From positions 1 to 64,000 of the forward strand of contig NZ_JAUOSF010000005.1 of NCBI RefSeq assembly GCF_030548465.1: DNA of 64,000 bases, read 5' to 3'. Within the stretch, counting starts at the first letter, position 1. Every line of letters starts with the position of its first letter. The translations under genes were made by a program, and so were the position numbers. The notes beneath the pieces were generated by a model that was not told where the DNA came from, ran no database searches, and saw nothing but the letters and a program-made list of their open reading frames with translations. Source of the stretch: Tamlana sp. 2_MG-2023 (GTDB lineage Bacteria > Bacteroidota > Bacteroidia > Flavobacteriales > Flavobacteriaceae). Positions 1 to 64,000 of this stretch are shown here, in pieces.

Positions 1-291
1 TTCTACTTTTGTGCCTGCAAATATGGCGACAATACTACCAGCTTTTCCCTTTGCTTTTTTATTGGTAATTATGGTATAAAGTTCTCCTTTAGAAAGCGCT
101 GTTTCATCAATGGAAAGGTAAGAGCCGATATTCTCTGGAAAAATAAGCCATTGCTTAGCATGTGACTTTTGTTCCCAGTTTTTAAAATCACTGAGGTAGT
201 CTTTATACTGGCGTTGTAGTTTTTTACCATCTACATTATAAAACCCAGCTATAGTGTGACAATCTGAAGTTTTAGTATCTACTAATTTCTT
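1..291 (-). CDS. ISAon1-type transposase, second ORF (DDE catalytic part), partial
   Basis: This frame is open from about 291 to the window edge and has no ATG of its own. It reads through GFYNVDGKKLQRQYKDYLSD and then SIDETALSKGELYTIITNKK, where the Asp of SIDET is the likely first acidic residue of the DDE transposase core. It overlaps the end of the upstream N-terminal ORF (stop at 272-274) in a different frame, next to a T/A-rich run at about 287-297. It is therefore probably made by programmed frameshifting or coupled initiation. The rest of the protein lies outside the window. Confidence 0.7.
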
Positions 292-625
292 TTAAAAAAG
301 CAGCAAACTCGGTTGTCATTCGTGTTCCCTGTGCTACCAAATTCCAGTCTCTTTGTACAACTTGTTTTGTGTCTTTATCTAACCATCTTCGACGCTTTAC
401 ATGTAAATAAACGGTGTTTCCTCGTAATGGAAAGTCTTGAATAGTGATTTCTTTGTGAAAACCATGAGCGATAAGTATGCGCTCAGATTCTTCTTTGGGT
501 GTCACATTACGCTCTTCAAAATAAAGATGCATCACCTCTCCATTTTTTGTATGGTTAACTAAATCAAAATGATTAATTAAAAATTCTGGAAGAATAAGCT
601 TGAGTAGTTCTAAGTAATGATCCAA
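272..625 (-). CDS. ISAon1-type transposase, N-terminal region ORF
   Basis: This 117-residue protein has the signature of the N-terminal ORF of ISAon1-type transposases: a start resembling MDHYLELLKLILPEFL, a central TIQDFPLRG, then YLHVKRRRWLDKD and a C-terminal TRMTTEFAAFLKEISRY. It probably contributes DNA recognition to the transposase encoded by the overlapping downstream frame. Start and stop are both intact and the length is typical, so this copy may still be functional apart from what is cut by the window edge. Its presence marks the left border of the galactan block as a site of past insertion. Confidence 0.75.
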   Translation of the reverse strand: MDHYLELLKLILPEFLINHFDLVNHTKNGEVMHLYFEERNVTPKEESERILIAHGFHKEITIQDFPLRGNTVYLHVKRRRWLDKDTKQVVQRDWNLVAQGTRMTTEFAAFLKEISRY

Positions 626-988
626 TGTCTTTTTTAGTGCAAAGATCTAACTATTTTTAATCTTCACACACAACTTTTGGCATTGATCCCTTCAAACCGC
701 ATCGGTTTTTTTAGTGTCTCCATTTAATTGGCTACCTGTGGTGTGCTATACTCGTTTTTTGCAACTTGGTCGTGTGAACAATATGATAACATATTGAATA
801 TACGTGTGTTAAATTTCTATATCTACTCATTTTAAAATAAATCAAACGTTATGTTATTTCGGACATACGTTATGTATGTTTTCCTATTTATGATTTACTA
901 TTGCAAGACTAAGCTTGCTGAAAACTATAATGAATAAAATAGATAACATTTTAATAATCATTAGTGTCCGGTAAAAATTTATCCGGTA

Positions 989-1174
989 GTAAATTTGAGT
1001 AAACCACCCGGTCTGTCTATTTTTAGTTTTCTACAACCAAAGATTGCCTTGATTTACAAAAAACGTTGGCAAATAGAACTGCTTTTCAAACAACTAAAAC
1101 AGAACTTCCCATTAAAATATTTTCTGGGAGACAAGGAGAGTGCCATAGAGATACAAATCCTAACCATAATTTAA
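989..1174 (+). pseudogene. Decayed fragment of an IS4-type transposase C-terminus
   Basis: This frame has no start codon, but from 1046 it reads ALIYKKRWQIELLFKQLKQN and continues to a stop at 1172-1174. The YxxRWxIELLFKxLKQN motif belongs to the C-terminal catalytic segment (the Glu of the DDE triad, Y-2-R-3-E-6-K region) of IS4-type transposases. Everything upstream of the motif is missing, so this is a remnant. The preceding sequence at 962-990 (tagtgtccggtaaaa, then atccgg) may be a leftover terminal inverted repeat. The stretch 691-1287 contains no other gene that I can support. Confidence 0.65.
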
Positions 1175-1287
1175 TATACACACAAAAAAACAACTATTTA
1201 ATGGGATTTAATTATAAAATTTTGATTACAAGCTAGAAAAGTTTGTTTTCGTAAGTAACTAAACTATAATAACTAAACTTTAAAATT

Positions 1288-3981
1288 ATGACTAAAAGAC
1301 TAAAAACTTGTCTTCTGCTTTTCCATCTAGTATTTGGATTTATGCAAGCAAAAGACATTTACGTTGCCAAAAACGGAAAAAACACGAACAATGGAACATT
1401 TGGTGCCCCTTACCTAACCATTTCAAAAGCAGCTAGTATAGCAAATGCTGGTGATGTGGTAATAATAAGGGGAGGTACTTACTGGGAAACCGTAACGCCT
1501 AAAAATTCTGGAAGCCCAGGGAATCCTATCATTTTTAAAAGTTATCAAAATGAGAAAGTTATTGTTTCTGCAATGCAGTTATTAGATAATTGGACTGCCG
1601 ATGGAAATGGTATTTGGAAAACTACTGTGAATTGGGATTTGGGCCAAAGAAATTTTGTTGTTAATGGGTCTACAGTATTAGACTTAGCAAGATGGCCAAA
1701 TAACACAGATGCTAATCGTTTTAGCTTAAATTCTGTAAGAAATGAACCGCCTAACGCAAGTGCAAATAAAGCGCTCTACGGAGGAAGTCAAGATGGTGTA
1801 GATAAAAACGCTTTTTTATTGAATCCATTCATCCCTAATTGGAATTGGGCAGATGGTGGTTCTCTTTTGTTTTATGGAGATCGTCAAGGGTCTGGTTGGT
1901 CCACTTGGAAAGCAAAGATTAAAAGTAGTAGCAATGGACGGATCAATTTTGATGCGAATAAAAATGTGCCTTGGATTATGAATTTTCATCCACCGGGAGA
2001 TTATGGAGATTTTTATTTAGAAGGCATAAAGCAGGCATTAGATTACCAAAACGAATGGTATTTTAATGCTAAGACTAAAACTTTATTTGTGAAATTACCT
2101 GGGAATGCAAAACCTAAGCCATGGGCAGTTCAAATGGCTAAGAGAGAATTATGTTTTAATCTAGAAGGTAAAAATAACATTCACATCCAAAACTTAGCTA
2201 CTTTTGGGGGTTCTATCGTTATCAAAGGAAACGGAAATAAAGTTTCTGGATGTACTGTGTTTTATGGAAGTATGACAAGAGGGATTTCTCCAGGAATTAA
2301 CACAGGTGTCAACGCTATATTTATAAAAAGCAACTCTTATAACACTGTTATAGAAAGATCAGAAATTGCATATGGAGATGGTTCTGGAGTTTGGGATTCG
2401 GGAAGGAACACATTTATAAAAAACAACTACATTCACGACTTTGGATATTCAGGAATGTACGACGGGCCAGTTATGGCTCGTGGAGGAGGTTCCAACACCA
2501 AAGTATTGCAAAATAGAATAGATAAAGGAGGAAGAGATGCGTTGCAGATTACGAACCCAGGTTCTGAGGTAGCGTGGAATAATATTTCAAATAGTAATTT
2601 AATTTCAGATGATTGTGCTCTTTTGTATACTATAGGTAAGGGTTTAAATATGAAGATTCACCACAACTGGTTTCATGACGCCCAAGGTAGAGGTAAGTTG
2701 AAAAAAGCAGCAGGCATCTATTTAGATAACGATTCTGAAAATGTGCAGATTTTTCGCAATGTAGTTTGGAATGTAGAGTGGACTGCAGTACAAATAAACT
2801 GGAATGGTACAAATATTGATATTTTTAATAACACTTTTGTTAAAGCCCAAGGTGGCACTATGGGGGCTTGGCATAAACCAGGAACCCAGTTTTCTAATGT
2901 TAAAGTATGGAATAATATTACGGATAAGTATGCTGTTAACAACCAAGGAAATCAGGAAACGGAGACTACCTGGGAACCTCAGTCTAACAAACAAAATAAT
3001 TTAGTAAACAACACCTCTTTTGTGAATTTTGCTAATAACGATTTTAAGTTAAAGTCTGGAAGTGCAGCAATAGATAAAGGAAGAGTAATACAAGGCATTA
3101 CAGATGGGTTTAAAGGTAATAAACCCGATGTTGGCGCTTTTGAGTTAGGTGATAATTGGAAAGCAGGACCAAATTGGAATATTTCGGCAGGAGTAGATGG
3201 AAAATGTTATGGAATACCAGGAGAGGGCTGTACTGTGACATCCACGCCAGCTCCTCCTACGGACAATAACAACGATGTGTTTTTTATTGTAAATAGACAA
3301 ACTGGTAAAAAATTAAGAGTAGGAAACAAAACAGATGGATCTGTATTAGAAATGGTGCCAAATGAATGGAGTGGAGAACCTACAAGATGGAAAAAAGTCA
3401 ACACCAGTGATGGCTACTTTTATTTAGAGAATGTTTATAGTGCTATGTATTTTAGACCCACAGGTGATGAAGATGGAAGTACACTAATACAACGACCATC
3501 TAGCTATTCTGGTTACTATACACAATGGAAGCAAATACTAGCATCCGACGGCTATTTTTATTTACAAAATAGACAAACTGGCGATTATTTCCGTCCTTTT
3601 GGTGATGACACCTTTAGCAAAGTTATACAACGACCTACAAGTTATTCTGGTTATTATACACAATGGAAATTTGTAAATACGGCAACCGCACGTACTAGCG
3701 ATGGTTCTAAACTTTCAAATGAAGAAATTGAAGTAAAAGAAAATGCATTTTCTTTGTACCCAAATCCAGCTTCAGATCTTTTAAATATAAAAACGGGGCC
3801 AGATAGTGATTACAAAGTAAATATTTTAGACGTAAAAGGGAGGTTGGTAAAAACCTTTAGTATTCAAAAAAATACAACAAAAACCATATCCGTATCTGAT
3901 TTAAATTCGGGATTTTATATTTTGGCATACATAGCTCATTTAGACGGAAGTGTTAAGAGTAAAAAATTAATAATCAAATAA
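1288..3981 (+). CDS. Secreted right-handed beta-helix protein with beta-trefoil module and T9SS tail
   Basis: This 897-residue protein starts with a signal peptide (about 1-21). A DUF1565-type opening (IYVAKNGKNTNNGTFGAPY) leads into a long right-handed beta-helix of about 640 residues with many short N-rich turns. From about 680 to 810 there is a beta-trefoil-like region with repeated units: DGYFYL recurs, and QRPSSYSGYYTQW is followed by the near copy QRPTSYSGYYTQW. This is probably a carbohydrate-binding domain. The last 80 or so residues (YPNPASDLLNI to KKLIIK) are a type IX sorting domain, so the protein is exported to the cell surface or medium. Beta-helix proteins of this form include lyases and glycosidases, and I cannot assign a family or substrate. 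The convergent GH3 and red-algal context suggest a polysaccharide-active enzyme. Confidence 0.7.
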   Translation: MTKRLKTCLLLFHLVFGFMQAKDIYVAKNGKNTNNGTFGAPYLTISKAASIANAGDVVIIRGGTYWETVTPKNSGSPGNPIIFKSYQNEKVIVSAMQLLDNWTADGNGIWKTTVNWDLGQRNFVVNGSTVLDLARWPNNTDANRFSLNSVRNEPPNASANKALYGGSQDGVDKNAFLLNPFIPNWNWADGGSLLFYGDRQGSGWSTWKAKIKSSSNGRINFDANKNVPWIMNFHPPGDYGDFYLEGIKQALDYQNEWYFNAKTKTLFVKLPGNAKPKPWAVQMAKRELCFNLEGKNNIHIQNLATFGGSIVIKGNGNKVSGCTVFYGSMTRGISPGINTGVNAIFIKSNSYNTVIERSEIAYGDGSGVWDSGRNTFIKNNYIHDFGYSGMYDGPVMARGGGSNTKVLQNRIDKGGRDALQITNPGSEVAWNNISNSNLISDDCALLYTIGKGLNMKIHHNWFHDAQGRGKLKKAAGIYLDNDSENVQIFRNVVWNVEWTAVQINWNGTNIDIFNNTFVKAQGGTMGAWHKPGTQFSNVKVWNNITDKYAVNNQGNQETETTWEPQSNKQNNLVNNTSFVNFANNDFKLKSGSAAIDKGRVIQGITDGFKGNKPDVGAFELGDNWKAGPNWNISAGVDGKCYGIPGEGCTVTSTPAPPTDNNNDVFFIVNRQTGKKLRVGNKTDGSVLEMVPNEWSGEPTRWKKVNTSDGYFYLENVYSAMYFRPTGDEDGSTLIQRPSSYSGYYTQWKQILASDGYFYLQNRQTGDYFRPFGDDTFSKVIQRPTSYSGYYTQWKFVNTATARTSDGSKLSNEEIEVKENAFSLYPNPASDLLNIKTGPDSDYKVNILDVKGRLVKTFSIQKNTTKTISVSDLNSGFYILAYIAHLDGSVKSKKLIIK

Positions 3982-4129
3982 GATTTCTTAACATAACTTG
4001 AATTCAGGTTATAACTGTAAAAGATTTTTTTAAACCTAAATATGGATTCTTCCTCTTAGGATAAACAACAATTTTTGCAGAAACACAACTATTGCGAATA
4101 ATCCTTTTTCACACCAAAAATTTGTAATA

Positions 4130-4171
4130 AAAAAAGCCCCTTCATGTTTCTAAAACAAGAAGGGGCTTTTA
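4130..4171. terminator. Bidirectional intrinsic terminator
   Basis: AAAAAGCCCCTTC (about 4131-4143) pairs with GAAGGGGCTTTTA (4159-4171) around a 15-nt loop. The stem has A-runs on one side and T-runs on the other. It lies between the convergent beta-helix gene and the GH3 gene and can serve both strands. Confidence 0.85.
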
Positions 4172-4212
4172 TATAGATTATATTAATAAACTGAATTTTT
4201 CAGGCCACGAAA

Positions 4213-6819
4213 CTACTTCGATTTATTAACCACTTTAGTTATAATAAATGGTTCTTTATTACCTGGAGGAATAATTTTTATTGACTTGTGTTTTACTTCT
4301 CCGTTTACCGTTTTAATTTTAAGGCGTACTGGTTTTCCGTATTCTGGAGGAATAGGAATAGAAATAGGTAGTTTACGCTGATTATTTAAAATAGTATAAG
4401 TGCCAATTTCAACACCTTCCATGGAAGCAACAATTATAGCTTCTTTGCTAGCATCTTCAAAATTCAATTCTGCATCCCAGTAGCTTACATAAACTCCTGG
4501 ATCTATAAATACAATTTCATATTCTATCCAATCCAAATTCTCATCTTCATCTTCATTACTTTTATGGCTTGTAAAGGCTTCGTTTTTATATAGATAATCC
4601 CATTTTTTGCTACGATTTTCATCTTTTGCATTAAAGTAACCGCTTTTTTGACCTACTTTAATTTCCGGAATCACACCTGCTTCTACCGGAATACTTTTGC
4701 TTGCAACAATCTTCTCACTCGATTGGCCAATCAAAATTTCAAAGTCTCCTGCTTCTACTTTAAAGGTCTTGGCACTAACGTCGTAATACGAAAAGGCTTC
4801 GTAAGGCAACTTAATTGTGACCGTTTTGCTTTTCCCGGCAGGCACATGTATTCTTTTAAAACCTTTTAAAGCTTTAGTCGCTACAATGTGATTGGCTTTC
4901 GTGTCACGAACATATATTTGTACAATTTCATCACCATCCATTTCACCAACGTTTTTAACCGTAGCGGTAACCGTAATATCCTGACCATCCTTAACTTTTT
5001 TACGGTTAAGCTTCATGTTCTTAATTTCAAATTGGGTATAACTTAAACCAAAACCAAATGGGTATAAAGGCTCCTTTTCTGCATACATATAAGTACGTCC
5101 AACTTCTGGACCGTAATCATCTTTCCAAGTGGTTACATTATAGTCGTGAAAATGTGGTAAATCCTTTTCCGATTTTACCCAGCTCGTACTTAGTTTTCCT
5201 CCTGGATTTACATCTCCAAATAATACGTTGGCTAAGGCGGTTCCTTGTTCTTGTCCGTTAGGCCATGCACAAATAATTCCTGGAAGGTTTTCCTGTTCCC
5301 AACCAATAGAAGTCGATCCACTAGGCACTAATACCAAGACCACATTTTTATTTACTGCCTGAACCGCTTTAATTAACTCATGTTGTTTTCCAGGAAGTTT
5401 TAATGACGTACGATCTAGCGTTTCTGTTGCTGTAGATTCATCGTTTCCTACTACAAGAATTACTGTGTCAGATTTTTTAGCCAAAGCAACTGCCTCGTCT
5501 ATTTTTTTCTGATCATCTTTGGCTCCAGTAACCGTACAGCCTTCAGCAAAACTGACTTCACCAGAAACACTTTTTTTAATTCCCTCTAATGGCGATATTT
5601 TGCTCTTTGGATTACCAGAATAAATACCTAACCAACAACGGTTGGCAAATGGACCAATAACAGCTAGATTGTCTATGTCCTTTTTCAATGGTAGTACAGC
5701 GTCGTTTTTCAATAAAACGATAGATTGCTCGGCTGCTTTAAGCGCCAATTGCTTATGCGTATCGCATTCCAGAACACTTTCAGGAATTTTTGAATAGGGT
5801 ATAAGTGAAGGATCGTCAAAGTCGCCAGTCATAAACCGAAGTCGTAAAAGTCTTTTTACAGATACATCTAACTCTGCTTCGGTTAATAAACCTTGCTCAA
5901 TGGCAGGTTTAAGTGCCGTAACAAATGGCGCTTCTTTTGTTTTATGTCGAAAACACTCCTGGTCTACGCCAGCTTTAATAGCCATGGCAGCTGCTTCTTC
6001 CTGAGTTTTAGCAAAACGCATGCGCTTTTCTATACCTTGCACAGCAGCCCAATCGGCAATTACATAACCCTCGAATCCCCATTGCTCACGTAACACACCG
6101 TTTACTAGTTCGTTGTGTGCGGAACAAGGGACCCCGTTAACACCATTTAACCCAGTCATAATTCCTGTTGCTTCTTCATCTACAATACACGTTTTATAAG
6201 CCGGAAAGTAATATTCGTATAAGTCTACATCTCTAACCAAGGAATGACTAAACTCTCGTCGTTTATCCACATTATTAGCTACATAATGTTTTACAGTCGT
6301 TACAGTTTTTACATAGTTGGGATCGTTGCCTTGCATGCCTCGAACGTACATTCGTGCAATTTCCGACATCAAATGTGGGTCTTCACTATAACACTCTTCG
6401 TTTCGCCCCCAACGCGGATCACGCGCCATATTAACCGTTGGCGAAAACATCATCACTTCTTTTTGCCCTTTATTTTTTAAAGCTCTTGCTTCGTTTGAAA
6501 TGGCCGTAGCAACATCAAACATTAAATCTGGATTCCAAGTGGCTCCCATGGCTATATTTTGTGGAAACTGCGTACAATTCCATGCTTTTAATCCATGAAG
6601 CGCTTCGCCGTACCATTCGAAATACGGAATTCCTAAGCGCTCAATGGCTGGAATTCTAGATCCGCAATAACTAATCTTTTCTTCTAAGGTCATTTTTGAT
6701 AACAGATCATCTACGCGATCTTCAACACTGGCTTTTGGGTCCTTCCAAACTTGTCCATTCATGCTAACCATGCCAGAAACAAGTACCATGAAAGTCAAAA
6801 TAATTTTCTTCAATTTCAT
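4213..6819 (-). CDS. Glycoside hydrolase family 3 beta-glycosidase
   Basis: This 868-residue enzyme has a signal peptide (about 1-22), a GH3 N-terminal barrel, a GH3 C-terminal domain (about 380-620), a fibronectin-III-like domain (about 650-725) and an extra beta-rich domain of about 130 residues. The last is probably a sugar-binding module. The candidate nucleophile is Asp256 in GYVIADWAAV; GH3 enzymes usually read SDW here. KHYVANN and the GRNEECYSEDP segment are typical substrate-site motifs. It should act in the periplasm or at the surface on beta-linked oligosaccharides. Relatives are beta-glucosidases and beta-xylosidases, and the exact sugar cannot be read from sequence. It is transcribed alone, divergently from a membrane-bound regulator 367 bp away, which suggests dedicated control. 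Confidence 0.85.
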   Translation of the reverse strand: MKLKKIILTFMVLVSGMVSMNGQVWKDPKASVEDRVDDLLSKMTLEEKISYCGSRIPAIERLGIPYFEWYGEALHGLKAWNCTQFPQNIAMGATWNPDLMFDVATAISNEARALKNKGQKEVMMFSPTVNMARDPRWGRNEECYSEDPHLMSEIARMYVRGMQGNDPNYVKTVTTVKHYVANNVDKRREFSHSLVRDVDLYEYYFPAYKTCIVDEEATGIMTGLNGVNGVPCSAHNELVNGVLREQWGFEGYVIADWAAVQGIEKRMRFAKTQEEAAAMAIKAGVDQECFRHKTKEAPFVTALKPAIEQGLLTEAELDVSVKRLLRLRFMTGDFDDPSLIPYSKIPESVLECDTHKQLALKAAEQSIVLLKNDAVLPLKKDIDNLAVIGPFANRCWLGIYSGNPKSKISPLEGIKKSVSGEVSFAEGCTVTGAKDDQKKIDEAVALAKKSDTVILVVGNDESTATETLDRTSLKLPGKQHELIKAVQAVNKNVVLVLVPSGSTSIGWEQENLPGIICAWPNGQEQGTALANVLFGDVNPGGKLSTSWVKSEKDLPHFHDYNVTTWKDDYGPEVGRTYMYAEKEPLYPFGFGLSYTQFEIKNMKLNRKKVKDGQDITVTATVKNVGEMDGDEIVQIYVRDTKANHIVATKALKGFKRIHVPAGKSKTVTIKLPYEAFSYYDVSAKTFKVEAGDFEILIGQSSEKIVASKSIPVEAGVIPEIKVGQKSGYFNAKDENRSKKWDYLYKNEAFTSHKSNEDEDENLDWIEYEIVFIDPGVYVSYWDAELNFEDASKEAIIVASMEGVEIGTYTILNNQRKLPISIPIPPEYGKPVRLKIKTVNGEVKHKSIKIIPPGNKEPFIITKVVNKSK

Positions 6820-7186
6820 ATTTTATTTATGCTTAAAATGATTGATTAGATGTAGTTTTCCTTCTTGACTATTTATATATCCAATTAAACATGCTAGGTT
6901 ACTTAATTTGATACAAATTCAAAGCCTTTATTTAATACGCTTCAAAGGAGTTGTACATCTTGAATTCACAATATTACTTTAGATATGCTGTAAAATTCAA
7001 AAAAACGAAACATTTGCTGTGTCGAAACGGTGGTGGTCACGGTGATTTTCGATTGTTTTTAAAAATGTAACTATCTTATTTTTTGGGTTTTAATAAGTTT
7101 TATTAGAAATTACTATTTGAAACTTTCTTATTAAAAAGAAGCGTCTATAAATTTTAATACTCTCAAATAAAACCTATTTTTGAGGT
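6820..7186. promoter_or_regulatory. Divergent intergenic region between GH3 and the wHTH regulator
   Basis: This 367-bp region holds no gene. It contains an interrupted inverted repeat, TCGAAA (7022-7027) and TTTTCGA (7046-7052), flanking GGTGGTGGTCACGGTGA. The segment is notably more GC-rich than its surroundings, so it is a candidate operator for the adjacent regulator. The assignment rests on position and symmetry only. Confidence 0.35.
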
Positions 7187-8362
7187 ATGAACTCGGACGT
7201 AAACAGCCAACAAATTCAAGCAGAATTAACCAAAATTTGCCAACATAAATTATTCGTCAATTCGTCTAGCCAAATCAGGCTATTGGAATATTTAGTTGAG
7301 AAAGCAAACTCAGATGAAGATTTAAAGGAATTCACAATTGGATCGGAGCTGTATGGTATTAACTATGCCGAAGATAAATCGAATGGCACTGTTCGTTCTT
7401 ACTTTTACAAACTCCGGAAAAGGCTCGAACAGTATTATGCAGATGATGCTATAAAACACGAGATTATATTCGAAATAAAAAAAGGGCAGTACAACTTAAG
7501 TTTTAGCACTCCTAAAAACTTTTACAACCAAAAAGAACCAAACAATAATTATCTTAAAGTTCGCTATAAAACCTTGGGCTATAGTTTTGCAGGTATTTGC
7601 TTAGCATTAATAGCCTATTTTGCTTTTAATCATTTTTATAGTAAACCCATGCCGCTGTGGGAATCCTTTTTTAGTAAAGACGCAAGTAATATTATAGTAA
7701 TATCCGATCAATATATTATCACAGAGCAATTAGAAGACGGAAAGTATCACGCCGTGTTTTACGAAGACATTAATAACCATAGCGACTTTTTAGACTACGT
7801 TAAAAAACATCCTGAAAGTAGAGTGCAAGCCGTGGATTATACGGCTATGTCGAAAATGGCGCCGTATAGTATCAGCTTTTTAAGTGCATGGTTTTCAGAA
7901 AATAAAGCGTCGTACACCATTGAAATGGAAAGTAAACTTACAGCGAGTGAAGCAACAAATAACAATATACTATTTATTGGTCAGTTTAAAACCATGAATA
8001 TTTCTAAATCATTATTTTTAAAAAACAGCCAAGTTTTTAGTACCTATCATGATGGTTTTAAATATGCCGATAAGGATACTACTGTTGTTTATGACACAAA
8101 ACACGGTAAAACAGAACGCGTAGAATATGCTATGGTTTCGTCTACAACTAATAACCAAGGCAAGCAATCCTTATATTTTGTATCTAATAACGACATTGGC
8201 GTCATGGCAACCGTTAACAAGTTTACAGATTCTAAATGGCTAAAAGAATTCTATAAGCAAATCCCTAATAAATCACCTTATTTTAACGCCTTATTCAAGG
8301 TGGAAGGTTTAGAACGAACGGATATTAGTTGCGAGTTGGTACAACTGGAGGTATTGGAATAA
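7187..8362 (+). CDS. Membrane-anchored winged-helix one-component regulator
   Basis: This 391-residue protein has an N-terminal cytosolic domain (about 1-105) with the pattern LLEYLVEKAN, LKEFTIGSELYG, VRSYFYKLRKRLEQYY. That pattern resembles the winged-helix domain at the start of many bacterial one-component regulators (the LxEYTIGxxxFG...VRxxxxRLRxxLxxYY type). One hydrophobic segment follows (about residues 128-147, YSFAGICLALIAYFAFNHFY), then about 240 residues that should be periplasmic and have no family I recognise. The layout is that of ToxR/CadC-like sensors: DNA binding inside, signal sensing outside. It lies divergently from the GH3 gene and probably controls it. It ends before a strong convergent terminator. 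Confidence 0.6.
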   Translation: MNSDVNSQQIQAELTKICQHKLFVNSSSQIRLLEYLVEKANSDEDLKEFTIGSELYGINYAEDKSNGTVRSYFYKLRKRLEQYYADDAIKHEIIFEIKKGQYNLSFSTPKNFYNQKEPNNNYLKVRYKTLGYSFAGICLALIAYFAFNHFYSKPMPLWESFFSKDASNIIVISDQYIITEQLEDGKYHAVFYEDINNHSDFLDYVKKHPESRVQAVDYTAMSKMAPYSISFLSAWFSENKASYTIEMESKLTASEATNNNILFIGQFKTMNISKSLFLKNSQVFSTYHDGFKYADKDTTVVYDTKHGKTERVEYAMVSSTTNNQGKQSLYFVSNNDIGVMATVNKFTDSKWLKEFYKQIPNKSPYFNALFKVEGLERTDISCELVQLEVLE

Positions 8363-8425
8363 ACCTTAATTATTTTGGTTGAAGTAAACCTTGAAGGTTT
8401 AAAATAAAAGACTTCTATCTTTAAA

Positions 8426-8463
8426 AAAGCCCCTTCAAGCTTTTGGAGCTTGAAGGGGCTTTG
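8426..8463. terminator. Strong bidirectional intrinsic terminator
   Basis: AAAGCCCCTTCAAGC (8426-8440) pairs perfectly with GCTTGAAGGGGCTTT (8448-8462) around a 7-nt loop. It is flanked by A-runs on the left and lies between the convergent wHTH regulator and the GH86 operon. Confidence 0.9.
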
Positions 8464-8491
8464 TGGTCTGCAAAAGTTGTTCAAGTACTTA

Positions 8492-8651
8492 TACCATTTT
8501 AACTATATAATGTCGCATATAATTTGTTTCTTTTTCGCCCATATTTCAAGATAAAATAAAACCGTAGCTATGGCTATGTTTGAATTTTCTATTTCATCTG
8601 AACCCAAAATAATTCAAATTAAAAATACGACATTACACAATTAAATTGGTA
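8492..8651. repeat. MITE-like 160-bp element with terminal inverted repeats
   Basis: The element begins TACCATTTTAACTATATAAT and its other end, read on the opposite strand, begins TACCAATTTAATTGTGTAAT. Both are followed by GTCG(C/T)AT. The terminal repeats are therefore about 27 bp and imperfect. There is no coding capacity. TTA flanks both sides (8489-8491 and 8652-8654), consistent with a 3-bp target duplication. The right-hand TTA is the complement of the TAA stop codon of the GH86 gene, so the element sits exactly at the end of that gene. It looks like a non-autonomous transposable element. The parent transposase is not in the window. Confidence 0.6.
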
Positions 8652-10862
8652 TTACTTTTTTAAGAACTTGATTTTTTCATTATGTTTTTCGTCGCTAACT
8701 TTCATGATATAAGTTCCGGGCTTAAGGTTTGAAACGTCAACAGAGTTTTTTGCTCCGCTAACAGGATGCTTAGCAAGTGATTTTCCAGACAGGTCGAATA
8801 TTTCAACTGTAACAGGTAAACTATTAATTCCTTTTATTTTTACTGTTTCGGTTACCGGATTAGGATAAAGAGAAAATCTAGTTTTAGTATAATTACTCTC
8901 TATACCTAAAGTACCATTTTTGCGTATATCGCTACTGAAATCGAATTTTTGTAAAACAACACTACTAATATGACCGCCACCATTAGGGAATACTACTTTA
9001 ACAATATTATCGGGTGTTAAAGTAGGGTCTATCAGTTCATAAGGAACAGGGATTTCTAAAACACCAAAAAACCGATCTCGTGATTTTTGGTCGTAACCGC
9101 GCCAATCGAAAGGAATATCAATTTCAGTGTCATTGAAATATACTTTTGGAAATACGAATGCCCCATTACCGGTAGGATGGTCTCTACCAACTCCCAGACG
9201 CAGAATCAATTCGCCATAGGCTGTTTTGCTTAATTCGCTTGTTTTAAATTTAAACGTATTGGCTTGACCGGAGTTTATGCTTTGTAAATATTTATCAGCA
9301 TAAATTTTTGATTCTGTCGAACTTTCATCAATAAGCACATCATTTTTAAAGGTATACTCCAAAATCATAGTTGCTTCGCGACCTATCTCTACTTCATCTA
9401 GTGCCGCCGTATGTGTTGTTTCTTTCAACACGGGTATGCCGTTGTTTTCATAAAGATGTTTTATTTTTATATTTTCAATCGGGTTGTTTTCGCTATCTAT
9501 TAAGTTTAAATCGATGGTTTCCGAATGGTGTTCTAGGTTGTTGAGAATTAAGTGCATTTTTTTACCATTAATGTAGGCATCCACTTGGGTATCCATATCT
9601 GCGGCTTGTGTATCTACCCTTGTTCCTTTCACATCACTCCATAGTTGATAGAACTTAACCAATTCGGTATACACCCACTCGTCTCCTTGTCCTCCTGCAA
9701 GTTCCTTTTTTTGACGAAACAGGCGGTATGGGTACTTCGCATCGGCAGGTTGGTCGGCTGGCGGACTCCACCAATTTGCCTTTAATAACATAAAAGGCAT
9801 CGATTTTATGATAACATCTGGTTTTTCCATGAGCTGCATCATTATAGATGAAAACGACCTTAGGTTATACCAATCTCTTTCTTTCGTATAGTCGGTACCA
9901 TCAAGATCTGGTGTAAAATAACCGTATTCTGAAATATTAAAAGGGACTACCTTACCAAGCTTAAGTACACTGTAGCTTTCAATCATATCAAAAATGGCTT
10001 CGGTATTACTTCCTGCACGATAGGTTCTAATGTTTGTTCCTTTTTTTTGTACATCGTAAAGATGAAAAGAAAAGAAATCCATGTCTGCTCCAGCTATATC
10101 AATAAACGTTTTCCAGTTTTTATTCCAGTGGTCAAAATTATTGGAGACATGCTGCGGATGCGCAGCTGTAAAGCCTCCTACCAGAATATCAGGGTTAAGT
10201 TGCTTTACTCTTTTGGCTACTGCCGAATGGAATTCTGATATTTTGGCATTGGTCGTATTCATGTCGTTAGCATGTACAAAAGGCTCATTTATAACTTCCA
10301 AATATTTGGGTTTGGGCTCTCCCGTTGTTCCGCCTGTACCGAATGCTTCTTTAATAAAATGCGCATAAAATTCGGCCGAAGCTTCATTGTTTGCATATTT
10401 CCATGGCGTTATACCGCAGCATGTAGATATGTTATTGCTTGTTGGGTAATTGCCTTTTTGTCCACCGATCATCAAATCGTTTCGATTTTCAAATTTATGT
10501 ACAAAAGTATTGTTCGCGTAGGATGTTTTTACGTCGGCACTTTTCCTTTTAATTTCATTAACATCTGGCCACCCTGGTTTGTTTGCATCTTCTTTTATTG
10601 TGGATGCATGCCATGGTAATAAACCGTTGCTTCTTCCTAGATAAACATCGTAATTAGTCAAAAAAGTTTCTTGCATGTTTTGATTAGGCCACTCGCTTTC
10701 TACAAGAGGAGCATGCAAGGTGATGTATTTGTTTCGGTCAAATTCCGACTTATTGCCAACAATATGTTTCACATTCATATTTACATCTACGGCGACTTGC
10801 GCGTAGCTTCCTGAAGCTATCAGAATAGCGATAACTCGAAAATAAAGGTTTTTTTTACTCAT
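8652..10862 (-). CDS. GH86 beta-agarase/beta-porphyranase with T9SS tail
   Basis: This 736-residue secreted enzyme has a signal peptide (about 1-21), a (beta/alpha)8 catalytic domain, beta-sandwich domains (about 420-650) and a type IX sorting domain (YPNPVTETVKI to KIKFLKK). The clan GH-A catalytic pair is visible: Glu193 in YLEVINEPFVHA is the likely acid/base and Glu312 in FNISEYGY the likely nucleophile. The overall sequence resembles GH86, whose characterised members cleave internal beta-1,4 bonds of agarose or porphyran. Which of the two it prefers cannot be read here. The T9SS tail places it on the surface or outside, where it would make oligosaccharides for the rest of the locus. It is the last gene of a three-gene operon with GH2 and GH97. 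Confidence 0.85.
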   Translation of the reverse strand: MSKKNLYFRVIAILIASGSYAQVAVDVNMNVKHIVGNKSEFDRNKYITLHAPLVESEWPNQNMQETFLTNYDVYLGRSNGLLPWHASTIKEDANKPGWPDVNEIKRKSADVKTSYANNTFVHKFENRNDLMIGGQKGNYPTSNNISTCCGITPWKYANNEASAEFYAHFIKEAFGTGGTTGEPKPKYLEVINEPFVHANDMNTTNAKISEFHSAVAKRVKQLNPDILVGGFTAAHPQHVSNNFDHWNKNWKTFIDIAGADMDFFSFHLYDVQKKGTNIRTYRAGSNTEAIFDMIESYSVLKLGKVVPFNISEYGYFTPDLDGTDYTKERDWYNLRSFSSIMMQLMEKPDVIIKSMPFMLLKANWWSPPADQPADAKYPYRLFRQKKELAGGQGDEWVYTELVKFYQLWSDVKGTRVDTQAADMDTQVDAYINGKKMHLILNNLEHHSETIDLNLIDSENNPIENIKIKHLYENNGIPVLKETTHTAALDEVEIGREATMILEYTFKNDVLIDESSTESKIYADKYLQSINSGQANTFKFKTSELSKTAYGELILRLGVGRDHPTGNGAFVFPKVYFNDTEIDIPFDWRGYDQKSRDRFFGVLEIPVPYELIDPTLTPDNIVKVVFPNGGGHISSVVLQKFDFSSDIRKNGTLGIESNYTKTRFSLYPNPVTETVKIKGINSLPVTVEIFDLSGKSLAKHPVSGAKNSVDVSNLKPGTYIMKVSDEKHNEKIKFLKK

Positions 10863-10894
10863 AAAATTGATTTGGTTTTTAATGTTAGACTTGT

Positions 10895-16191
<5,297 letters not shown>

Positions 16192-16387
16192 TATTAAAAT
16201 TTAGACTGCACGTTGCAATGCTATTGCGATAACAAAATTGCGAGTAATTCTGATTAATTAGAAATAATTCACTTCGTCAAAAATCATACAAGCATGCGTT
16301 TTATTCCATAATTGCTTATACTTGTATTTATAAAGAAATGTATAGTTAAATAAACCCACCAAAATTCATAAACATCTAAAAAACTGC
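16192..16387. promoter_or_regulatory. Divergent promoter region of the GH97 operon and TPR/LuxR regulator
   Basis: This 196-bp non-coding region must carry both promoters. ATTGCGA occurs twice in direct orientation (16223-16229 and 16237-16243), and a related TTGCAAT starts at about 16213. They could be binding sites for the neighbouring regulator. I see no clear -7 element, so the assignment is weak. Confidence 0.3.
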
Positions 16388-17992
16388 ATGTTAAAAATAA
16401 AATTTATTCTAATTATAGGGTTTTTAGTGAGTTTTTATAACGCCTATTCCTCTACAAAAGATAGTACTAGGGTATATATTGACTTATACCATACTGCCAT
16501 AAACAGTGATTCTCTTCAGGTTACAGAGCTTTTGGAATGCAGACAATATTTTGAACACAAGAAGGATTCTATTTGGTTAATTCGATCCCTTATCGGTTTA
16601 TCGAAAAATTATTCGAGATTAGGAAATTACAATGATAGCTTTCGTTACTTATGGAAAGCATTACATTATGCCGAGCCTTATAATAATGACAAACTATTAT
16701 TTCAAGTTCACGACCAGCTAGCTACCATGTTTTATATTTTCGATAAAAATGAAGAAACGCTGCTACATCGAACGCAAGCGCTTAATTATGCAAAAAAGTC
16801 GGTGGCTCAAAGCTTCATGAATAATGAAGCGGTTATCTCTGCCTATTATGGTTTTGTACATTACTACCGAAAAGTAGGTGAATACGAACGTTCTCTAAAG
16901 TATTTAGACTCCTGCCAAATTATAGCCGACAAACTAAATTACAGTCCCGACCAACGTGCGTTCCTTTATTCTGAAAAAGGCAACATACTCCGTAAAACTG
17001 GTCAGTTAGAAGACGCACTGGTTATACTCCAACAGGCTGAAAAAAACTTTAAAAGAATAGAACCTAGTTATTTACCAATCATCTACTTTTATTTAGGCTC
17101 CACCTATATGGCACAGGAAGACTGGATACATGCTGAAAGCTATTTTAAGAAAACGGTTTCCAGTATTAATAACTATAAAACGCATTACGATGCTAAATCT
17201 GAAAGCCTGAGTAGGTTGGCCTTTTGTTTACACAAACAAAAAAGATATATGGAAGCCTATGTGGTATTAAGGGAGTCTAAGGAAATTTACGACAATACCT
17301 TTAGTACCAAAAGTTATCAGAATGCGGGGTTGTTAGGCATTAGAAACATGTATAAGGAAGAGCTAGAAGAACGTGACAAAATTATATTGGAACGTGATAA
17401 AGAACTTATCCAGCAGAAAGCCCAGATACTAACCATTAGGCTAGTATTTTTAGGTTTATTTAGTGTCATAATTGTTGGGGTGTTGTTTTGGTATGTAAAA
17501 TTGCAACGTAAAAAATTTAAAACAGAAAAAGAGAAGCAACAACTAAAAACACAAATGGAGCAGGAACAAAACCGAGCATTGGTTGAAATTAAAAATAAAG
17601 AAATTACTTCCTTCACCTTACGTTTAATTGATAAGCAAAGCATTATTAGTGAAATGGTTGAGTCTATCAATAATTATGCTCCTACTAACATTGATTTGTT
17701 AAAATCGATAAAGCATAAAACCACAGGAAGAATAAAACTTTGGGAAGAATTTGATAAACGCTTTATTGATGTAAATAAGGGTTTTTATAAAAATCTTAAA
17801 GCGAACTACCCTGACCTTACACCCACAGAATTGAAGCACTGCGCACTGATTAAATTGAATTTTTCTGCAAAAGAAATGGCTCAACTTCTTAATATATCTG
17901 TTAATGGAGTGAATACTTCTAGATACCGAATTAGAAAGAAATTAAACTTAAAAAGGGAAGATAATTTAACGACTGTGATAGAGCAATTTTAA
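16388..17992 (+). CDS. TPR-containing membrane regulator with LuxR-type HTH
   Basis: This 534-residue protein starts with a signal peptide (MLKIKFILIIGFLVSFYNAY). About 300 residues of tetratricopeptide-like helices should follow in the periplasm. A transmembrane helix comes next (about 350-370, VFLGLFSVIIVGVLFWYV), then a charged coiled coil and a C-terminal LuxR/GerE-like helix-turn-helix (about 475-534: LTPTELKHCALIKLNFSAKE, then GVNTSRYRIRKKLNL). This layout is common in Bacteroidota one-component regulators placed next to carbohydrate genes. It lies divergently from the GH97-GH2-GH86 operon with 196 bp between and is the obvious candidate to control it. The periplasmic ligand is unknown but is likely an oligosaccharide. 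Confidence 0.75.
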   Translation: MLKIKFILIIGFLVSFYNAYSSTKDSTRVYIDLYHTAINSDSLQVTELLECRQYFEHKKDSIWLIRSLIGLSKNYSRLGNYNDSFRYLWKALHYAEPYNNDKLLFQVHDQLATMFYIFDKNEETLLHRTQALNYAKKSVAQSFMNNEAVISAYYGFVHYYRKVGEYERSLKYLDSCQIIADKLNYSPDQRAFLYSEKGNILRKTGQLEDALVILQQAEKNFKRIEPSYLPIIYFYLGSTYMAQEDWIHAESYFKKTVSSINNYKTHYDAKSESLSRLAFCLHKQKRYMEAYVVLRESKEIYDNTFSTKSYQNAGLLGIRNMYKEELEERDKIILERDKELIQQKAQILTIRLVFLGLFSVIIVGVLFWYVKLQRKKFKTEKEKQQLKTQMEQEQNRALVEIKNKEITSFTLRLIDKQSIISEMVESINNYAPTNIDLLKSIKHKTTGRIKLWEEFDKRFIDVNKGFYKNLKANYPDLTPTELKHCALIKLNFSAKEMAQLLNISVNGVNTSRYRIRKKLNLKREDNLTTVIEQF

Positions 17993-18421
17993 GGCTCCCT
18001 AATATTTTTGGTATGTTTATAACGGTTGGCAGTGTTATAATAATATTGGAATTTCCAAGCCCATCTACTAATACAATTGGTTTAAGATAGTTAGAATCTC
18101 ACTTTAAAAAATTGAGCTATTGTTGAACCCTGCTGTTGTTGTAACTAATTAATTTGTACTGTTAAACGTTCACTTTCAATCGTTCCTACTTTGGCAACAA
18201 TAGTTGCTGTTCCTTTTTTATGAGTTGATCTGATAGTAGCGATAGCTCTTATATTGTGAGTGACTATTTTATTGGTGAGTTTATCCAAAAACACATGAAA
18301 ATGTCTCCCTAAAAATATAGGAAATCGTATCAGCGAATTCCCATTTAGGGCAAGTAATACCAATTACAACTCAAAAAAAGATTAATAATGTGCATATTTT
18401 TCCTTAATAACTAAGGATATG
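17993..18421. other. Gene-poor gap with a possible gene remnant
   Basis: No intact gene is supported between the TPR/LuxR regulator and the GH117 gene. The interval contains a minus-strand remnant (18145-18252). The rest shows no feature I can defend. The sequence tgataccaattac-like ends near 18357 resemble one terminus of the MITE at 8492 only weakly. Confidence 0.5.
18145..18252 (-). pseudogene. Possible remnant of a GH2 C-terminal Ig-like domain
   Basis: The minus strand reads IRAIATIRSTHKKGTATIVA, then KVGTIESERLTVQIN and a stop. This pattern (G-A-I-x-S...GTATI-A-...-V-I) is typical of the last immunoglobulin-like strand pairs of Bacteroidota GH2 beta-galactosidases. The upstream frame is not recognisable and lacks a plausible gene. 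If correct, a GH2 gene once followed GH117 here and has been deleted. The match is short, so it may be chance. Confidence 0.3.
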
Positions 18422-19726
18422 TTATTTCTGCTTCACACCACGCCCTTCCGGGTGGTTATTAATACCTCCTGTACCTTGTGCAAAATACACCTCGGGCTTA
18501 TGCCAAACTCCTGTAGATTTATATGCAGGTTCGTGATAATCTAAACTTAAATCACAATCAAATCGCGCTATAATGGAATGGCTTTTACCTTGGTTTCCTG
18601 CATTGATAAAATGTGATAGTCCCCAAGTAAACCCTCTACCATCTTTGGTATCGGTAAAGGCATCAGCAGTATATGGTGCTCCGGCAGTAGGTGTTAGGGA
18701 AACGCTAGAAGCTATTTTAAAATTAACCCCATCTTCTGCAAATTGAATGGTTTCACGTTCATTACCGTCTTTAATTGCCAAGGTTGCCACACCGCCTTTA
18801 TAAGGCCAATAAGTTGTTTCATGCCCCGATTGCATCACCGGATTTAAAGGGTGTTTGGTATAAGGCCCTAGCGGATCGTCAGCAATTGCCAAACCATGAC
18901 CTACCGCGTAGTTCGATCGGTTATCTGGCCATTTGTTATAAGCCGCTTTATAATACACATGAATTTTTCCGTTTCGCACGATTGGCTGCGGATCGTGCGT
19001 TGCTTTATGATCCCATTCCCCTTCTTTTCCAAACGGAATAACCTGATCGCCGCCATGAATCCATGGGCCATCTGGAGCATCGGCATACGAAATCGACACC
19101 GGGCATAAATCGCCGCGTAAACCACTAGGCTCGTCGAAGGCTTGGTAATACAGATAATATTTCCCTTTCCACACCAAAATATCAGGCGTAGCAACAGAAC
19201 GCCATCCCGATTTTGGTTTTTCAGGTCGTTTTACAGCAACACCTTGTTCTTTCCAAGTGATACCATCGGTACTGGTGGCGTACCAAATTTCGGCTAAATC
19301 CCAATCTGTAGAAGGAATTTCATCGGTAGCTTCTGCCGCTTGATTCCAACCAATTGGCGGCACCTTGGTGTGGCGTTTGGTATACCAAACATAGTATGTC
19401 TCATCTACCAAAATAGGTCTGGAGGGGTCGCGACGGGATACCGTGCCATCGCCACCATTATAATCAAAGCCTTTAAGTCGTGTATATTTAAACTGAGAAA
19501 ACAATTCATTATCCTGAACTCGAGGTGTTGGATAATCGAACATACGTTCGGATGCTGCACTTAAGGGGATGTTAGGCTTTTCTGTTGGCATTTTATAAGG
19601 AAATACGCCTTGTTCTTGACTTTGCTCTTGTTCTTCGGAAACAATGGCCTTGTTTTCCACATCATTACAAGCGCCTATCAATACAGCGCTGCATATGGAT
19701 AGAGTTAATACTTTAATTGTTCTCAT
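18422..19726 (-). CDS. ahgA: GH117 alpha-1,3-(3,6-anhydro)-L-galactosidase
   Basis: This 434-residue lipoprotein (LIGAC, Cys20) closely resembles characterised GH117 enzymes over its whole length: SAASERMFDYPTPR, DYNGGDGTVSRRDPSRP, YVWYTKRHTKVPP, DWDLAEIWYATS, SGHETTYWP and HKPEVYFAQG. It is a five-bladed beta-propeller. Asp100 (SRRDP) fits the position of the catalytic base, and the His/Glu of SGHET lie in the active-site signature. GH117 removes non-reducing-end 3,6-anhydro-L-galactose from neoagaro-oligosaccharides, producing galactose-ending oligosaccharides and free anhydrogalactose. This is the strongest evidence that the locus handles agar-type galactan. It is the last gene of the transporter/oxidoreductase operon. 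A truncated second copy lies at 31363-31580. Confidence 0.9.
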   Translation of the reverse strand: MRTIKVLTLSICSAVLIGACNDVENKAIVSEEQEQSQEQGVFPYKMPTEKPNIPLSAASERMFDYPTPRVQDNELFSQFKYTRLKGFDYNGGDGTVSRRDPSRPILVDETYYVWYTKRHTKVPPIGWNQAAEATDEIPSTDWDLAEIWYATSTDGITWKEQGVAVKRPEKPKSGWRSVATPDILVWKGKYYLYYQAFDEPSGLRGDLCPVSISYADAPDGPWIHGGDQVIPFGKEGEWDHKATHDPQPIVRNGKIHVYYKAAYNKWPDNRSNYAVGHGLAIADDPLGPYTKHPLNPVMQSGHETTYWPYKGGVATLAIKDGNERETIQFAEDGVNFKIASSVSLTPTAGAPYTADAFTDTKDGRGFTWGLSHFINAGNQGKSHSIIARFDCDLSLDYHEPAYKSTGVWHKPEVYFAQGTGGINNHPEGRGVKQK

Positions 19727-19761
19727 AAAAATCTATTCCTTTACTTTTATTTACTTCATTC

Positions 19762-19899
19762 CTAAATGATATGATACTTCTGCAGCCTAATGTAGCAAAC
19801 ATGCCCCCCAGTTTCTTCCTTAAATATCGGCTTCAATACGTTTTGAGCATGCTCCCCAAACGCCATTGCTGCGAATAAAATAATTAATACTCGTTTCAT
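19762..19899 (-). pseudogene. Signal-peptide stub of a deleted secreted protein
   Basis: A 45-codon ORF starts two bases after the GH2 stop. It begins MKRVLIILFAAMAFGEHAQ, a good signal peptide, then reads NVLKPIFKEETGGHVCYIRL and stops soon after. No mature domain follows in any frame before the GH117 gene. I read it as the 5' end of an operonic gene for an exported protein whose body was deleted. A genuine small secreted peptide is possible but less likely. Confidence 0.5.
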
Positions 19900-19901
19900 A
19901 T

Positions 19902-21641
19902 TTATTTTTCCAACCAAAACCGGTAAATGTCTTTTAATTGCTGATACGCTTCCTTTTTCTCTCTACGTTCACTTACAATTCCCCATTCTCTAAATCCAGA
20001 TTCTGGGGTGCCTTTGTAATTACTTCTATAATCATTGTAACTCCATAAAGACACGCCCGTAACATAAGGATAGGATTTTAGTGCTTTTAACCAGCTTAGT
20101 AAATCTTGATCTAAAACCGCATCTGGAGCCGGGCCAATTTGTCCGCGTCCTATTTCAGATAAGAAAATAGGCTTATCCGGGAACCTTTCATGCACTTTCT
20201 CCACGATTTTTAAAGCATGTCCGTAGCTATTCACCGATAAAAAATCTAGCTTTTCGTAAGGTTCATTTCCTATTTCTCCGGCTTGATAAGCGGTATTACT
20301 CACATATGTTTTTAGTCTGGTGGAATCTAAGATTGCTACATAGTCAAGCATCTCATCCACATAGTGGTACTGTTCTTTGGTTAGGTGTTGCTTACCCCAT
20401 TCGGGTTCGTCGGTTCGCAATTCGTTCCCTACGCTCCAAGCCACCACACTAGGATGATTAAAATCACGCTCGACTAAGGTTTTCATCCATTGTTTCGTTA
20501 TCGGGTTATTCGGTTTCGAATTCGGGTCTTTTTCACCCCAAACAGGAATTTCTTCTACCAATAAAAAGCCATTTTTATCACAAAACTCAAGGATATTTTC
20601 AGATAGTGGTGCGTGCATCAACCTCGAAAAACGCGCTCCGAGTGCCATTAAATCTTTCATATCTGCTTCTACAAGGGCATCTGGCTCGGAATTTCCGAAG
20701 TCTGGATGATCGTGTACCCGGTTTAACCCGTTTAAGCGAACGGCCTGATTGTTTAAGAAGAATTGCTCTCCGCGCACTTCAAATGTTCTTATTCCAAAAG
20801 CATCCGATTGTTCATCAAGTAACATTTCATCTAACACTAATTTACTGGTAAGCGTGTATACATATGGCTGCTCTAAATCCCAGAGTGTATAGTCGTTTAA
20901 ATTCTTTTGAAAATGAAGCACCTTGTCTACCATACTGTTTGCAGGTACGCTAATCGTTTGCTTTTCCAGCTGGTCTTGTCCTTCTATTTCAGAAAGAATG
21001 CTAACTGAAGCAGCGGAATTACCCTTGTTTTCTACGCGATATTTTATAGAGAAATCCACTTTTTGAGTCTCAAAATCTGGAACTGAAGTGATCTGCTGAT
21101 AAACCAATCGGACCGCTTCATCGGCGAACAAATTCACCGACCGACTAATACCGCCCCAAGCCCACCAAGCACCGCGCTTAATGGTATTATCAGCCATGAC
21201 AATCAACGTATTATTGTCCTCATGATTCATTTTATCGGTAATATTAAATTCAAAAGGCAAATAACCACCCACATTTTCACCTAAGTAATGTCCGTTTAGC
21301 CACACCTTAGCAGTTTGATACACGGCATCAAACTTCAATCGGATCTGTTTATTTTTCCAAGTTTCCGGAAGCTTAAACGCTTTCTGATAATAGCCTTTAC
21401 CAACATACTCCGAATAGCGCTTGGTTGTATCCCAATTCCCGGGTACGGAAAGGCTGTCCCACTGGCTATAATTGGCTTCCAACACACTCGTTTCATCTAT
21501 AGAATTGGAGGCTAAGAAATGCCACGTGCCATTTAAAGATTTACTCTTTTGAAATGAAACAGCAGCAGTTGTATTGCTCCCATTTTCGCCACAGGACCAA
21601 AGTAAACTCGCCATAAAAATTAAGGTAAAAAACCGATGCAT
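19902..21641 (-). CDS. GH2 glycoside hydrolase (short, three-domain form)
   Basis: This 579-residue enzyme has an N-terminal lipoprotein-type signal (LLWSC, Cys17), a GH2 sugar-binding domain, an immunoglobulin-like domain and a TIM barrel. It lacks the LacZ small-chain domain. The acid/base is Glu407 (WSVGNELRTDEP) and the likely nucleophile Glu496 (IFLSEIGRG). The short form is shared by beta-glucuronidases and various exo-beta-galactosidases. In this agar-type operon a beta-galactosidase acting after GH117 is the simplest inference, but the sugar is not proven. The gene starts 4 bp after the preceding propeller GH, which indicates tight co-expression. Confidence 0.8.
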   Translation of the reverse strand: MHRFFTLIFMASLLWSCGENGSNTTAAVSFQKSKSLNGTWHFLASNSIDETSVLEANYSQWDSLSVPGNWDTTKRYSEYVGKGYYQKAFKLPETWKNKQIRLKFDAVYQTAKVWLNGHYLGENVGGYLPFEFNITDKMNHEDNNTLIVMADNTIKRGAWWAWGGISRSVNLFADEAVRLVYQQITSVPDFETQKVDFSIKYRVENKGNSAASVSILSEIEGQDQLEKQTISVPANSMVDKVLHFQKNLNDYTLWDLEQPYVYTLTSKLVLDEMLLDEQSDAFGIRTFEVRGEQFFLNNQAVRLNGLNRVHDHPDFGNSEPDALVEADMKDLMALGARFSRLMHAPLSENILEFCDKNGFLLVEEIPVWGEKDPNSKPNNPITKQWMKTLVERDFNHPSVVAWSVGNELRTDEPEWGKQHLTKEQYHYVDEMLDYVAILDSTRLKTYVSNTAYQAGEIGNEPYEKLDFLSVNSYGHALKIVEKVHERFPDKPIFLSEIGRGQIGPAPDAVLDQDLLSWLKALKSYPYVTGVSLWSYNDYRSNYKGTPESGFREWGIVSERREKKEAYQQLKDIYRFWLEK

Positions 21642-21645
21642 ATTT

Positions 21646-22770
21646 TTATTTTTCTTTAGTGATTTTTAATGGTATTTGAATATTAAAGGCATGACGTACA
21701 TTGTTAACGTCAATGGTATCTGCCGCACAAAGCAAGGCTACGGGCTCGCCATTTTCGATAAACACTTGCGGACGCTCTAAATGATCGAATTTTGTGGTAC
21801 TGCCATCGTCCCATGTTACGGTTCTATCAGAAACTTGGAAATATTTTCCCTTGTTCCAGGCTATACCATCTTCCGATTCGTAATGCACCAAAGAAAACAA
21901 GCGCTTATTCCCTTCAAACTTAATACGTTTTACAATCGCTCTATATTTTCCATCCTGATACCAAATATAAGGGTCTTCTGCAGGAAATCGTTCTCCAGAA
22001 AACACAAACACAGGATCCGGAAATTTCTTAAATGGCCCTGTCGGACTGTCTCCAATAGCAACCATGTGCACCACCGGCCCTCCGGCAGGTAATTCGTGTG
22101 CTTTTCCAACCGCTTTGTAAACCATTAGAATTTTGCCATCCGGCATTTCGCAAACTGACGGGTTAGATGTCATTAAGGCATCATGGGCAGTATCGTCATG
22201 ATGCGTTATGTCTAACACCGGCTTATCTAAGCGCGTCCATGGTCCATTCGGATTATCGGCTACAGCCACACCAATACGTTGATTATTTCTATGTTGCCAG
22301 TTAATTTTTGCCTTACCGGGCTCACTTACAACTTCTTTATCGCCTGTATTCCCCATGTAATACAAATAATATCTATCCCTAATTTTTAAGATGGTCGGAT
22401 TGTGGGTGGTTGCTCCATCCCAAAACTCCTTTCCTCTATCGGCTAAAGCCACATCGTGAAATGTAAAAGGCCCGAACGGTGTCGGCGCTGTGGCATGTGC
22501 AATTTCTGAATAATTCACCCATTCCCAACCTATTTTTTTAGGCCATCTGGAATAATACATATGATACAAGCCATCGTCCCCTTTAACCAAACTGCCGCCC
22601 CAAACACTCTTACCATCCTCTTTAAAGATGGCTGATTTAGACACCTTCCCTAAGGCGATGTTATAATGAGCGAGGTGTTCGGTTTGTTTAACTTCTGATA
22701 CCTCTTTGGTTTTCTGCTTACAAGAAATCAGCAGCGCCAGTACACAAAGGCTTGATATTAATAATTTCAT
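21646..22770 (-). CDS. Lipoprotein beta-propeller glycoside hydrolase (GH43/GH117-like fold)
   Basis: This 374-residue protein has a lipoprotein signal (LALLISC, Cys17). Recurrent propeller signatures are DGLYHMYYSRWP, ATTHNPTILKIRDRYYLYYM, DNPNGPWTRLDKP, TSNPSVCEMPDGKILMVYK and RFPAEDPYIWYQDGKYRA. Acidic residues preceding NP/PY at blade starts are the likely catalytic set, as in GH43 and GH117. It resembles proteins annotated only as glycoside hydrolase family proteins in many PULs, and I cannot give it a family number. Its position between two GH2 genes and upstream of GH117 suggests it acts on another linkage of the same oligosaccharides. The neighbours' stop and start codons are within 4-40 bp. 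Confidence 0.65.
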   Translation of the reverse strand: MKLLISSLCVLALLISCKQKTKEVSEVKQTEHLAHYNIALGKVSKSAIFKEDGKSVWGGSLVKGDDGLYHMYYSRWPKKIGWEWVNYSEIAHATAPTPFGPFTFHDVALADRGKEFWDGATTHNPTILKIRDRYYLYYMGNTGDKEVVSEPGKAKINWQHRNNQRIGVAVADNPNGPWTRLDKPVLDITHHDDTAHDALMTSNPSVCEMPDGKILMVYKAVGKAHELPAGGPVVHMVAIGDSPTGPFKKFPDPVFVFSGERFPAEDPYIWYQDGKYRAIVKRIKFEGNKRLFSLVHYESEDGIAWNKGKYFQVSDRTVTWDDGSTTKFDHLERPQVFIENGEPVALLCAADTIDVNNVRHAFNIQIPLKITKEK

Positions 22771-22806
22771 TTCTATTATTTTAGGTAATCACTTGTTTCA
22801 TTAATC

Positions 22807-25800
22807 TTACTTTTCGACCGTATACGTTGGCGACCAACTACTGGTTCCTGCCTTACTATGTCTTTTCATTTTAAAATATAGTGGTGCTTCGTTTAATGAC
22901 TCGTCTAAATCTATCGTCATCATCCCTCTCACATTTGTGGTAAACGATTTAGACAGCTTATTTTTATTATGCCCATAGGCTACCGTGTAGGTTTCATCTT
23001 CAAAATCACTTGAATAGCCAATCACTAATTTTTGGTCGGCGATAAAGGATTCCCAGACCACAGGCGGTAAGGTTTTGTTGTTTAAAGTCACACTCACTGC
23101 TTTAGACAAATCGCTATCACCCTTTGTGTTACTAGCTATTAGGGCCACCGTATAAGACGCCGCGTTTAAATTATCTAGTACTATAAAATCTGAAATTGTG
23201 GGCTTGGTATACTGAAAACTGCCATCTTCTGTTTTATAAGCGAGTTTATATTCTTTTACACCTTTAGCGGTATCAAAATAAACTCGCATACTATTTTTCC
23301 CCGGAATTACTTGACGGATTTCAGGCGCATCAGGCACTGCAAAAAACACGTCATGTTTTGCTCTTTCGTAGCCTAAAGGATTCAGGACTTTAACCAATAA
23401 TTGATACGGGTTCTCTAATCCTTTCCAATGTAATTCCCCACGCCAATCCGCTCCCGGTTTTAAGCTTGGTAAGGCGATGGTTTCCTGATGCAGAGTATCT
23501 CCTTTTTTATTACTGAACGTCGCCACAAGTCTATAATTTTTCATGCTATAACTCGGATAGTCCAATTTATCTTTCGCTACTAGGTCTACCGTAGTGGTAT
23601 TTTTAGACCAATCTATTTCACCCAATTGCAATGTTTTTATCGGACTATTTTCCTTCTGAAAACGCTCGAACAAACGTCTTTTTTGCCCCCAAACATTCAC
23701 TACGCCCCACACGCGATTTTCTTCGGCAGAAGTTCCCGCGTAACCACTTCTATAATCGTTAAAAGTCCACATGGAAGTACCGATTACAAATTCATTTTTT
23801 CCTCTAAAATGCGCGTTCCATTCTGAAACTATGGGCTTGTCGCCATCTAAAGAGGCTGTGGGATAGGGGTTGAAACCATACTCCGAAATAAACACGGGTT
23901 TGGTAGGCCATTTTGCTCTCAGGGTATTTAAAATCTCCTGAGGGTCTCCCTGCCAGCGATACATATTATGCATGATAATATCGACATGTGTATTGGGGTC
24001 GGTTGTTCTGGTGTAAGTTTCCTTTTGCCCAGAATTACTAACACAGGTTAACAAGCGATGTCCATCTAATTCCGTGCGCACATAAGCCATCATATTTTTA
24101 GCATAATCGTAATGATGCGCTAATTCATTTCCCACACTCCAGCCAATAATACTGGGGTGATTGCGGTCTCTTTCAATCATTTCTTTTAACCAGGATTTGA
24201 TTAAAGGATAATCGGGAGCAGAAAATTCTGGATTGGTTAAATCCCGAACATTAATTTCTTCAAAGAGTAAAATCCCTTTTTTATCACATAACTCAATCAG
24301 TTTTTCATTTTGAGTACCATGCATAATGCGCATAAAATTAGCTCCGGAAGCTTTCATTAAATCGACATCGCGTTCTAAAATGTGCATAGGTTCCGAAGAG
24401 CCGTAATACCGATTTTCACTAACCCGATTAAAACCGCCTGTTCGAATGGCTTCTCCGTTTAAAAGCAATTCCGAATCGGTAACCTCTATTTTTCGAATGC
24501 CGAAGGTGTCGTCTTCAATATCTAAGGCTTCATCAGCATTCGACATGCTAGTTTGCAAACTGTATAACTTCGGATTATCGAAATGCCATAATTGGACATC
24601 CTCTGCTTTTAAAATGGTTTTTAAGGTCACCGTTTTTGTACTATTTGCAGGAACTTCAATAGTATTCGCCTCCAAAGTCACACTAGGAATGTCTTTTATT
24701 TTAGACAGCACATGCACTGTTTTGGCAACCTGAGCATTGTTTTCTATAGTCACCTTTAAAGTTACCGCTGCCGTACCCGTTTCTAAATCTGGTTCTGCAT
24801 GTATGTATTGATTTTTTATGCGAACATCAGTATCTTTTGCAAGCGTAACATCTCGAATAATTCCGCCCCAATTCCAAGTAGCGCCAACAATAAACGCGTT
24901 ATCGACAGCAACGGCTATGATATTTTTTTCGCCGAATTTCAGTTTATCTGTAATATCAAATTCAAATGGCGTTAATCCTCCTTGATGCTTGCCTACAAAT
25001 TCGCCATTCACATAAATTTTAGCCAGATGATACACTGCACCAAATTGAATCCGGATGCGCTCATCATTTTTAGCCGTCCAATCCCTTGGAAGAGTAAACG
25101 ATTTACGATACCAGCCTATTCCGGTATAATTGGAGTAATCATTTATCATGCCCCAATGCCCAGGCACTTTAAGGTCGTGCCATTGGCTGTCGTTAAATTC
25201 GGGTAAGTAAACTTGATTGGGTAAGGTTTTTGCCTGCTTGTAAGCCTTTTCAGAAATGGGCTTAAATAATACGGCATCTGCCGCCACTTGCCCTTCCGTG
25301 GTAGCTGTAAGTTCTATATAATTCTTGTCGTTTTTATCAAATTTATATATTCCAACACTAATCCATTCTCCACAAAAAATACGCTGGCTCATATAGCTTG
25401 TTGTTAAACCTTCGGCATGACTGATGTTGCATTGCGCTGTAAGATGACTCGCAAAAGGGTATTTTACAAAAGCTTCGTAATAGCCTGAGGTTTTTAAATG
25501 CGGATAAAAACGCACGTAATTGTCTTGGCTTTCTCCCAGCTTAAAATGACGCGACAAATAATCTTTTTTATAAAAGCTCGTCGCTCTTTCGGCATTGGTT
25601 TTTGTGCTCCAATTTCCTTTTACAACAACCTGTTGAGCATCTGAATTATCTATAATAACATCGGATGCTGTTTCGGTGACATTCAAATAATTATAGCCTT
25701 GACCATCTATAGTGCTAAACTTCCATGTGCCATTTAAGGAATAATTTCCTTCTGAAGTTTTTGTTGCGCTTTGTGCATGGCACATGCTTATACAACACAA

Positions 25801-25860
25801 TAACATGATGATGTTAAGTACACCGCTGATAATGGATTTATGTTGCAATTTAGTATTCAT
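22807..25860 (-). CDS. GH2 glycosidase with inserted golvesin-like domain and Fn3 tail
   Basis: This 1017-residue secreted protein (signal about 1-30) starts the GH2 fold with [17 protein letters not shown]. It then carries a golvesin C-terminal-like beta-sandwich (about 47-190: VIIDNSDA, VVVKGNW, VRFYPHLKTSGYYEAFVKYP, AADAVLF). The GH2 sugar-binding, Ig-like and barrel domains follow. The acid/base is Glu579 (WSVGNELAHH) and the nucleophile Glu660 (VFISEYGF). Two fibronectin-III-like domains end the protein (about 840-1015). The extra sandwich lies between the first strand and the rest of the GH2 jelly roll, an uncommon insertion point, and may bind polymer. The likely activity is exo-beta-galactosidase on agar-type oligosaccharides. 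It is in an operon with an FAD oxidoreductase upstream (26 bp). Confidence 0.8.
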   Translation of the reverse strand: MNTKLQHKSIISGVLNIIMLLCCISMCHAQSATKTSEGNYSLNGTWKFSTIDGQGYNYLNVTETASDVIIDNSDAQQVVVKGNWSTKTNAERATSFYKKDYLSRHFKLGESQDNYVRFYPHLKTSGYYEAFVKYPFASHLTAQCNISHAEGLTTSYMSQRIFCGEWISVGIYKFDKNDKNYIELTATTEGQVAADAVLFKPISEKAYKQAKTLPNQVYLPEFNDSQWHDLKVPGHWGMINDYSNYTGIGWYRKSFTLPRDWTAKNDERIRIQFGAVYHLAKIYVNGEFVGKHQGGLTPFEFDITDKLKFGEKNIIAVAVDNAFIVGATWNWGGIIRDVTLAKDTDVRIKNQYIHAEPDLETGTAAVTLKVTIENNAQVAKTVHVLSKIKDIPSVTLEANTIEVPANSTKTVTLKTILKAEDVQLWHFDNPKLYSLQTSMSNADEALDIEDDTFGIRKIEVTDSELLLNGEAIRTGGFNRVSENRYYGSSEPMHILERDVDLMKASGANFMRIMHGTQNEKLIELCDKKGILLFEEINVRDLTNPEFSAPDYPLIKSWLKEMIERDRNHPSIIGWSVGNELAHHYDYAKNMMAYVRTELDGHRLLTCVSNSGQKETYTRTTDPNTHVDIIMHNMYRWQGDPQEILNTLRAKWPTKPVFISEYGFNPYPTASLDGDKPIVSEWNAHFRGKNEFVIGTSMWTFNDYRSGYAGTSAEENRVWGVVNVWGQKRRLFERFQKENSPIKTLQLGEIDWSKNTTTVDLVAKDKLDYPSYSMKNYRLVATFSNKKGDTLHQETIALPSLKPGADWRGELHWKGLENPYQLLVKVLNPLGYERAKHDVFFAVPDAPEIRQVIPGKNSMRVYFDTAKGVKEYKLAYKTEDGSFQYTKPTISDFIVLDNLNAASYTVALIASNTKGDSDLSKAVSVTLNNKTLPPVVWESFIADQKLVIGYSSDFEDETYTVAYGHNKNKLSKSFTTNVRGMMTIDLDESLNEAPLYFKMKRHSKAGTSSWSPTYTVEK

Positions 25861-25885
25861 TTTAACCTATTATTAAACTATTGTT

Positions 25886-28165
25886 TTAGCTACAAACCAC
25901 CTCAAAAATGGTAGCTGGTGTGGTTTGTGATGGATGTTTTACTTCAATGATAAGCCCTTCCGTTTCAATAGGTTTTTCTAGTTTCCAATTGTTAATGGTT
26001 TGGTAGTTCCCCGTTTGTTCTACCAAAAGCTCCCCCTCTATTGTTTTAATGGTATACTCTTGTAAACACTGCGGTACAATCGCGTCGTAATGTCCAAATT
26101 GAACCGACTCCATGGCATGATCGTAATCGCCATCTAAAAACAATTTTATATTAGAAACACGCTGTTTTTTAGCCCATGTTATTGTAAGTGATGGTTGTTC
26201 ATCTTTTAAGTCGGCTGTCCAAGAATTGGCCGTTCTCCATGGTCTAACATAGCCATTACAAATATTTTCAGGATGGTAAGCCTGAAGCACCGGACTGATT
26301 TCCATAGCCATGTGTTTCCCTGCCGGACGTCGGTAAGGAATCCAAAACTCGAAAGTGTCTACGCCTAAACCTTCCGGCGGGGTTTGTTTCCCTTTATTGG
26401 AAACCGCTTTGTTCACACCATTAAAAACAGCCAAAACACCCGAATATAATTGGTCACTTTCTTGAATACTCAAGTTTTTATTCGCCATAAAACACACAAA
26501 GGCATATTGTTCTTTTTCTAAAGTTTTATTGAAGGAAACCGTCACAAATTGTTCCCCTTTTTCCACAGCAATGCTTTGCGTTTCTAAGGTAATTTCAGGG
26601 GTGTAATTTTTATCCTGTTTTGCTATACGCAATTCCACTTGAAGTTTAGTTGCTTCTGTAGCTTTTACAGCAAGTTTAAAGGTATATGCTGTTTCCTTTT
26701 GTAAAGGCAACAACATAGCCGCAGAAGTATTTAAAGGCAACCAATCGCCATTAAAAGCGATTTCTGACAAATTATTAGTAGAAGACGCGGTCACCTTGGC
26801 TTTAGTTACCAAATTACTTTCTGGTAAAATAGGTGTATCGCATATACTTTGTCCTTCTAAATTTAATTCATTTTGAAGGTCTTTAATCAACCCATGCTCC
26901 AAAATATCGGCAGGACGAATTTGTTTCGCTTTACACAAAGTCGCCGCCATACCTACTGCCTGAGCGGTAAATCCTGTAGTTGCCATAACCCGTGTAGAAC
27001 CAAACGCCACATGTGATGCACTAATAATACGTCCGGCCAAAAACAGATTATCGATATCTTTAGGAATTAAACTGCGATACGGAATATCGTACACGCCTTT
27101 AGAGTGCCACTGGGTACAACCAGATTTTTCGCTATAGACGCCATCGGCAGGATGTAAATCTATCGCCCAACCTCCAAAAGCAATGGCATCGTGAAAGCGC
27201 TTCTGACCAATAACATCTTGTTGGGTCATCATATACAAACCATCAAAGCGTCTGCTTTCGCGTTTCCCAGGAATATTCCCAACCCATTCTAGGGTTAAAT
27301 CGTCTACATCTTCAAAGGCACCTGAATTCTTTATATAATCCCAAACGCCATAAACCACTTTCCATAATTCGTGTTTAATTTCTTCGGTATCGTGAATGGT
27401 ATCTTTTCTTCCGCCGTACTCCAACCACCAAAATCGGCAACCGGTATCGTCTTTTTCGATGACTTTATATCTGGGAATCGAAGTAATATCTTTTAAGGCA
27501 AATTCTGGAGCCACATACTTTACAGGTTCAGGAGCGCGCTTGCTATAAAAGAAAATAGAATGGCCTAACAATTCGCCGTAAGACTCGTCTGGGGCAAACA
27601 ATTCGCCAAACTCCTCCTTGCTTTCTGCTCCTATTCTAAAACTAGCACCAGCTTGGAACGCCACTATCCCATCGCCTGAGGCATCACAAAATAAAGGCGC
27701 CGAAATAACATAATGCGTTGCGTTTTGCGAGTTAAAAGCTTTAACTGATTTTATCTGCTTGGCATCTTTTTTTTCGACTTCGTAAACTGCTGTATTTAAC
27801 AATAAGGTGATGTTTGGCTCTTGCATGACCTTATCCAATAAAACCGTATCGAATACTACAGCGTTCCCTTCCTTATTTCTATATAAATTTTCGACAAAAA
27901 TCTCATTGGTTACACCACCTTCTCGCGACCAACGGTTATTATTCCCCATGTGCGAGGTGGCTCCCAAAGCCCAAAGTCGGACTTCTGAAGAGGCGTTCCC
28001 TCCTAAAACCGGCCTATCTTGAACCAAAATGGTTTTAGTTCCTTTTCTCGCCGCCGTAATGGCCGCACAAACACCAGCCATACCACCACCTACGACTACA
28101 AATTCCGTTTGTAACTCTAGTGTTTTATTCGATCGTCTTTCGGGGTTAAAATGTTGTGTAATCAT
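25886..28165 (-). CDS. FAD-dependent oxidoreductase (FAD_oxidored type) with C-terminal sandwich region
   Basis: This 759-residue protein has no signal peptide. The N-terminus carries a Rossmann FAD-binding motif (EFVVVGGGMAGVCAAITAAR, about 22-41), then LVQDRPVLGGNASSEVRLWA and later DIDNLFLAGRIISASHVAFG, all typical of the FAD_oxidored family. The second half (from about 470) is beta-rich, with possible discoidin-like segments. Relatives are frequent in carbohydrate clusters of Bacteroidota, Planctomycetes and Verrucomicrobia, but their reaction is mostly unknown. Oxidation of a sugar or sugar acid is plausible. It sits between the symporter and the GH2 genes with 25-26 bp spacings, so a role in handling an imported or periplasmic sugar is likely. 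A cytosolic location is inferred from the lack of a signal. Confidence 0.7.
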   Translation of the reverse strand: MITQHFNPERRSNKTLELQTEFVVVGGGMAGVCAAITAARKGTKTILVQDRPVLGGNASSEVRLWALGATSHMGNNNRWSREGGVTNEIFVENLYRNKEGNAVVFDTVLLDKVMQEPNITLLLNTAVYEVEKKDAKQIKSVKAFNSQNATHYVISAPLFCDASGDGIVAFQAGASFRIGAESKEEFGELFAPDESYGELLGHSIFFYSKRAPEPVKYVAPEFALKDITSIPRYKVIEKDDTGCRFWWLEYGGRKDTIHDTEEIKHELWKVVYGVWDYIKNSGAFEDVDDLTLEWVGNIPGKRESRRFDGLYMMTQQDVIGQKRFHDAIAFGGWAIDLHPADGVYSEKSGCTQWHSKGVYDIPYRSLIPKDIDNLFLAGRIISASHVAFGSTRVMATTGFTAQAVGMAATLCKAKQIRPADILEHGLIKDLQNELNLEGQSICDTPILPESNLVTKAKVTASSTNNLSEIAFNGDWLPLNTSAAMLLPLQKETAYTFKLAVKATEATKLQVELRIAKQDKNYTPEITLETQSIAVEKGEQFVTVSFNKTLEKEQYAFVCFMANKNLSIQESDQLYSGVLAVFNGVNKAVSNKGKQTPPEGLGVDTFEFWIPYRRPAGKHMAMEISPVLQAYHPENICNGYVRPWRTANSWTADLKDEQPSLTITWAKKQRVSNIKLFLDGDYDHAMESVQFGHYDAIVPQCLQEYTIKTIEGELLVEQTGNYQTINNWKLEKPIETEGLIIEVKHPSQTTPATIFEVVCS

Positions 28166-28191
28166 GCTTATTGAATTGCTTAGCTGTTTTC

Positions 28192-29841
28192 CTATTTGTT
28201 TTTGAATATGATAATGCCACCAACTACTATGACCAAAGCACCCATGCCGCCAACTAAAGGCCCGTCTTCTGCTGCTAAAAATGACAACATTAAAATGAGT
28301 AAACCTGTTGCCGAAACACCAATACCAATAACGCGACCGCCTCGGTTATTGCTTGATTCTTTTTCGGTTTCAGTATCAATATTTGAAGTTTTTTCGGCTA
28401 CCAATTTGGTATAAGTAAGGTATTGGTCAGACACCGATTGCTTTCCTGAGGCGACTATTTCATAAATCGCTAATAATACAATAGGAATGGCTATGCCAAC
28501 ACCCATTTCTGTTGCTCTATCTAAGGTAATACCTAGTAAATCTGGAGCAAAAAATTTAAAGAATGCGTTGATGTTTAACGAAACAATGGTAACGGTTAAG
28601 ACACTTTCTCCGGTTTGCCTTTTAGAAAATAAGGCCCATAAAGGCGGTAAAAACATAGCACCTCCAGTTAAGGCAGCCAAACTCATGACCACTTCTACGA
28701 TTCCACCAAAATAAGGTACCATTAAGGCTATAAGAATGGTTAATAATCCTAGAATTACAGTAGCTAGTTTTCCCACGCGTACTAACTTCTCATCTGTTGT
28801 ATCGGGTTTAATCGCACGGTATAAATCATTAGCCAATACTCCAGCCGAGATGTTTAAAGTTGTATTTACCGAACTCGATGTGGCAAATACCATCCCGCCT
28901 AGCATTAGGCCCAACATACCAACGGGCAGCACTTCTTTGCACATTAATAAATAAGCACCTTCATTGGCTAAGCCCGATAAATCGGGATTTAAAACACGAT
29001 AAATCATGGGCGGCAACATCCAAATTAACGGACTAATACTATATAAACCACCAAAGAGCCAACCTACCTTTTTCGCGTCTTTTGGCGTGGCGACACTGGT
29101 ATAGCGTTGCACGTATGCCCAGTTTCCTGCTATAAAAAACAGATTATACAAGCCGAATGCCACTAAAAACCCAGGTGTATATTCCTCGTTTACGAGATTG
29201 AAAAAATTGTCAGGAGCTTTCGCTATAAAATTATCTATCCCGCCTATTTTCTTAAACGACAGCGGCACCACAATTAACACAGCAGCTGTGAGTACAACAA
29301 ATTGTAGAACATCGGTAACAATTACGGCCCACAAGCCACCTACAGTAGTATAGATTAATATTAAAATTCCTAAGAAAATGATGCTTGCTGTAATCGGAAT
29401 TCCCGTAGAGACTTCAACAATTTTAGCCACCGGGTATAAAAAGGCTCCTGTAGTAAATATGGAAATGGATAAAAATAAATAGGTGTATATTTTTTGAGTT
29501 GCTAAGCCTAAGCGGTCTGTAATAAATTCTGCAGCCGTTAAAGCCTTGGTTTTTTGCCATTTCGGAGCAATAAAAAACCCAATGATAATCCCGGCAATAC
29601 ACATGGTCCATTGAATGGCAATGGCCACCCAGCCACTTTTATAGGCAATCGAGCCCCAAACCACGAAAGTACCAGCCGAGAAAAAACTCATAAATAAGGA
29701 CAAACCACTCATCCACCACGGCAAGGCACCACCAGCAGCAAAATAAGACTTCATGTTTTTACCCGATTTTGAGAAACTCATACCGCAGATAAAAACCAAA
29801 GCTGTAAATATTAGAATAACCGAAATATCAATGCTGCCCAT
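28192..29841 (-). CDS. Sodium:solute symporter (SSS family), probable sugar importer
   Basis: This 549-residue integral membrane protein has about 13-14 hydrophobic helices and the SSS-family character (FCGMSFSKSGKNMKSYFAAG, GGALPWWMSGLSLFMSFFSA near the N-terminus). A charged cytosolic segment (about 468-510) precedes the last two helices. It should import a sugar, probably galactose or anhydrogalactose released by the operon's hydrolases, using a sodium gradient. It is the first gene of the operon and faces the LacI-type regulator across two palindromic operators. No TonB-dependent receptor accompanies it, so its substrate must already be small or enter the periplasm by another system. Confidence 0.85.
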   Translation of the reverse strand: MGSIDISVILIFTALVFICGMSFSKSGKNMKSYFAAGGALPWWMSGLSLFMSFFSAGTFVVWGSIAYKSGWVAIAIQWTMCIAGIIIGFFIAPKWQKTKALTAAEFITDRLGLATQKIYTYLFLSISIFTTGAFLYPVAKIVEVSTGIPITASIIFLGILILIYTTVGGLWAVIVTDVLQFVVLTAAVLIVVPLSFKKIGGIDNFIAKAPDNFFNLVNEEYTPGFLVAFGLYNLFFIAGNWAYVQRYTSVATPKDAKKVGWLFGGLYSISPLIWMLPPMIYRVLNPDLSGLANEGAYLLMCKEVLPVGMLGLMLGGMVFATSSSVNTTLNISAGVLANDLYRAIKPDTTDEKLVRVGKLATVILGLLTILIALMVPYFGGIVEVVMSLAALTGGAMFLPPLWALFSKRQTGESVLTVTIVSLNINAFFKFFAPDLLGITLDRATEMGVGIAIPIVLLAIYEIVASGKQSVSDQYLTYTKLVAEKTSNIDTETEKESSNNRGGRVIGIGVSATGLLILMLSFLAAEDGPLVGGMGALVIVVGGIIIFKNK

Positions 29842-29911
29842 GACTTTATAATAATTTACAGCAAATTAATCATAATAAAACAGACAAAATGCTTTAGTAT
29901 GAATTCTGCCC

Positions 29912-29957
29912 TTCGGAAACGTTTCCGAACATAATTTATTTACCGGAAACGTTTCCG
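29912..29957. promoter_or_regulatory. Twin palindromic LacI-type operators
   Basis: TTCGGAAACGTTTCCGAA (29912-29929) is a perfect 18-bp palindrome. CGGAAACGTTTCCG (29944-29957) is a second perfect 14-bp copy, with centres exactly 30 bp apart, about three helical turns. The central AACGTT and the size are classic for LacI-family operators. They lie between the symporter operon and the LacI gene, so autoregulation and operon repression from one site cluster are expected. Confidence 0.9.
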
Positions 29958-29996
29958 AAAATTGTCGGAAATAAATTTTTAGAGTACTTTCAACAC

Positions 29997-31019
29997 ATGA
30001 AGCATATCACCATAAAAGACTTAGCAAAAACGTTAAACGTTTCAATTTCTACTGTATCGCGCGCTTTTAATAATAAATATGATATTAAACCAGAAACGCG
30101 AGATTTGATCTTACAAAAGGCAGAAGAATTAGGATACAGACCCAATCCGATTGCTCGGAAGTTAATTCAGCAACGCTCCTTTAATATAGGCGTTGTGGTT
30201 CCTGAATTTGAGAATAGCTTCTTTCCAAAGGTATTAATGGGGGCTCAAGAAATTTTACACGACAAGGGGTACCAAGTCCTCATGATGCAATCGAACTACT
30301 CCTGGGAAATTGAAAAGAAAAATGTAGAAACCTTGGTTGATAATAAAGTAGACGGTTTAATTATTTCACTCACCTCGGAAAATAAAAATAACAGCTATTA
30401 CAAAAGTCTGATAGACCAAAATATCCCGATAGTATTTTTTAACCGTACAGTAGACGATATTCCCGCTTCTCAGGTGTTATTTGACGATTTCAAGTGGGCT
30501 TTATTTGCTACGGAACACTTAATTATGCAAGGCTACCAAAATATTGTTCATTTAAAAGGTAGTGAAAATCTAAATTTAACCCAAAATCGAGTAAGTGGAT
30601 TTCAACAAGCTCATAGAAAACACAGAGTTAAACCCGGAAAAATAATTCCCTGTGGTTTTAGAACTAAAGATGGAGAGCGTGTTGCCCAACAATTGATTGA
30701 CAATAATGAAGTGCCTAGAGCTATTTTTGCAGCCAACGATTCCTGTGCTATAGGTGCTATGAACATATTTAAACAAAGCGGCTATCACATTCCTAATGAT
30801 ATTGCGATGGTTGGTTTTACAGAATCTAACTTGGCAAAACACATTCACCCTAGCCTTACTTCTGTAGAACAACCCACTAAAGACATAGGGCAAACGGCAG
30901 CAAACCTATTACTTGAACAAATTGCAAACAAAGGCATTTTTGTACCCCAAACCATATTTTTAAATGGCCGATTAAATGTTAGAGATTCGTCCATTAATCA
31001 TTTGCAGAAAAACGTTTAA
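29997..31019 (+). CDS. LacI-family transcriptional repressor
   Basis: This 340-residue protein has the LacI helix-turn-helix (TIKDLAKTLNVSISTVSRAF, about 4-23) and hinge (GYRPNPIARKL, with residues near 47-57). A periplasmic-binding-protein-like sensor domain follows (NIGVVVPEFENSFFPKVLMG, AIFAANDSCAIGAMNIFKQS, TSVEQPTKDIGQTAANLLLE). It should bind the two palindromes just upstream of its start and release them on binding a sugar derived from the galactan. It is transcribed divergently from the symporter/FAD/GH2/GH117 operon, which is its likely target. Confidence 0.92.
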   Translation: MKHITIKDLAKTLNVSISTVSRAFNNKYDIKPETRDLILQKAEELGYRPNPIARKLIQQRSFNIGVVVPEFENSFFPKVLMGAQEILHDKGYQVLMMQSNYSWEIEKKNVETLVDNKVDGLIISLTSENKNNSYYKSLIDQNIPIVFFNRTVDDIPASQVLFDDFKWALFATEHLIMQGYQNIVHLKGSENLNLTQNRVSGFQQAHRKHRVKPGKIIPCGFRTKDGERVAQQLIDNNEVPRAIFAANDSCAIGAMNIFKQSGYHIPNDIAMVGFTESNLAKHIHPSLTSVEQPTKDIGQTAANLLLEQIANKGIFVPQTIFLNGRLNVRDSSINHLQKNV

Positions 31020-31180
31020 CTTTTCCTTTTTTGGTCGGCCTACCATTCTATTTAGTACACCAACTAAGACTAAATTCTGCCTTCATTTTTAGTATAAATC
31101 ATTTGTTATCGCTTAATAGCCATTTCACCCCATCACCCCATAAGAGATTAAGTAGTTTTGAGGTCTAAACAAACTATGCG

Positions 31181-31303
31181 ATGACCAAAAACATTTTAAT
31201 CTTATTGCTTTTTTGTAGCAGCCTAAACTACGCTCAGAAGAATACTTTAACTGCAGGTTTCGAAACTGGCGATCGTACAAAAACCAACCTCAAACATAAT
31301 TAA
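31181..31303 (+). pseudogene. Signal-peptide stub of a lost secreted protein
   Basis: A 40-codon ORF reads MTKNILILLLFCSSLNYAQ, a clear signal peptide, then KNTLTAGFETGDRTKTNLKH before a stop. Nothing recognisable follows on this strand, and a decayed GH117 piece on the other strand begins 60 bp later. It is best explained as the surviving 5' end of an exported protein gene cut by a deletion. Confidence 0.5.
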
Positions 31304-31362
31304 AATCTCATTTATGCGATTTAGAATCCCCACTTACTGCAATTGATTATGATGACAGCAGT

Positions 31363-31580
31363 TGCCTGTGCCTTGTGCCAAATACCTGATGTTTTAAAGG
31401 CAGGTTAGGTTCTTGATAATCTAAACTTAAATCACAATCAAATCGCGCTATAATAGAATAACCTTTACCTCGGGTTCCTGCATTTATAAAATGCGATAGA
31501 CCCCAAGTGAATCATCTACGATTTTTAGTATCGGTAAAGGCATCAGCGGTATATGATGTTCCGGCAACAGGTGTTAAGGA
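31363..31580 (-). pseudogene. Truncated duplicate of the GH117 gene (C-terminal part)
   Basis: This stretch is a diverged copy of 18476-18706, the C-terminal part of the intact GH117 gene, in the same orientation. The 41 nt at 31415-31455 are identical to 18534-18574. The remainder carries substitutions and indels that break the frame, and similarity stops abruptly at about 31580, where the T9SS-tail remnant begins. It records a second GH117 locus or a tandem duplication later destroyed by deletion. Confidence 0.85.
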
Positions 31581-31589
31581 CTATGTTTG

Positions 31590-32279
31590 CTATTCTTTTA
31601 TGAATTTAACCGTTTTAGATACATCATTATTGTTTAATTTGAGGATGTATAATCCTGTTGATAAGGCATCAATATTTAAACCAGCACGATGTTCACTAAT
31701 ACGAATATTCGTGTTTTTAACTAGTCTCCCTTGCATATTATAAATCTTCAAATCATAAGAACCATCTGGTATTCCAGATAATAATAATTGAGAATTCGCC
31801 TGATTGGAATAAACAACGAGTGTTTTATTTGAGTCTGAAGTTTTATTAAAATTTGAACTTTTTAATTCTTCGGTTATTTTAAATTTCTGCCAGTCTGTTG
31901 CTTCCGCACTTGTACAAGTCATATCGTTACGTACATACAAACCATTACTTCCTTTTAATGCATATACGCCATTGCTGCCTTCTAAAGTGAACTTTTCCCA
32001 TTCTCCAATGCTACTCCTGTTGCAGGTCATTGTTTTAGTTCCATTTTCTGAACTTACATATTTCCCATTACTTCCTTTTATAGAAATTACGTTTCCATTC
32101 CCTATTTGCCCGATAATCTCAAATTTTTCTAGAAAATCTACCGCAGTTCTGTTACATATCATATAATTTTCATCAGCAGAACTTATATATTTTTCACTTC
32201 CTTGGTTTTGAAAAGAAACATCATTGATACTGAATTTAAATTTCTGCCAATCCGTTGCTTCAGCACTTGTGCAAGTCAT
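31590..32279 (-). pseudogene. C-terminal remnant: fascin-like beta-trefoil plus T9SS sorting domain
   Basis: The frame is open for 229 codons but has no signal peptide and starts inside a repeat, so it is the tail of a larger exported protein. It contains beta-trefoil units of the fascin/actin-cross-linking type (SIKGSNGKYVSSENG, ALKGSNGLYVRN). The segment DMTCTSAEATDWQKFK occurs twice, about 110 residues apart. It ends with a type IX sorting domain (from about 150, to KTVKFIKE). A carbohydrate-binding role for the trefoil is inferred. The catalytic domain that would have preceded it is gone. Its 3' end abuts the GH117 fragment. Confidence 0.65.
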
Positions 32280-32289
32280 ATCATCAAAA

Positions 32290-32431
32290 AAAATTGTTTG
32301 GCATTGGTGATATCTTGTTTGATGAATTTCTAGCCGAAATTAAAACTCTCTATAATTCCAGGACCTGTATTTTATTCTTGAGTACAAGAAAACAAAAATA
32401 ATAAAGTAAGGATGATGGAACTCAATTTTAG
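32290..32431 (-). pseudogene. Broken 5' end of a lipoprotein gene
   Basis: The minus strand reads LKLSSIILTLLFLFSCTQE, a lipoprotein-type signal lacking an ATG, then a stop, then NTGPGIIESFNFG, another stop, and KFIKQDITNAKQFF. Joining it to the trefoil remnant would need a frame change at the run of eight T (plus-strand A) at 32286-32293. It could be the decayed start of the same gene or of another one. The remaining gap to 32473 shows nothing else. Confidence 0.45.
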
Positions 32432-32473
32432 GAATTACATATATTTCTTATTTGCGTAATCCAAACTCAGGAT

Positions 32474-34120
32474 TTAGTTGCTAGGCTTATAATCAAACCA
32501 TTCAAATTTTGCTGATTTTTTAGAGGTTTTACCAGAAGATGTTGCATACATACCAACATATACTCCATTGTATTTTTGGGCAACCTCATCGGATACTATG
32601 GTATAATCTTGAATGGCACCAATAGGTTTTAAATCGGTTTCGTTTTCACCATATAAAAATTGTACGTCAAGTTCATCTACTTTAGCTCCAAGCACTACGT
32701 TATTTTTAGAGTAAGGAATAGAAGCTATAAGTTCAGGCTCAAAAAATCCATTAAGTACTTTTTGATATGTTTTTATTAATACTATTTTGTCTTTAGTTTT
32801 TAATAGTTGATAATTATTTCCGGTTTTGCGGTAAATGGCTAAGCCAGCTTTCTCGTTTTCCTTTTTAGTTTTAAATGAGAGTTTGGTAGTCGATTGATAA
32901 CTGAAGTTACGTGTTCGTTGCGCAATATAGGATGGATTTACAAGTTCGTTAACCGTTTCAGGACGTAATTTAATCTCCAGTTCCCCATCTTTAAGTGTAT
33001 ACCATTGCTCTCTTGGACTACGAAGAAAATTCCATTCTAAACCTAGCGTTTTGTTTTGAAACTCATCGCGTTCTTTAAGCTTTGGAACTGGTGTCCAGGG
33101 TAAATTAGGGCGTTTCTGTTCCAATTGTAGCAAACCGATTCCAGGATTAAAAATTGGTGTAACACCACTTTCCTGCTGTGTCATGATTACTTTGGCAAGA
33201 AAAGTCTCTCGAGCTAAGGTCACGTAATTTTTAGTAAGCCTTTTTGCTAACATAACACTCCACCAATTACCATTCTGTGTTTGTACTAAATCGGCATGTC
33301 CTGTTTGTATTATAGGATATGTTTTAGCTAAATGGCGATGTGTCATTACAGGGTTTGTATGATTTGGAATATAAGGTCCCCACAATTTTTTACTATTAAA
33401 AACGGTCACTGCGTGAAATTCTCCAGTGCCTCCTTCACCAATTAACAACAAATATTCATTATTTATTTTATAAATATGTGGTCCTTCTGCCCAACGTGCA
33501 TTAGACGCATGACCATAGGTTAATTGTTTTTTTTCTCCTAGCAAAACACCTGTATCTGGATCTATTTCCTGCATCCAAACACCATTTTTTCCTGGCCACT
33601 CTTTTTTCGTACCATCTATTATCCCTGCTCCAGTGTAATAACAACGTCCGTCATCATCCCAAAATAAGGAAGGGTCAATTCCAGGAGCGTCTTTAATCCA
33701 CATGGGAGCACTCCATGGTCCCTCTGGGTTTTTAGCAGTAATTATAAAGTTACCCTGTTGACCTACCATTGTTGTAATGATGTAAAATGTTCCTTTGTGG
33801 TAACGAATGGTAGGAGCAAAAATTCCTGCGGAGTTATTTAGTCCATCTTTATATTTTATTTGGTCTGGACGACATAAACCATGCCCTATTTTTTCCCAAT
33901 TCACTAAGTCCTTACTTTTGTGTATTGGCAAACCAGGATACCATTCAAAACTAGAATTTACCATATAATAGGTGTCATCTACTCTACAGATTGAGGGATC
34001 GGGATAAAAGCCCGATAATATTGGATTTTTAAAAACCTCTGGAGGTTGTTGTGCATATATTTTACTCGTGAGTAAAATTAATACGAACAATAACCATCTA
34101 TACAGATGATATTTTTTCAT
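32474..34120 (-). CDS. GH43 glycosidase with C-terminal beta-sandwich (xylosidase/arabinosidase type)
   Basis: This 548-residue secreted enzyme has a signal peptide (about 1-23), a five-bladed GH43 propeller (about 28-330) and a C-terminal concanavalin-like sandwich (about 350-548) common in beta-xylosidases. The three catalytic acids are visible in FYPDPSICR (base), APGIDPSLFWDDDG (pKa modulator) and RWAEGPHIY (acid). Family members release xylose, arabinose or galactose from side chains or oligosaccharides, and the target here is unknown. It stands alone between broken genes, so it may be the surviving member of an older catabolic operon. A broken HTH regulator fragment lies just upstream on the opposite strand. 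Confidence 0.85.
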   Translation of the reverse strand: MKKYHLYRWLLFVLILLTSKIYAQQPPEVFKNPILSGFYPDPSICRVDDTYYMVNSSFEWYPGLPIHKSKDLVNWEKIGHGLCRPDQIKYKDGLNNSAGIFAPTIRYHKGTFYIITTMVGQQGNFIITAKNPEGPWSAPMWIKDAPGIDPSLFWDDDGRCYYTGAGIIDGTKKEWPGKNGVWMQEIDPDTGVLLGEKKQLTYGHASNARWAEGPHIYKINNEYLLLIGEGGTGEFHAVTVFNSKKLWGPYIPNHTNPVMTHRHLAKTYPIIQTGHADLVQTQNGNWWSVMLAKRLTKNYVTLARETFLAKVIMTQQESGVTPIFNPGIGLLQLEQKRPNLPWTPVPKLKERDEFQNKTLGLEWNFLRSPREQWYTLKDGELEIKLRPETVNELVNPSYIAQRTRNFSYQSTTKLSFKTKKENEKAGLAIYRKTGNNYQLLKTKDKIVLIKTYQKVLNGFFEPELIASIPYSKNNVVLGAKVDELDVQFLYGENETDLKPIGAIQDYTIVSDEVAQKYNGVYVGMYATSSGKTSKKSAKFEWFDYKPSN

Positions 34121-34262
34121 TTTTAACTAATATTAAATACAGCCATGTTCAAGTCATAAGTGCAACAGGCCAAGTTGATTTTAACTTTTCTATAGGGCTA
34201 ATTTAACCAAACTTTCCTAATTCGACTTGCAACAAAAAAACTGGACAATTAGTTGAATGACT

Positions 34263-34421
34263 ATGGAGCTAGTTCAAGATAGTAATCAGGTTGCCGAATT
34301 TTTAGAATTATCTGTAGCTGCTATTTATTCTTATAAAACTAGAATAAAGAATAAGTCTAAGTTTAGAGATAATTTCGAAAATAAAATTATGGAAATAAAA
34401 CCGTTTAAGGTTAAGGAGTAG
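34263..34421 (+). pseudogene. C-terminal HTH fragment of a SusR/DUF6377-like regulator
   Basis: This 52-codon frame reads [20 protein letters not shown], then [22 protein letters not shown] and stops after KPFKVKE. The pattern [24 protein letters not shown] is the C-terminal helix-turn-helix of the TPR-rich membrane regulators common in Bacteroidota PULs. The roughly 400-500 upstream residues of such a protein are missing, so it is a remnant. The nearby GH43 gene on the opposite strand was probably its target. Confidence 0.6.
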
Positions 34422-34543
34422 CGGTTAAAATGATTTCTGAATCTAAAGTCTCACGAATGCTTTCGGCTCTATTAATTTTGATGTCACTTTTACAATTTAA
34501 TTTTTCGCTTTGTTAGTGAGAATTTCATAGGTTTTCTAAAAAC

Positions 34544-34574
34544 AAAAAAAGCCCAGCAAGAAGCTAGACTTTTT
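34544..34574. terminator. Imperfect bidirectional hairpin terminator
   Basis: AAAAAGCCCAGC (34546-34557) pairs with GCTAGACTTTTT (34563-34574) around a 5-nt loop with two mismatches. On the minus strand it lies 28 bp after the HmuY/T9SS gene and ends in a T-run, so it should end the heme operon. Confidence 0.6.
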
Positions 34575-34601
34575 CCAAATTCACTTAAAATTTGATGTTT
34601 T

Positions 34602-35855
34602 CTATTTTAAAATCAGTTTTTTAGCGATAGATGTTGTTCCAGAATTAAACTGAATCACATACATACCAGAATTTAATGATGATAAATCAAGGGTTTTATT
34701 ATAGAAGCCTGCATTACTGTTTAGTGTCGTTTCAAACACTTTTTGTCCTGTAGTAGCGTAAACAGCGAGATTGTTATTGCTAGAACTTAAAGCATTAACG
34801 TCATAGATTAAGTTAATGATTTTATCTGTTGAAGGATTTGGGTAAATACCAAAAGAGACACCTTCTGAAACCTGATCAATGCTTAATGTTGAAGTCACGT
34901 CTTTAAATTTAAAAGTGACATCTCCAGAACTACTTCCTGCGAAGGCAGTGAAATACATTCTGTACACTGTGCCATCTGCATATTTTACATAGTAGGCTTG
35001 GTTTGAATTCGCATCATAAGTATATGAAGCATTTAATGTTTTCCAATCGTGTCCAATGGTATTAATATCTGTGCTGTATGTCAAACTTGGATTTGTAGCT
35101 CTAGTTGGCTCGTCGTTTTTTGCTACAGAAACCGTACTGTTATGCAATACACCGGTCACAGGGTAATAAAGTGAACCATCACCGTAATAATCGATAGCGT
35201 ATTTAGTGAATACAAAATCCCAAGCTGAAGTTGCTGGTTCTGCAACCACTTCAGTAGCATTTTCTAGAGAATAATAGTTGAAACTGTTGTCTGGGTTGTT
35301 GGCATTGGCAATGGTTGCCGATTGGTCAGCGCTCCAAGTTGAAGTTGTAGCATCCCAAGTTGAAAATCTGATGGTGTATCCACCATAATAATCTTCAATG
35401 ATTAATTTTCTATAAGTACCATCTGCATATTTTAATGCGAAAATTATGGAACCAGTAACGTGATGGTTGATTGGGTTGTACTCGCCCCATCCAAAAGATG
35501 CCGATCCGTTATCGAAAGCACCATTAGTCCATGCGGTATTTGAATTGTGAAGTTCGGTCCATGAAGCCTCGTTGGTCACATTAATAGTGGCCCAATCATT
35601 AATGTCGTTAGAGGCTTCAAAAACGGTAATGCCACGGCCTTCATTAGCGCGAACAGCAATATTTCTAGCATCATTTCTAAGGAAAGCGATGTCCCATGAA
35701 TCTTTACCGAAAGACGAGGCTGTACCCGTATTCAATTTGTAGAACACTTGGTTCGTATAATCTGCGCCCATACTGAGGTTTGCCGTTTGTTCTTGTGCTT
35801 GTGTTAATGTGCTTACTAGAAGTAAGGCTATTAAAAATTGTAATTTTGATTTCAT
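34602..35855 (-). CDS. HmuY-like heme-binding protein with T9SS tail
   Basis: I start this 417-residue protein at the second Met (MKSKLQFLIALLLVSTLTQA, a signal peptide). A more upstream ATG at 35921 would add 22 non-signal residues and overlap the preceding gene. The body has two HmuY-like halves (GKDSWDIAFLRND near the start, SAWDFVFTKYAIDYYGDG mid-protein). The W-D-(I/F)-(A/V)-F pattern is typical of the HmuY family. A type IX sorting domain follows (from about 335: SFGIYPNPSTDKI to KKLILK). HmuY proteins bind heme outside the cell for delivery to an outer-membrane receptor. Here the tail suggests export by T9SS as a surface or soluble hemophore. It is the last gene of the receptor operon. 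Confidence 0.75.
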   Translation of the reverse strand: MKSKLQFLIALLLVSTLTQAQEQTANLSMGADYTNQVFYKLNTGTASSFGKDSWDIAFLRNDARNIAVRANEGRGITVFEASNDINDWATINVTNEASWTELHNSNTAWTNGAFDNGSASFGWGEYNPINHHVTGSIIFALKYADGTYRKLIIEDYYGGYTIRFSTWDATTSTWSADQSATIANANNPDNSFNYYSLENATEVVAEPATSAWDFVFTKYAIDYYGDGSLYYPVTGVLHNSTVSVAKNDEPTRATNPSLTYSTDINTIGHDWKTLNASYTYDANSNQAYYVKYADGTVYRMYFTAFAGSSSGDVTFKFKDVTSTLSIDQVSEGVSFGIYPNPSTDKIINLIYDVNALSSSNNNLAVYATTGQKVFETTLNSNAGFYNKTLDLSSLNSGMYVIQFNSGTTSIAKKLILK

Positions 35856-35883
35856 TGTGGTTCGTTTAAAAAATTTATAATAA

Positions 35884-37293
35884 TTATTGAAGTAATTTGA
35901 ATTCGAATTCAGGGTAGCCACGTTCGCCGTTACTGTTGGTCATGGCTAAAAATTTGAGTTTGTATAGGTTTCCGTTAGGGTCTTTTATGATGTAGAATTT
36001 ATCAGAGAAAACGGTTCGTTCAAAAACATCACGCCAGTTGCTTCCTATAGTGGTTTGATCTTCTGAAAAAAGCGAAGTATTCACATCTGAAATAGAAAAA
36101 TCATCATAATTATAATCAGATGTTTCTACTTGGTATGCGGTAACTCCAGCTTTTCTGTTATGAAGGACAAAGTCTGAGAAACCATAGCTTCCGGCTCCGT
36201 CTTGAAGATTTGTGAAAACTGTAAAGTTGATGTCCCATTTTTCACTTTCAGGCTCTACTGAGACTAAAGCATTACTGTTGAAGCTAAAGTGGTTAAAGTT
36301 ATAATCAGGATGTTTTGAAATGGTAATTTCTTGATGAGTGTTTTCGTCTAAATCGGCGTATTGTAACATGTAATCATCGCCTGCTCTTAGTATTCTAATT
36401 TTTTTCCATCCCCTCGTATTTCCAGCTACGGCTGTACTGCCTACTGTTGGGGTGCTGGTTCCTATTTCGTATCCTAAATTAACAAGGTAAACGGGATTTT
36501 CATCGTTGTTTTCTGAGATTTCAGCAATAGCCGTTTCGTGGATGTTTCCGTTTGGAGCATCAATGTATGCGGCGTTTTCTGCGTTAAAAGTCCCAACAGC
36601 TACTTGAGATTTTAAAGACCTGACGTCATCTTCAGTGACTGCATCGATATCGGTTTCCGTTAAGGCCTTTGCAGCCATATAAACCGAACCGTTAATGGCA
36701 ACTCTAAAGTTAGCCCCATTATAAAATCCTAAATCCCAAGCATCGCGTTTAACACTTGTGGCGCTTTGTGTACTTAAATCGATGTAGACTTGATTGTCTT
36801 GATTTGGTCCGCCTATTTCAGGAAGCATACTTCCGCCTTGTGCCGCCGAGCTGTTTATCGTAAAAATGCTGTTTCCTTGAACATTGGCATGTTGATAATC
36901 GATAGAAGCTATGAGGAATTCAATTTCAGTAGTTTCATCTAAAGTGGTGGTCAGCTTTTGAAATTGTATAGCACTTTGTGTCTCGCCATTAGAAATTGGA
37001 AGGCTAATAATTTGGTTAATCGCTTCTGGGATAGTGATAAAATCTTGTCCGTAAATCGCATTTTTAGCATTGATTTTAATGTTTACGCTTCCGTTTTCTA
37101 TGGCCATTTCAGAATACACTAACGGAATGCTTGTATCGTTTTTGGCGTGCATTTCTGCTAAGTTTTTAGAAAGTGTTTCAAAGGCCACTACAAAAGGGTC
37201 GCTTTCTAAAGTAGTTTCCTCACTACATGAATTTAGGTTTAGCGCTAATGCTGAAAAAAGGATTAATGTAATTATTTTTATTGGTGGTTTCAT
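35884..37293 (-). CDS. HmuY-family heme-binding lipoprotein
   Basis: This 469-residue lipoprotein (LNLNSC, Cys23) has an N-terminal domain resembling a Calx-beta/Ig sandwich (about 40-150). HmuY-like repeats follow: KRDAWDLGFYNGANFRVAIN and later ESEKWDINFTVFTN, with YSFSDF/YGFSDFVLHNR. It should sit on the outer membrane surface, bind heme and hand it to the TonB-dependent receptor encoded just upstream (stop to start, 2 bp). Having two HmuY paralogues, one lipid-anchored and one T9SS-exported, in one operon suggests a relay from medium to surface to receptor. The ligand is inferred from family and context. Confidence 0.75.
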   Translation of the reverse strand: MKPPIKIITLILFSALALNLNSCSEETTLESDPFVVAFETLSKNLAEMHAKNDTSIPLVYSEMAIENGSVNIKINAKNAIYGQDFITIPEAINQIISLPISNGETQSAIQFQKLTTTLDETTEIEFLIASIDYQHANVQGNSIFTINSSAAQGGSMLPEIGGPNQDNQVYIDLSTQSATSVKRDAWDLGFYNGANFRVAINGSVYMAAKALTETDIDAVTEDDVRSLKSQVAVGTFNAENAAYIDAPNGNIHETAIAEISENNDENPVYLVNLGYEIGTSTPTVGSTAVAGNTRGWKKIRILRAGDDYMLQYADLDENTHQEITISKHPDYNFNHFSFNSNALVSVEPESEKWDINFTVFTNLQDGAGSYGFSDFVLHNRKAGVTAYQVETSDYNYDDFSISDVNTSLFSEDQTTIGSNWRDVFERTVFSDKFYIIKDPNGNLYKLKFLAMTNSNGERGYPEFEFKLLQ

Positions 37294-37295
37294 GG

Positions 37296-39449
37296 TTATT
37301 GATGGTTTCGTGGTTGTAGTCTTATGTTATAAGCTAGTTTTAAGAAAAATGAGCGGCCATAGGCTAAGGAAATAAGCTCAGGACCCGAATCATGAGCACC
37401 GCCGGGAATGGCATCCGTTTCTACTGAAGAAATATCAAAGAGGTTGTTCACCCCTAATGTGGTTTCTAATGTCTTGTCTAAAAATGATTTTTTAAGGGTG
37501 AAATCTAACCAATCGAAGGCTTCAGTCGTACCTTTAACATATTCTTGCTCACCTTGGGCGTTGGTTTCTTCAACAAATTGATGCTGTTCTCCGGTGTGCT
37601 TGTAATAGAGGGCGACTGATGTTTTCCACTTCGGAATGAGATAACTTACCGTGCTATTCAGTTGAAAGCTAAACAGGAAATCATCATTTGGAGTTTGATT
37701 GCTGTCTAGTATTTTAGAAGTTCCTAAAAGTGACGCACCAAGTTGAATATTAAACTGATTAAACTGTAAATTGTTTTCTGAGGCTATTCCAAAGGATTTA
37801 AAAGAATCGATGTTAGTGTATTGGTAGGAGAGCGGGTTTTGTTCTACTATAGTAAGCTCTATTCTGTCATTTACACCAAGATAAGAAGCGGTTATTTTAT
37901 TTTTTAATCGGGTGTTGTTTGATAGTTTAGATGTTTTTTTGAGATGAATAAAAGCCGATAAACCGTGTTCTGGGGTTAAATCGGGATTACCTTGTACATT
38001 ATGATTGACGTCTACAAAATAGGTGTAAAGTTCATCGTAGTTTGGGGTTCTATTGGCCGAGCCTAAAACGGTTCTTAGTTCAATATCATTTTTAAACAGG
38101 TATTTCGAGCTTAATGAGAATACATACTGAGGGTCGAATAAGTTTGTGAAAGAAACACGTGTTCCTGGGCGCAAAGAAAATTTATCTGAAACTTCTATTT
38201 CCGCGGAAGCGAAGAAATCGTAATTATCTAGGCGTTGTTCAGCGGCATCATCATCAGGGCTAATGGTAATAGCTATAGGTGAACCGTAACCACTTTCATT
38301 AGTGAGTTCATATCCGGCTTGAAGTCTATAATGTTTGGAGTGTATCAAATTGCTAAAAGTTCCCCTAGAGAACAGGGCTTTACGGCTTAAATATTCCCCT
38401 TTTTTCAGGTTTAACTTTTCGTCTTCACGTATGCGGTAGGTATAGGTTTCTAGGTCTTTTGTTTGTTCTTGGTAAGATAGAGAAATGTTGTAGTCTATTC
38501 TATTTCTTAAAAGACCGTTTGCATTTAAATTATGAATAAAACGATTGTTAAAAAAAGTTTCGTCTAAGGCTAAAGGGTCACTAGTGCCGGTTGCGGCATT
38601 TTCGTTAAGGTCTACCGTACTGTTGGCTTTGTAAATGCTTTCATTAAAATAATCGAATTTGTAAAAAATATTGAACCGGTCTTTTTTGTAATTTAAAAGA
38701 ATTTTGGCATTATTTTGTTCTTTGGGTAGCCATTCATAGCCGCGTAAGCCATCGTTTTTATCATAAACTTTCCCCTGTTTATCACCCCAAAACCCGGCAA
38801 AATCATTTCGAGTGTAGGTGGCGTTTCCAAAAATGTCATCTGTAAAATTATGACTGATGTTTACAGATTGAATGTGACGCCCTTTATCAAACCACTCATA
38901 TTCATTGCCAACGGTTTCCTCTTGAGCATAGATTTGAATGCGCGTTTTTTCTCTAATTGATTTTTTAGTAATGATATTTATAACGCCTGAAACAGCATTT
39001 GCACCATATTGTACCCCCATGGCGCCTTCAATAATTTCAACACTTTGAATATCGTCAAGGTTTATAAGAGTTAAATCCACGTTGTTACCCATGCCTTCTT
39101 CGTTAATCACGGGAACGTTGTCAATTAAAATTTTAAAATATTGAGCATCTAAGCCAAATAAACTCACGCCTGTTTTTCCTGTTGAGGTATTAGGTACAAT
39201 ATTGATATTTAGAGTTTGATTCAGTAGGTCAGATAGATTAGTGGCGGCACGTTGCTCAATCTCTCGTCGGTTAATCACTTTAACCTCGAATATCGATTTA
39301 TTAGCAGATTGTGGGTTGTATTGCCCTGTGATAACAACTTCATCTAGTTTTTCAATAGCAGTAGAATCTTTAATGATGTTTTGTGCAAAAGAGAAACCAC
39401 TCAAAATTATTGAAAAAAATATGAAGATATTATTTTTATTTAGACTCAT
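37296..39449 (-). CDS. TonB-dependent outer-membrane receptor, probably for heme
   Basis: This 717-residue protein has a signal peptide (about 1-22), a TonB box-like EKLDEVVITGQYN and a plug domain (GTGVSLFGLDAQYFKILIDN-like region, then IEGAMGVQYGANAVSGVINI). A 22-strand barrel should follow, ending in an aromatic-rich C-terminus. The length fits heme/siderophore receptors rather than the roughly 1000-residue SusC type. Co-transcription with two HmuY-like proteins makes heme the likely ligand. It faces the DUF6607/flavin cluster across 104 bp. A minus-strand TAnnTTTG element (TATATTTG, 39474-39467) gives a promoter just upstream of the start. Confidence 0.85.
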   Translation of the reverse strand: MSLNKNNIFIFFSIILSGFSFAQNIIKDSTAIEKLDEVVITGQYNPQSANKSIFEVKVINRREIEQRAATNLSDLLNQTLNINIVPNTSTGKTGVSLFGLDAQYFKILIDNVPVINEEGMGNNVDLTLINLDDIQSVEIIEGAMGVQYGANAVSGVINIITKKSIREKTRIQIYAQEETVGNEYEWFDKGRHIQSVNISHNFTDDIFGNATYTRNDFAGFWGDKQGKVYDKNDGLRGYEWLPKEQNNAKILLNYKKDRFNIFYKFDYFNESIYKANSTVDLNENAATGTSDPLALDETFFNNRFIHNLNANGLLRNRIDYNISLSYQEQTKDLETYTYRIREDEKLNLKKGEYLSRKALFSRGTFSNLIHSKHYRLQAGYELTNESGYGSPIAITISPDDDAAEQRLDNYDFFASAEIEVSDKFSLRPGTRVSFTNLFDPQYVFSLSSKYLFKNDIELRTVLGSANRTPNYDELYTYFVDVNHNVQGNPDLTPEHGLSAFIHLKKTSKLSNNTRLKNKITASYLGVNDRIELTIVEQNPLSYQYTNIDSFKSFGIASENNLQFNQFNIQLGASLLGTSKILDSNQTPNDDFLFSFQLNSTVSYLIPKWKTSVALYYKHTGEQHQFVEETNAQGEQEYVKGTTEAFDWLDFTLKKSFLDKTLETTLGVNNLFDISSVETDAIPGGAHDSGPELISLAYGRSFFLKLAYNIRLQPRNHQ

Positions 39450-39553
39450 TCTATATAAATTTGTCGCAAATATATAAGTTATTTTGATTCAGTCTAAATA
39501 AGAATAGAATAATTTTTATATTTTTGAATTTTTTAAAAACCAAACCATTTCAG
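39450..39553. promoter_or_regulatory. Divergent promoters of the heme receptor and DUF6607 operons
   Basis: TAnnTTTG -7 elements occur on both strands: TATATTTG at 39474-39467 (minus) and TATTTTTG at 39519-39526 (plus). Between them TCTAAATAAGAATAGA (39493-39508) has the partial dyad TCTA...TAGA, and could be an iron-responsive (Fur) site. The Fur reading is a guess from context. The plus -7 element supports translation from 39554 rather than the upstream ATG at 39524. Confidence 0.45.
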
Positions 39554-40459
39554 ATGAAAAGAGTAGTACTATTAGCATTAATGCTTTTATTAATTTCAGT
39601 AAACGGAAACGCGCAAAGCAAGAAAAAACAAGACACAGAGGCGATTAAAGGCATGTGTGGTTGTTACGAAGTCACCTTTAATTTTGCCGAAACTTTTAAC
39701 TACAGCAAAGATTCTTTGTATAAGCCTTCTGAAACGAAAATTGCCGGAGGCCTAGAATGGGCGCAACTTATTGAAGATGATAAAAACAAAATGTCTATTC
39801 AGCATTTACTTCAAGTTGGTGATCCAGCACATCCTCATATTGTAAAACACTGGAGACAAGATTGGCTTTACGAAAACCAAGATTTTTATATGTTTAATGG
39901 TGATAACACTTGGAATTATGTCACCAAACCAAAATCTGAAGTTAAAGGCCAATGGACGCAAAAAGTCTATCAAGTAGATGATAGTCCGCGTTACGAAGGT
40001 TCTGCCACTTGGGTACACGTAGACGGTAAAAACTACTGGGAAAACCAAACCGATGCGCCTTTGCCAAGACGTGAATACACAAAGCGTAGCGATTATAATG
40101 TCACGGCTAGAGGTAACAGACATGAAATTACTAGTAACGGTTGGATTCATGATCAAGACAACGCAAAAATTATTCGTGAAGCGGGTAAGGAGGATGTGCT
40201 TTTAGCTAAAGAAAAAGGATACAATACTTACGTGAAAGTAGATGATAGTAAATGTCAGGCTGCTATTGATTGGTGGAAGGAAAACGAAGCCAAATGGGCT
40301 TTAGTGCGTTCAAAGTGGGATGAGGTTTACGGTCGCCATAAAGATTTGGCTTTAGAAGCTAAAGTAGAAAACAAGCAACTTTATAAGTACCTGTTTTCTG
40401 AAGATTATGAAGAACAAAAAAAGATTGACGAAATCATAGAATCATTTGTAAAACAATAA
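39554..40459 (+). CDS. DUF6607 family secreted protein
   Basis: This 301-residue protein starts at the ATG preceding a signal peptide (MKRVVLLALMLLLISVNGNA). An ATG 30 bases upstream lies within the promoter. The mature part begins with a Cys-containing MCGCYEVTFNFAETF and is rich in Trp and Tyr (KHWRQDWLYENQDFYMFN, ATWVHVDGKNYWEN). It matches the family I know as DUF6607, whose function is unknown. It is the first gene of a run with ankyrin, DUF2271 and PepSY-reductase genes and faces the heme receptor. I infer a role in heme or iron handling in the periplasm. The stop is 2 bp before the next start. Confidence 0.65.
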   Translation: MKRVVLLALMLLLISVNGNAQSKKKQDTEAIKGMCGCYEVTFNFAETFNYSKDSLYKPSETKIAGGLEWAQLIEDDKNKMSIQHLLQVGDPAHPHIVKHWRQDWLYENQDFYMFNGDNTWNYVTKPKSEVKGQWTQKVYQVDDSPRYEGSATWVHVDGKNYWENQTDAPLPRREYTKRSDYNVTARGNRHEITSNGWIHDQDNAKIIREAGKEDVLLAKEKGYNTYVKVDDSKCQAAIDWWKENEAKWALVRSKWDEVYGRHKDLALEAKVENKQLYKYLFSEDYEEQKKIDEIIESFVKQ

Positions 40460-40461
40460 AT

Positions 40462-41955
40462 ATGAAAAACCAAAAACTAATTATAATTGCGCTTTTATTT
40501 GTAAACATCGCGCTCGCACAAACCAAAAATGTGTTTTTAGAACGCGACTACTGGAAAACAAACCCTTCAATTGAAGACATTGACAAAAAAATAAAAGAAG
40601 GGAATGATGCTGCTGAATCGAACGCAGGCGGATTCGACGCGGTAACCAATGCTATTTTCGCAAAAGCACCATTAGATGTAGTTAAACATCTTTTAACCAT
40701 TGAAGGAAATGATGTTAATAAATTAACCCATGATAAGCGTACTTATGCGTTTTGGGCGGCTTCTAATGATAATTTAGAGTTATTAAAGTATCTAGCAGAA
40801 AACGGGGCGCGTTTCGATGTTAAAGATTCGCACAAATATTCAGTATTAACTTTTGCTGCTGTTGGAGGTGTAACCAATATCGAAATTTTCGATTTATGTA
40901 TTGCAAACGGTATCGACGTAAAAACCGATGTAAACGAGCACGGCGCCAATGCACTTCACCTTATAATGCGTGGTGCTAAAGATTTTTCTCTAGTTGATTA
41001 TTTTACTGCTAAAAGTTTAGATATAAACAGCTTGGATGAAGATGGAAATGGTGTTTTTAACTACGCGGCACAGTCTGGAAATAAAGAGATGGTAGCGCTA
41101 TTAATAGAAAAAGGATTACCATATAAAACCTTAAATAAAAAAGGTGAAAATGCTTTGTTTTTAGCGACTAGAGGTTCTAGAAGAAGTCAGAATTCATTAG
41201 AATACCTTAAGTATTTAGAAGGTTTAGGTTTAGAGGCTAACTTAACGAATACAGAAGGTAAAACGCCTCTTTTTAATTTAGCTTCAGGAAATAAGGATGT
41301 GGAAACTATGAAATACTTTTTAAGTAAAGGTGTTGATGCGAACCAATCGGATAAAGAAAACAACAATGCTTTAATCTTAGCTTCAGGAAGAAACTCATTA
41401 GAGGTGATTACGCTGTTGGCTTCAAAAACAAAGAACACCAATCAAACCAATAAAGATGGTGAATCGGCTTTAACACATGCGCTTAGTAATGATGCTGAGG
41501 TGGTTGCGTTTTTAGTTGAAAAAGGTGCCGATGTAAAAGTCGTTGATGCTAAAGGAAACAATTTGAATTATTATTTGCTGAATAGTTTCAGTGCTAGAAA
41601 ACAAGATAATTTTTCTGAAAAATTAGCCTTATTAACTAAGAAAGGTTTAGAGGTGAAAGCGGCTCAAAAAGATGGAAATAATGCGTTTCACATCGCATTA
41701 GATAACCGTGACGCTTTAAAATTATTAAAGCAGGTGAACGATTTTGGAGCTGATGTGAATGCTAAAAACAATGATGGTTTAACGCCTTTACATAAAGCTG
41801 TTATGCAGGCCAAAGATGTGAAAACCGTGAAATACCTGATTAGCATTGGCGCCAACAAAAATGAAAAAACTGATTTTGATGAAAGCGTTTACGATTTAGC
41901 TCAAGAAAACGAGTTTCTTCAAGCAAACAAAACCGATATTAACTTTTTACAATAA
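40462..41955 (+). CDS. Exported ankyrin-repeat protein
   Basis: This 497-residue protein has a signal peptide (MKNQKLIIIALLFVNIALAQ) followed by about a dozen ankyrin-type repeats: NDNLELLKYLAENGARFDVK, GNKDVETMKYFLSKGVDANQ, NDGLTPLHKAVMQAKDVKTV. Some repeats are degenerate. Ankyrin arrays bind proteins, and a periplasmic one in this cluster could organise the flavin and PepSY redox partners or the receptor. The stop is 8 bp before the DUF2271 gene, so co-expression is expected. No catalytic motif is visible. Confidence 0.8.
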   Translation: MKNQKLIIIALLFVNIALAQTKNVFLERDYWKTNPSIEDIDKKIKEGNDAAESNAGGFDAVTNAIFAKAPLDVVKHLLTIEGNDVNKLTHDKRTYAFWAASNDNLELLKYLAENGARFDVKDSHKYSVLTFAAVGGVTNIEIFDLCIANGIDVKTDVNEHGANALHLIMRGAKDFSLVDYFTAKSLDINSLDEDGNGVFNYAAQSGNKEMVALLIEKGLPYKTLNKKGENALFLATRGSRRSQNSLEYLKYLEGLGLEANLTNTEGKTPLFNLASGNKDVETMKYFLSKGVDANQSDKENNNALILASGRNSLEVITLLASKTKNTNQTNKDGESALTHALSNDAEVVAFLVEKGADVKVVDAKGNNLNYYLLNSFSARKQDNFSEKLALLTKKGLEVKAAQKDGNNAFHIALDNRDALKLLKQVNDFGADVNAKNNDGLTPLHKAVMQAKDVKTVKYLISIGANKNEKTDFDESVYDLAQENEFLQANKTDINFLQ

Positions 41956-41963
41956 TTTTACTC

Positions 41964-42458
41964 ATGTCTAGAAAAATATTTTTTAAAATACTTCCAATAT
42001 TAGCGATCGTAATTTTTACAAGCTTTGGCTTTAAAAGTATTACTGAAACTTCAAAATATAAATGTATGATTCAATTGAAGAATTATACTGGTGAAGGTGC
42101 TTATATCGCGATTTCTTTATTGGACCCTAAAGGGGAATATGTTGAAACCCTTTACATGGTTGGTGATGACGACGAATGGTATTCTGATGTCACCGAATGG
42201 TTTGGTTTTTACGGAAAAGTAAGAAACGATATTGATGCGATTACAGGAGCGACCGTTAGCGGTGGCGGACGCACAATTAACGTGATTGCTATTGAAAACG
42301 ATAAAATTGATGCGGGTTATAAAATTCGTTTTGAATCGGCTGTTGAAAATCAAGAATACTACAAAGACGATGTGGAGTTTGAATTAACTTCAGCAACTGT
42401 AAAAAGTAAATTTGAAGGCAATGGGTTTATCCGTTACGTACGTATGATGCCTCAGTAA
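41964..42458 (+). CDS. DUF2271 protein with ApbE-type flavinylation motif
   Basis: This 164-residue exported protein (N-terminal hydrophobic segment about 8-24) has a compact beta-rich domain. Asp91-Ala-Ile-Thr-Gly-Ala-Thr97 (DAITGATVSGGGRTI) fits Dxx(S/T)GA(S/T), the signal for covalent FMN attachment by ApbE. Thr97 is the predicted attachment residue. DUF2271 with such a motif is known from flavin-based extracytoplasmic electron-transfer clusters. The gene directly precedes a PepSY-flavodoxin-reductase gene, its likely electron donor. No apbE gene is seen in the window, so the flavinyl transferase must be encoded elsewhere. The final acceptor may be ferric iron or heme, as an inference from the neighbouring receptor. 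Confidence 0.75.
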   Translation: MSRKIFFKILPILAIVIFTSFGFKSITETSKYKCMIQLKNYTGEGAYIAISLLDPKGEYVETLYMVGDDDEWYSDVTEWFGFYGKVRNDIDAITGATVSGGGRTINVIAIENDKIDAGYKIRFESAVENQEYYKDDVEFELTSATVKSKFEGNGFIRYVRMMPQ

Positions 42459-42518
42459 AATCAATTAGTAAATATCTACAAGACATTAAATCCTTAGTTG
42501 GTGTAAAATTCATTAAAA

Positions 42519-44723
42519 ATGACCATTTCTATTTGGAGGTATAGCCATCTTATTTTGGCTATATCCTCTGCCTTATTCATAATATTAGCTTCCGTAACCG
42601 GTGTGATTTTGGCTTTTGAACCAATCTCGCATCAGGTGAAGCCTTATGCGGTTGATGATGCTGGTGACTTGCCGGTGTCAAAAACTATTGCGGCTCTACG
42701 GTCTAAATATGATGAGGTCTTAAGTGTAGAAATAGATAACAACGATTTTGTTTTGGCTTCGGTGTTTACTGCTGAAGGTGATAATGAAGCATTTTATATC
42801 AATCCGTTTACTGCTGAAAAAATAGGCGATGTCATTGAAAAAGCACCTATTTTTAAGTTTGCGACCAATTTGCATCGCTCCTTATTTTTAAAAACGACAG
42901 GCCGTTTTATCATCGGTTTTGTATCTTTTTTACTGTTTTTAATGGCGGTGACTGGCGTGCTACTTATTGTAAAACGCCAAGGAGGGCTTGGTAAGTTCTT
43001 TTCAAAAGTGGTTAAAGAGGATTTTGACCAGTATTACCACATTATTGTGGGGCGTTACACACTTATCCCTATGGTTATTGTCACTTTAACTGGGGTTTAT
43101 TTGTCTTTGGAAAAGTTTTCATGGCTTCCGGAAGATGAAATTGCACATCAGTTTGATGTTGAAGCTTCTGATGCTATTGAAAAACTACCGATCACCGATT
43201 TAAAAACCTTCAATAAAATCAAGTTAGAAGACGTAAAACGAATAGAATTTCCGTTTTCAGATGATATTGAAGATTACTACTTTTTGAAGTTAGAAGACCG
43301 TGAAATATACGTCAATCAATACGACGGGAGTATTGTGAGTCAACATGACTATGGATTGGTGTCTAAAGCTTCAAGCTGGTCTATGATTTTGCATACCGGG
43401 CAAGGTTCTATAAGCTGGTCTTTAGCATTATTAGTGACTTGTTTCGCTATTTTGTTTTTTGTGTATTCTGGTTTCGCCATGACCCTCAAGCGCAAAAGGA
43501 ATCACATTAAAATCAAGAATAAATTCAGTAAAGATGTTGCTGAGTATATCATTTTAATTGGCTCAGAAACAGGAAGCACTTTTGGTTTTGCTAAATCCTT
43601 GTACAATGCTCTAATTGCTGAAGGAAAATCGGTTTTTGTTTCAGAATTAAACCAATATACCAGTTACAAGCAGGCGCAACACCTAGTGGTTTTAACCGCT
43701 ACTTATGGGGATGGGGCGCCACCAACTAACGCCAATAAATTTGAGAAATTGGTGAGCGTAACTCCTCAAAATAACAATTTAGAATTTGCTATTGTTGGAT
43801 TTGGGTCTTTAGCTTATCAAGGGTTTTGTGAGTTTGCTATTGGTGTGGATCAAATGTTACAATTAAATCACAGGTTTAATCCGAGTTTACCCGTATATAA
43901 AATCAACAACCAGTCTTTCAATGATTTTAACAGTTGGGTAAAAACTTGGGGAGAAAGTAAAAACATGAACTTACAAGTTTTAGAACCAGAACAAAAAATA
44001 AATGTGAAAAAAGCAACAACTTTTAAGGTTGTTAAACGTACGGCACTTAATAGAGATCAGTCTTTTGTGATGGAGTTAGCTCCAGAGAAAAAAGCCAAAT
44101 TTGTTTCGGGTGATTTATTGGCTATTTATCCGAAAAACGAAACATTGGCCCGCCAGTATTCTATAGGTGAAATTGATGGAAATATCATTTTGAGCATCAA
44201 AAAGCATGATTTTGGGGTGTGTTCTACCTATTTAAATGAACTTCAGGAAAATGATACCATGGTTGCGCATATTGAAAAGAATAAGGCTTTTCATTTTCCG
44301 AAGAAAACCAAAGAGGTGGTTATGATTTCTAACGGAACTGGCATTGCGCCATTTATCGGGATGATTAATAATGAGAAACGACACGGTGTGAAATCATACC
44401 TGTTTTGGGGTGGTCGCACTAGTGAATCCTTCAAAATGTACGCGCCACTTGTTGATAAGGCTTTTTATGCCAAACGCTTATCTGGACTTTATGTTGGGTT
44501 TTCACGTGAGGACAGTCAGAAACGCTATGTTCAAGACTTATTGCTCGAAAAAGCAGAGTTAATTGCACGTGTTTTAAAAAATGGTGGTGTGATCATGATT
44601 TGTGGTTCTGTAGCTATGGAAACTGGGGTAAGGCAAACCTTAGAGCGGATTACTACAACACATTTAAATACACCAATTAGTGTTTTTGAAGCCGAGAATC
44701 AAATAAAAACAGATTGTTATTAA
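42519..44723 (+). CDS. PepSY membrane protein fused to flavodoxin and NAD(P)H-flavin reductase
   Basis: This 734-residue protein has an N-terminal PepSY-type membrane part: helices near 8-32, 115-145, 170-195 and 295-320, with periplasmic PepSY segments between. A flavodoxin domain follows (about 347-495: GSETGSTFGFAKSL, TATYGDGAPPTNANKF) and then a CysJ/ferredoxin-reductase-like domain (about 505-734: LARQYSIGE for FAD, SNGTGIAPFIGMI for the nucleotide, GGVIMICGSVAMETGV). Electrons would pass from cytosolic NAD(P)H through FAD and FMN to the membrane part and then to a periplasmic acceptor such as the flavinylated DUF2271 protein. Similar fusions accompany TonB receptors for iron compounds. 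A role in reducing iron or heme is inferred. Confidence 0.85.
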   Translation: MTISIWRYSHLILAISSALFIILASVTGVILAFEPISHQVKPYAVDDAGDLPVSKTIAALRSKYDEVLSVEIDNNDFVLASVFTAEGDNEAFYINPFTAEKIGDVIEKAPIFKFATNLHRSLFLKTTGRFIIGFVSFLLFLMAVTGVLLIVKRQGGLGKFFSKVVKEDFDQYYHIIVGRYTLIPMVIVTLTGVYLSLEKFSWLPEDEIAHQFDVEASDAIEKLPITDLKTFNKIKLEDVKRIEFPFSDDIEDYYFLKLEDREIYVNQYDGSIVSQHDYGLVSKASSWSMILHTGQGSISWSLALLVTCFAILFFVYSGFAMTLKRKRNHIKIKNKFSKDVAEYIILIGSETGSTFGFAKSLYNALIAEGKSVFVSELNQYTSYKQAQHLVVLTATYGDGAPPTNANKFEKLVSVTPQNNNLEFAIVGFGSLAYQGFCEFAIGVDQMLQLNHRFNPSLPVYKINNQSFNDFNSWVKTWGESKNMNLQVLEPEQKINVKKATTFKVVKRTALNRDQSFVMELAPEKKAKFVSGDLLAIYPKNETLARQYSIGEIDGNIILSIKKHDFGVCSTYLNELQENDTMVAHIEKNKAFHFPKKTKEVVMISNGTGIAPFIGMINNEKRHGVKSYLFWGGRTSESFKMYAPLVDKAFYAKRLSGLYVGFSREDSQKRYVQDLLLEKAELIARVLKNGGVIMICGSVAMETGVRQTLERITTTHLNTPISVFEAENQIKTDCY

Positions 44724-44732
44724 AACCAAACC

Positions 44733-45095
44733 ATGATGTGTAGAGAACATATTAAAGTTTTATCGAAAGTGAAAAGTGGCGAATTATCTCTGTGTAAGGA
44801 ATGCAAGGTTTATCATTTGGAGTTTAACAATATTTACTTAGAACTGACTCAAGTTGAATTTGACAAGTTTAAAGATTATGTTGAAAATATAGAAATTGAT
44901 TATTGGGAGCATAAATATGCCTGTGCTAAAGTTAGACGAAAGATTCCAATTCCTTCGATGCAGCCTAATTTGGTTTTAATGTTTAAAAGACAAGAGATTA
45001 ATGAATTAAAAGCTCTTGTAAATCCTGTGAATACTGATGTTTTCGGAACTTCATTATATATAAGTGATATAGATTACACGCTAATTCTAAACTAA
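44733..45095 (+). CDS. Small cytosolic protein, DUF6686-like
   Basis: This 120-residue protein has no signal peptide. It has a Cys pair in LSLCKECKVYHLEF (C36 and C39) plus Cys3 and one Cys in KYACAKVRRKIPIP. It resembles the small family I know as DUF6686, of unknown function. CxxC suggests metal or redox chemistry. It starts 9 bp after the PepSY-reductase and precedes a second small gene by 5 bp, so it probably belongs to the same transcript. I cannot assign a role. Confidence 0.6.
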   Translation: MMCREHIKVLSKVKSGELSLCKECKVYHLEFNNIYLELTQVEFDKFKDYVENIEIDYWEHKYACAKVRRKIPIPSMQPNLVLMFKRQEINELKALVNPVNTDVFGTSLYISDIDYTLILN

Positions 45096-45100
45096 AAACC

Positions 45101-45463
45101 GTGGACGATATTAATACCATTTATTATAACGATTTCGGCATTGCTTTTCAGTGGAAACGCAGTGATGCCAAAGACTTTAATAAAATACAGTTGGTGTTTA
45201 ATAACACAGGTTTGTTTTTAAATAGGGAAGAGCTTATTCAGTTTTCAAAAAATATAGATTCTGCTTTAACAAAAGGTAAATCTTTTGGTAATGCTACTCA
45301 AAATAAACCTTGTGAATTGTTTTTGTTAGAAGCTCCAAATCCGCAATTAAGTTTTGCAATGAATCTTGAAGAATTAAAGGATATGCAAGATTTAATGACA
45401 CGTACGTTATTTCAGTTGGGTTTAAATCATGTTTTAAAAAACAAACAAATTCGTTTTAATTAG
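45101..45463 (+). CDS. Small hypothetical protein paired with DUF6686-like gene
   Basis: This 120-residue protein starts with GTG (45101-45103), 5 bp after the preceding stop. It has no signal, no Cys-rich motif and no domain I recognise. It has the same length and a similar plan to its upstream neighbour (YYNDFGIAFQWKRSD, then a helix NREELIQFSKNI, LEELKDMQDLMTRTL at the end). The upstream protein has VEFDKFKDYVENI and RQEINELKALVNP at equivalent places, so the two may be diverged paralogues acting together. The function is unknown. Confidence 0.55.
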   Translation: MDDINTIYYNDFGIAFQWKRSDAKDFNKIQLVFNNTGLFLNREELIQFSKNIDSALTKGKSFGNATQNKPCELFLLEAPNPQLSFAMNLEELKDMQDLMTRTLFQLGLNHVLKNKQIRFN

Positions 45464-45605
45464 TAAACGGTTGATAGTTACTCTATATGGCGTTTAAAGT
45501 CATTAACGATCATTTTTTTCTTCCTTAAATACTGTGTTTCATAAAACTATTTTGAAATAAAAAAACTAACTTTAAGTTTTGTAACAGTGCTAAAATCTAT
45601 TTATC

Positions 45606-45941
45606 ATGATAAGAAAAGTTTTAATCATAGTTGTTTTTTTAAGTTTAGTCTTAACATCATGTAAAGAAGTTAAGTCGAACGAAACCGATGTGAAACCTAC
45701 GGAAATCATCACTGATGAAATCGTAGAAAGCACTGTGAGTGATGAAAGCGGAAAGACTTTATATATGACTTTTAATAATACAAAAGGCACAGTAACTATA
45801 GATTTTGAAGGCGAAATTACAGAGTTGAAACGAGAGCGTTCGGGCTCCGGGTTTTGGTACAAAAATAATACTTATAACCTAAGAGGTAAAGGCGAAAACA
45901 TGACATTGAAAAAAGATGGTGTTGTGGTTTTTGAGAATTAG
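45606..45941 (+). CDS. Small MliC-like lipoprotein
   Basis: This 111-residue lipoprotein (SLVLTSC, Cys19) carries a short acidic linker and a compact beta-barrel-like domain: TLYMTFNNTKGTVTIDFEGE, SGFWYKNNTYNLRGKGENMT. That resembles the MliC/PliC C-type lysozyme inhibitor fold. The inhibitor function is an inference from the fold. It stands alone between the flavin cluster and the alginate locus and ends before a strong terminator. Confidence 0.6.
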   Translation: MIRKVLIIVVFLSLVLTSCKEVKSNETDVKPTEIITDEIVESTVSDESGKTLYMTFNNTKGTVTIDFEGEITELKRERSGSGFWYKNNTYNLRGKGENMTLKKDGVVVFEN

Positions 45942-45973
45942 GAGCACTTTTTAAAATATCGTATTGAATCAAT

Positions 45974-46003
45974 AATCAGATGGTAGTCATCTGATTTTTT
46001 TAT
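45974..46003 (+). terminator. Intrinsic terminator after the MliC-like gene
   Basis: AATCAGATG (45974-45982) pairs perfectly with CATCTGATT (45988-45996) around GTAGT, followed by a run of T. The stem is 9 bp. It separates the heme/flavin region from the alginate locus. Confidence 0.85.
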
Positions 46004-46186
46004 GTTTTAATTTGAGGTTTTAGCACCATCTGGAAATTTTTTAAAAAAATCTTTTGTCTTTTGGATGTTGTTAATGTGAGGAGGTGCTCAATGATATCGC
46101 ACAATTGGAGTTAAAAAGGTGATTTTTAGTTTCATGGATCAAGTTTAAGATTTATTGGTGTTTTAGTTTGTTTGAAAAAAATATTC

Positions 46187-46229
46187 TATATTTGGAAAAC
46201 CAGTCTGGAAAACCAATTTGGTTGTCCAG
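46187..46229 (+). promoter_or_regulatory. Alginate-locus promoter/operator 1 (PL6)
   Basis: TATATTTG (46187-46194) fits the Bacteroidota -7 element. From 46193 three units follow at 13-bp spacing: TGGAAAACCA, TGGAAAACCA, TGGTTGTCCA. The first shares TGG with the -7 element, so a bound repressor would block initiation. The -33 TTTG lies 16 bp upstream of the -7 element, shorter than in the sister sites. The operator lies downstream of the ATG at 46172, so translation must start later, at 46259. Confidence 0.75.
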
Positions 46230-46258
46230 ATAAAAAAAATACTAAAACTATAACTAAA

Positions 46259-48856
46259 ATGAGTAAAAACTTTACACTTTTAAGAAAGGGGTACGAGGCT
46301 CGTACACCTTTAAAATTCTTTTTCACTATTGCCTTTTTATGTTTTTCATACTTGTCTATTGGGCAAAACATGTATGATGATGATTATGATTTACGTACTG
46401 CTGTGAATGCTGCCGGTCAAACAGGCGGGACTTTTATTGTTAAAAACGGAGAATATAGCGACTTTCAACCGGCATTTGAGGTTGAGGCTACGGCTGCAAA
46501 CCCAATTATAGTAAAGGCCGAAACTGTAGGTGGAGTAAAACTAACAGGTAGTTCTCGATTTAACTTCCGTCGATGCGCTTATATTACTATGGAAGGTTTT
46601 ATCTTCGAGAATGATGATAACACTTCTATGGTTAAAACCGAAGGTTGTAACAACATTAGAATTTCAAGAAATGTCTTTGAATATACAGGGATAGAATCTT
46701 GTAAATTTGTTTATATCGGTGGAGTTTGGGATGATATAGTCTATCCTTTTAATTACCCAAGTCATAATAATAGAATTGACCATAATATTTTTCAGAATAA
46801 AAAAAGTCCTGGGCATTATATTACTATTGATGGTTCTAATGATGACGCTACGAGTACATCTTACCAATCACAGTACGATCGTATCGATCATAATTACTTT
46901 GTGAATAATGGCCCTAGAGCGGTAAACGAACAAGAGTCTATCCGTGTAGGGTGGAGTGAAATGTCATTGTCTAGTGGATTTACTACAGTGGAGTATAATT
47001 TGTTTGAAGAATGTGATGGAGATCCAGAAATTGTATCTATAAAATCATGTGATAATACGGTGAGATTTAACACTTTTATTGGAAGTTATGGGACGCTGTC
47101 TTTCCGTCATGGAAATAGAAACCGTGCAGAGGGTAACTTTTTCTTCGGAAATAATAGGCCACAAGGGCTGTCTCCAGATGGAGCTGATTTGTATACAGGA
47201 GGTATTCGTATTTACGGAAAAGACCACGTCATTATTAATAACTATATGGAAGGTTTAAATGGTACCCGTTGGGATGCTCCTATTGCCTTAACAAAAGGTG
47301 ATGCTATCGATGGGCAAAGTTCTAGTTTAAGTAAACATTTTAGAGCTGAAAACGTATTAATCGCATATAATACCTTAGTAAACAACAGTCATGGTATTGA
47401 AATTGGATATGATAATAATGGTAAGTATGGAACTAACCTAAGTAATATTACGATTGCTAATAATTTAATTACGGGTTCGGAGAATGCTTTAGTGGATATC
47501 ATTGATGGCAATGATCAAGGGAGCGCTATTACTTGGAAAAATAATTTAATGCAGCCTACAGGGACAGCGGTAACCTTAAATGGAGCAACCTCAACGTCAT
47601 TTGACGCTACTAATGTTGTAGAAGAGGATCCAAATTTGGCACCTGAAACTGTAAATACTTTTAGTTTATTCAAAACAACGGCGACATCGCCTGTGTATGC
47701 ACATGCGGCTACCGAAGCAGTTGGCACAGATATAGAAGGTCAAGATCGACCAAGTAATAGTAATCCTGGAGCAGATCATTTTAGTAGTATGACAGCAACA
47801 ATTAAGCCATTAACTTCAAGTGATGTTGGGCCTTATGTTCAAGATGACGGTAGTGTGTCTGAAATTATGTATGTAACCTCACTGGCGACCTATGTTGCTG
47901 CAGGAGAGGCTCAAGATGTCACCGTAACGTCTAATGTGAATTGGACGGCAACTACAATGGATAGCTGGATTTCTATAGCCCCAGCTAGTGGGTCGGATAA
48001 TGGGACGTTTGCAGTTACGGCTTCCGAAAATACAACTTATTCTGAACGATCAGGTGAAGTTACTGTTACAGGAGGAGCCTTAACAAGAACGATAACAGTG
48101 ACTCAAGAAATGGCAGACCCTCGCGCTAATTTGAACTTGATTAACCCAACGGCTACCGATGTTTCTGTATATTCAGTTACTTATGAGGAGGTAGATGCTA
48201 GTAAAAATAAGAACAACATTGCAGAGCACAGTTTAGATAAAGATTTAGATACCTATTGGGCAAGTAATAAAGATCTAGATCCAGCTGGAAGTGGAAAATC
48301 TATAATTATTTATGATTTAGAAGGTGCTTTTGACTTAGACTTGATTGACATCGCTACATCATCTGGAAAAACATATATGCTTCAAATTTGGGTGTCTACT
48401 TCTGGAGTTGATGACGGAGATTTTACGAATATATTTGGAGATATTGTAACCACGACTGATGGTGATATGCAGGCCTTTATGCCTTCTTCTCCAATTGCAG
48501 GTGCTAAATATGTGAAAATTATTGGTGATGGACAACCTAGTAGTAAATTTACATCCATTCATGAAATTGAATTTTACACCAGTCAAGCGCTTTCGGTAAA
48601 CGATTTCGATACCAGTGCAATATCTGTATACCCTGTGCCAGCAAAAGAGGTGTTAAACATCAAAACCAATGGCGTTGCGGTTAATACTATAAATGTTTAC
48701 GGTTTAGACGGAAGATTGGTTCTTAATAAAGTTGTTGAGAATTCAAATTCAGGAATTACTTTAAATACTTCAAGTTTATCTAACGGAACCTATGTGGTTC
48801 GATTTACAAACACCAACGGACTAAACGAGTCTCGAATGATTGTCGTGTCTCATTAG
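46259..48856 (+). CDS. PL6 alginate lyase with BACON, discoidin-like and T9SS domains
   Basis: I start translation at 46259 (MSKNFTLLRKGYEAR), since the upstream ATG at 46172 lies in the promoter/operator. The 865-residue product has a signal segment (about 16-36) and a right-handed beta-helix of the chondroitinase-B/PL6 type. The catalytic pair is Lys262 (VSIKSCDN) and Arg283 (LSFRHGNRN), 21 residues apart as in PL6 alginate lyases. A BACON domain (about 530-610), a discoidin-like domain (about 635-765) and a type IX sorting domain (from about 785) follow. It should depolymerise alginate at the cell surface or outside. A repeat/terminator follows. Confidence 0.88.
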   Translation: MSKNFTLLRKGYEARTPLKFFFTIAFLCFSYLSIGQNMYDDDYDLRTAVNAAGQTGGTFIVKNGEYSDFQPAFEVEATAANPIIVKAETVGGVKLTGSSRFNFRRCAYITMEGFIFENDDNTSMVKTEGCNNIRISRNVFEYTGIESCKFVYIGGVWDDIVYPFNYPSHNNRIDHNIFQNKKSPGHYITIDGSNDDATSTSYQSQYDRIDHNYFVNNGPRAVNEQESIRVGWSEMSLSSGFTTVEYNLFEECDGDPEIVSIKSCDNTVRFNTFIGSYGTLSFRHGNRNRAEGNFFFGNNRPQGLSPDGADLYTGGIRIYGKDHVIINNYMEGLNGTRWDAPIALTKGDAIDGQSSSLSKHFRAENVLIAYNTLVNNSHGIEIGYDNNGKYGTNLSNITIANNLITGSENALVDIIDGNDQGSAITWKNNLMQPTGTAVTLNGATSTSFDATNVVEEDPNLAPETVNTFSLFKTTATSPVYAHAATEAVGTDIEGQDRPSNSNPGADHFSSMTATIKPLTSSDVGPYVQDDGSVSEIMYVTSLATYVAAGEAQDVTVTSNVNWTATTMDSWISIAPASGSDNGTFAVTASENTTYSERSGEVTVTGGALTRTITVTQEMADPRANLNLINPTATDVSVYSVTYEEVDASKNKNNIAEHSLDKDLDTYWASNKDLDPAGSGKSIIIYDLEGAFDLDLIDIATSSGKTYMLQIWVSTSGVDDGDFTNIFGDIVTTTDGDMQAFMPSSPIAGAKYVKIIGDGQPSSKFTSIHEIEFYTSQALSVNDFDTSAISVYPVPAKEVLNIKTNGVAVNTINVYGLDGRLVLNKVVENSNSGITLNTSSLSNGTYVVRFTNTNGLNESRMIVVSH

Positions 48857-48897
48857 TAATTAGCTAGAGTCTAACGTTTATTCAACGTTTTTATAAA

Positions 48898-49068
48898 TAA
48901 AAAAAAAGAGGCTGTACAAAAAGTATTGAGGCTGTACAAAAAGTATTAAAGTACGTCATTCTGAATTTATTTCAGAATCACATCATATTGATAACCAATC
49001 ATTATGAGAACCTGAATCAAGTTCAGGTTGACGAAAACTTTACTTTTTAGATAGCCTCTTTTTTTAAG
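48898..49068. repeat. Compound palindromic repeat element, probable terminator
   Basis: AAAAAAAGAGGCTGT at the left (about 48900-48915) pairs with ATAGCCTCTTTTTTT at the right (49051-49065). Inside are two shorter palindromes: TTCTGAATTTATTTCAGAA (48959-48977) and AACCTGAATCAAGTTCAGGTT (49009-49028). The 20-mer gaggctgtacaaaaagtatt is duplicated in tandem at the left end. It resembles the dispersed REP-like palindromes (GTCATTCTGAA...TTCAGAATC) of flavobacterial genomes. It follows the PL6 gene and should act as a terminator or RNA-stabilising structure. Confidence 0.65.
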
Positions 49069-49182
49069 CCTTAAAGGTTTGTTTTTATAATAGAATCGTA
49101 GTATGTAGAGGCACGCAAATAGTAGTTAATCTGTATTTCTAAAGTCTTTTAATTATCTAATATGAAATTTAACAAAGTAAAA

Positions 49183-49247
49183 TTTGGTTTATTCATATTT
49201 ATACTTATATTTGGAGAACCAATGTGGTAAACCAGTTTGGTTTACCG
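49183..49247 (+). promoter_or_regulatory. Alginate-locus promoter/operator 2 (lamin-tail-like protein)
   Basis: The -33 TTTG (49183-49186), a 19-bp spacer and the -7 element TATATTTG (49206-49213) form a full Bacteroidota promoter. From 49212 come TGGAGAACCA, TGGTAAACCA and TGGTTTACCG at 13-bp spacing. The last two units with their 3-bp gap form a near-perfect palindrome (GGTAAACCAGTTTGGTTTACC). Confidence 0.8.
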
Positions 49248-49294
49248 CGTAAAATTTAACCACAATTAAAACTAATTAATTTAAACTATATAAT

Positions 49295-50530
49295 ATGAAA
49301 ACAAAATTACTTTTAGCAGCATTATTTACTGCATCATTTGGCTTCGCTCAAACGTTTGATAATATTCCGACTGGTTCTGGGTATTATATTAATAAGATTA
49401 TGCCTAGTCCTAATGGGCAAGATTTAACTAATGAACTTCTTGAAGTTAGAGGGCCTGCTGGGGTGGTAGTGCCTAGTAATTTATATTTAATTACTATTGA
49501 AGGCGATGGAGATAGAAGTTCTAACAATGGTATTGGGAAGGTTGAAGAAGCTATTGAATTAGGTGATGGGACTCGGGTTTTTGGGGCAAATGGAATATTA
49601 GCAGTTGTCGCGAATTATAATCAAGATAGTGGTGGGGTTACTGCAGGAGATGGGTATTATGAAAATCCTTACACTGCGGATATGGATGGTGATGCTCATA
49701 TACTTACGATTGAATTAGAGGGGAATAATGTGGGTAGTTCCAGTTCAAGTGCAGTTACTACGCAAGCGCCAGATATTGGTTGGGATGGTAACTTTATTGA
49801 TCAAACTGCAACTTATATGTTGGTTTCTTCGTCTACTAATCCAAAAGGTGTCTTTTTAGATGGTGATGGTTCTGCTGCAACGGCTGATGGTGCGATTGAC
49901 GCTACTGGTGATCATACTTTATGGACACTTTATGATTCAGTTTCTTTCATGGATGAAGACGATGCTAATGCAGGAAGAAATGGAGAGTATGCTTATGGGC
50001 AGATTATTTTTGCGAGAAACAATAATGATGCAGGTATTAGTGCTTATCAGTTTACAACGCCTGGAGCTAATGTTGTTCCTTATGGTACCACTAGTGCTTC
50101 TTTAATGATGAGACAAGGTGCTTCAACAGGTTTCACTACAAGTGATTGGGTAGTGACTACTGCCTCTGAAGGTACATTAGAGTTTAGTGATGATACAGAT
50201 AAGACTATACCTGCAGCTTTTGAAGGTTATGCGGATTTTAATACTATTTATGGTAGTTTAAATCCTACTTCGGCTTCATTATCTGTAGAAGAAGCATCAG
50301 TAAATGGTTTCGCAATCTATCCAAATCCAGCAAACGATATTTTAAATATAAAATCGAACAACCTTCAAATTTCAGCTGTAAGTATTTACAGTTTGTTAGG
50401 GAAGAGTGTTTATCAGAACAATCAATTTAGTGGTAGCATAATTGATTTGTCTAGCATCAACAGAGGGGTGTATATCCTGAAAATTGAGGCTAGTGGACGT
50501 ACTTTTAGTAAAAAATTAGTAGTTCAATAA
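49295..50530 (+). CDS. Unknown T9SS-exported protein with lamin-tail-like domain
   Basis: This 411-residue protein has a signal peptide (MKTKLLLAALFTASFGFAQ). The acidic beta-rich body resembles a lamin-tail (LTD) domain in its first half: INKIMPSPNGQDLTNELLEV, then LYLITIEGDGDRSSNNGIGK. A type IX sorting domain follows (FAIYPNPANDILNI to KKLVVQ). No catalytic family is recognised. The Asp/Gly-rich loops (TADMDGDAH, DGDGSAAT, DEDDAN) suggest calcium binding. It has its own copy of the alginate operator and sits between two PL6 genes, so it is probably part of alginate use. Possible roles are surface binding of the polymer or a support function. Its terminator follows directly. Confidence 0.7.
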   Translation: MKTKLLLAALFTASFGFAQTFDNIPTGSGYYINKIMPSPNGQDLTNELLEVRGPAGVVVPSNLYLITIEGDGDRSSNNGIGKVEEAIELGDGTRVFGANGILAVVANYNQDSGGVTAGDGYYENPYTADMDGDAHILTIELEGNNVGSSSSSAVTTQAPDIGWDGNFIDQTATYMLVSSSTNPKGVFLDGDGSAATADGAIDATGDHTLWTLYDSVSFMDEDDANAGRNGEYAYGQIIFARNNNDAGISAYQFTTPGANVVPYGTTSASLMMRQGASTGFTTSDWVVTTASEGTLEFSDDTDKTIPAAFEGYADFNTIYGSLNPTSASLSVEEASVNGFAIYPNPANDILNIKSNNLQISAVSIYSLLGKSVYQNNQFSGSIIDLSSINRGVYILKIEASGRTFSKKLVVQ

Positions 50531-50547
50531 GTAGTTGTTTAGTTATT

Positions 50548-50580
50548 AAAAGCCTTTTAGTAAAATAAAAGGCTTTTTTG
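50548..50580 (+). terminator. Intrinsic terminator after the lamin-tail-like gene
   Basis: AAAAGCCTTTTA (50548-50559) pairs with TAAAAGGCTTTT (50566-50577), followed by T-rich sequence. The loop is 6 nt. Confidence 0.85.
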
Positions 50581-50600
50581 TATTTTAAGAAAACCAAACC

Positions 50601-50651
50601 AAAAGCAAACAGTAAAAAGATGAGTTAGTCGTCGTTTTATTGTTTGCTTTT
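50601..50651. repeat. 17-bp inverted repeat upstream of the PL6 lipoprotein gene
   Basis: AAAAGCAAACAGTAAAA (50601-50617) is the inverse complement of TTTTATTGTTTGCTTTT (50635-50651) with one mismatch and a 17-nt loop. It lies in the 225-bp gap before the second PL6 gene, past the upstream terminator. It could be a second terminator, an attenuator, or a protein-binding dyad. No TGG-N4-CCA operator is visible in this gap. Confidence 0.6.
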
Positions 50652-50755
50652 ATAAATCTTAAAACTATGCAATTGTAAATAGTGTTAGTTTATTAGCTCA
50701 TTTATAGCTAATTAATTATAACTTTAGGTTCGAATAATCATAATTAATAAGTGCA

Positions 50756-53116
50756 ATGAATAAAATTCAGAAGAAAAGTGTTCAACGTCATTTAATAACA
50801 AAAGCAGCGTTATTAATAACTGTTTTGTTTTTAAGTGTAGGGTGTAAGGAAAAAACGCCAAAAGCGGCATCTTCATCAGCTGTAACAAATGGTGACGAAT
50901 TAAACGAAGCCATTAAAAAAGCCGAGCCAGGTGATGTTATTGTGATGTCTGATGGTGTTTGGAAGGATGTTGAAATAAAATTTAGAGGAAAAGGAACCAA
51001 AGATCAGCCTATCACGATTAAGGCTGAAACTGCTGGAGGTGTTTCTATTGAAGGGGAATCTTACTTGAAATTCGCTGGAGAATATTTAAAAGTTGAAGGC
51101 TTGCATTTTAAAAATGGGCATTCGCCTTCTAGTTCGGTTATCGATTTTAGAATCAATGAAAACGAAATTGCATACAACTGTACAGTAACGAACTGTGTAA
51201 TTGAAGATTTTAATCAGTTACATCGTGATGAAACCGATTTATGGGTGCAATTTTGGGGAAGAAATAACACTTTAAGCAATTGCTATATTGCTGGTAAAAC
51301 AAATCGCGGACCAACAGTACGTGTTAATTTGGAAGGTATTGAGAGTATGAATAATTACCACCAAATTGTAAATAACCACTTTGGGCCACGTCCTAGAAAA
51401 GGTGGTGCTAGTGCAGAGACCATTCAAATTGGTAATAGTTTTACATCTATGGCGCCAAGTTACACTATGGTAGAAAATAACCTATTTGAAGAGTGTAATG
51501 GTGAGGTAGAAATTATTTCAAGTAAAACAAACTTTAACGAGTTTAGAGGAAATGTATTTTATAACAGTGAAGGGTCTTTAGTAACAAGACATGGTAACTA
51601 CTGTATTATTGATGGTAATTACTTCATTAACGATAGTGAAAATACAAACGTAGGAGGTATTAGAATTGTAAATTCTGGACATTGGGTAACCAACAACTAC
51701 TTTTTTAACATAAAAGGAGCTAGTTTTAGAAGTGCTTTGGCTGTAATGAACGGTATTCCTAAATCACCTCAAAACAGATACAATCAAGTGACTGATGTCG
51801 TTGTGGCATATAACACTTATGTGAATTGTGTTTCGCCTTGGCAGTTTGGTGTAGGTACTAACATTGCGCAATCAGATGTGTTACCTAAATCTGAAATTAG
51901 ATCGGCAAGACCAATTAGAACGACGGTGGCAAATAATGTTATTTATAACGAAGTTGGTGATCCTTCACCAGTTTTTGAACATGATAAAGCTGATGGTGTA
52001 CTTTTTAAAAGTAACGTGATCAACAATCAAGGTGTTGATTTCAAAGATTTTGATGGTGGTATTCAAACAGCATCATTAGAATTGACTAAAATTACAGATA
52101 ACATCATGCTTCCAACAGGAGTGCCTAGTTCGGTAGAGCCTTATCAAGGCTTCGATTTTAATACCATTACTAAAGATTTATTTGGTAATTCTAGAGAAGA
52201 AAACAATGCTGTTGGTGCAAGTTTAAAAGCTGATGTGGCGAATCCAAATATTTTAGATAAAACGAAATATGGAGCCGATTGGTATTCAAACGTTGTTGAA
52301 ACTAAAGAAGCAACTACACATAATGTTTCTTCAGTTGCAGAATTACAACAAAAAATTGATGCTGCTAAGTCTGGAGATGTTATTGCTTTGGCTAAAGGTG
52401 TTTATGAATTAGATAAGTCTTTAAAAATTAGTAAAGCAATTACGATTCAATCACCGGCAGATGAAAAAGCACAAATCGTTTTTTCTGGAGCGGCAGAAAC
52501 ACCAGTTTTTGAGTTAAACCCTAAAGGGCTTTTAACATTAAACAATGTGGTATTAAAAGGTAATGGCGAAAATTATGCTTTTGCAAGTTTAAAGGAAAAC
52601 ATGTCTAATCACTTTGGTTTAACAGTTTCAAACTGTGAGATTAGTGATTTCGCTTATGCCTTAAGAGTTTATAAAGAAGCTTTTGCTGAAAATATTACTT
52701 TCGAAAAAACAGCCTTTGATAAATGTGAAAATGGTCTTGAATTATCTGAAGAGATTAATGATAAAGGTGATTATAACACAGAATACTTAACCATTACAGA
52801 TTGTACCTTTAATGCGATTAAGCAAAATGTTGTTGATTATTATAGAGGTGGTTACGACGAGTCTACTATTGGTGGAAACTTGTTAATTGCTAACTGTACA
52901 TTTACAAACTCTGGTGGTCATGAAAAGAACAAGACGTTATTAAATCACCGCGGTATTGTTAATGTAAATATTAAGGATAATACCTTTAAAAATAACCCAG
53001 TTAAATTTGTGTCTGTGTTATGGGGAGCAAAGAATAACGAACATTCAAACAATACGATTTCTAATTCTGGTGAAATTAAAGTTCAAGAGAACTTAGAGAT
53101 GAAAATGATGTATTAA
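50756..53116 (+). CDS. PL6 alginate lyase, two-helix lipoprotein
   Basis: This 786-residue lipoprotein (LFLSVGC, Cys30) has an N-terminal PL6 beta-helix (about 45-450). The catalytic pair is Lys257 (ISSKTNFNEF) and Arg278 (LVTRHGNY), again 21 residues apart. A second beta-helix follows (from about 530 to the end: DVIALAKGVYELDKSLKISK, then many short turns). This two-helix plan is known in PL6 alginate lyases that form dimers. It should act on alginate or oligoalginate at the membrane, probably facing the periplasm or the surface. It begins a gene pair with a heparinase-fold lyase 10 bp downstream. Confidence 0.88.
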   Translation: MNKIQKKSVQRHLITKAALLITVLFLSVGCKEKTPKAASSSAVTNGDELNEAIKKAEPGDVIVMSDGVWKDVEIKFRGKGTKDQPITIKAETAGGVSIEGESYLKFAGEYLKVEGLHFKNGHSPSSSVIDFRINENEIAYNCTVTNCVIEDFNQLHRDETDLWVQFWGRNNTLSNCYIAGKTNRGPTVRVNLEGIESMNNYHQIVNNHFGPRPRKGGASAETIQIGNSFTSMAPSYTMVENNLFEECNGEVEIISSKTNFNEFRGNVFYNSEGSLVTRHGNYCIIDGNYFINDSENTNVGGIRIVNSGHWVTNNYFFNIKGASFRSALAVMNGIPKSPQNRYNQVTDVVVAYNTYVNCVSPWQFGVGTNIAQSDVLPKSEIRSARPIRTTVANNVIYNEVGDPSPVFEHDKADGVLFKSNVINNQGVDFKDFDGGIQTASLELTKITDNIMLPTGVPSSVEPYQGFDFNTITKDLFGNSREENNAVGASLKADVANPNILDKTKYGADWYSNVVETKEATTHNVSSVAELQQKIDAAKSGDVIALAKGVYELDKSLKISKAITIQSPADEKAQIVFSGAAETPVFELNPKGLLTLNNVVLKGNGENYAFASLKENMSNHFGLTVSNCEISDFAYALRVYKEAFAENITFEKTAFDKCENGLELSEEINDKGDYNTEYLTITDCTFNAIKQNVVDYYRGGYDESTIGGNLLIANCTFTNSGGHEKNKTLLNHRGIVNVNIKDNTFKNNPVKFVSVLWGAKNNEHSNNTISNSGEIKVQENLEMKMMY

Positions 53117-53126
53117 TTCATACAGA

Positions 53127-55364
53127 ATGAAATTAGTAAAACAATTAGGTTTTGTGTTAGTCTTCGGGCTAATGCAAAACCTTTTTTCGCAAAATATACC
53201 TACTGATAAAGTTATTGCTAACGAAAATCTTTCAGAGTATTTAACTAAAGAGATTCAAAAGGAGTTAGGGTCTAAGCCGATTTCCGAAGAAAAATTAGCA
53301 GCCTATTTCCGTGATAAATTTTCAGAACGCTATTTCTTCAACTGGAAAAATTTTGAAAGCCGTTTTGAGACCTACAAAAGCCTGTATCCAGAGGCTGAAG
53401 CGTTGCACACTGAGCGCGCCTTAGATCACTTGGCCAAATTTCCTGATGCTACCCAGTGGGTTTTGCCATTTAACTATCAAAATGGCGAACCGGTTAATGC
53501 TTATGCTTTACGGCATTTAGCGCGTCAGCATAAAATGGTAGATATTGCTTATTACTATTTCTACCAGAATAAAGATATCACGTATTTAAATTACTTTAAA
53601 AATCAACTTCAATCCCTTAATTCAGCACTTCTGGCTGGTGAATACGAAAAAATAGAAGACGGTAACGGGGTCTATGAAGCGTTTCGTTCAGGTTATCGCG
53701 TTTTAAATTGGTTGCAAATTCATAATATGTTTCTTGGAGAAGAAGCTTATAGTGATAGCGATCAACTAATAACCATTGCGACGTTGCTTCAGCATGGCGC
53801 AGATTTGTTTGCTAACAATACTAAGTTTCATCCAGGAAATCATCAAACTCGGGGGCTTTCTGCTTTAGCTATGATTTCAATTTTATTGCGTGATTTTGAA
53901 GGTACAGATATTTGGTACGAGCATGCGATGAAATTGTTAGAAGAGCACTTGGCTAAAGAAATAAATGATGATGGGTTTCAGTTTGAGCGTACTGTGCATT
54001 ACCATATCAGTGATATTGGAAACTACTATTATGTATATCAACTCGCAAAATTAAGTGATTATAAGGTAAACGATTTTTGGAGTGCTAAGTTAAAGTCGTT
54101 GTTTGTGTCTTTAACTAAAATTGCATACCCTAATAAATCAGCTCCGGTACTTTCTGATGATACAGATAATCCGTGGGGAGAAACAAATGATATCTCAGGA
54201 GCTTTAACGCTTGGTTATTTGTTGTTTGACGATCCTGAATTTGGATACTTTGCTAATAAAACGGTGCAGTCTAAAATGTTTTGGTTTGTTACTAGCGATC
54301 AATTGGCTTCGTTGAATAACATTTCTTCTGAAGCTCCTACGATGAAATCTGTAAGTTTTCCAACAACTGGAATTTACGTGATGCGTGAAGGCTGGAATAG
54401 TGATGATAAGGTTATGGTAATTACGGCAGGATTGGATAAGGATAAACCCGATCATCAACACGGTGATATGTTAGGGGTTCAATTTATGGCTTACGGTAAG
54501 CCCATGCTACCAAATTATCAAGTACGCTATTCTCTTGATGATTTAGAATTATTTAAAAACTCAATGACTAAAAATGTGGCTTTAGTAGATGATGAATTAC
54601 AAGGGAAACATTACACGTCAAATAAAGGAGGGAGTGGTTTTGGAAAGTTTAAAGAATTGCCACAGCCTTCAACAATAGCATGGGAAACTAACGATGATTT
54701 AGATTTGTTTGTTGGTTCGCATGACGGATTTAAAAATGTTGGGGTAAACTATTCTAGGCAAGTTATTTATTTAAAAGACGATTTCTGGATTGTAAAAGAT
54801 AATTTCTCATCTGAAAAACCACACGATTACAAACAAGTTTGGCAAGGGCATTTTAGTCAGGAATTAGCACCTAATCTTTTGCGTGCTACTTTTAGTGATG
54901 CCACAGGGTTGGATCTATATCAGTTACAAAATATTGATGCTGTTTCAGTATCTGGAAAACGCGGTAAACAGTGGTCGGTAGTTTCTAAAAGCCAACAGAA
55001 GGACTTTGCGTTTGTTACGGTGTTGTATCCTTACAAGGGTTATGATAATCGTATTGATGAAAATAAGAAACAAGTAGAAATTAAAGGTTGGGTGTTAAAT
55101 CATTCAAATTGGGAGACCCAGGGCGAAAATACGCTAAGCTTAACTAAGGGTAATGATGAGGTGTTTCTGTCGGTAAAAAGTTTAAAAATTGATGATGTTA
55201 CACTTCAGTTTTCTGCAATTTCAGATGTTTATTTTTCTAAAAGAGAAGGAGAATTAACCATTCAGCTGTTGTCTGAAGAGGCAGTAGAATGTCAATTTAT
55301 AAGTGCTAAACATTCAAAAAAAGTTTCTTTAAAGTCGGGAGCTATTTTCAGCTTAACTTATTGA
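53127..55364 (+). CDS. Heparinase II/III-fold polysaccharide lyase (PL39-like, probable alginate lyase)
   Basis: This 745-residue exported protein (signal about 1-21) has an N-terminal alpha-toroid and a C-terminal beta-sandwich, the heparinase II/III plan. Candidate catalytic residues are Asn238-His239 (HPGNHQTRG) and Tyr292 (FERTVHYHIS). A further conserved segment is KPDHQHGDMLGVQFMAYGKP in the sandwich, where His lines the cleft. It differs from the PL17 next door by having GNHQ instead of HNHSTWG and ERTVHYH instead of SPDGYY. It may belong to PL39 or a relative, but I cannot prove the family. The pairing with PL6 and the alginate locus indicate alginate as substrate. Confidence 0.65.
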   Translation: MKLVKQLGFVLVFGLMQNLFSQNIPTDKVIANENLSEYLTKEIQKELGSKPISEEKLAAYFRDKFSERYFFNWKNFESRFETYKSLYPEAEALHTERALDHLAKFPDATQWVLPFNYQNGEPVNAYALRHLARQHKMVDIAYYYFYQNKDITYLNYFKNQLQSLNSALLAGEYEKIEDGNGVYEAFRSGYRVLNWLQIHNMFLGEEAYSDSDQLITIATLLQHGADLFANNTKFHPGNHQTRGLSALAMISILLRDFEGTDIWYEHAMKLLEEHLAKEINDDGFQFERTVHYHISDIGNYYYVYQLAKLSDYKVNDFWSAKLKSLFVSLTKIAYPNKSAPVLSDDTDNPWGETNDISGALTLGYLLFDDPEFGYFANKTVQSKMFWFVTSDQLASLNNISSEAPTMKSVSFPTTGIYVMREGWNSDDKVMVITAGLDKDKPDHQHGDMLGVQFMAYGKPMLPNYQVRYSLDDLELFKNSMTKNVALVDDELQGKHYTSNKGGSGFGKFKELPQPSTIAWETNDDLDLFVGSHDGFKNVGVNYSRQVIYLKDDFWIVKDNFSSEKPHDYKQVWQGHFSQELAPNLLRATFSDATGLDLYQLQNIDAVSVSGKRGKQWSVVSKSQQKDFAFVTVLYPYKGYDNRIDENKKQVEIKGWVLNHSNWETQGENTLSLTKGNDEVFLSVKSLKIDDVTLQFSAISDVYFSKREGELTIQLLSEEAVECQFISAKHSKKVSLKSGAIFSLTY

Positions 55365-55685
55365 CTGTAAAATAAGTGTTTGTGATTTTATTTAAATTTC
55401 TTCTGCATACAATAAACCATACTAAGATTGATGAAAGCGTAGTGAATCGTAATTTCTGCTAAAAAAATAAACTAAATATTGTTTAGCGCTATTTATATGA
55501 TAATTAATTAATTGAAGTGGGGCAAAAAAATATGTATTTGGTAAAAATAATACATTAAAATTAACAATTTAAGTGAAGTGGTTTGGTGTAAGTGATAAAT
55601 ATACTTATATTTGGAAAACCAATCTGGTAAACCAAACTGGTTTCCAGTAGAGACTAAATTTAATAAATAAATTCGAATAAAACGA
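55365..55685 (+). promoter_or_regulatory. Intergenic region with alginate promoter/operator 3 (PL17)
   Basis: The gap holds no gene. Its right half has -33 TTTG (55582-55585), a 20-bp spacer and TATATTTG (55606-55613). From 55612 come TGGAAAACCA, TGGTAAACCA and TGGTTTCCA at 13-bp spacing, the last one base short. This matches the operators at 46193, 49212 and 58375. Confidence 0.8.
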
Positions 55686-57968
55686 ATGGCGTTAAATAAA
55701 AAAACGATTATCGGGCTGTTTCTTAGCGTGTTAATGTTAGGAAGTGTGCTTTCTTGTAAAGATCAAAACGAAACTTCAAGTAAAGAGGAAGCAAAGAGTT
55801 CATCTGGCGGACATCCAAAACTTATTATTACTAAAGCCGGAGTAGAAGAAATCCGAAAAAATTTAGGTAATATTCCAATTTTTGATGCTTCATTAGAAAT
55901 GGCAAAAGAAGAGGTTGATGCCGAAATTGAAGCAGGTATAGATACACCAATTCCAAAAGATTTCTCTGGGGGTTATACACACGTACGTCATAAGCGCAAC
56001 TTTTTTATGCTTGAAAAAGCAGGTTTGCTTTATCAAATTTTAGATGACGAAAAATATGCGAAGTATGTGAAAGACATGTTCTTTCAATATGCAGACATGT
56101 ATAAAGATTTGCCGGTGCACCCTCAAACGCGTTCTTATGCTAGAGGTAAATTGTTTTGGCAATGTTTAAATGATTCTAACTGGTTGGTTTATGCAAGTCA
56201 GGGTTATGATTGTATTTATGAGTATCTAACTCCTGAGGAGCGTGAAACTCTTGAGAGAGATTTGTTCAGGCCGTTTGCTGATTTTATTTCAATTGGTAAT
56301 CCGAAATTCTATAACCGTGTTCATAATCATAGTACTTGGGGTAACGCCGCGGTAGGCATGATTGCATTGGTTATGGATGATGACGAACTGTTACAACGTG
56401 CGCTGTACGGTATTGAAAATGATGGTCTAGATCCAAATGAAAAGGATAATGATGGTGGGTATATAAAAGACCCTGAAGGTAGAGCTGGATTTTTAGCGAA
56501 TTTGGAAGAACCTTTTTCTCCGGATGGCTATTATACTGAAGGTCCATACTATCAGAGATACGCGATGTATCCATTTTTAATTTTCTCTGAAGCTTTAAAT
56601 AATGTAAAACCTGAGCTTAAAATTTTTGAACATAAAGATGGTGTGCTTTTAAAAGCTGTTGATGCTTTATTAAATCTTTCTGATGCTGATGGAGATTTCT
56701 TTCCTTTAAATGATGGGCAAAAAGGCATGTCTTATTATTCAAAAGAACTAGTGACAGCTGTAGATATTGCCTACTTACACGGTGGAAAAAATCCAGGCTT
56801 GTTAAGTATTGCTGAAAAACAAAATCGTGTTTTATTAGATGATTCAGGTTTAGCTATTGCTTTAGGTATTAAAAAAGGAGAAACAAAACCATTTAATAAG
56901 AAGTCGGTTAATCTTAGCGATGGACCAGATGGAAAACAAGGAGGAGTTGCTGTATTACGTAACGATGATTTAGAAGTCGTGTTTAAGTATGCAGCTCAAG
57001 GTTTAAGTCACGGACATTATGATAAGTTATCATTTTCCATGTATGAAAACGGTCAAGAAGTTATTCAAGATTATGGCTTAGCACGTTTTGTGAATATTGA
57101 ACAAAAAGGTGGTGGTAATTATTTAAAAGAAAACAAAACTTGGGCAAAACAAACTATTGCTCATAACACGGTGACTCAGAACGAAACAAGTCATTTTCAA
57201 GGGAAGTACGAAATAGGTTCAAAACATCATTCTGTATTGGATTTTTACGATTTTTCTAATGCTAATATCAAAGTGGTAAGTGCTCATGAGGCTAATGCTT
57301 ACCCAGGCACGGTTATGCATCGTACTATGGCTGTGATAACAGATAAGGATTTTGAAAAGCCTTATGTATTAGACCTAATGCGTGTGACTTCAGATAAAGC
57401 AAATCAATACGATTTTCCATATTATTTCTTAGGGCAGGTTATGGAGACCAACTTTAAATACAGTACACCAGAAACGTTAAAACCACTGGGGTCTAAACAC
57501 GGGTATCAACATTTATTCGTTGAAGGACAAGGAAAAGCTAGTCAAGAAAATGTGAAGTTGTCTTGGTTGAATGCGGGCCGTTTTCACACTTTAACTACAG
57601 TTACTAATAATCAAGACGAAGTGTTTTTTACTCGAATAGGAGCAGCTGATCCAGAATTTAATTTACGTAAAGAGCCAGCCATTATGCTTAGAAAGTCTCA
57701 AACTAAGGATGCTGTATTTGCTTCGGTTATTGAATCTCATGGAGGTTATAGCCCTGTGTCCGAAAATGCTGTAAACTCACACAGTAACATTTCAAAAATA
57801 AAAGTCATTTATAATGATGCAGATTATACAGCAGTAAGCATTGTGGATTTACAAGGGAATAGCAAAGTATTTATTGTGTCTAATAAAACAACTTCGAAAG
57901 AAAAGAAACATAATTTGAAAATAAATGATAATACTTTCCAGTGGACTGGGAGCTATTATTTTAAATAA
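55686..57968 (+). CDS. PL17 oligoalginate lyase
   Basis: This 760-residue lipoprotein (GSVLSC, Cys24) has the PL17 alpha-toroid plus sandwich. Diagnostic segments are RVHNHSTWGNAAVGM (Asn214, His215) and FSPDGYYTEGPYYQRYAMYPF (Tyr282/Tyr283), which match exolytic alginate lyases of the Alg17C type. AAQGLSHGHYDKLSFSMY lies in the sandwich. It should cut oligoalginate to unsaturated monomers in the periplasm. It has its own operator-controlled promoter, 318 bp after the heparinase-fold lyase. A hairpin terminator lies about 270 bp after its stop. Confidence 0.88.
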   Translation: MALNKKTIIGLFLSVLMLGSVLSCKDQNETSSKEEAKSSSGGHPKLIITKAGVEEIRKNLGNIPIFDASLEMAKEEVDAEIEAGIDTPIPKDFSGGYTHVRHKRNFFMLEKAGLLYQILDDEKYAKYVKDMFFQYADMYKDLPVHPQTRSYARGKLFWQCLNDSNWLVYASQGYDCIYEYLTPEERETLERDLFRPFADFISIGNPKFYNRVHNHSTWGNAAVGMIALVMDDDELLQRALYGIENDGLDPNEKDNDGGYIKDPEGRAGFLANLEEPFSPDGYYTEGPYYQRYAMYPFLIFSEALNNVKPELKIFEHKDGVLLKAVDALLNLSDADGDFFPLNDGQKGMSYYSKELVTAVDIAYLHGGKNPGLLSIAEKQNRVLLDDSGLAIALGIKKGETKPFNKKSVNLSDGPDGKQGGVAVLRNDDLEVVFKYAAQGLSHGHYDKLSFSMYENGQEVIQDYGLARFVNIEQKGGGNYLKENKTWAKQTIAHNTVTQNETSHFQGKYEIGSKHHSVLDFYDFSNANIKVVSAHEANAYPGTVMHRTMAVITDKDFEKPYVLDLMRVTSDKANQYDFPYYFLGQVMETNFKYSTPETLKPLGSKHGYQHLFVEGQGKASQENVKLSWLNAGRFHTLTTVTNNQDEVFFTRIGAADPEFNLRKEPAIMLRKSQTKDAVFASVIESHGGYSPVSENAVNSHSNISKIKVIYNDADYTAVSIVDLQGNSKVFIVSNKTTSKEKKHNLKINDNTFQWTGSYYFK

Positions 57969-58238
57969 GTAGATGATTAAAATAATGATTATGAAAACAA
58001 TTGGAACAAGCAAAGAATTCCTTTTAGAAGAAGTAACTCGAAGGAAAACAAGAGGTAAAATGATTCAGAGTACACGCAGTGGAATGTGCTGATAACAGCA
58101 TGCAAGTAATATAGATGTTGCTTAGGTGTTGTTTTATTTGTTGCAAAACATTACCGGGCCAACTTATGTTGCTAGTAGGGAGTATTAATAAATAGTTGAA
58201 GAAGCGACTTAAAACTTAAGTGAATTTTTATGTAAGAG

Positions 58239-58266
58239 CTTAAAAAGTGTTAGGCTTTTTTTTAAG
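58239..58266 (+). terminator. Weak intrinsic terminator downstream of PL17
   Basis: CTTAAAAAG (58239-58247) pairs with CTTTTTTTTAAG (58255-58266) around TGTTAGG, with an eight-T run in the right arm. The stem is AT-rich, so termination may be incomplete. Confidence 0.5.
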
Positions 58267-58345
58267 GGTTTAAGTGAGTTTATCGATATTTTTTTGGCTA
58301 ATTCGTTAATATTTATAGAGTAAGCATGTTAATTTAAGAAAATAT

Positions 58346-58410
58346 TTTGCTTTAAGTTTAATTTAACATATCTTTGGTAAACCAATGTGGTAAACCAAAC
58401 TGGTTTTCGA
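58346..58410 (+). promoter_or_regulatory. Alginate-locus promoter/operator 4 (SusC/SusD)
   Basis: -33 TTTG (58346-58349), a 19-bp spacer and TATCTTTG (58369-58376) form the promoter. From 58375 come TGGTAAACCA, TGGTAAACCA and a degenerate TGGTTTTCGA at 13-bp spacing. The first TGG again overlaps the -7 element. Confidence 0.8.
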
Positions 58411-58676
58411 CAATTAAATTAGATGTTTAACGCTTTCTTAAAAAACTATTATTAACATGATTTTATTGTAAAAAAAGGGGGATTATTTTTCAAACTTTTT
58501 AAATGTTTACTTCTTTTAGGAGGGAGGTAAATTAAAACTCAAGCCGAAGACTTGATCTTAGTATAAACTTATAAATAGGGTTTGTGTTAAGTCAATTGGA
58601 GGTAAAAAAAGGCAATTCCGATCGTTATGTGTCTGGGTTGTATTAACTATACTATTTAAACATAAAAAAACCAATT

Positions 58677-61600
58677 ATGAATTTAAAAAATAAATTAGCA
58701 CTATTTGTTGTTTTGCTTTTAAGCATTACTACGTTTGCGCAGAATGGAACAGTTCTGAAAGGGGCCGTAGTGTCTTCTGAGGATGGTATTCCTATTCCTG
58801 GTGTAAATGTTATTGTAGTAGGTACTTCTAGAGGTACTACTACAGATTTCGATGGGAACTACGAAATCTCAGTAGAGCAAGGTGAGGCGATTCAGTTCTC
58901 TTATCTTGGTTATGTGTCTCAAACGAAACTTTTTTCGGGAGATGCCACATTAAACATTTCATTAACTGAAGATGTATCGCAGCTTGATGAAGTTGTCGTT
59001 ATTGGTTATGGTGATCAGAAAGAGAAAGATATCACTAGTGCCTTAACGAAAGTAGATTCTAAAGATATTCAGGATTACTCTGTAGCGCGTGTGGAGGATG
59101 CACTTCAAGGTAAGGTTGCAGGTTTAAGAATTCAAGTAACTTCTAGTGAAGCGGGTGGAGATCCAAAAATCACATTAAGAGGACCAGGTTCTATTACAGG
59201 ATCTTCAGCACCACTTATTGTTGTTGATGGTGTAGTATTAGGTACAGACCCAGATATCTTAGGTTCTATTGATAATAATAATATTGAATCTTTAAGTGTG
59301 TTAAAGGATGCTTCTTCTGTTGCAATCTACGGTTCTCGTGGTGCAAATGGTGTAATCTTGGTAACGCTTAAAGAAGGTGTTTCTGGTCAAACAAAATTCT
59401 CTTATAACACATTTACGGGATATAAGTTTACTAAAAACAACGACAATTTCAATACTACAATCGCTGATGAAAGAGCTAGATTAAATAGTCTTTCAGATGA
59501 AGTTGCTGCTATCGACCCAAGTAGTCCAAGATATGATGATATCAACAAGTATTATGATTCGGCTTTCGCTGAACTTGATGCTATGGATTTTCTTGCCTCG
59601 TTAAATGGTGGTGAAACAAACTGGCAAGATGAAATCTTTAATGGAGGTGTGATTACCAGTCACTCATTTGCTGCTAGAGGTGGTTCAGAATTAACAAGTT
59701 ACACAGCGTCTTTAGGGTATCTTGAAGATGAAGGTGTTGTTATAACCGATAACTTTAGGAAGATTAATGCAAGAATTAAAGTGGATAGTAAATCTAAAAA
59801 CAAGAAAATTAAATTTGGTACAAACATTAGTGTGAACTACAACGATCAAGTTAGAGTACCAACAAGATTTACCGATCCTTTAAGACAATATGGGCACTTA
59901 CCACTTTATTTAACAGAAGAGCACATGCCATATGTGACTAACTTCTCAAGAGAAGTTGGTGTGGGAACAGATGCTGGTAAATTATTTGAAAATCTTGATG
60001 TTGGTAGTTACGGTTTCTCAAGAGCTTTTGACCACGTGTTTACACAAGATCCTAGTAACCCAAGAACAATCGCAAGAGACCCTGCAACAGGGCTTCCTAC
60101 AATAAGTCCTGAAATTGATGGTGGATTAACCTTATCTACAACTAAGAATGTTCATCCTTTAGTGCACTATATTGAAAGAGAAAGATTAAAGAAGAAGTTG
60201 AACTTAAATACTTCGGCTTATATTGATTTTAAGTTAGCAAAAGGACTTAGTTTTAGACAATCTATTTCAGGTGTATTTAGACACAGTAAAGACAATAATA
60301 CAGACTATTTGTATGGTCAAGAAAATAGAGACCAAGAGTCGTTTCGTTTAGAATCAAGAGATGAATTAAACCAATATGCTTTTGAATCGCTTCTTAAATA
60401 CAATAAAAGTTTCGGTAAGCATAGTATAAATTCAGTATTTGGTTTTGAGTTTACTCAAAGAGATTTTTACACTCAAGAAACTGAAAATGTTGGTTATACT
60501 GATGATTTTAACAATAACATTGCACTTGCTGATGGTGGTACAACATTTACAGATAATGGTACAGATAAGTTAGTATCTTATTTTGGTAGAATTGATTATA
60601 GCTTTGATGAAAAATACTTACTACAAGTTTCTGCTCGTACTGATGGTAGTACAAGATTTGGTACTAACACAAGGTTTGGGTTCTTCCCTGCAGCTTCTGT
60701 TGGTTGGATCCTTACTAAGGAAGACTTCTTAGCAAATAGTGATGTCATAAGCTTCTTTAAATTAAGAGCGAGTTACGGTATATCTGGTTCTAATGAAATT
60801 GATAACAACGTATTTAATTCACTTTACAGATTCCAAGAGTCTTTTAGTACAATTAGTTACCAAGGTTTGTCTGGTGTAAAAGCGATTACTTTAGCTAACC
60901 AAAATTTAGGTTGGGAGCAATTGGTAGAATTTAACCCTGGTTTGGATATGACATTTGGTAGAAGTTTATTCAATTTAGGTGTTGATTACTATACAAGAAG
61001 TAGTAAAGATTTAATTCTTTTCGCTCCAGTATCTGGTGTTTACGGAACTGATAACTGGTTGCAAAACATTGGTGAAGTTAAAAACGAAGGTGTTGAAGTT
61101 GAAGTAAGTTCTAGAATTTATACTAACGAGAACATGAGTTGGAAAGCTTCTGGTAACTTTGCTTTAAATAGAAACGAAGTTGTGAGTTTAGGACGTAATG
61201 ATCAAATTCTTTCTAGAATTGATCAAGACACTAGACCAACAGAGTTTATAGCCAGAGTAGGGCAGCCAATTACTTCTTTCTACGGTTGGGTTTATGAAAA
61301 AGAAATGCCTTTAGAATATGTTGATAATCCGTTTAATAGATTTAACAATGATTTCGCTCACGTATATGTGAAAGATTTAAACGGTGACGGTATTATTGAT
61401 GCTGAAGATAGAACAGAGTTAGGTAATCCTTACCCTGATTTCACTTGGGGTTTCAATTCTGACTTTACTTATAAAAACTTTGACTTTGGTTTCCAATGGC
61501 AAGGGTCTCACGGTGCTGAAGTACGTGTAGCTGATTTAGATCAATTGTATTATGCTAGTGAGTCTGCGGTAAACTCAGTTAACGATTTTGTTGATAGAGA

Positions 61601-61907
61601 TTTATTAGTACACAGAAGATATACTGATGATCATATTCAAGATGCTTCTTATATCACCATGAGAAATATTACGTTTGGTTATACCATTCCTGAATCATTT
61701 ACTTCTAAGTATAACATTGATAGACTTAGACTATATGTAACAGGTGAAAACTTACTTTTCTTTACTGCTGCAGACTACGAAGGGTTTAACCCAGAAGCTG
61801 CTGGTCAAACTTCAGATAATGCAAATACGCCATTAACTGCAGGTTACCAAAGAGGAGATGGACCAGTAGTAAGAACAATTTCAGCAGGTCTTAACTTTCA
61901 ATTCTAA
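58677..61907 (+). CDS. susC: SusC-type TonB-dependent outer-membrane transporter (alginate)
   Basis: This 1076-residue protein has a signal peptide (about 1-21), a carboxypeptidase-D-like domain (about 27-100: GAVVSSEDGIPIPGVNVIVV), a TonB box region (LDEVVVIGYGDQ), a plug (ISGS... VAIYGSRGANGVILVTLKEG) and a large barrel ending with an aromatic residue (AGLNFQF). Length and layout are those of SusC transporters. With the following SusD it would import alginate oligosaccharides through the outer membrane. It is controlled by the operator promoter at 58346-58410 and has a long leader. Confidence 0.93.
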   Translation: MNLKNKLALFVVLLLSITTFAQNGTVLKGAVVSSEDGIPIPGVNVIVVGTSRGTTTDFDGNYEISVEQGEAIQFSYLGYVSQTKLFSGDATLNISLTEDVSQLDEVVVIGYGDQKEKDITSALTKVDSKDIQDYSVARVEDALQGKVAGLRIQVTSSEAGGDPKITLRGPGSITGSSAPLIVVDGVVLGTDPDILGSIDNNNIESLSVLKDASSVAIYGSRGANGVILVTLKEGVSGQTKFSYNTFTGYKFTKNNDNFNTTIADERARLNSLSDEVAAIDPSSPRYDDINKYYDSAFAELDAMDFLASLNGGETNWQDEIFNGGVITSHSFAARGGSELTSYTASLGYLEDEGVVITDNFRKINARIKVDSKSKNKKIKFGTNISVNYNDQVRVPTRFTDPLRQYGHLPLYLTEEHMPYVTNFSREVGVGTDAGKLFENLDVGSYGFSRAFDHVFTQDPSNPRTIARDPATGLPTISPEIDGGLTLSTTKNVHPLVHYIERERLKKKLNLNTSAYIDFKLAKGLSFRQSISGVFRHSKDNNTDYLYGQENRDQESFRLESRDELNQYAFESLLKYNKSFGKHSINSVFGFEFTQRDFYTQETENVGYTDDFNNNIALADGGTTFTDNGTDKLVSYFGRIDYSFDEKYLLQVSARTDGSTRFGTNTRFGFFPAASVGWILTKEDFLANSDVISFFKLRASYGISGSNEIDNNVFNSLYRFQESFSTISYQGLSGVKAITLANQNLGWEQLVEFNPGLDMTFGRSLFNLGVDYYTRSSKDLILFAPVSGVYGTDNWLQNIGEVKNEGVEVEVSSRIYTNENMSWKASGNFALNRNEVVSLGRNDQILSRIDQDTRPTEFIARVGQPITSFYGWVYEKEMPLEYVDNPFNRFNNDFAHVYVKDLNGDGIIDAEDRTELGNPYPDFTWGFNSDFTYKNFDFGFQWQGSHGAEVRVADLDQLYYASESAVNSVNDFVDRDLLVHRRYTDDHIQDASYITMRNITFGYTIPESFTSKYNIDRLRLYVTGENLLFFTAADYEGFNPEAAGQTSDNANTPLTAGYQRGDGPVVRTISAGLNFQF

Positions 61908-61913
61908 TAAATT

Positions 61914-63458
61914 ATGAAAAAGATATATAAAAATATTATAGTTTGTTTTTCAGCAGCGGCCTTACTTACTGGCTGTGCCGAAGAACTTGACCTTGATAAC
62001 CCAACTGCACTTTCAATTGAGGAATTGCTGCAAACAGATAACGGATTTATATTGCTGTCTAATGGTGTGCTTGATGCTTACCAAAAAGTACCAGCAAATG
62101 AATTTTTATTAACAGAATTACGTTCCGATAATGTAAGAGCGAACTCTGAAAATGGTAACTACCCTGATTTTAATGCCTATAACATCGATCCTAATAATGG
62201 TGATGTATCGACTTATTATTCTAATAATATGTCTACGATAAAGCATGCTAATACTATTATTGATAATCGTTTTTTAGCATCTGAAAGTCAACAATATACT
62301 GTAGGTGAGGCTTACTTTATGCGTGCGTTATGTCACTTCAATTTAGTAAGAGCTTATCAAAATGTACCATATATTGATAAGGTTTTAGATGTTTCAGAAG
62401 ATGAGGCTGAAGATTATCCGCAATTACCTGAGGCTGATGTTTATGCTAAAATCATTGAGGATTTTAAAACATCTATTGCTTACCTAGATGGTGTTGAATT
62501 AAATAGATACCGCCCATCTGCAGGTGCTGCTATTTGTTTAGCGGCAAAGGCTTATTTAAGTCAGCCAAATCCAGATTATACAGAGGCTGAGTTGTTATTG
62601 GCTTCAGTAGTTGACAATAATGGAGTTTATGGTTTTGATTTAATTACTAGCGAGAAAGGTAGCAACTCAAATGCCTTACATAATGCTAATTTAATTCAAG
62701 ATTATGGATATGTATTCGGTAATGAAATTTCAGGTGGATTTACTGATGGGGTTCCTGATGGTTCTTGGTCAAATAATGATGGCTACGAAATTAATGATGA
62801 AGTAATCTTCTCTATTTCTTATGATTTAGCGAGTAGTGATGAATATGTAACTAGTGATAGTGCTTTAGATGAGCAAGTACAAACAGATTCTGAGTCTCAT
62901 AGTTTCGCTATGACGCTTCAAGGGCCTTCAAATGGTGTTAATATCGCATCTCTTGATTTCTTAGATTATATGACGCCTGCGTTACAACCAGTTCGTTTTT
63001 ACGCAAGTATTGATGCGATTTCTTATAATCCTTCACTTCCAACTAACGATACCTTTAACGCTAAGTTTCCAACGCCAGGTGAGATTGGAGATAATGACTG
63101 GATTGTATTAAGATATGCTGATGTATTATTACTTTATACTGAAGCGATTTTAGCTGGTGGTAATGATACTCAAGATTCTAGAGCTGTTGATGCCTTTAAT
63201 CAGGTTAGAGAGAGAGCTGGTCTTAATGATGCTGCGAGCATCACTAAGGAGATGTTATTAGAAGAACGTCGTATGGAGTTTGTATACGAAAACCAACGTT
63301 TATACGATTTAATTAGATTTGGAGAGGCTGACCGTGTGTTACAAGAATTTTCTGATAACAATAGTTTGTTTTATACGAGCCCAAAGAAATACTTGCCTTT
63401 TCCTCAGAGAGAGTTAGATAACCTACCAGGTTTCTATAAACAAAATAATGGATACTAA
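61914..63458 (+). CDS. susD: SusD-like alginate-binding lipoprotein
   Basis: This 514-residue lipoprotein (AALLTGC, Cys21) has the RagB/SusD plan: an N-terminal segment after the lipid anchor (ELDLDNPTALSIEELLQTDN), TPR-like helices (AYFMRALCHFNLVRAYQNVP) and a C-terminal SusD signature (ADVLLLYTEAIL, EERRMEFVYENQRLYDLIRF). It caps the SusC barrel and binds alginate oligosaccharides. It starts 6 bp after the SusC stop. Confidence 0.93.
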   Translation: MKKIYKNIIVCFSAAALLTGCAEELDLDNPTALSIEELLQTDNGFILLSNGVLDAYQKVPANEFLLTELRSDNVRANSENGNYPDFNAYNIDPNNGDVSTYYSNNMSTIKHANTIIDNRFLASESQQYTVGEAYFMRALCHFNLVRAYQNVPYIDKVLDVSEDEAEDYPQLPEADVYAKIIEDFKTSIAYLDGVELNRYRPSAGAAICLAAKAYLSQPNPDYTEAELLLASVVDNNGVYGFDLITSEKGSNSNALHNANLIQDYGYVFGNEISGGFTDGVPDGSWSNNDGYEINDEVIFSISYDLASSDEYVTSDSALDEQVQTDSESHSFAMTLQGPSNGVNIASLDFLDYMTPALQPVRFYASIDAISYNPSLPTNDTFNAKFPTPGEIGDNDWIVLRYADVLLLYTEAILAGGNDTQDSRAVDAFNQVRERAGLNDAASITKEMLLEERRMEFVYENQRLYDLIRFGEADRVLQEFSDNNSLFYTSPKKYLPFPQRELDNLPGFYKQNNGY

Positions 63459-63471
63459 AACTTATAAGATT

Positions 63472-64000
63472 ATGAAAAACTATTTGTTTAATTTAAAGTA
63501 TGTGGCTGTAGGCGCATTAGTGTCCTTAGCTTCATGTGTGAACGATGACTTACCAGAGGTGGGTGATCTAGAAGATATTACTGGACCAACGCCGTTTTAT
63601 AGCTACAGTGATGTATCGTCTTCGGAATTTGATTGTAATGAAGTTGAGCTTTCGGCTAACTATGATTACTTTTTTCAAGGTGGAACTAATTTAGCTGTTA
63701 ATGGTACGATGTACGATTGGACCATTACAACTGATGAGCCAGGTATTGATGTAGCTGATATTGAATTAATCAATAAAGATTTACCGGTACTTGAGCAGTC
63801 AATCGCTATAGCTGATGCGGCTGTAGTAGGTATTCAATCTGAAATTGATAAAATAGAGTTTAAAATACCTTGTGAAACAGATCCAGCTAAAGCAGCTGTG
63901 ATGCAAGCAGAAGTTGATGCGCTTAAAGTTGATCTTGCTGCTGCTGAGGCTGCACGTACACCTGAAACTATTGCAACGATTGATGCTCTTAATGAGGAAA
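63472..64000 (+). CDS. Surface lipoprotein after SusD, partial (PKD-like/coiled coil)
   Basis: The ORF starts at ATG 63472, 13 bp after the SusD stop, and runs off the window. About 176 codons are visible. It has a lipoprotein signal (GALVSLASC, Cys22), an Ig/PKD-like stretch (FDCNEVELSANYDYFFQGGT, MYDWTITTDEPGIDVADIE) and then a heptad-patterned, Ala/Glu-rich helix (AVMQAEVDALKVDLAAAEAA). Third genes of SusCD operons often encode additional glycan-binding lipoproteins, and this fits that role for alginate. The helical insert within it is unusual. The C-terminus and so the family remain unknown. Confidence 0.7.
   Translation, partial: MKNYLFNLKYVAVGALVSLASCVNDDLPEVGDLEDITGPTPFYSYSDVSSSEFDCNEVELSANYDYFFQGGTNLAVNGTMYDWTITTDEPGIDVADIELINKDLPVLEQSIAIADAAVVGIQSEIDKIEFKIPCETDPAKAAVMQAEVDALKVDLAAAEAARTPETIATIDALNEE

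Follow-up and report, generated by a model that had tools for sequence, protein, structure and literature searches.

Triple TGG-N4-CCA arrays at alginate promoters of Tamlana sp. 2_MG-2023 as predicted operators of an AusR-type GntR/FadR repressor

The alginate cluster of Tamlana sp. 2_MG-2023 contains four arrays of three TGG-N4-CCA units with a 13-bp period, and these arrays are very probably the operators of an AusR-type GntR/FadR repressor that is encoded in the same cluster, just past the end of the window (the whole stretch of 64,000 nt analysed here). We infer binding, repression, the inducer and cooperativity alike from the sequence. A motif scan of the window recovered all four arrays described in an earlier note on this DNA (Table 1) and no further match with up to three mismatches, compared with 0.02 expected from shuffled sequences. 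Units one and two are exact throughout, and unit three is worn in three of the four arrays, where it ends in CCG, CAG or CGA. The unit form TGGtaaACCA given in the note proved too narrow because the inner bases differ among units (AAAA, AGAA, TAAA, TTTA and others).

Table 1. Predicted operators, promoter elements and genes (R1, motif model described in the text; L018, the focal locus)
Feature	Position	Strand	Remarks
-7 box TATATTTG	46187..46194	+	joined to unit 1; TTTG spacers 12 and 16, none of 19-20 bp
Triple operator (predicted)	46193..46228; units 46193, 46206, 46219	+	0 mismatches; R1 E 3.5e-7 over genome; precedes PL6-type gene
PL6-type lyase gene (Chondroitinas_B, BACON, T9SS tail)	46259..48856	+	domain matches; start putative
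-7 box TATATTTG	49206..49213	+	-33 TTTG 49183-49186, spacer 19
Triple operator (predicted)	49212..49247; units 49212, 49225, 49238	+	1 mismatch; R1 E 6.6e-7
Protein with T9SS sorting tail	49295..50530	+	tail is the sole match over cut-off
PL6-type lyase (Chondroitinas_B)	50756..53116	+	no R1 match of its own
Heparinase II/III-type lyase	53127..55364	+	no R1 match of its own
-7 box TATATTTG	55606..55613	+	-33 TTTG 55582-55585, spacer 20
Triple operator (predicted)	55612..55647; units 55612, 55625, 55638	+	2 mismatches, confined to unit three; R1 E 1.0e-8, lowest E in genome (150 of 4769 first-look candidates scored)
PL17-type lyase	55686..57968	+	Alginate_lyase and Hepar_II_III_C; PL17 name inferred
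-7 box TATCTTTG	58369..58376	+	-33 TTTG 58346-58349, spacer 19
Triple operator (predicted)	58375..58410; units 58375, 58388, 58401	+	1 mismatch; R1 E 8.8e-8
SusC/RagA TonB-dependent transporter	58677..61907	+	TIGR04056 over cut-off
SusD-like lipoprotein	61914..63458	+	weak matches, below curated cut-offs
LacI-family gene	29997-31019		in window, remote from alginate genes
GntR repressor gene	C41:67221-67937 = L018:4221-4937		3.2 kb beyond window end, same alginate cluster; PF00392 and PF07729 (FCD) over cut-off
Second LacI-family gene, alginate cluster	L018:7281-8345		just beyond window end

Each of the four -7 boxes reads TAnnTTTG (TATATTTG at three arrays and TATCTTTG at one) and ends in the TG of unit one, as had been claimed; the further claim of a -33 TTTG located 19-20 bp upstream in three of the four cases holds as well, for the arrays starting at 49212, 55612 and 58375. 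Among the strict arrays of related loci, TAnnTT precedes 94 of the 106 first units versus none of the 152 later units, and it is found before 2 of 335 solitary units and, when last units are read in reverse, before 1 of 106. The count of -33 elements in the relatives was taken over 93 of 94 arrays, the one at a locus end being left out.

Domain matches agree with most of the targets named in the earlier note, namely the PL6-type and PL17-type lyases and SusC, but no Pfam match supports the lamin-tail-like assignment of the gene at 49295. The start of the PL6-type gene preceded by an array is placed at ATG 46259 because the mechanical TTG start at 46172 lies upstream of the operator. From the SusD-like gene, the gene run continues beyond the window end to PL7 and the GntR repressor gene, which has PL7, SusCD, MFS and SDR genes as neighbors. 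The note had also stated that no GntR/LacI-type alginate repressor is encoded in the window; the GntR and LacI genes of the cluster indeed lie beyond its end, but a LacI-family gene is present within it (Table 1).

In a quick phylogenetic tree (no bootstrap, long branches flagged, AusR of Zobellia galactanivorans not among the rows compared), the regulator shares a clade with the Zobellia rows, with an SH-aLRT value of 100 for the branch, against 17 outgroup rows. Its closest homologs are from Tamlana (92-94% identity), and those of Zobellia are 60-63% identical. The FCD residues D152 and H156 are present in 79 of 79 rows of the AusR clade, and H201 and H223 in 77 of 79 (two gaps each); all four are also present in 17 of 17 outgroup rows, and we take the D-x3-H ... 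H ... H pattern to be the metal-type set of FadR-type GntR regulators. Upstream of the regulator's own gene there is only a worn unit (2 mismatches, at a distance of 34 bp), and no R1 match was found for the MFS, SDR and KDG genes that follow it, with 150 of the 4769 first-look candidates scored.

The motif model R1 was trained on 97 arrays from other genomes, near relatives included, excluding duplicate sequences and arrays located at the end of a locus. A genome scan with this model, which scored 150 of the 4769 first-look candidates, ranks the four window arrays as the top four and yields 12 places with E of 0.3 or below. The genes that follow encode 7 lyases, 2 SusC proteins, a PfkB-type kinase, the tail protein of the cluster and a Laminin_G_3 protein, so that in 10 of the 12 cases the gene downstream encodes a lyase, SusC or a sugar kinase; within the same 150 scored candidates, the motif was not found to be frequent away from alginate genes. 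These places comprise eight triples (the four window arrays, two at C33 and one each at C1 and C2, those outside the cluster including worn units), one double (C12, with one mismatch in one unit) and three singles (C41:330172, C43 and C45). The second SusC gene is the one at C1, and the kinase gene is the one at C45. Of two cases inspected above the threshold, C44:88804 lies inside a gene and C44:130716 is intergenic, with no evident tie to alginate. One of the seven PL7 domain matches (C23:108777) has no R1 match upstream; this search covered PL7, and the Zobellia lyase AlyA7, the basal sentry enzyme outside the regulon, belongs to PL14. Judged by eye, the fused -7 box is present in five of the 12 places, the four window arrays and C2, and is absent from both C33 arrays, C1, C12 and the three single sites; thus, the fusion is not required at every target.

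The comparison with relatives covered 74 related loci, drawn as a non-exhaustive set of near relatives from six peptide patterns, with Z. galactanivorans absent. Wherever two exact units lie no more than 25 bp apart (152 pairs), their spacing is 13 bp without exception, and when one mismatch per pair is allowed, 159 pairs at 13 bp stand against 1 to 8 at each of many other distances. Array counts refer to 106 strict arrays (looser rules gave 112), 101 of which precede a gene resembling one of 24 genes from the alginate regions of this genome; five of the 74 loci have no array (L034, L047, L063, L064 and L069). By eye, at least three of the 112 loose arrays look like chance matches within genes (L071 and L072, both at 18860, and L090 at 17099).

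Among 299 genomes of the family, a double operator is found in 74 of the 75 that encode the regulator versus 9 of the 224 that do not (Fisher p 9.7e-59, with shared ancestry ignored); the one miss, G115, has a weak regulator match (28% identity, E 6e-21) and no motif. The proposal that a single repressor covers the starts of several alginate units is therefore well supported by this co-occurrence, by the R1 targets and by the location of the regulator gene. Outside the AusR clade, the same unit occurs with a spacing of mostly 14, 15, 16 or 22 bp, and of 13 bp once. Helical phasing as the cause of the 13-bp period was rejected because these other spacings have no common phase.

Each TGG-N4-CCA unit looks like a full site, given that arrays begin and end at unit borders and that complete units also occur singly, as a rule in the form TTGGTTAACCAA a short distance upstream of the regulator gene. 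The 23-bp palindrome described in the earlier note for the last two units does form, but any two adjacent units form such a TGG/CCA palindrome, so that nothing sets the last two apart in this respect. That this palindrome is the operator of one large dimer or tetramer, with the leftover unit as a half-site, is very unlikely because the unit also stands alone; moreover, the arrays open with TGG and close with CCA, the outer half-sites are missing in nearly all of them (CCA is found 3 bp before the array in 1 of 106 cases, and TGG 3 bp after it in 3 of 106), and outside the AusR clade the unit is constant while the spacing changes.

The LacI-family protein encoded in the same cluster might read the arrays instead of the GntR protein, palindromes being targets of LacI repressors as well. 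Such a role is extremely improbable: two TAAACGTTTA palindromes (L018:8331 and L018:8410), presumably of the kind bound by LacI proteins, lie at the gap between the LacI gene and the kinase gene and are unlike the array unit; the motif matches the presence of GntR in 74 of 75 genomes; and the Zobellia locus L083 has the GntR gene and a triple array with no LacI match between SDR and kdgK. A function of the arrays in activation or as leader RNA elements, to which the probable transcription of units 2 and 3 and the 266 nt of SusC leader between the array end and the ATG would lend themselves, has a practically negligible probability, considering that the TGG/CCA symmetry is preserved despite varying inner bases, that the array overlies the -7 box and the probable start, and that AusR is described as a repressor in the part of PMC8286568 cited here. 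The window has no Rfam match at the gathering score. We rejected the idea that the SusC leader holds a conserved RNA element as part of this system: across 58 relatives and the focal leader only scattered columns are kept, and a pattern resembling a hairpin, built from the focal leader, matched 1 of 59, the focal one alone.

If the arrays are operators of the AusR-type repressor, the extended unit YTGG-N4-CCAR (12 bp) would form a complete inverted repeat that accommodates one repressor dimer; with one A/T base between extended units, 13 bp would therefore be the tightest packing without overlap. Unit 1 has its TG in common with the -7 box and, provided that TAnnTTTG corresponds to -12 to -5, the position mapped in Flavobacterium psychrophilum, would span about -6 to +4, with unit 2 at +8 to +17 and unit 3 at +21 to +30; the predicted transcription starts are near 46199, 49218, 55618 and 58381. 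Two or three dimers in a row would occlude the -7 box and keep the promoter from opening, and alginate breakdown products in the FCD domain would release the repressor dimers, so that, as we propose, the lyase genes and SusCD would be co-induced.

AusR of Z. galactanivorans was reportedly the subject of a study by Dudek et al. in 2020. The parts of the literature cited here describe AusR as the regulator of the alginate utilization system of this bacterium (PMC7874173, PMC8286568, PMC8073546) and as a GntR-family repressor with "single, double or triple" operators (PMC7874173, PMC8286568). Given these published operators and the shared clade, the kind of system is already known; as far as these sources go, it has in common with Tamlana a GntR-family repressor gene located within the alginate cluster, operators with one, two or three copies, and targets in and outside the cluster. 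The Zobellia relatives carry the same TGG-N4-CCA unit, and two of their loci (L083 and L092) have a gene order similar to that of Tamlana, with a triple operator before SusC, although the genus is different and the Tamlana SusC is only about 40% identical to theirs. The GntR/FadR-family repressor DgoR of Escherichia coli, in the part of PMC12288454 cited here, likewise represents a FadR-type dimer on two close inverted repeats overlapping a promoter. The Tamlana arrays differ from this case in operator sequence, pathway and the fusion to a Bacteroidota -7 box. UxuR and ExuR of E. coli, FadR-type regulators of uronate use, have the consensus TTGGTATACCAA, with a TGG-N4-CCA unit, and are not known to have tandem arrays joined to a -7 box. 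This consensus was sought in PMC9369180 and PMC10016265 and was not found there.

The rigidity of the 13-bp spacing is possibly new. Tentatively, with confidence just short of even, we propose that each repressor lineage has its own spacing of tandem operators: the AusR clade would demand exactly 13 bp, probably since adjacent dimers, turned by about 86 degrees on the helix, touch each other, and sister repressors with the same half-sites would mostly use 14, 15, 16 or 22 bp, so that two paralogues in one cell could be separated by spacing alone; in addition, unit 1, built into the -7 box, would constitute with it a promoter-operator cassette kept across the family. The predicted arrays amount to a code, both specific and testable, for recognising operators of alginate use in a group of marine polysaccharide degraders. 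Sequence then points to targets such as lyases remote from the cluster, a sugar kinase and a second SusC. That the register is fixed at 13 bp in the AusR clade and changes outside it makes spacing, besides half-site sequence, a candidate means of avoiding cross-talk among FadR-type regulators.

The earlier note placed tandem arrays of TGG-N4-CCA units with a 13-bp period at positions 46193, 49212, 55612 and 58375. A search of the 64 kb for the triple unit, allowing up to three mismatches, returns these 4 matches, vs 0.02 in shuffled sequence. Units one and two are exact in all four arrays, and unit three is worn in three. Each array carries a TAnnTTTG box, the final TG of which is part of unit one. 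As also described in that note, a TTTG precedes the box by 19-20 bp in three of the four arrays (19 bp at 49212, 20 bp at 55612, and 19 bp at 58375); at 46193, the upstream TTTG is 12 or 16 bp away. The leader that separates the SusC operator from the start codon (see the table) has counterparts in 58 relatives that range from 29 to 346 nt in length and share no more than scattered conserved columns.

The same architecture recurs among 74 related loci (5 from Zobellia, 5 from Tamlana) obtained by a contig scan with the repressor. Pairs of exact units occur 152 times at 13 bp and never at any other distance between 4 and 25 bp; 46 further pairs at 26 bp are mostly the outer units of triples. 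With one mismatch allowed per pair, the counts are 159 at 13 bp and 1-8 at each of many other distances; reversed sequences yield no pair at 13 bp and 1-4 at certain other distances. Under strict rules, there are 106 arrays (61 double, 44 triple, 1 quadruple), and under a looser rule, at least one array is present in 69 of the 74 loci. In the 152 gaps, CCA is followed by a purine 148 times, TGG is preceded by a pyrimidine 137 times, and the middle base is always A or T, so that the unit is the 12-bp YTGG-N4-CCAR plus one base.

Of the 106 first units, 94 are preceded by TAnnTT. None of the 152 later units is, and the element stands before 2 of 335 solitary units and 1 of 106 last units taken in reverse; among all TTTGG occurrences in these loci, 368 of 3308 have TA at the matching place. 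In 54 of 93 arrays, the box is preceded by a TTG at a distance of 19-20 bp. Five of the 12 arrays that lack TAnnTTTG contain TATATTGG, which is one base shorter and resembles the TAnnTTGY box (motif SM5) that excerpts of PMC9723704 attribute to an alternative sigma factor. Separately, AAAACGTT is located within 60 bp upstream of 12 of the 106 arrays, in Winogradskyella, Lacinutrix and Arcticiflavibacter, and is possibly a second (LacI) input at these promoters.

Comparison of the protein encoded by the gene following each of the 106 arrays with 24 genes of the focal genome identifies SusC in 60 cases, a second SusC type in 8, PL17 in 10, an AusR-type repressor in 7, PL7 in 5, the T9SS-sorting-tail protein in 4, PL6 and KDG kinase in 3 each, PL6-PL7 in 1, and none of the 24 in 5. 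Because the loci were chosen by the repressor, specificity cannot be concluded from these numbers by themselves; it is addressed by the genome scan described below. Upstream of the repressor gene, 38 of the 74 loci have an exact unit at a distance of at most 150 bp (one in 37, two in 1), and the best match to TGGTTAACCA in this stretch is perfect in 30 of 74 vs 0 of 74 reversed stretches; some repressor genes also have arrays further upstream (the seven counted above). The focal repressor gene has a unit with two mismatches 34 bp upstream. Thus, there is often one site at the repressor gene, and two or three at the target genes of the cluster.

Across 299 genomes of the family, the repressor (E ≤1e-20) is found in 75 and the double-operator motif TTTGG-N4-CCA-N3-TGG-N4-CCA in 83. 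Both occur together in 74 genomes; the repressor without the motif is limited to one weak match (G115), and 9 of the 224 genomes without the repressor have one or two motif matches each (Fisher p 9.7e-59, uncorrected for shared ancestry). A sequence-only operator model, R1, was derived from 97 arrays, all from genomes other than the focal one but with near relatives among them, and run over all 4.0 Mb of the focal genome, with 150 of 4769 first-look candidates scored. Among these, the top four matches are the four window arrays (E 1e-8 to 7e-7), and 12 places have E ≤0.3 (see the table).

Features of the predicted regulon and its surroundings (C, contigs of the focal genome, C41 containing the window; L, locus stretches)
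Feature	Location	Remark
R1 places before lyase genes	46187, 55605, C12, C2, C33 (two), C41:330172	n=7
R1 places before SusC genes	58368, C1:317244	n=2
R1 place before tail protein gene	gene at 49295	
R1 place before PfkB-family kinase gene	C45	
R1 place before Laminin_G_3-domain protein gene	C43	
SusC operator to start codon (leader)	58411-58676	266 nt
GntR-type regulator gene	C41:67221-67937	3.2 kb beyond window end
LacI-family gene	L018:7281-8345	after GntR-type gene
Arrays with TATATTGG	L039:1206, L049:369, L067:1404, L080:704, L081:703	
Loci with AAAACGTT	L038, L044, L049, L051, L059, L061, L067, L079, L094	

These places comprise 8 triples (with worn units in those outside the cluster), 1 double and 3 singles, the same copy classes as the triple, double and single operators reported for AusR, the GntR-family alginate repressor of Zobellia galactanivorans. 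The fused -7 box, judged by eye, is present at 5 of the 12, namely, the window arrays and the C2 place. The SusC on C1 is 65-66% identical to the SusC adjoining AusR-type genes in Zobellia (L084, L086), and the kinase on C45 is a predicted KDG kinase. There are 7 PL7 domain matches in the focal genome; the one at C41:66292 lies within a gene run beginning with SusC, and C23:108777-109496 (L098) has no upstream R1 match among the candidates scored (150 of 4769) and is a candidate basal 'sentry' lyase. A perfect TGGTATACCA unit with TT/AA flanks at 19376-19389, inside the ORF 18422-19726 (R1 E 4), is probably due to chance.

The GntR-type gene is preceded by a PL7 gene and followed by MFS and SDR genes. 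Its product combines a GntR HTH with an FCD domain, and the closest solved structures by sequence are GntR-family regulators (6az6, then PdhR). The HTH residues R52 (79 of 79 AusR-clade and 17 of 17 outgroup rows of the alignment) and R56 (77 of 79 and 17 of 17) are arginines of the kind that contact DNA in FadR. The metal-type FCD residues D152, H156, H201 and H223 are conserved wherever the alignment has letters, and an acidic sugar may bind at this site. TAAACGTTTA palindromes at L018:8331 and 8410 (C41:71331 and 71410) surround the gap between the LacI-family and KDG kinase genes, which may place the inner KDG module under the control of LacI instead of an AusR-type regulator. Another LacI-family gene, at 29997-31019 in the window, has two perfect CGGAAACGTTTCCG palindromes at 29914 and 29944 (29914-29957), within the gap to the divergent gene 28192-29841, and likely represents a separate LacI regulon.

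Homologues with E ≤1e-30 are present in 17 of 395 genomes of the class, 12 of them outside the family. Among these 12 and 11 other genomes without a homologue, the TTTGG pattern is found in 3 of 23 (G382, G502, G651), all with a homologue; 17 stretches flanking the homologues in the 12 genomes again show the TGG-N4-CCA unit. A quick tree, with SH-aLRT as its sole support measure and flags on several long branches, sets 79 rows, including the focal genome and Zobellia, apart with a support of 100; 72 of these rows come from loci with 13-bp pairs and 7 from loci without any. On the other side, 12 of 15 loci have close pairs, spaced 15 or 16 bp in 8 loci, 14 in one, 22 in two and 13 in one (L171); a 12-bp pair also seen in one of the 15/16-bp loci looks like chance. 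Locus L159, from another family and nested beside Zobellia (support 99), has 13-bp spacing, and no pair is seen in its sister L158; G382, the genome to which L159 belongs, also encodes an outgroup repressor, whose locus (L163) shows 14-bp spacing. With few outgroup loci and the exception of L171, these observations fit a link between unit spacing and repressor lineage. Stretch L172 (G621:C3) contains two repressor genes, at 6650 and 12508, each adjoining a near-identical operator pair with 22-bp spacing, and is a duplicated regulator-operator unit.

AusR and its multiple operators are already published. Main-text passages from papers other than the original AusR report that name AusR with alginate or GntR mention neither a period of 13 bp nor a fusion with the -7 box, and no title listed in wider searches points to them; both features are possibly new. 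In Zobellia, as stated in parts of PMC8286568 and PMC7874173, AusR represses most alginate genes, and alginate oligosaccharides keep it off DNA. Excerpts of PMC9723704 place TAnnTTTG at -12 to -5 in F. psychrophilum, so that, by counting from these positions, the units would fall at -6/+4, +8/+17 and +21/+30. In the most likely mechanism, a repressor dimer on unit one would obstruct both the -7 box and the start of transcription. Adjacent 13-bp sites are turned by about 86 degrees (13/10.5 turns), so that contacts between dimers would be lateral; dimers on units two and three would lengthen the block, possibly helped by such contact.
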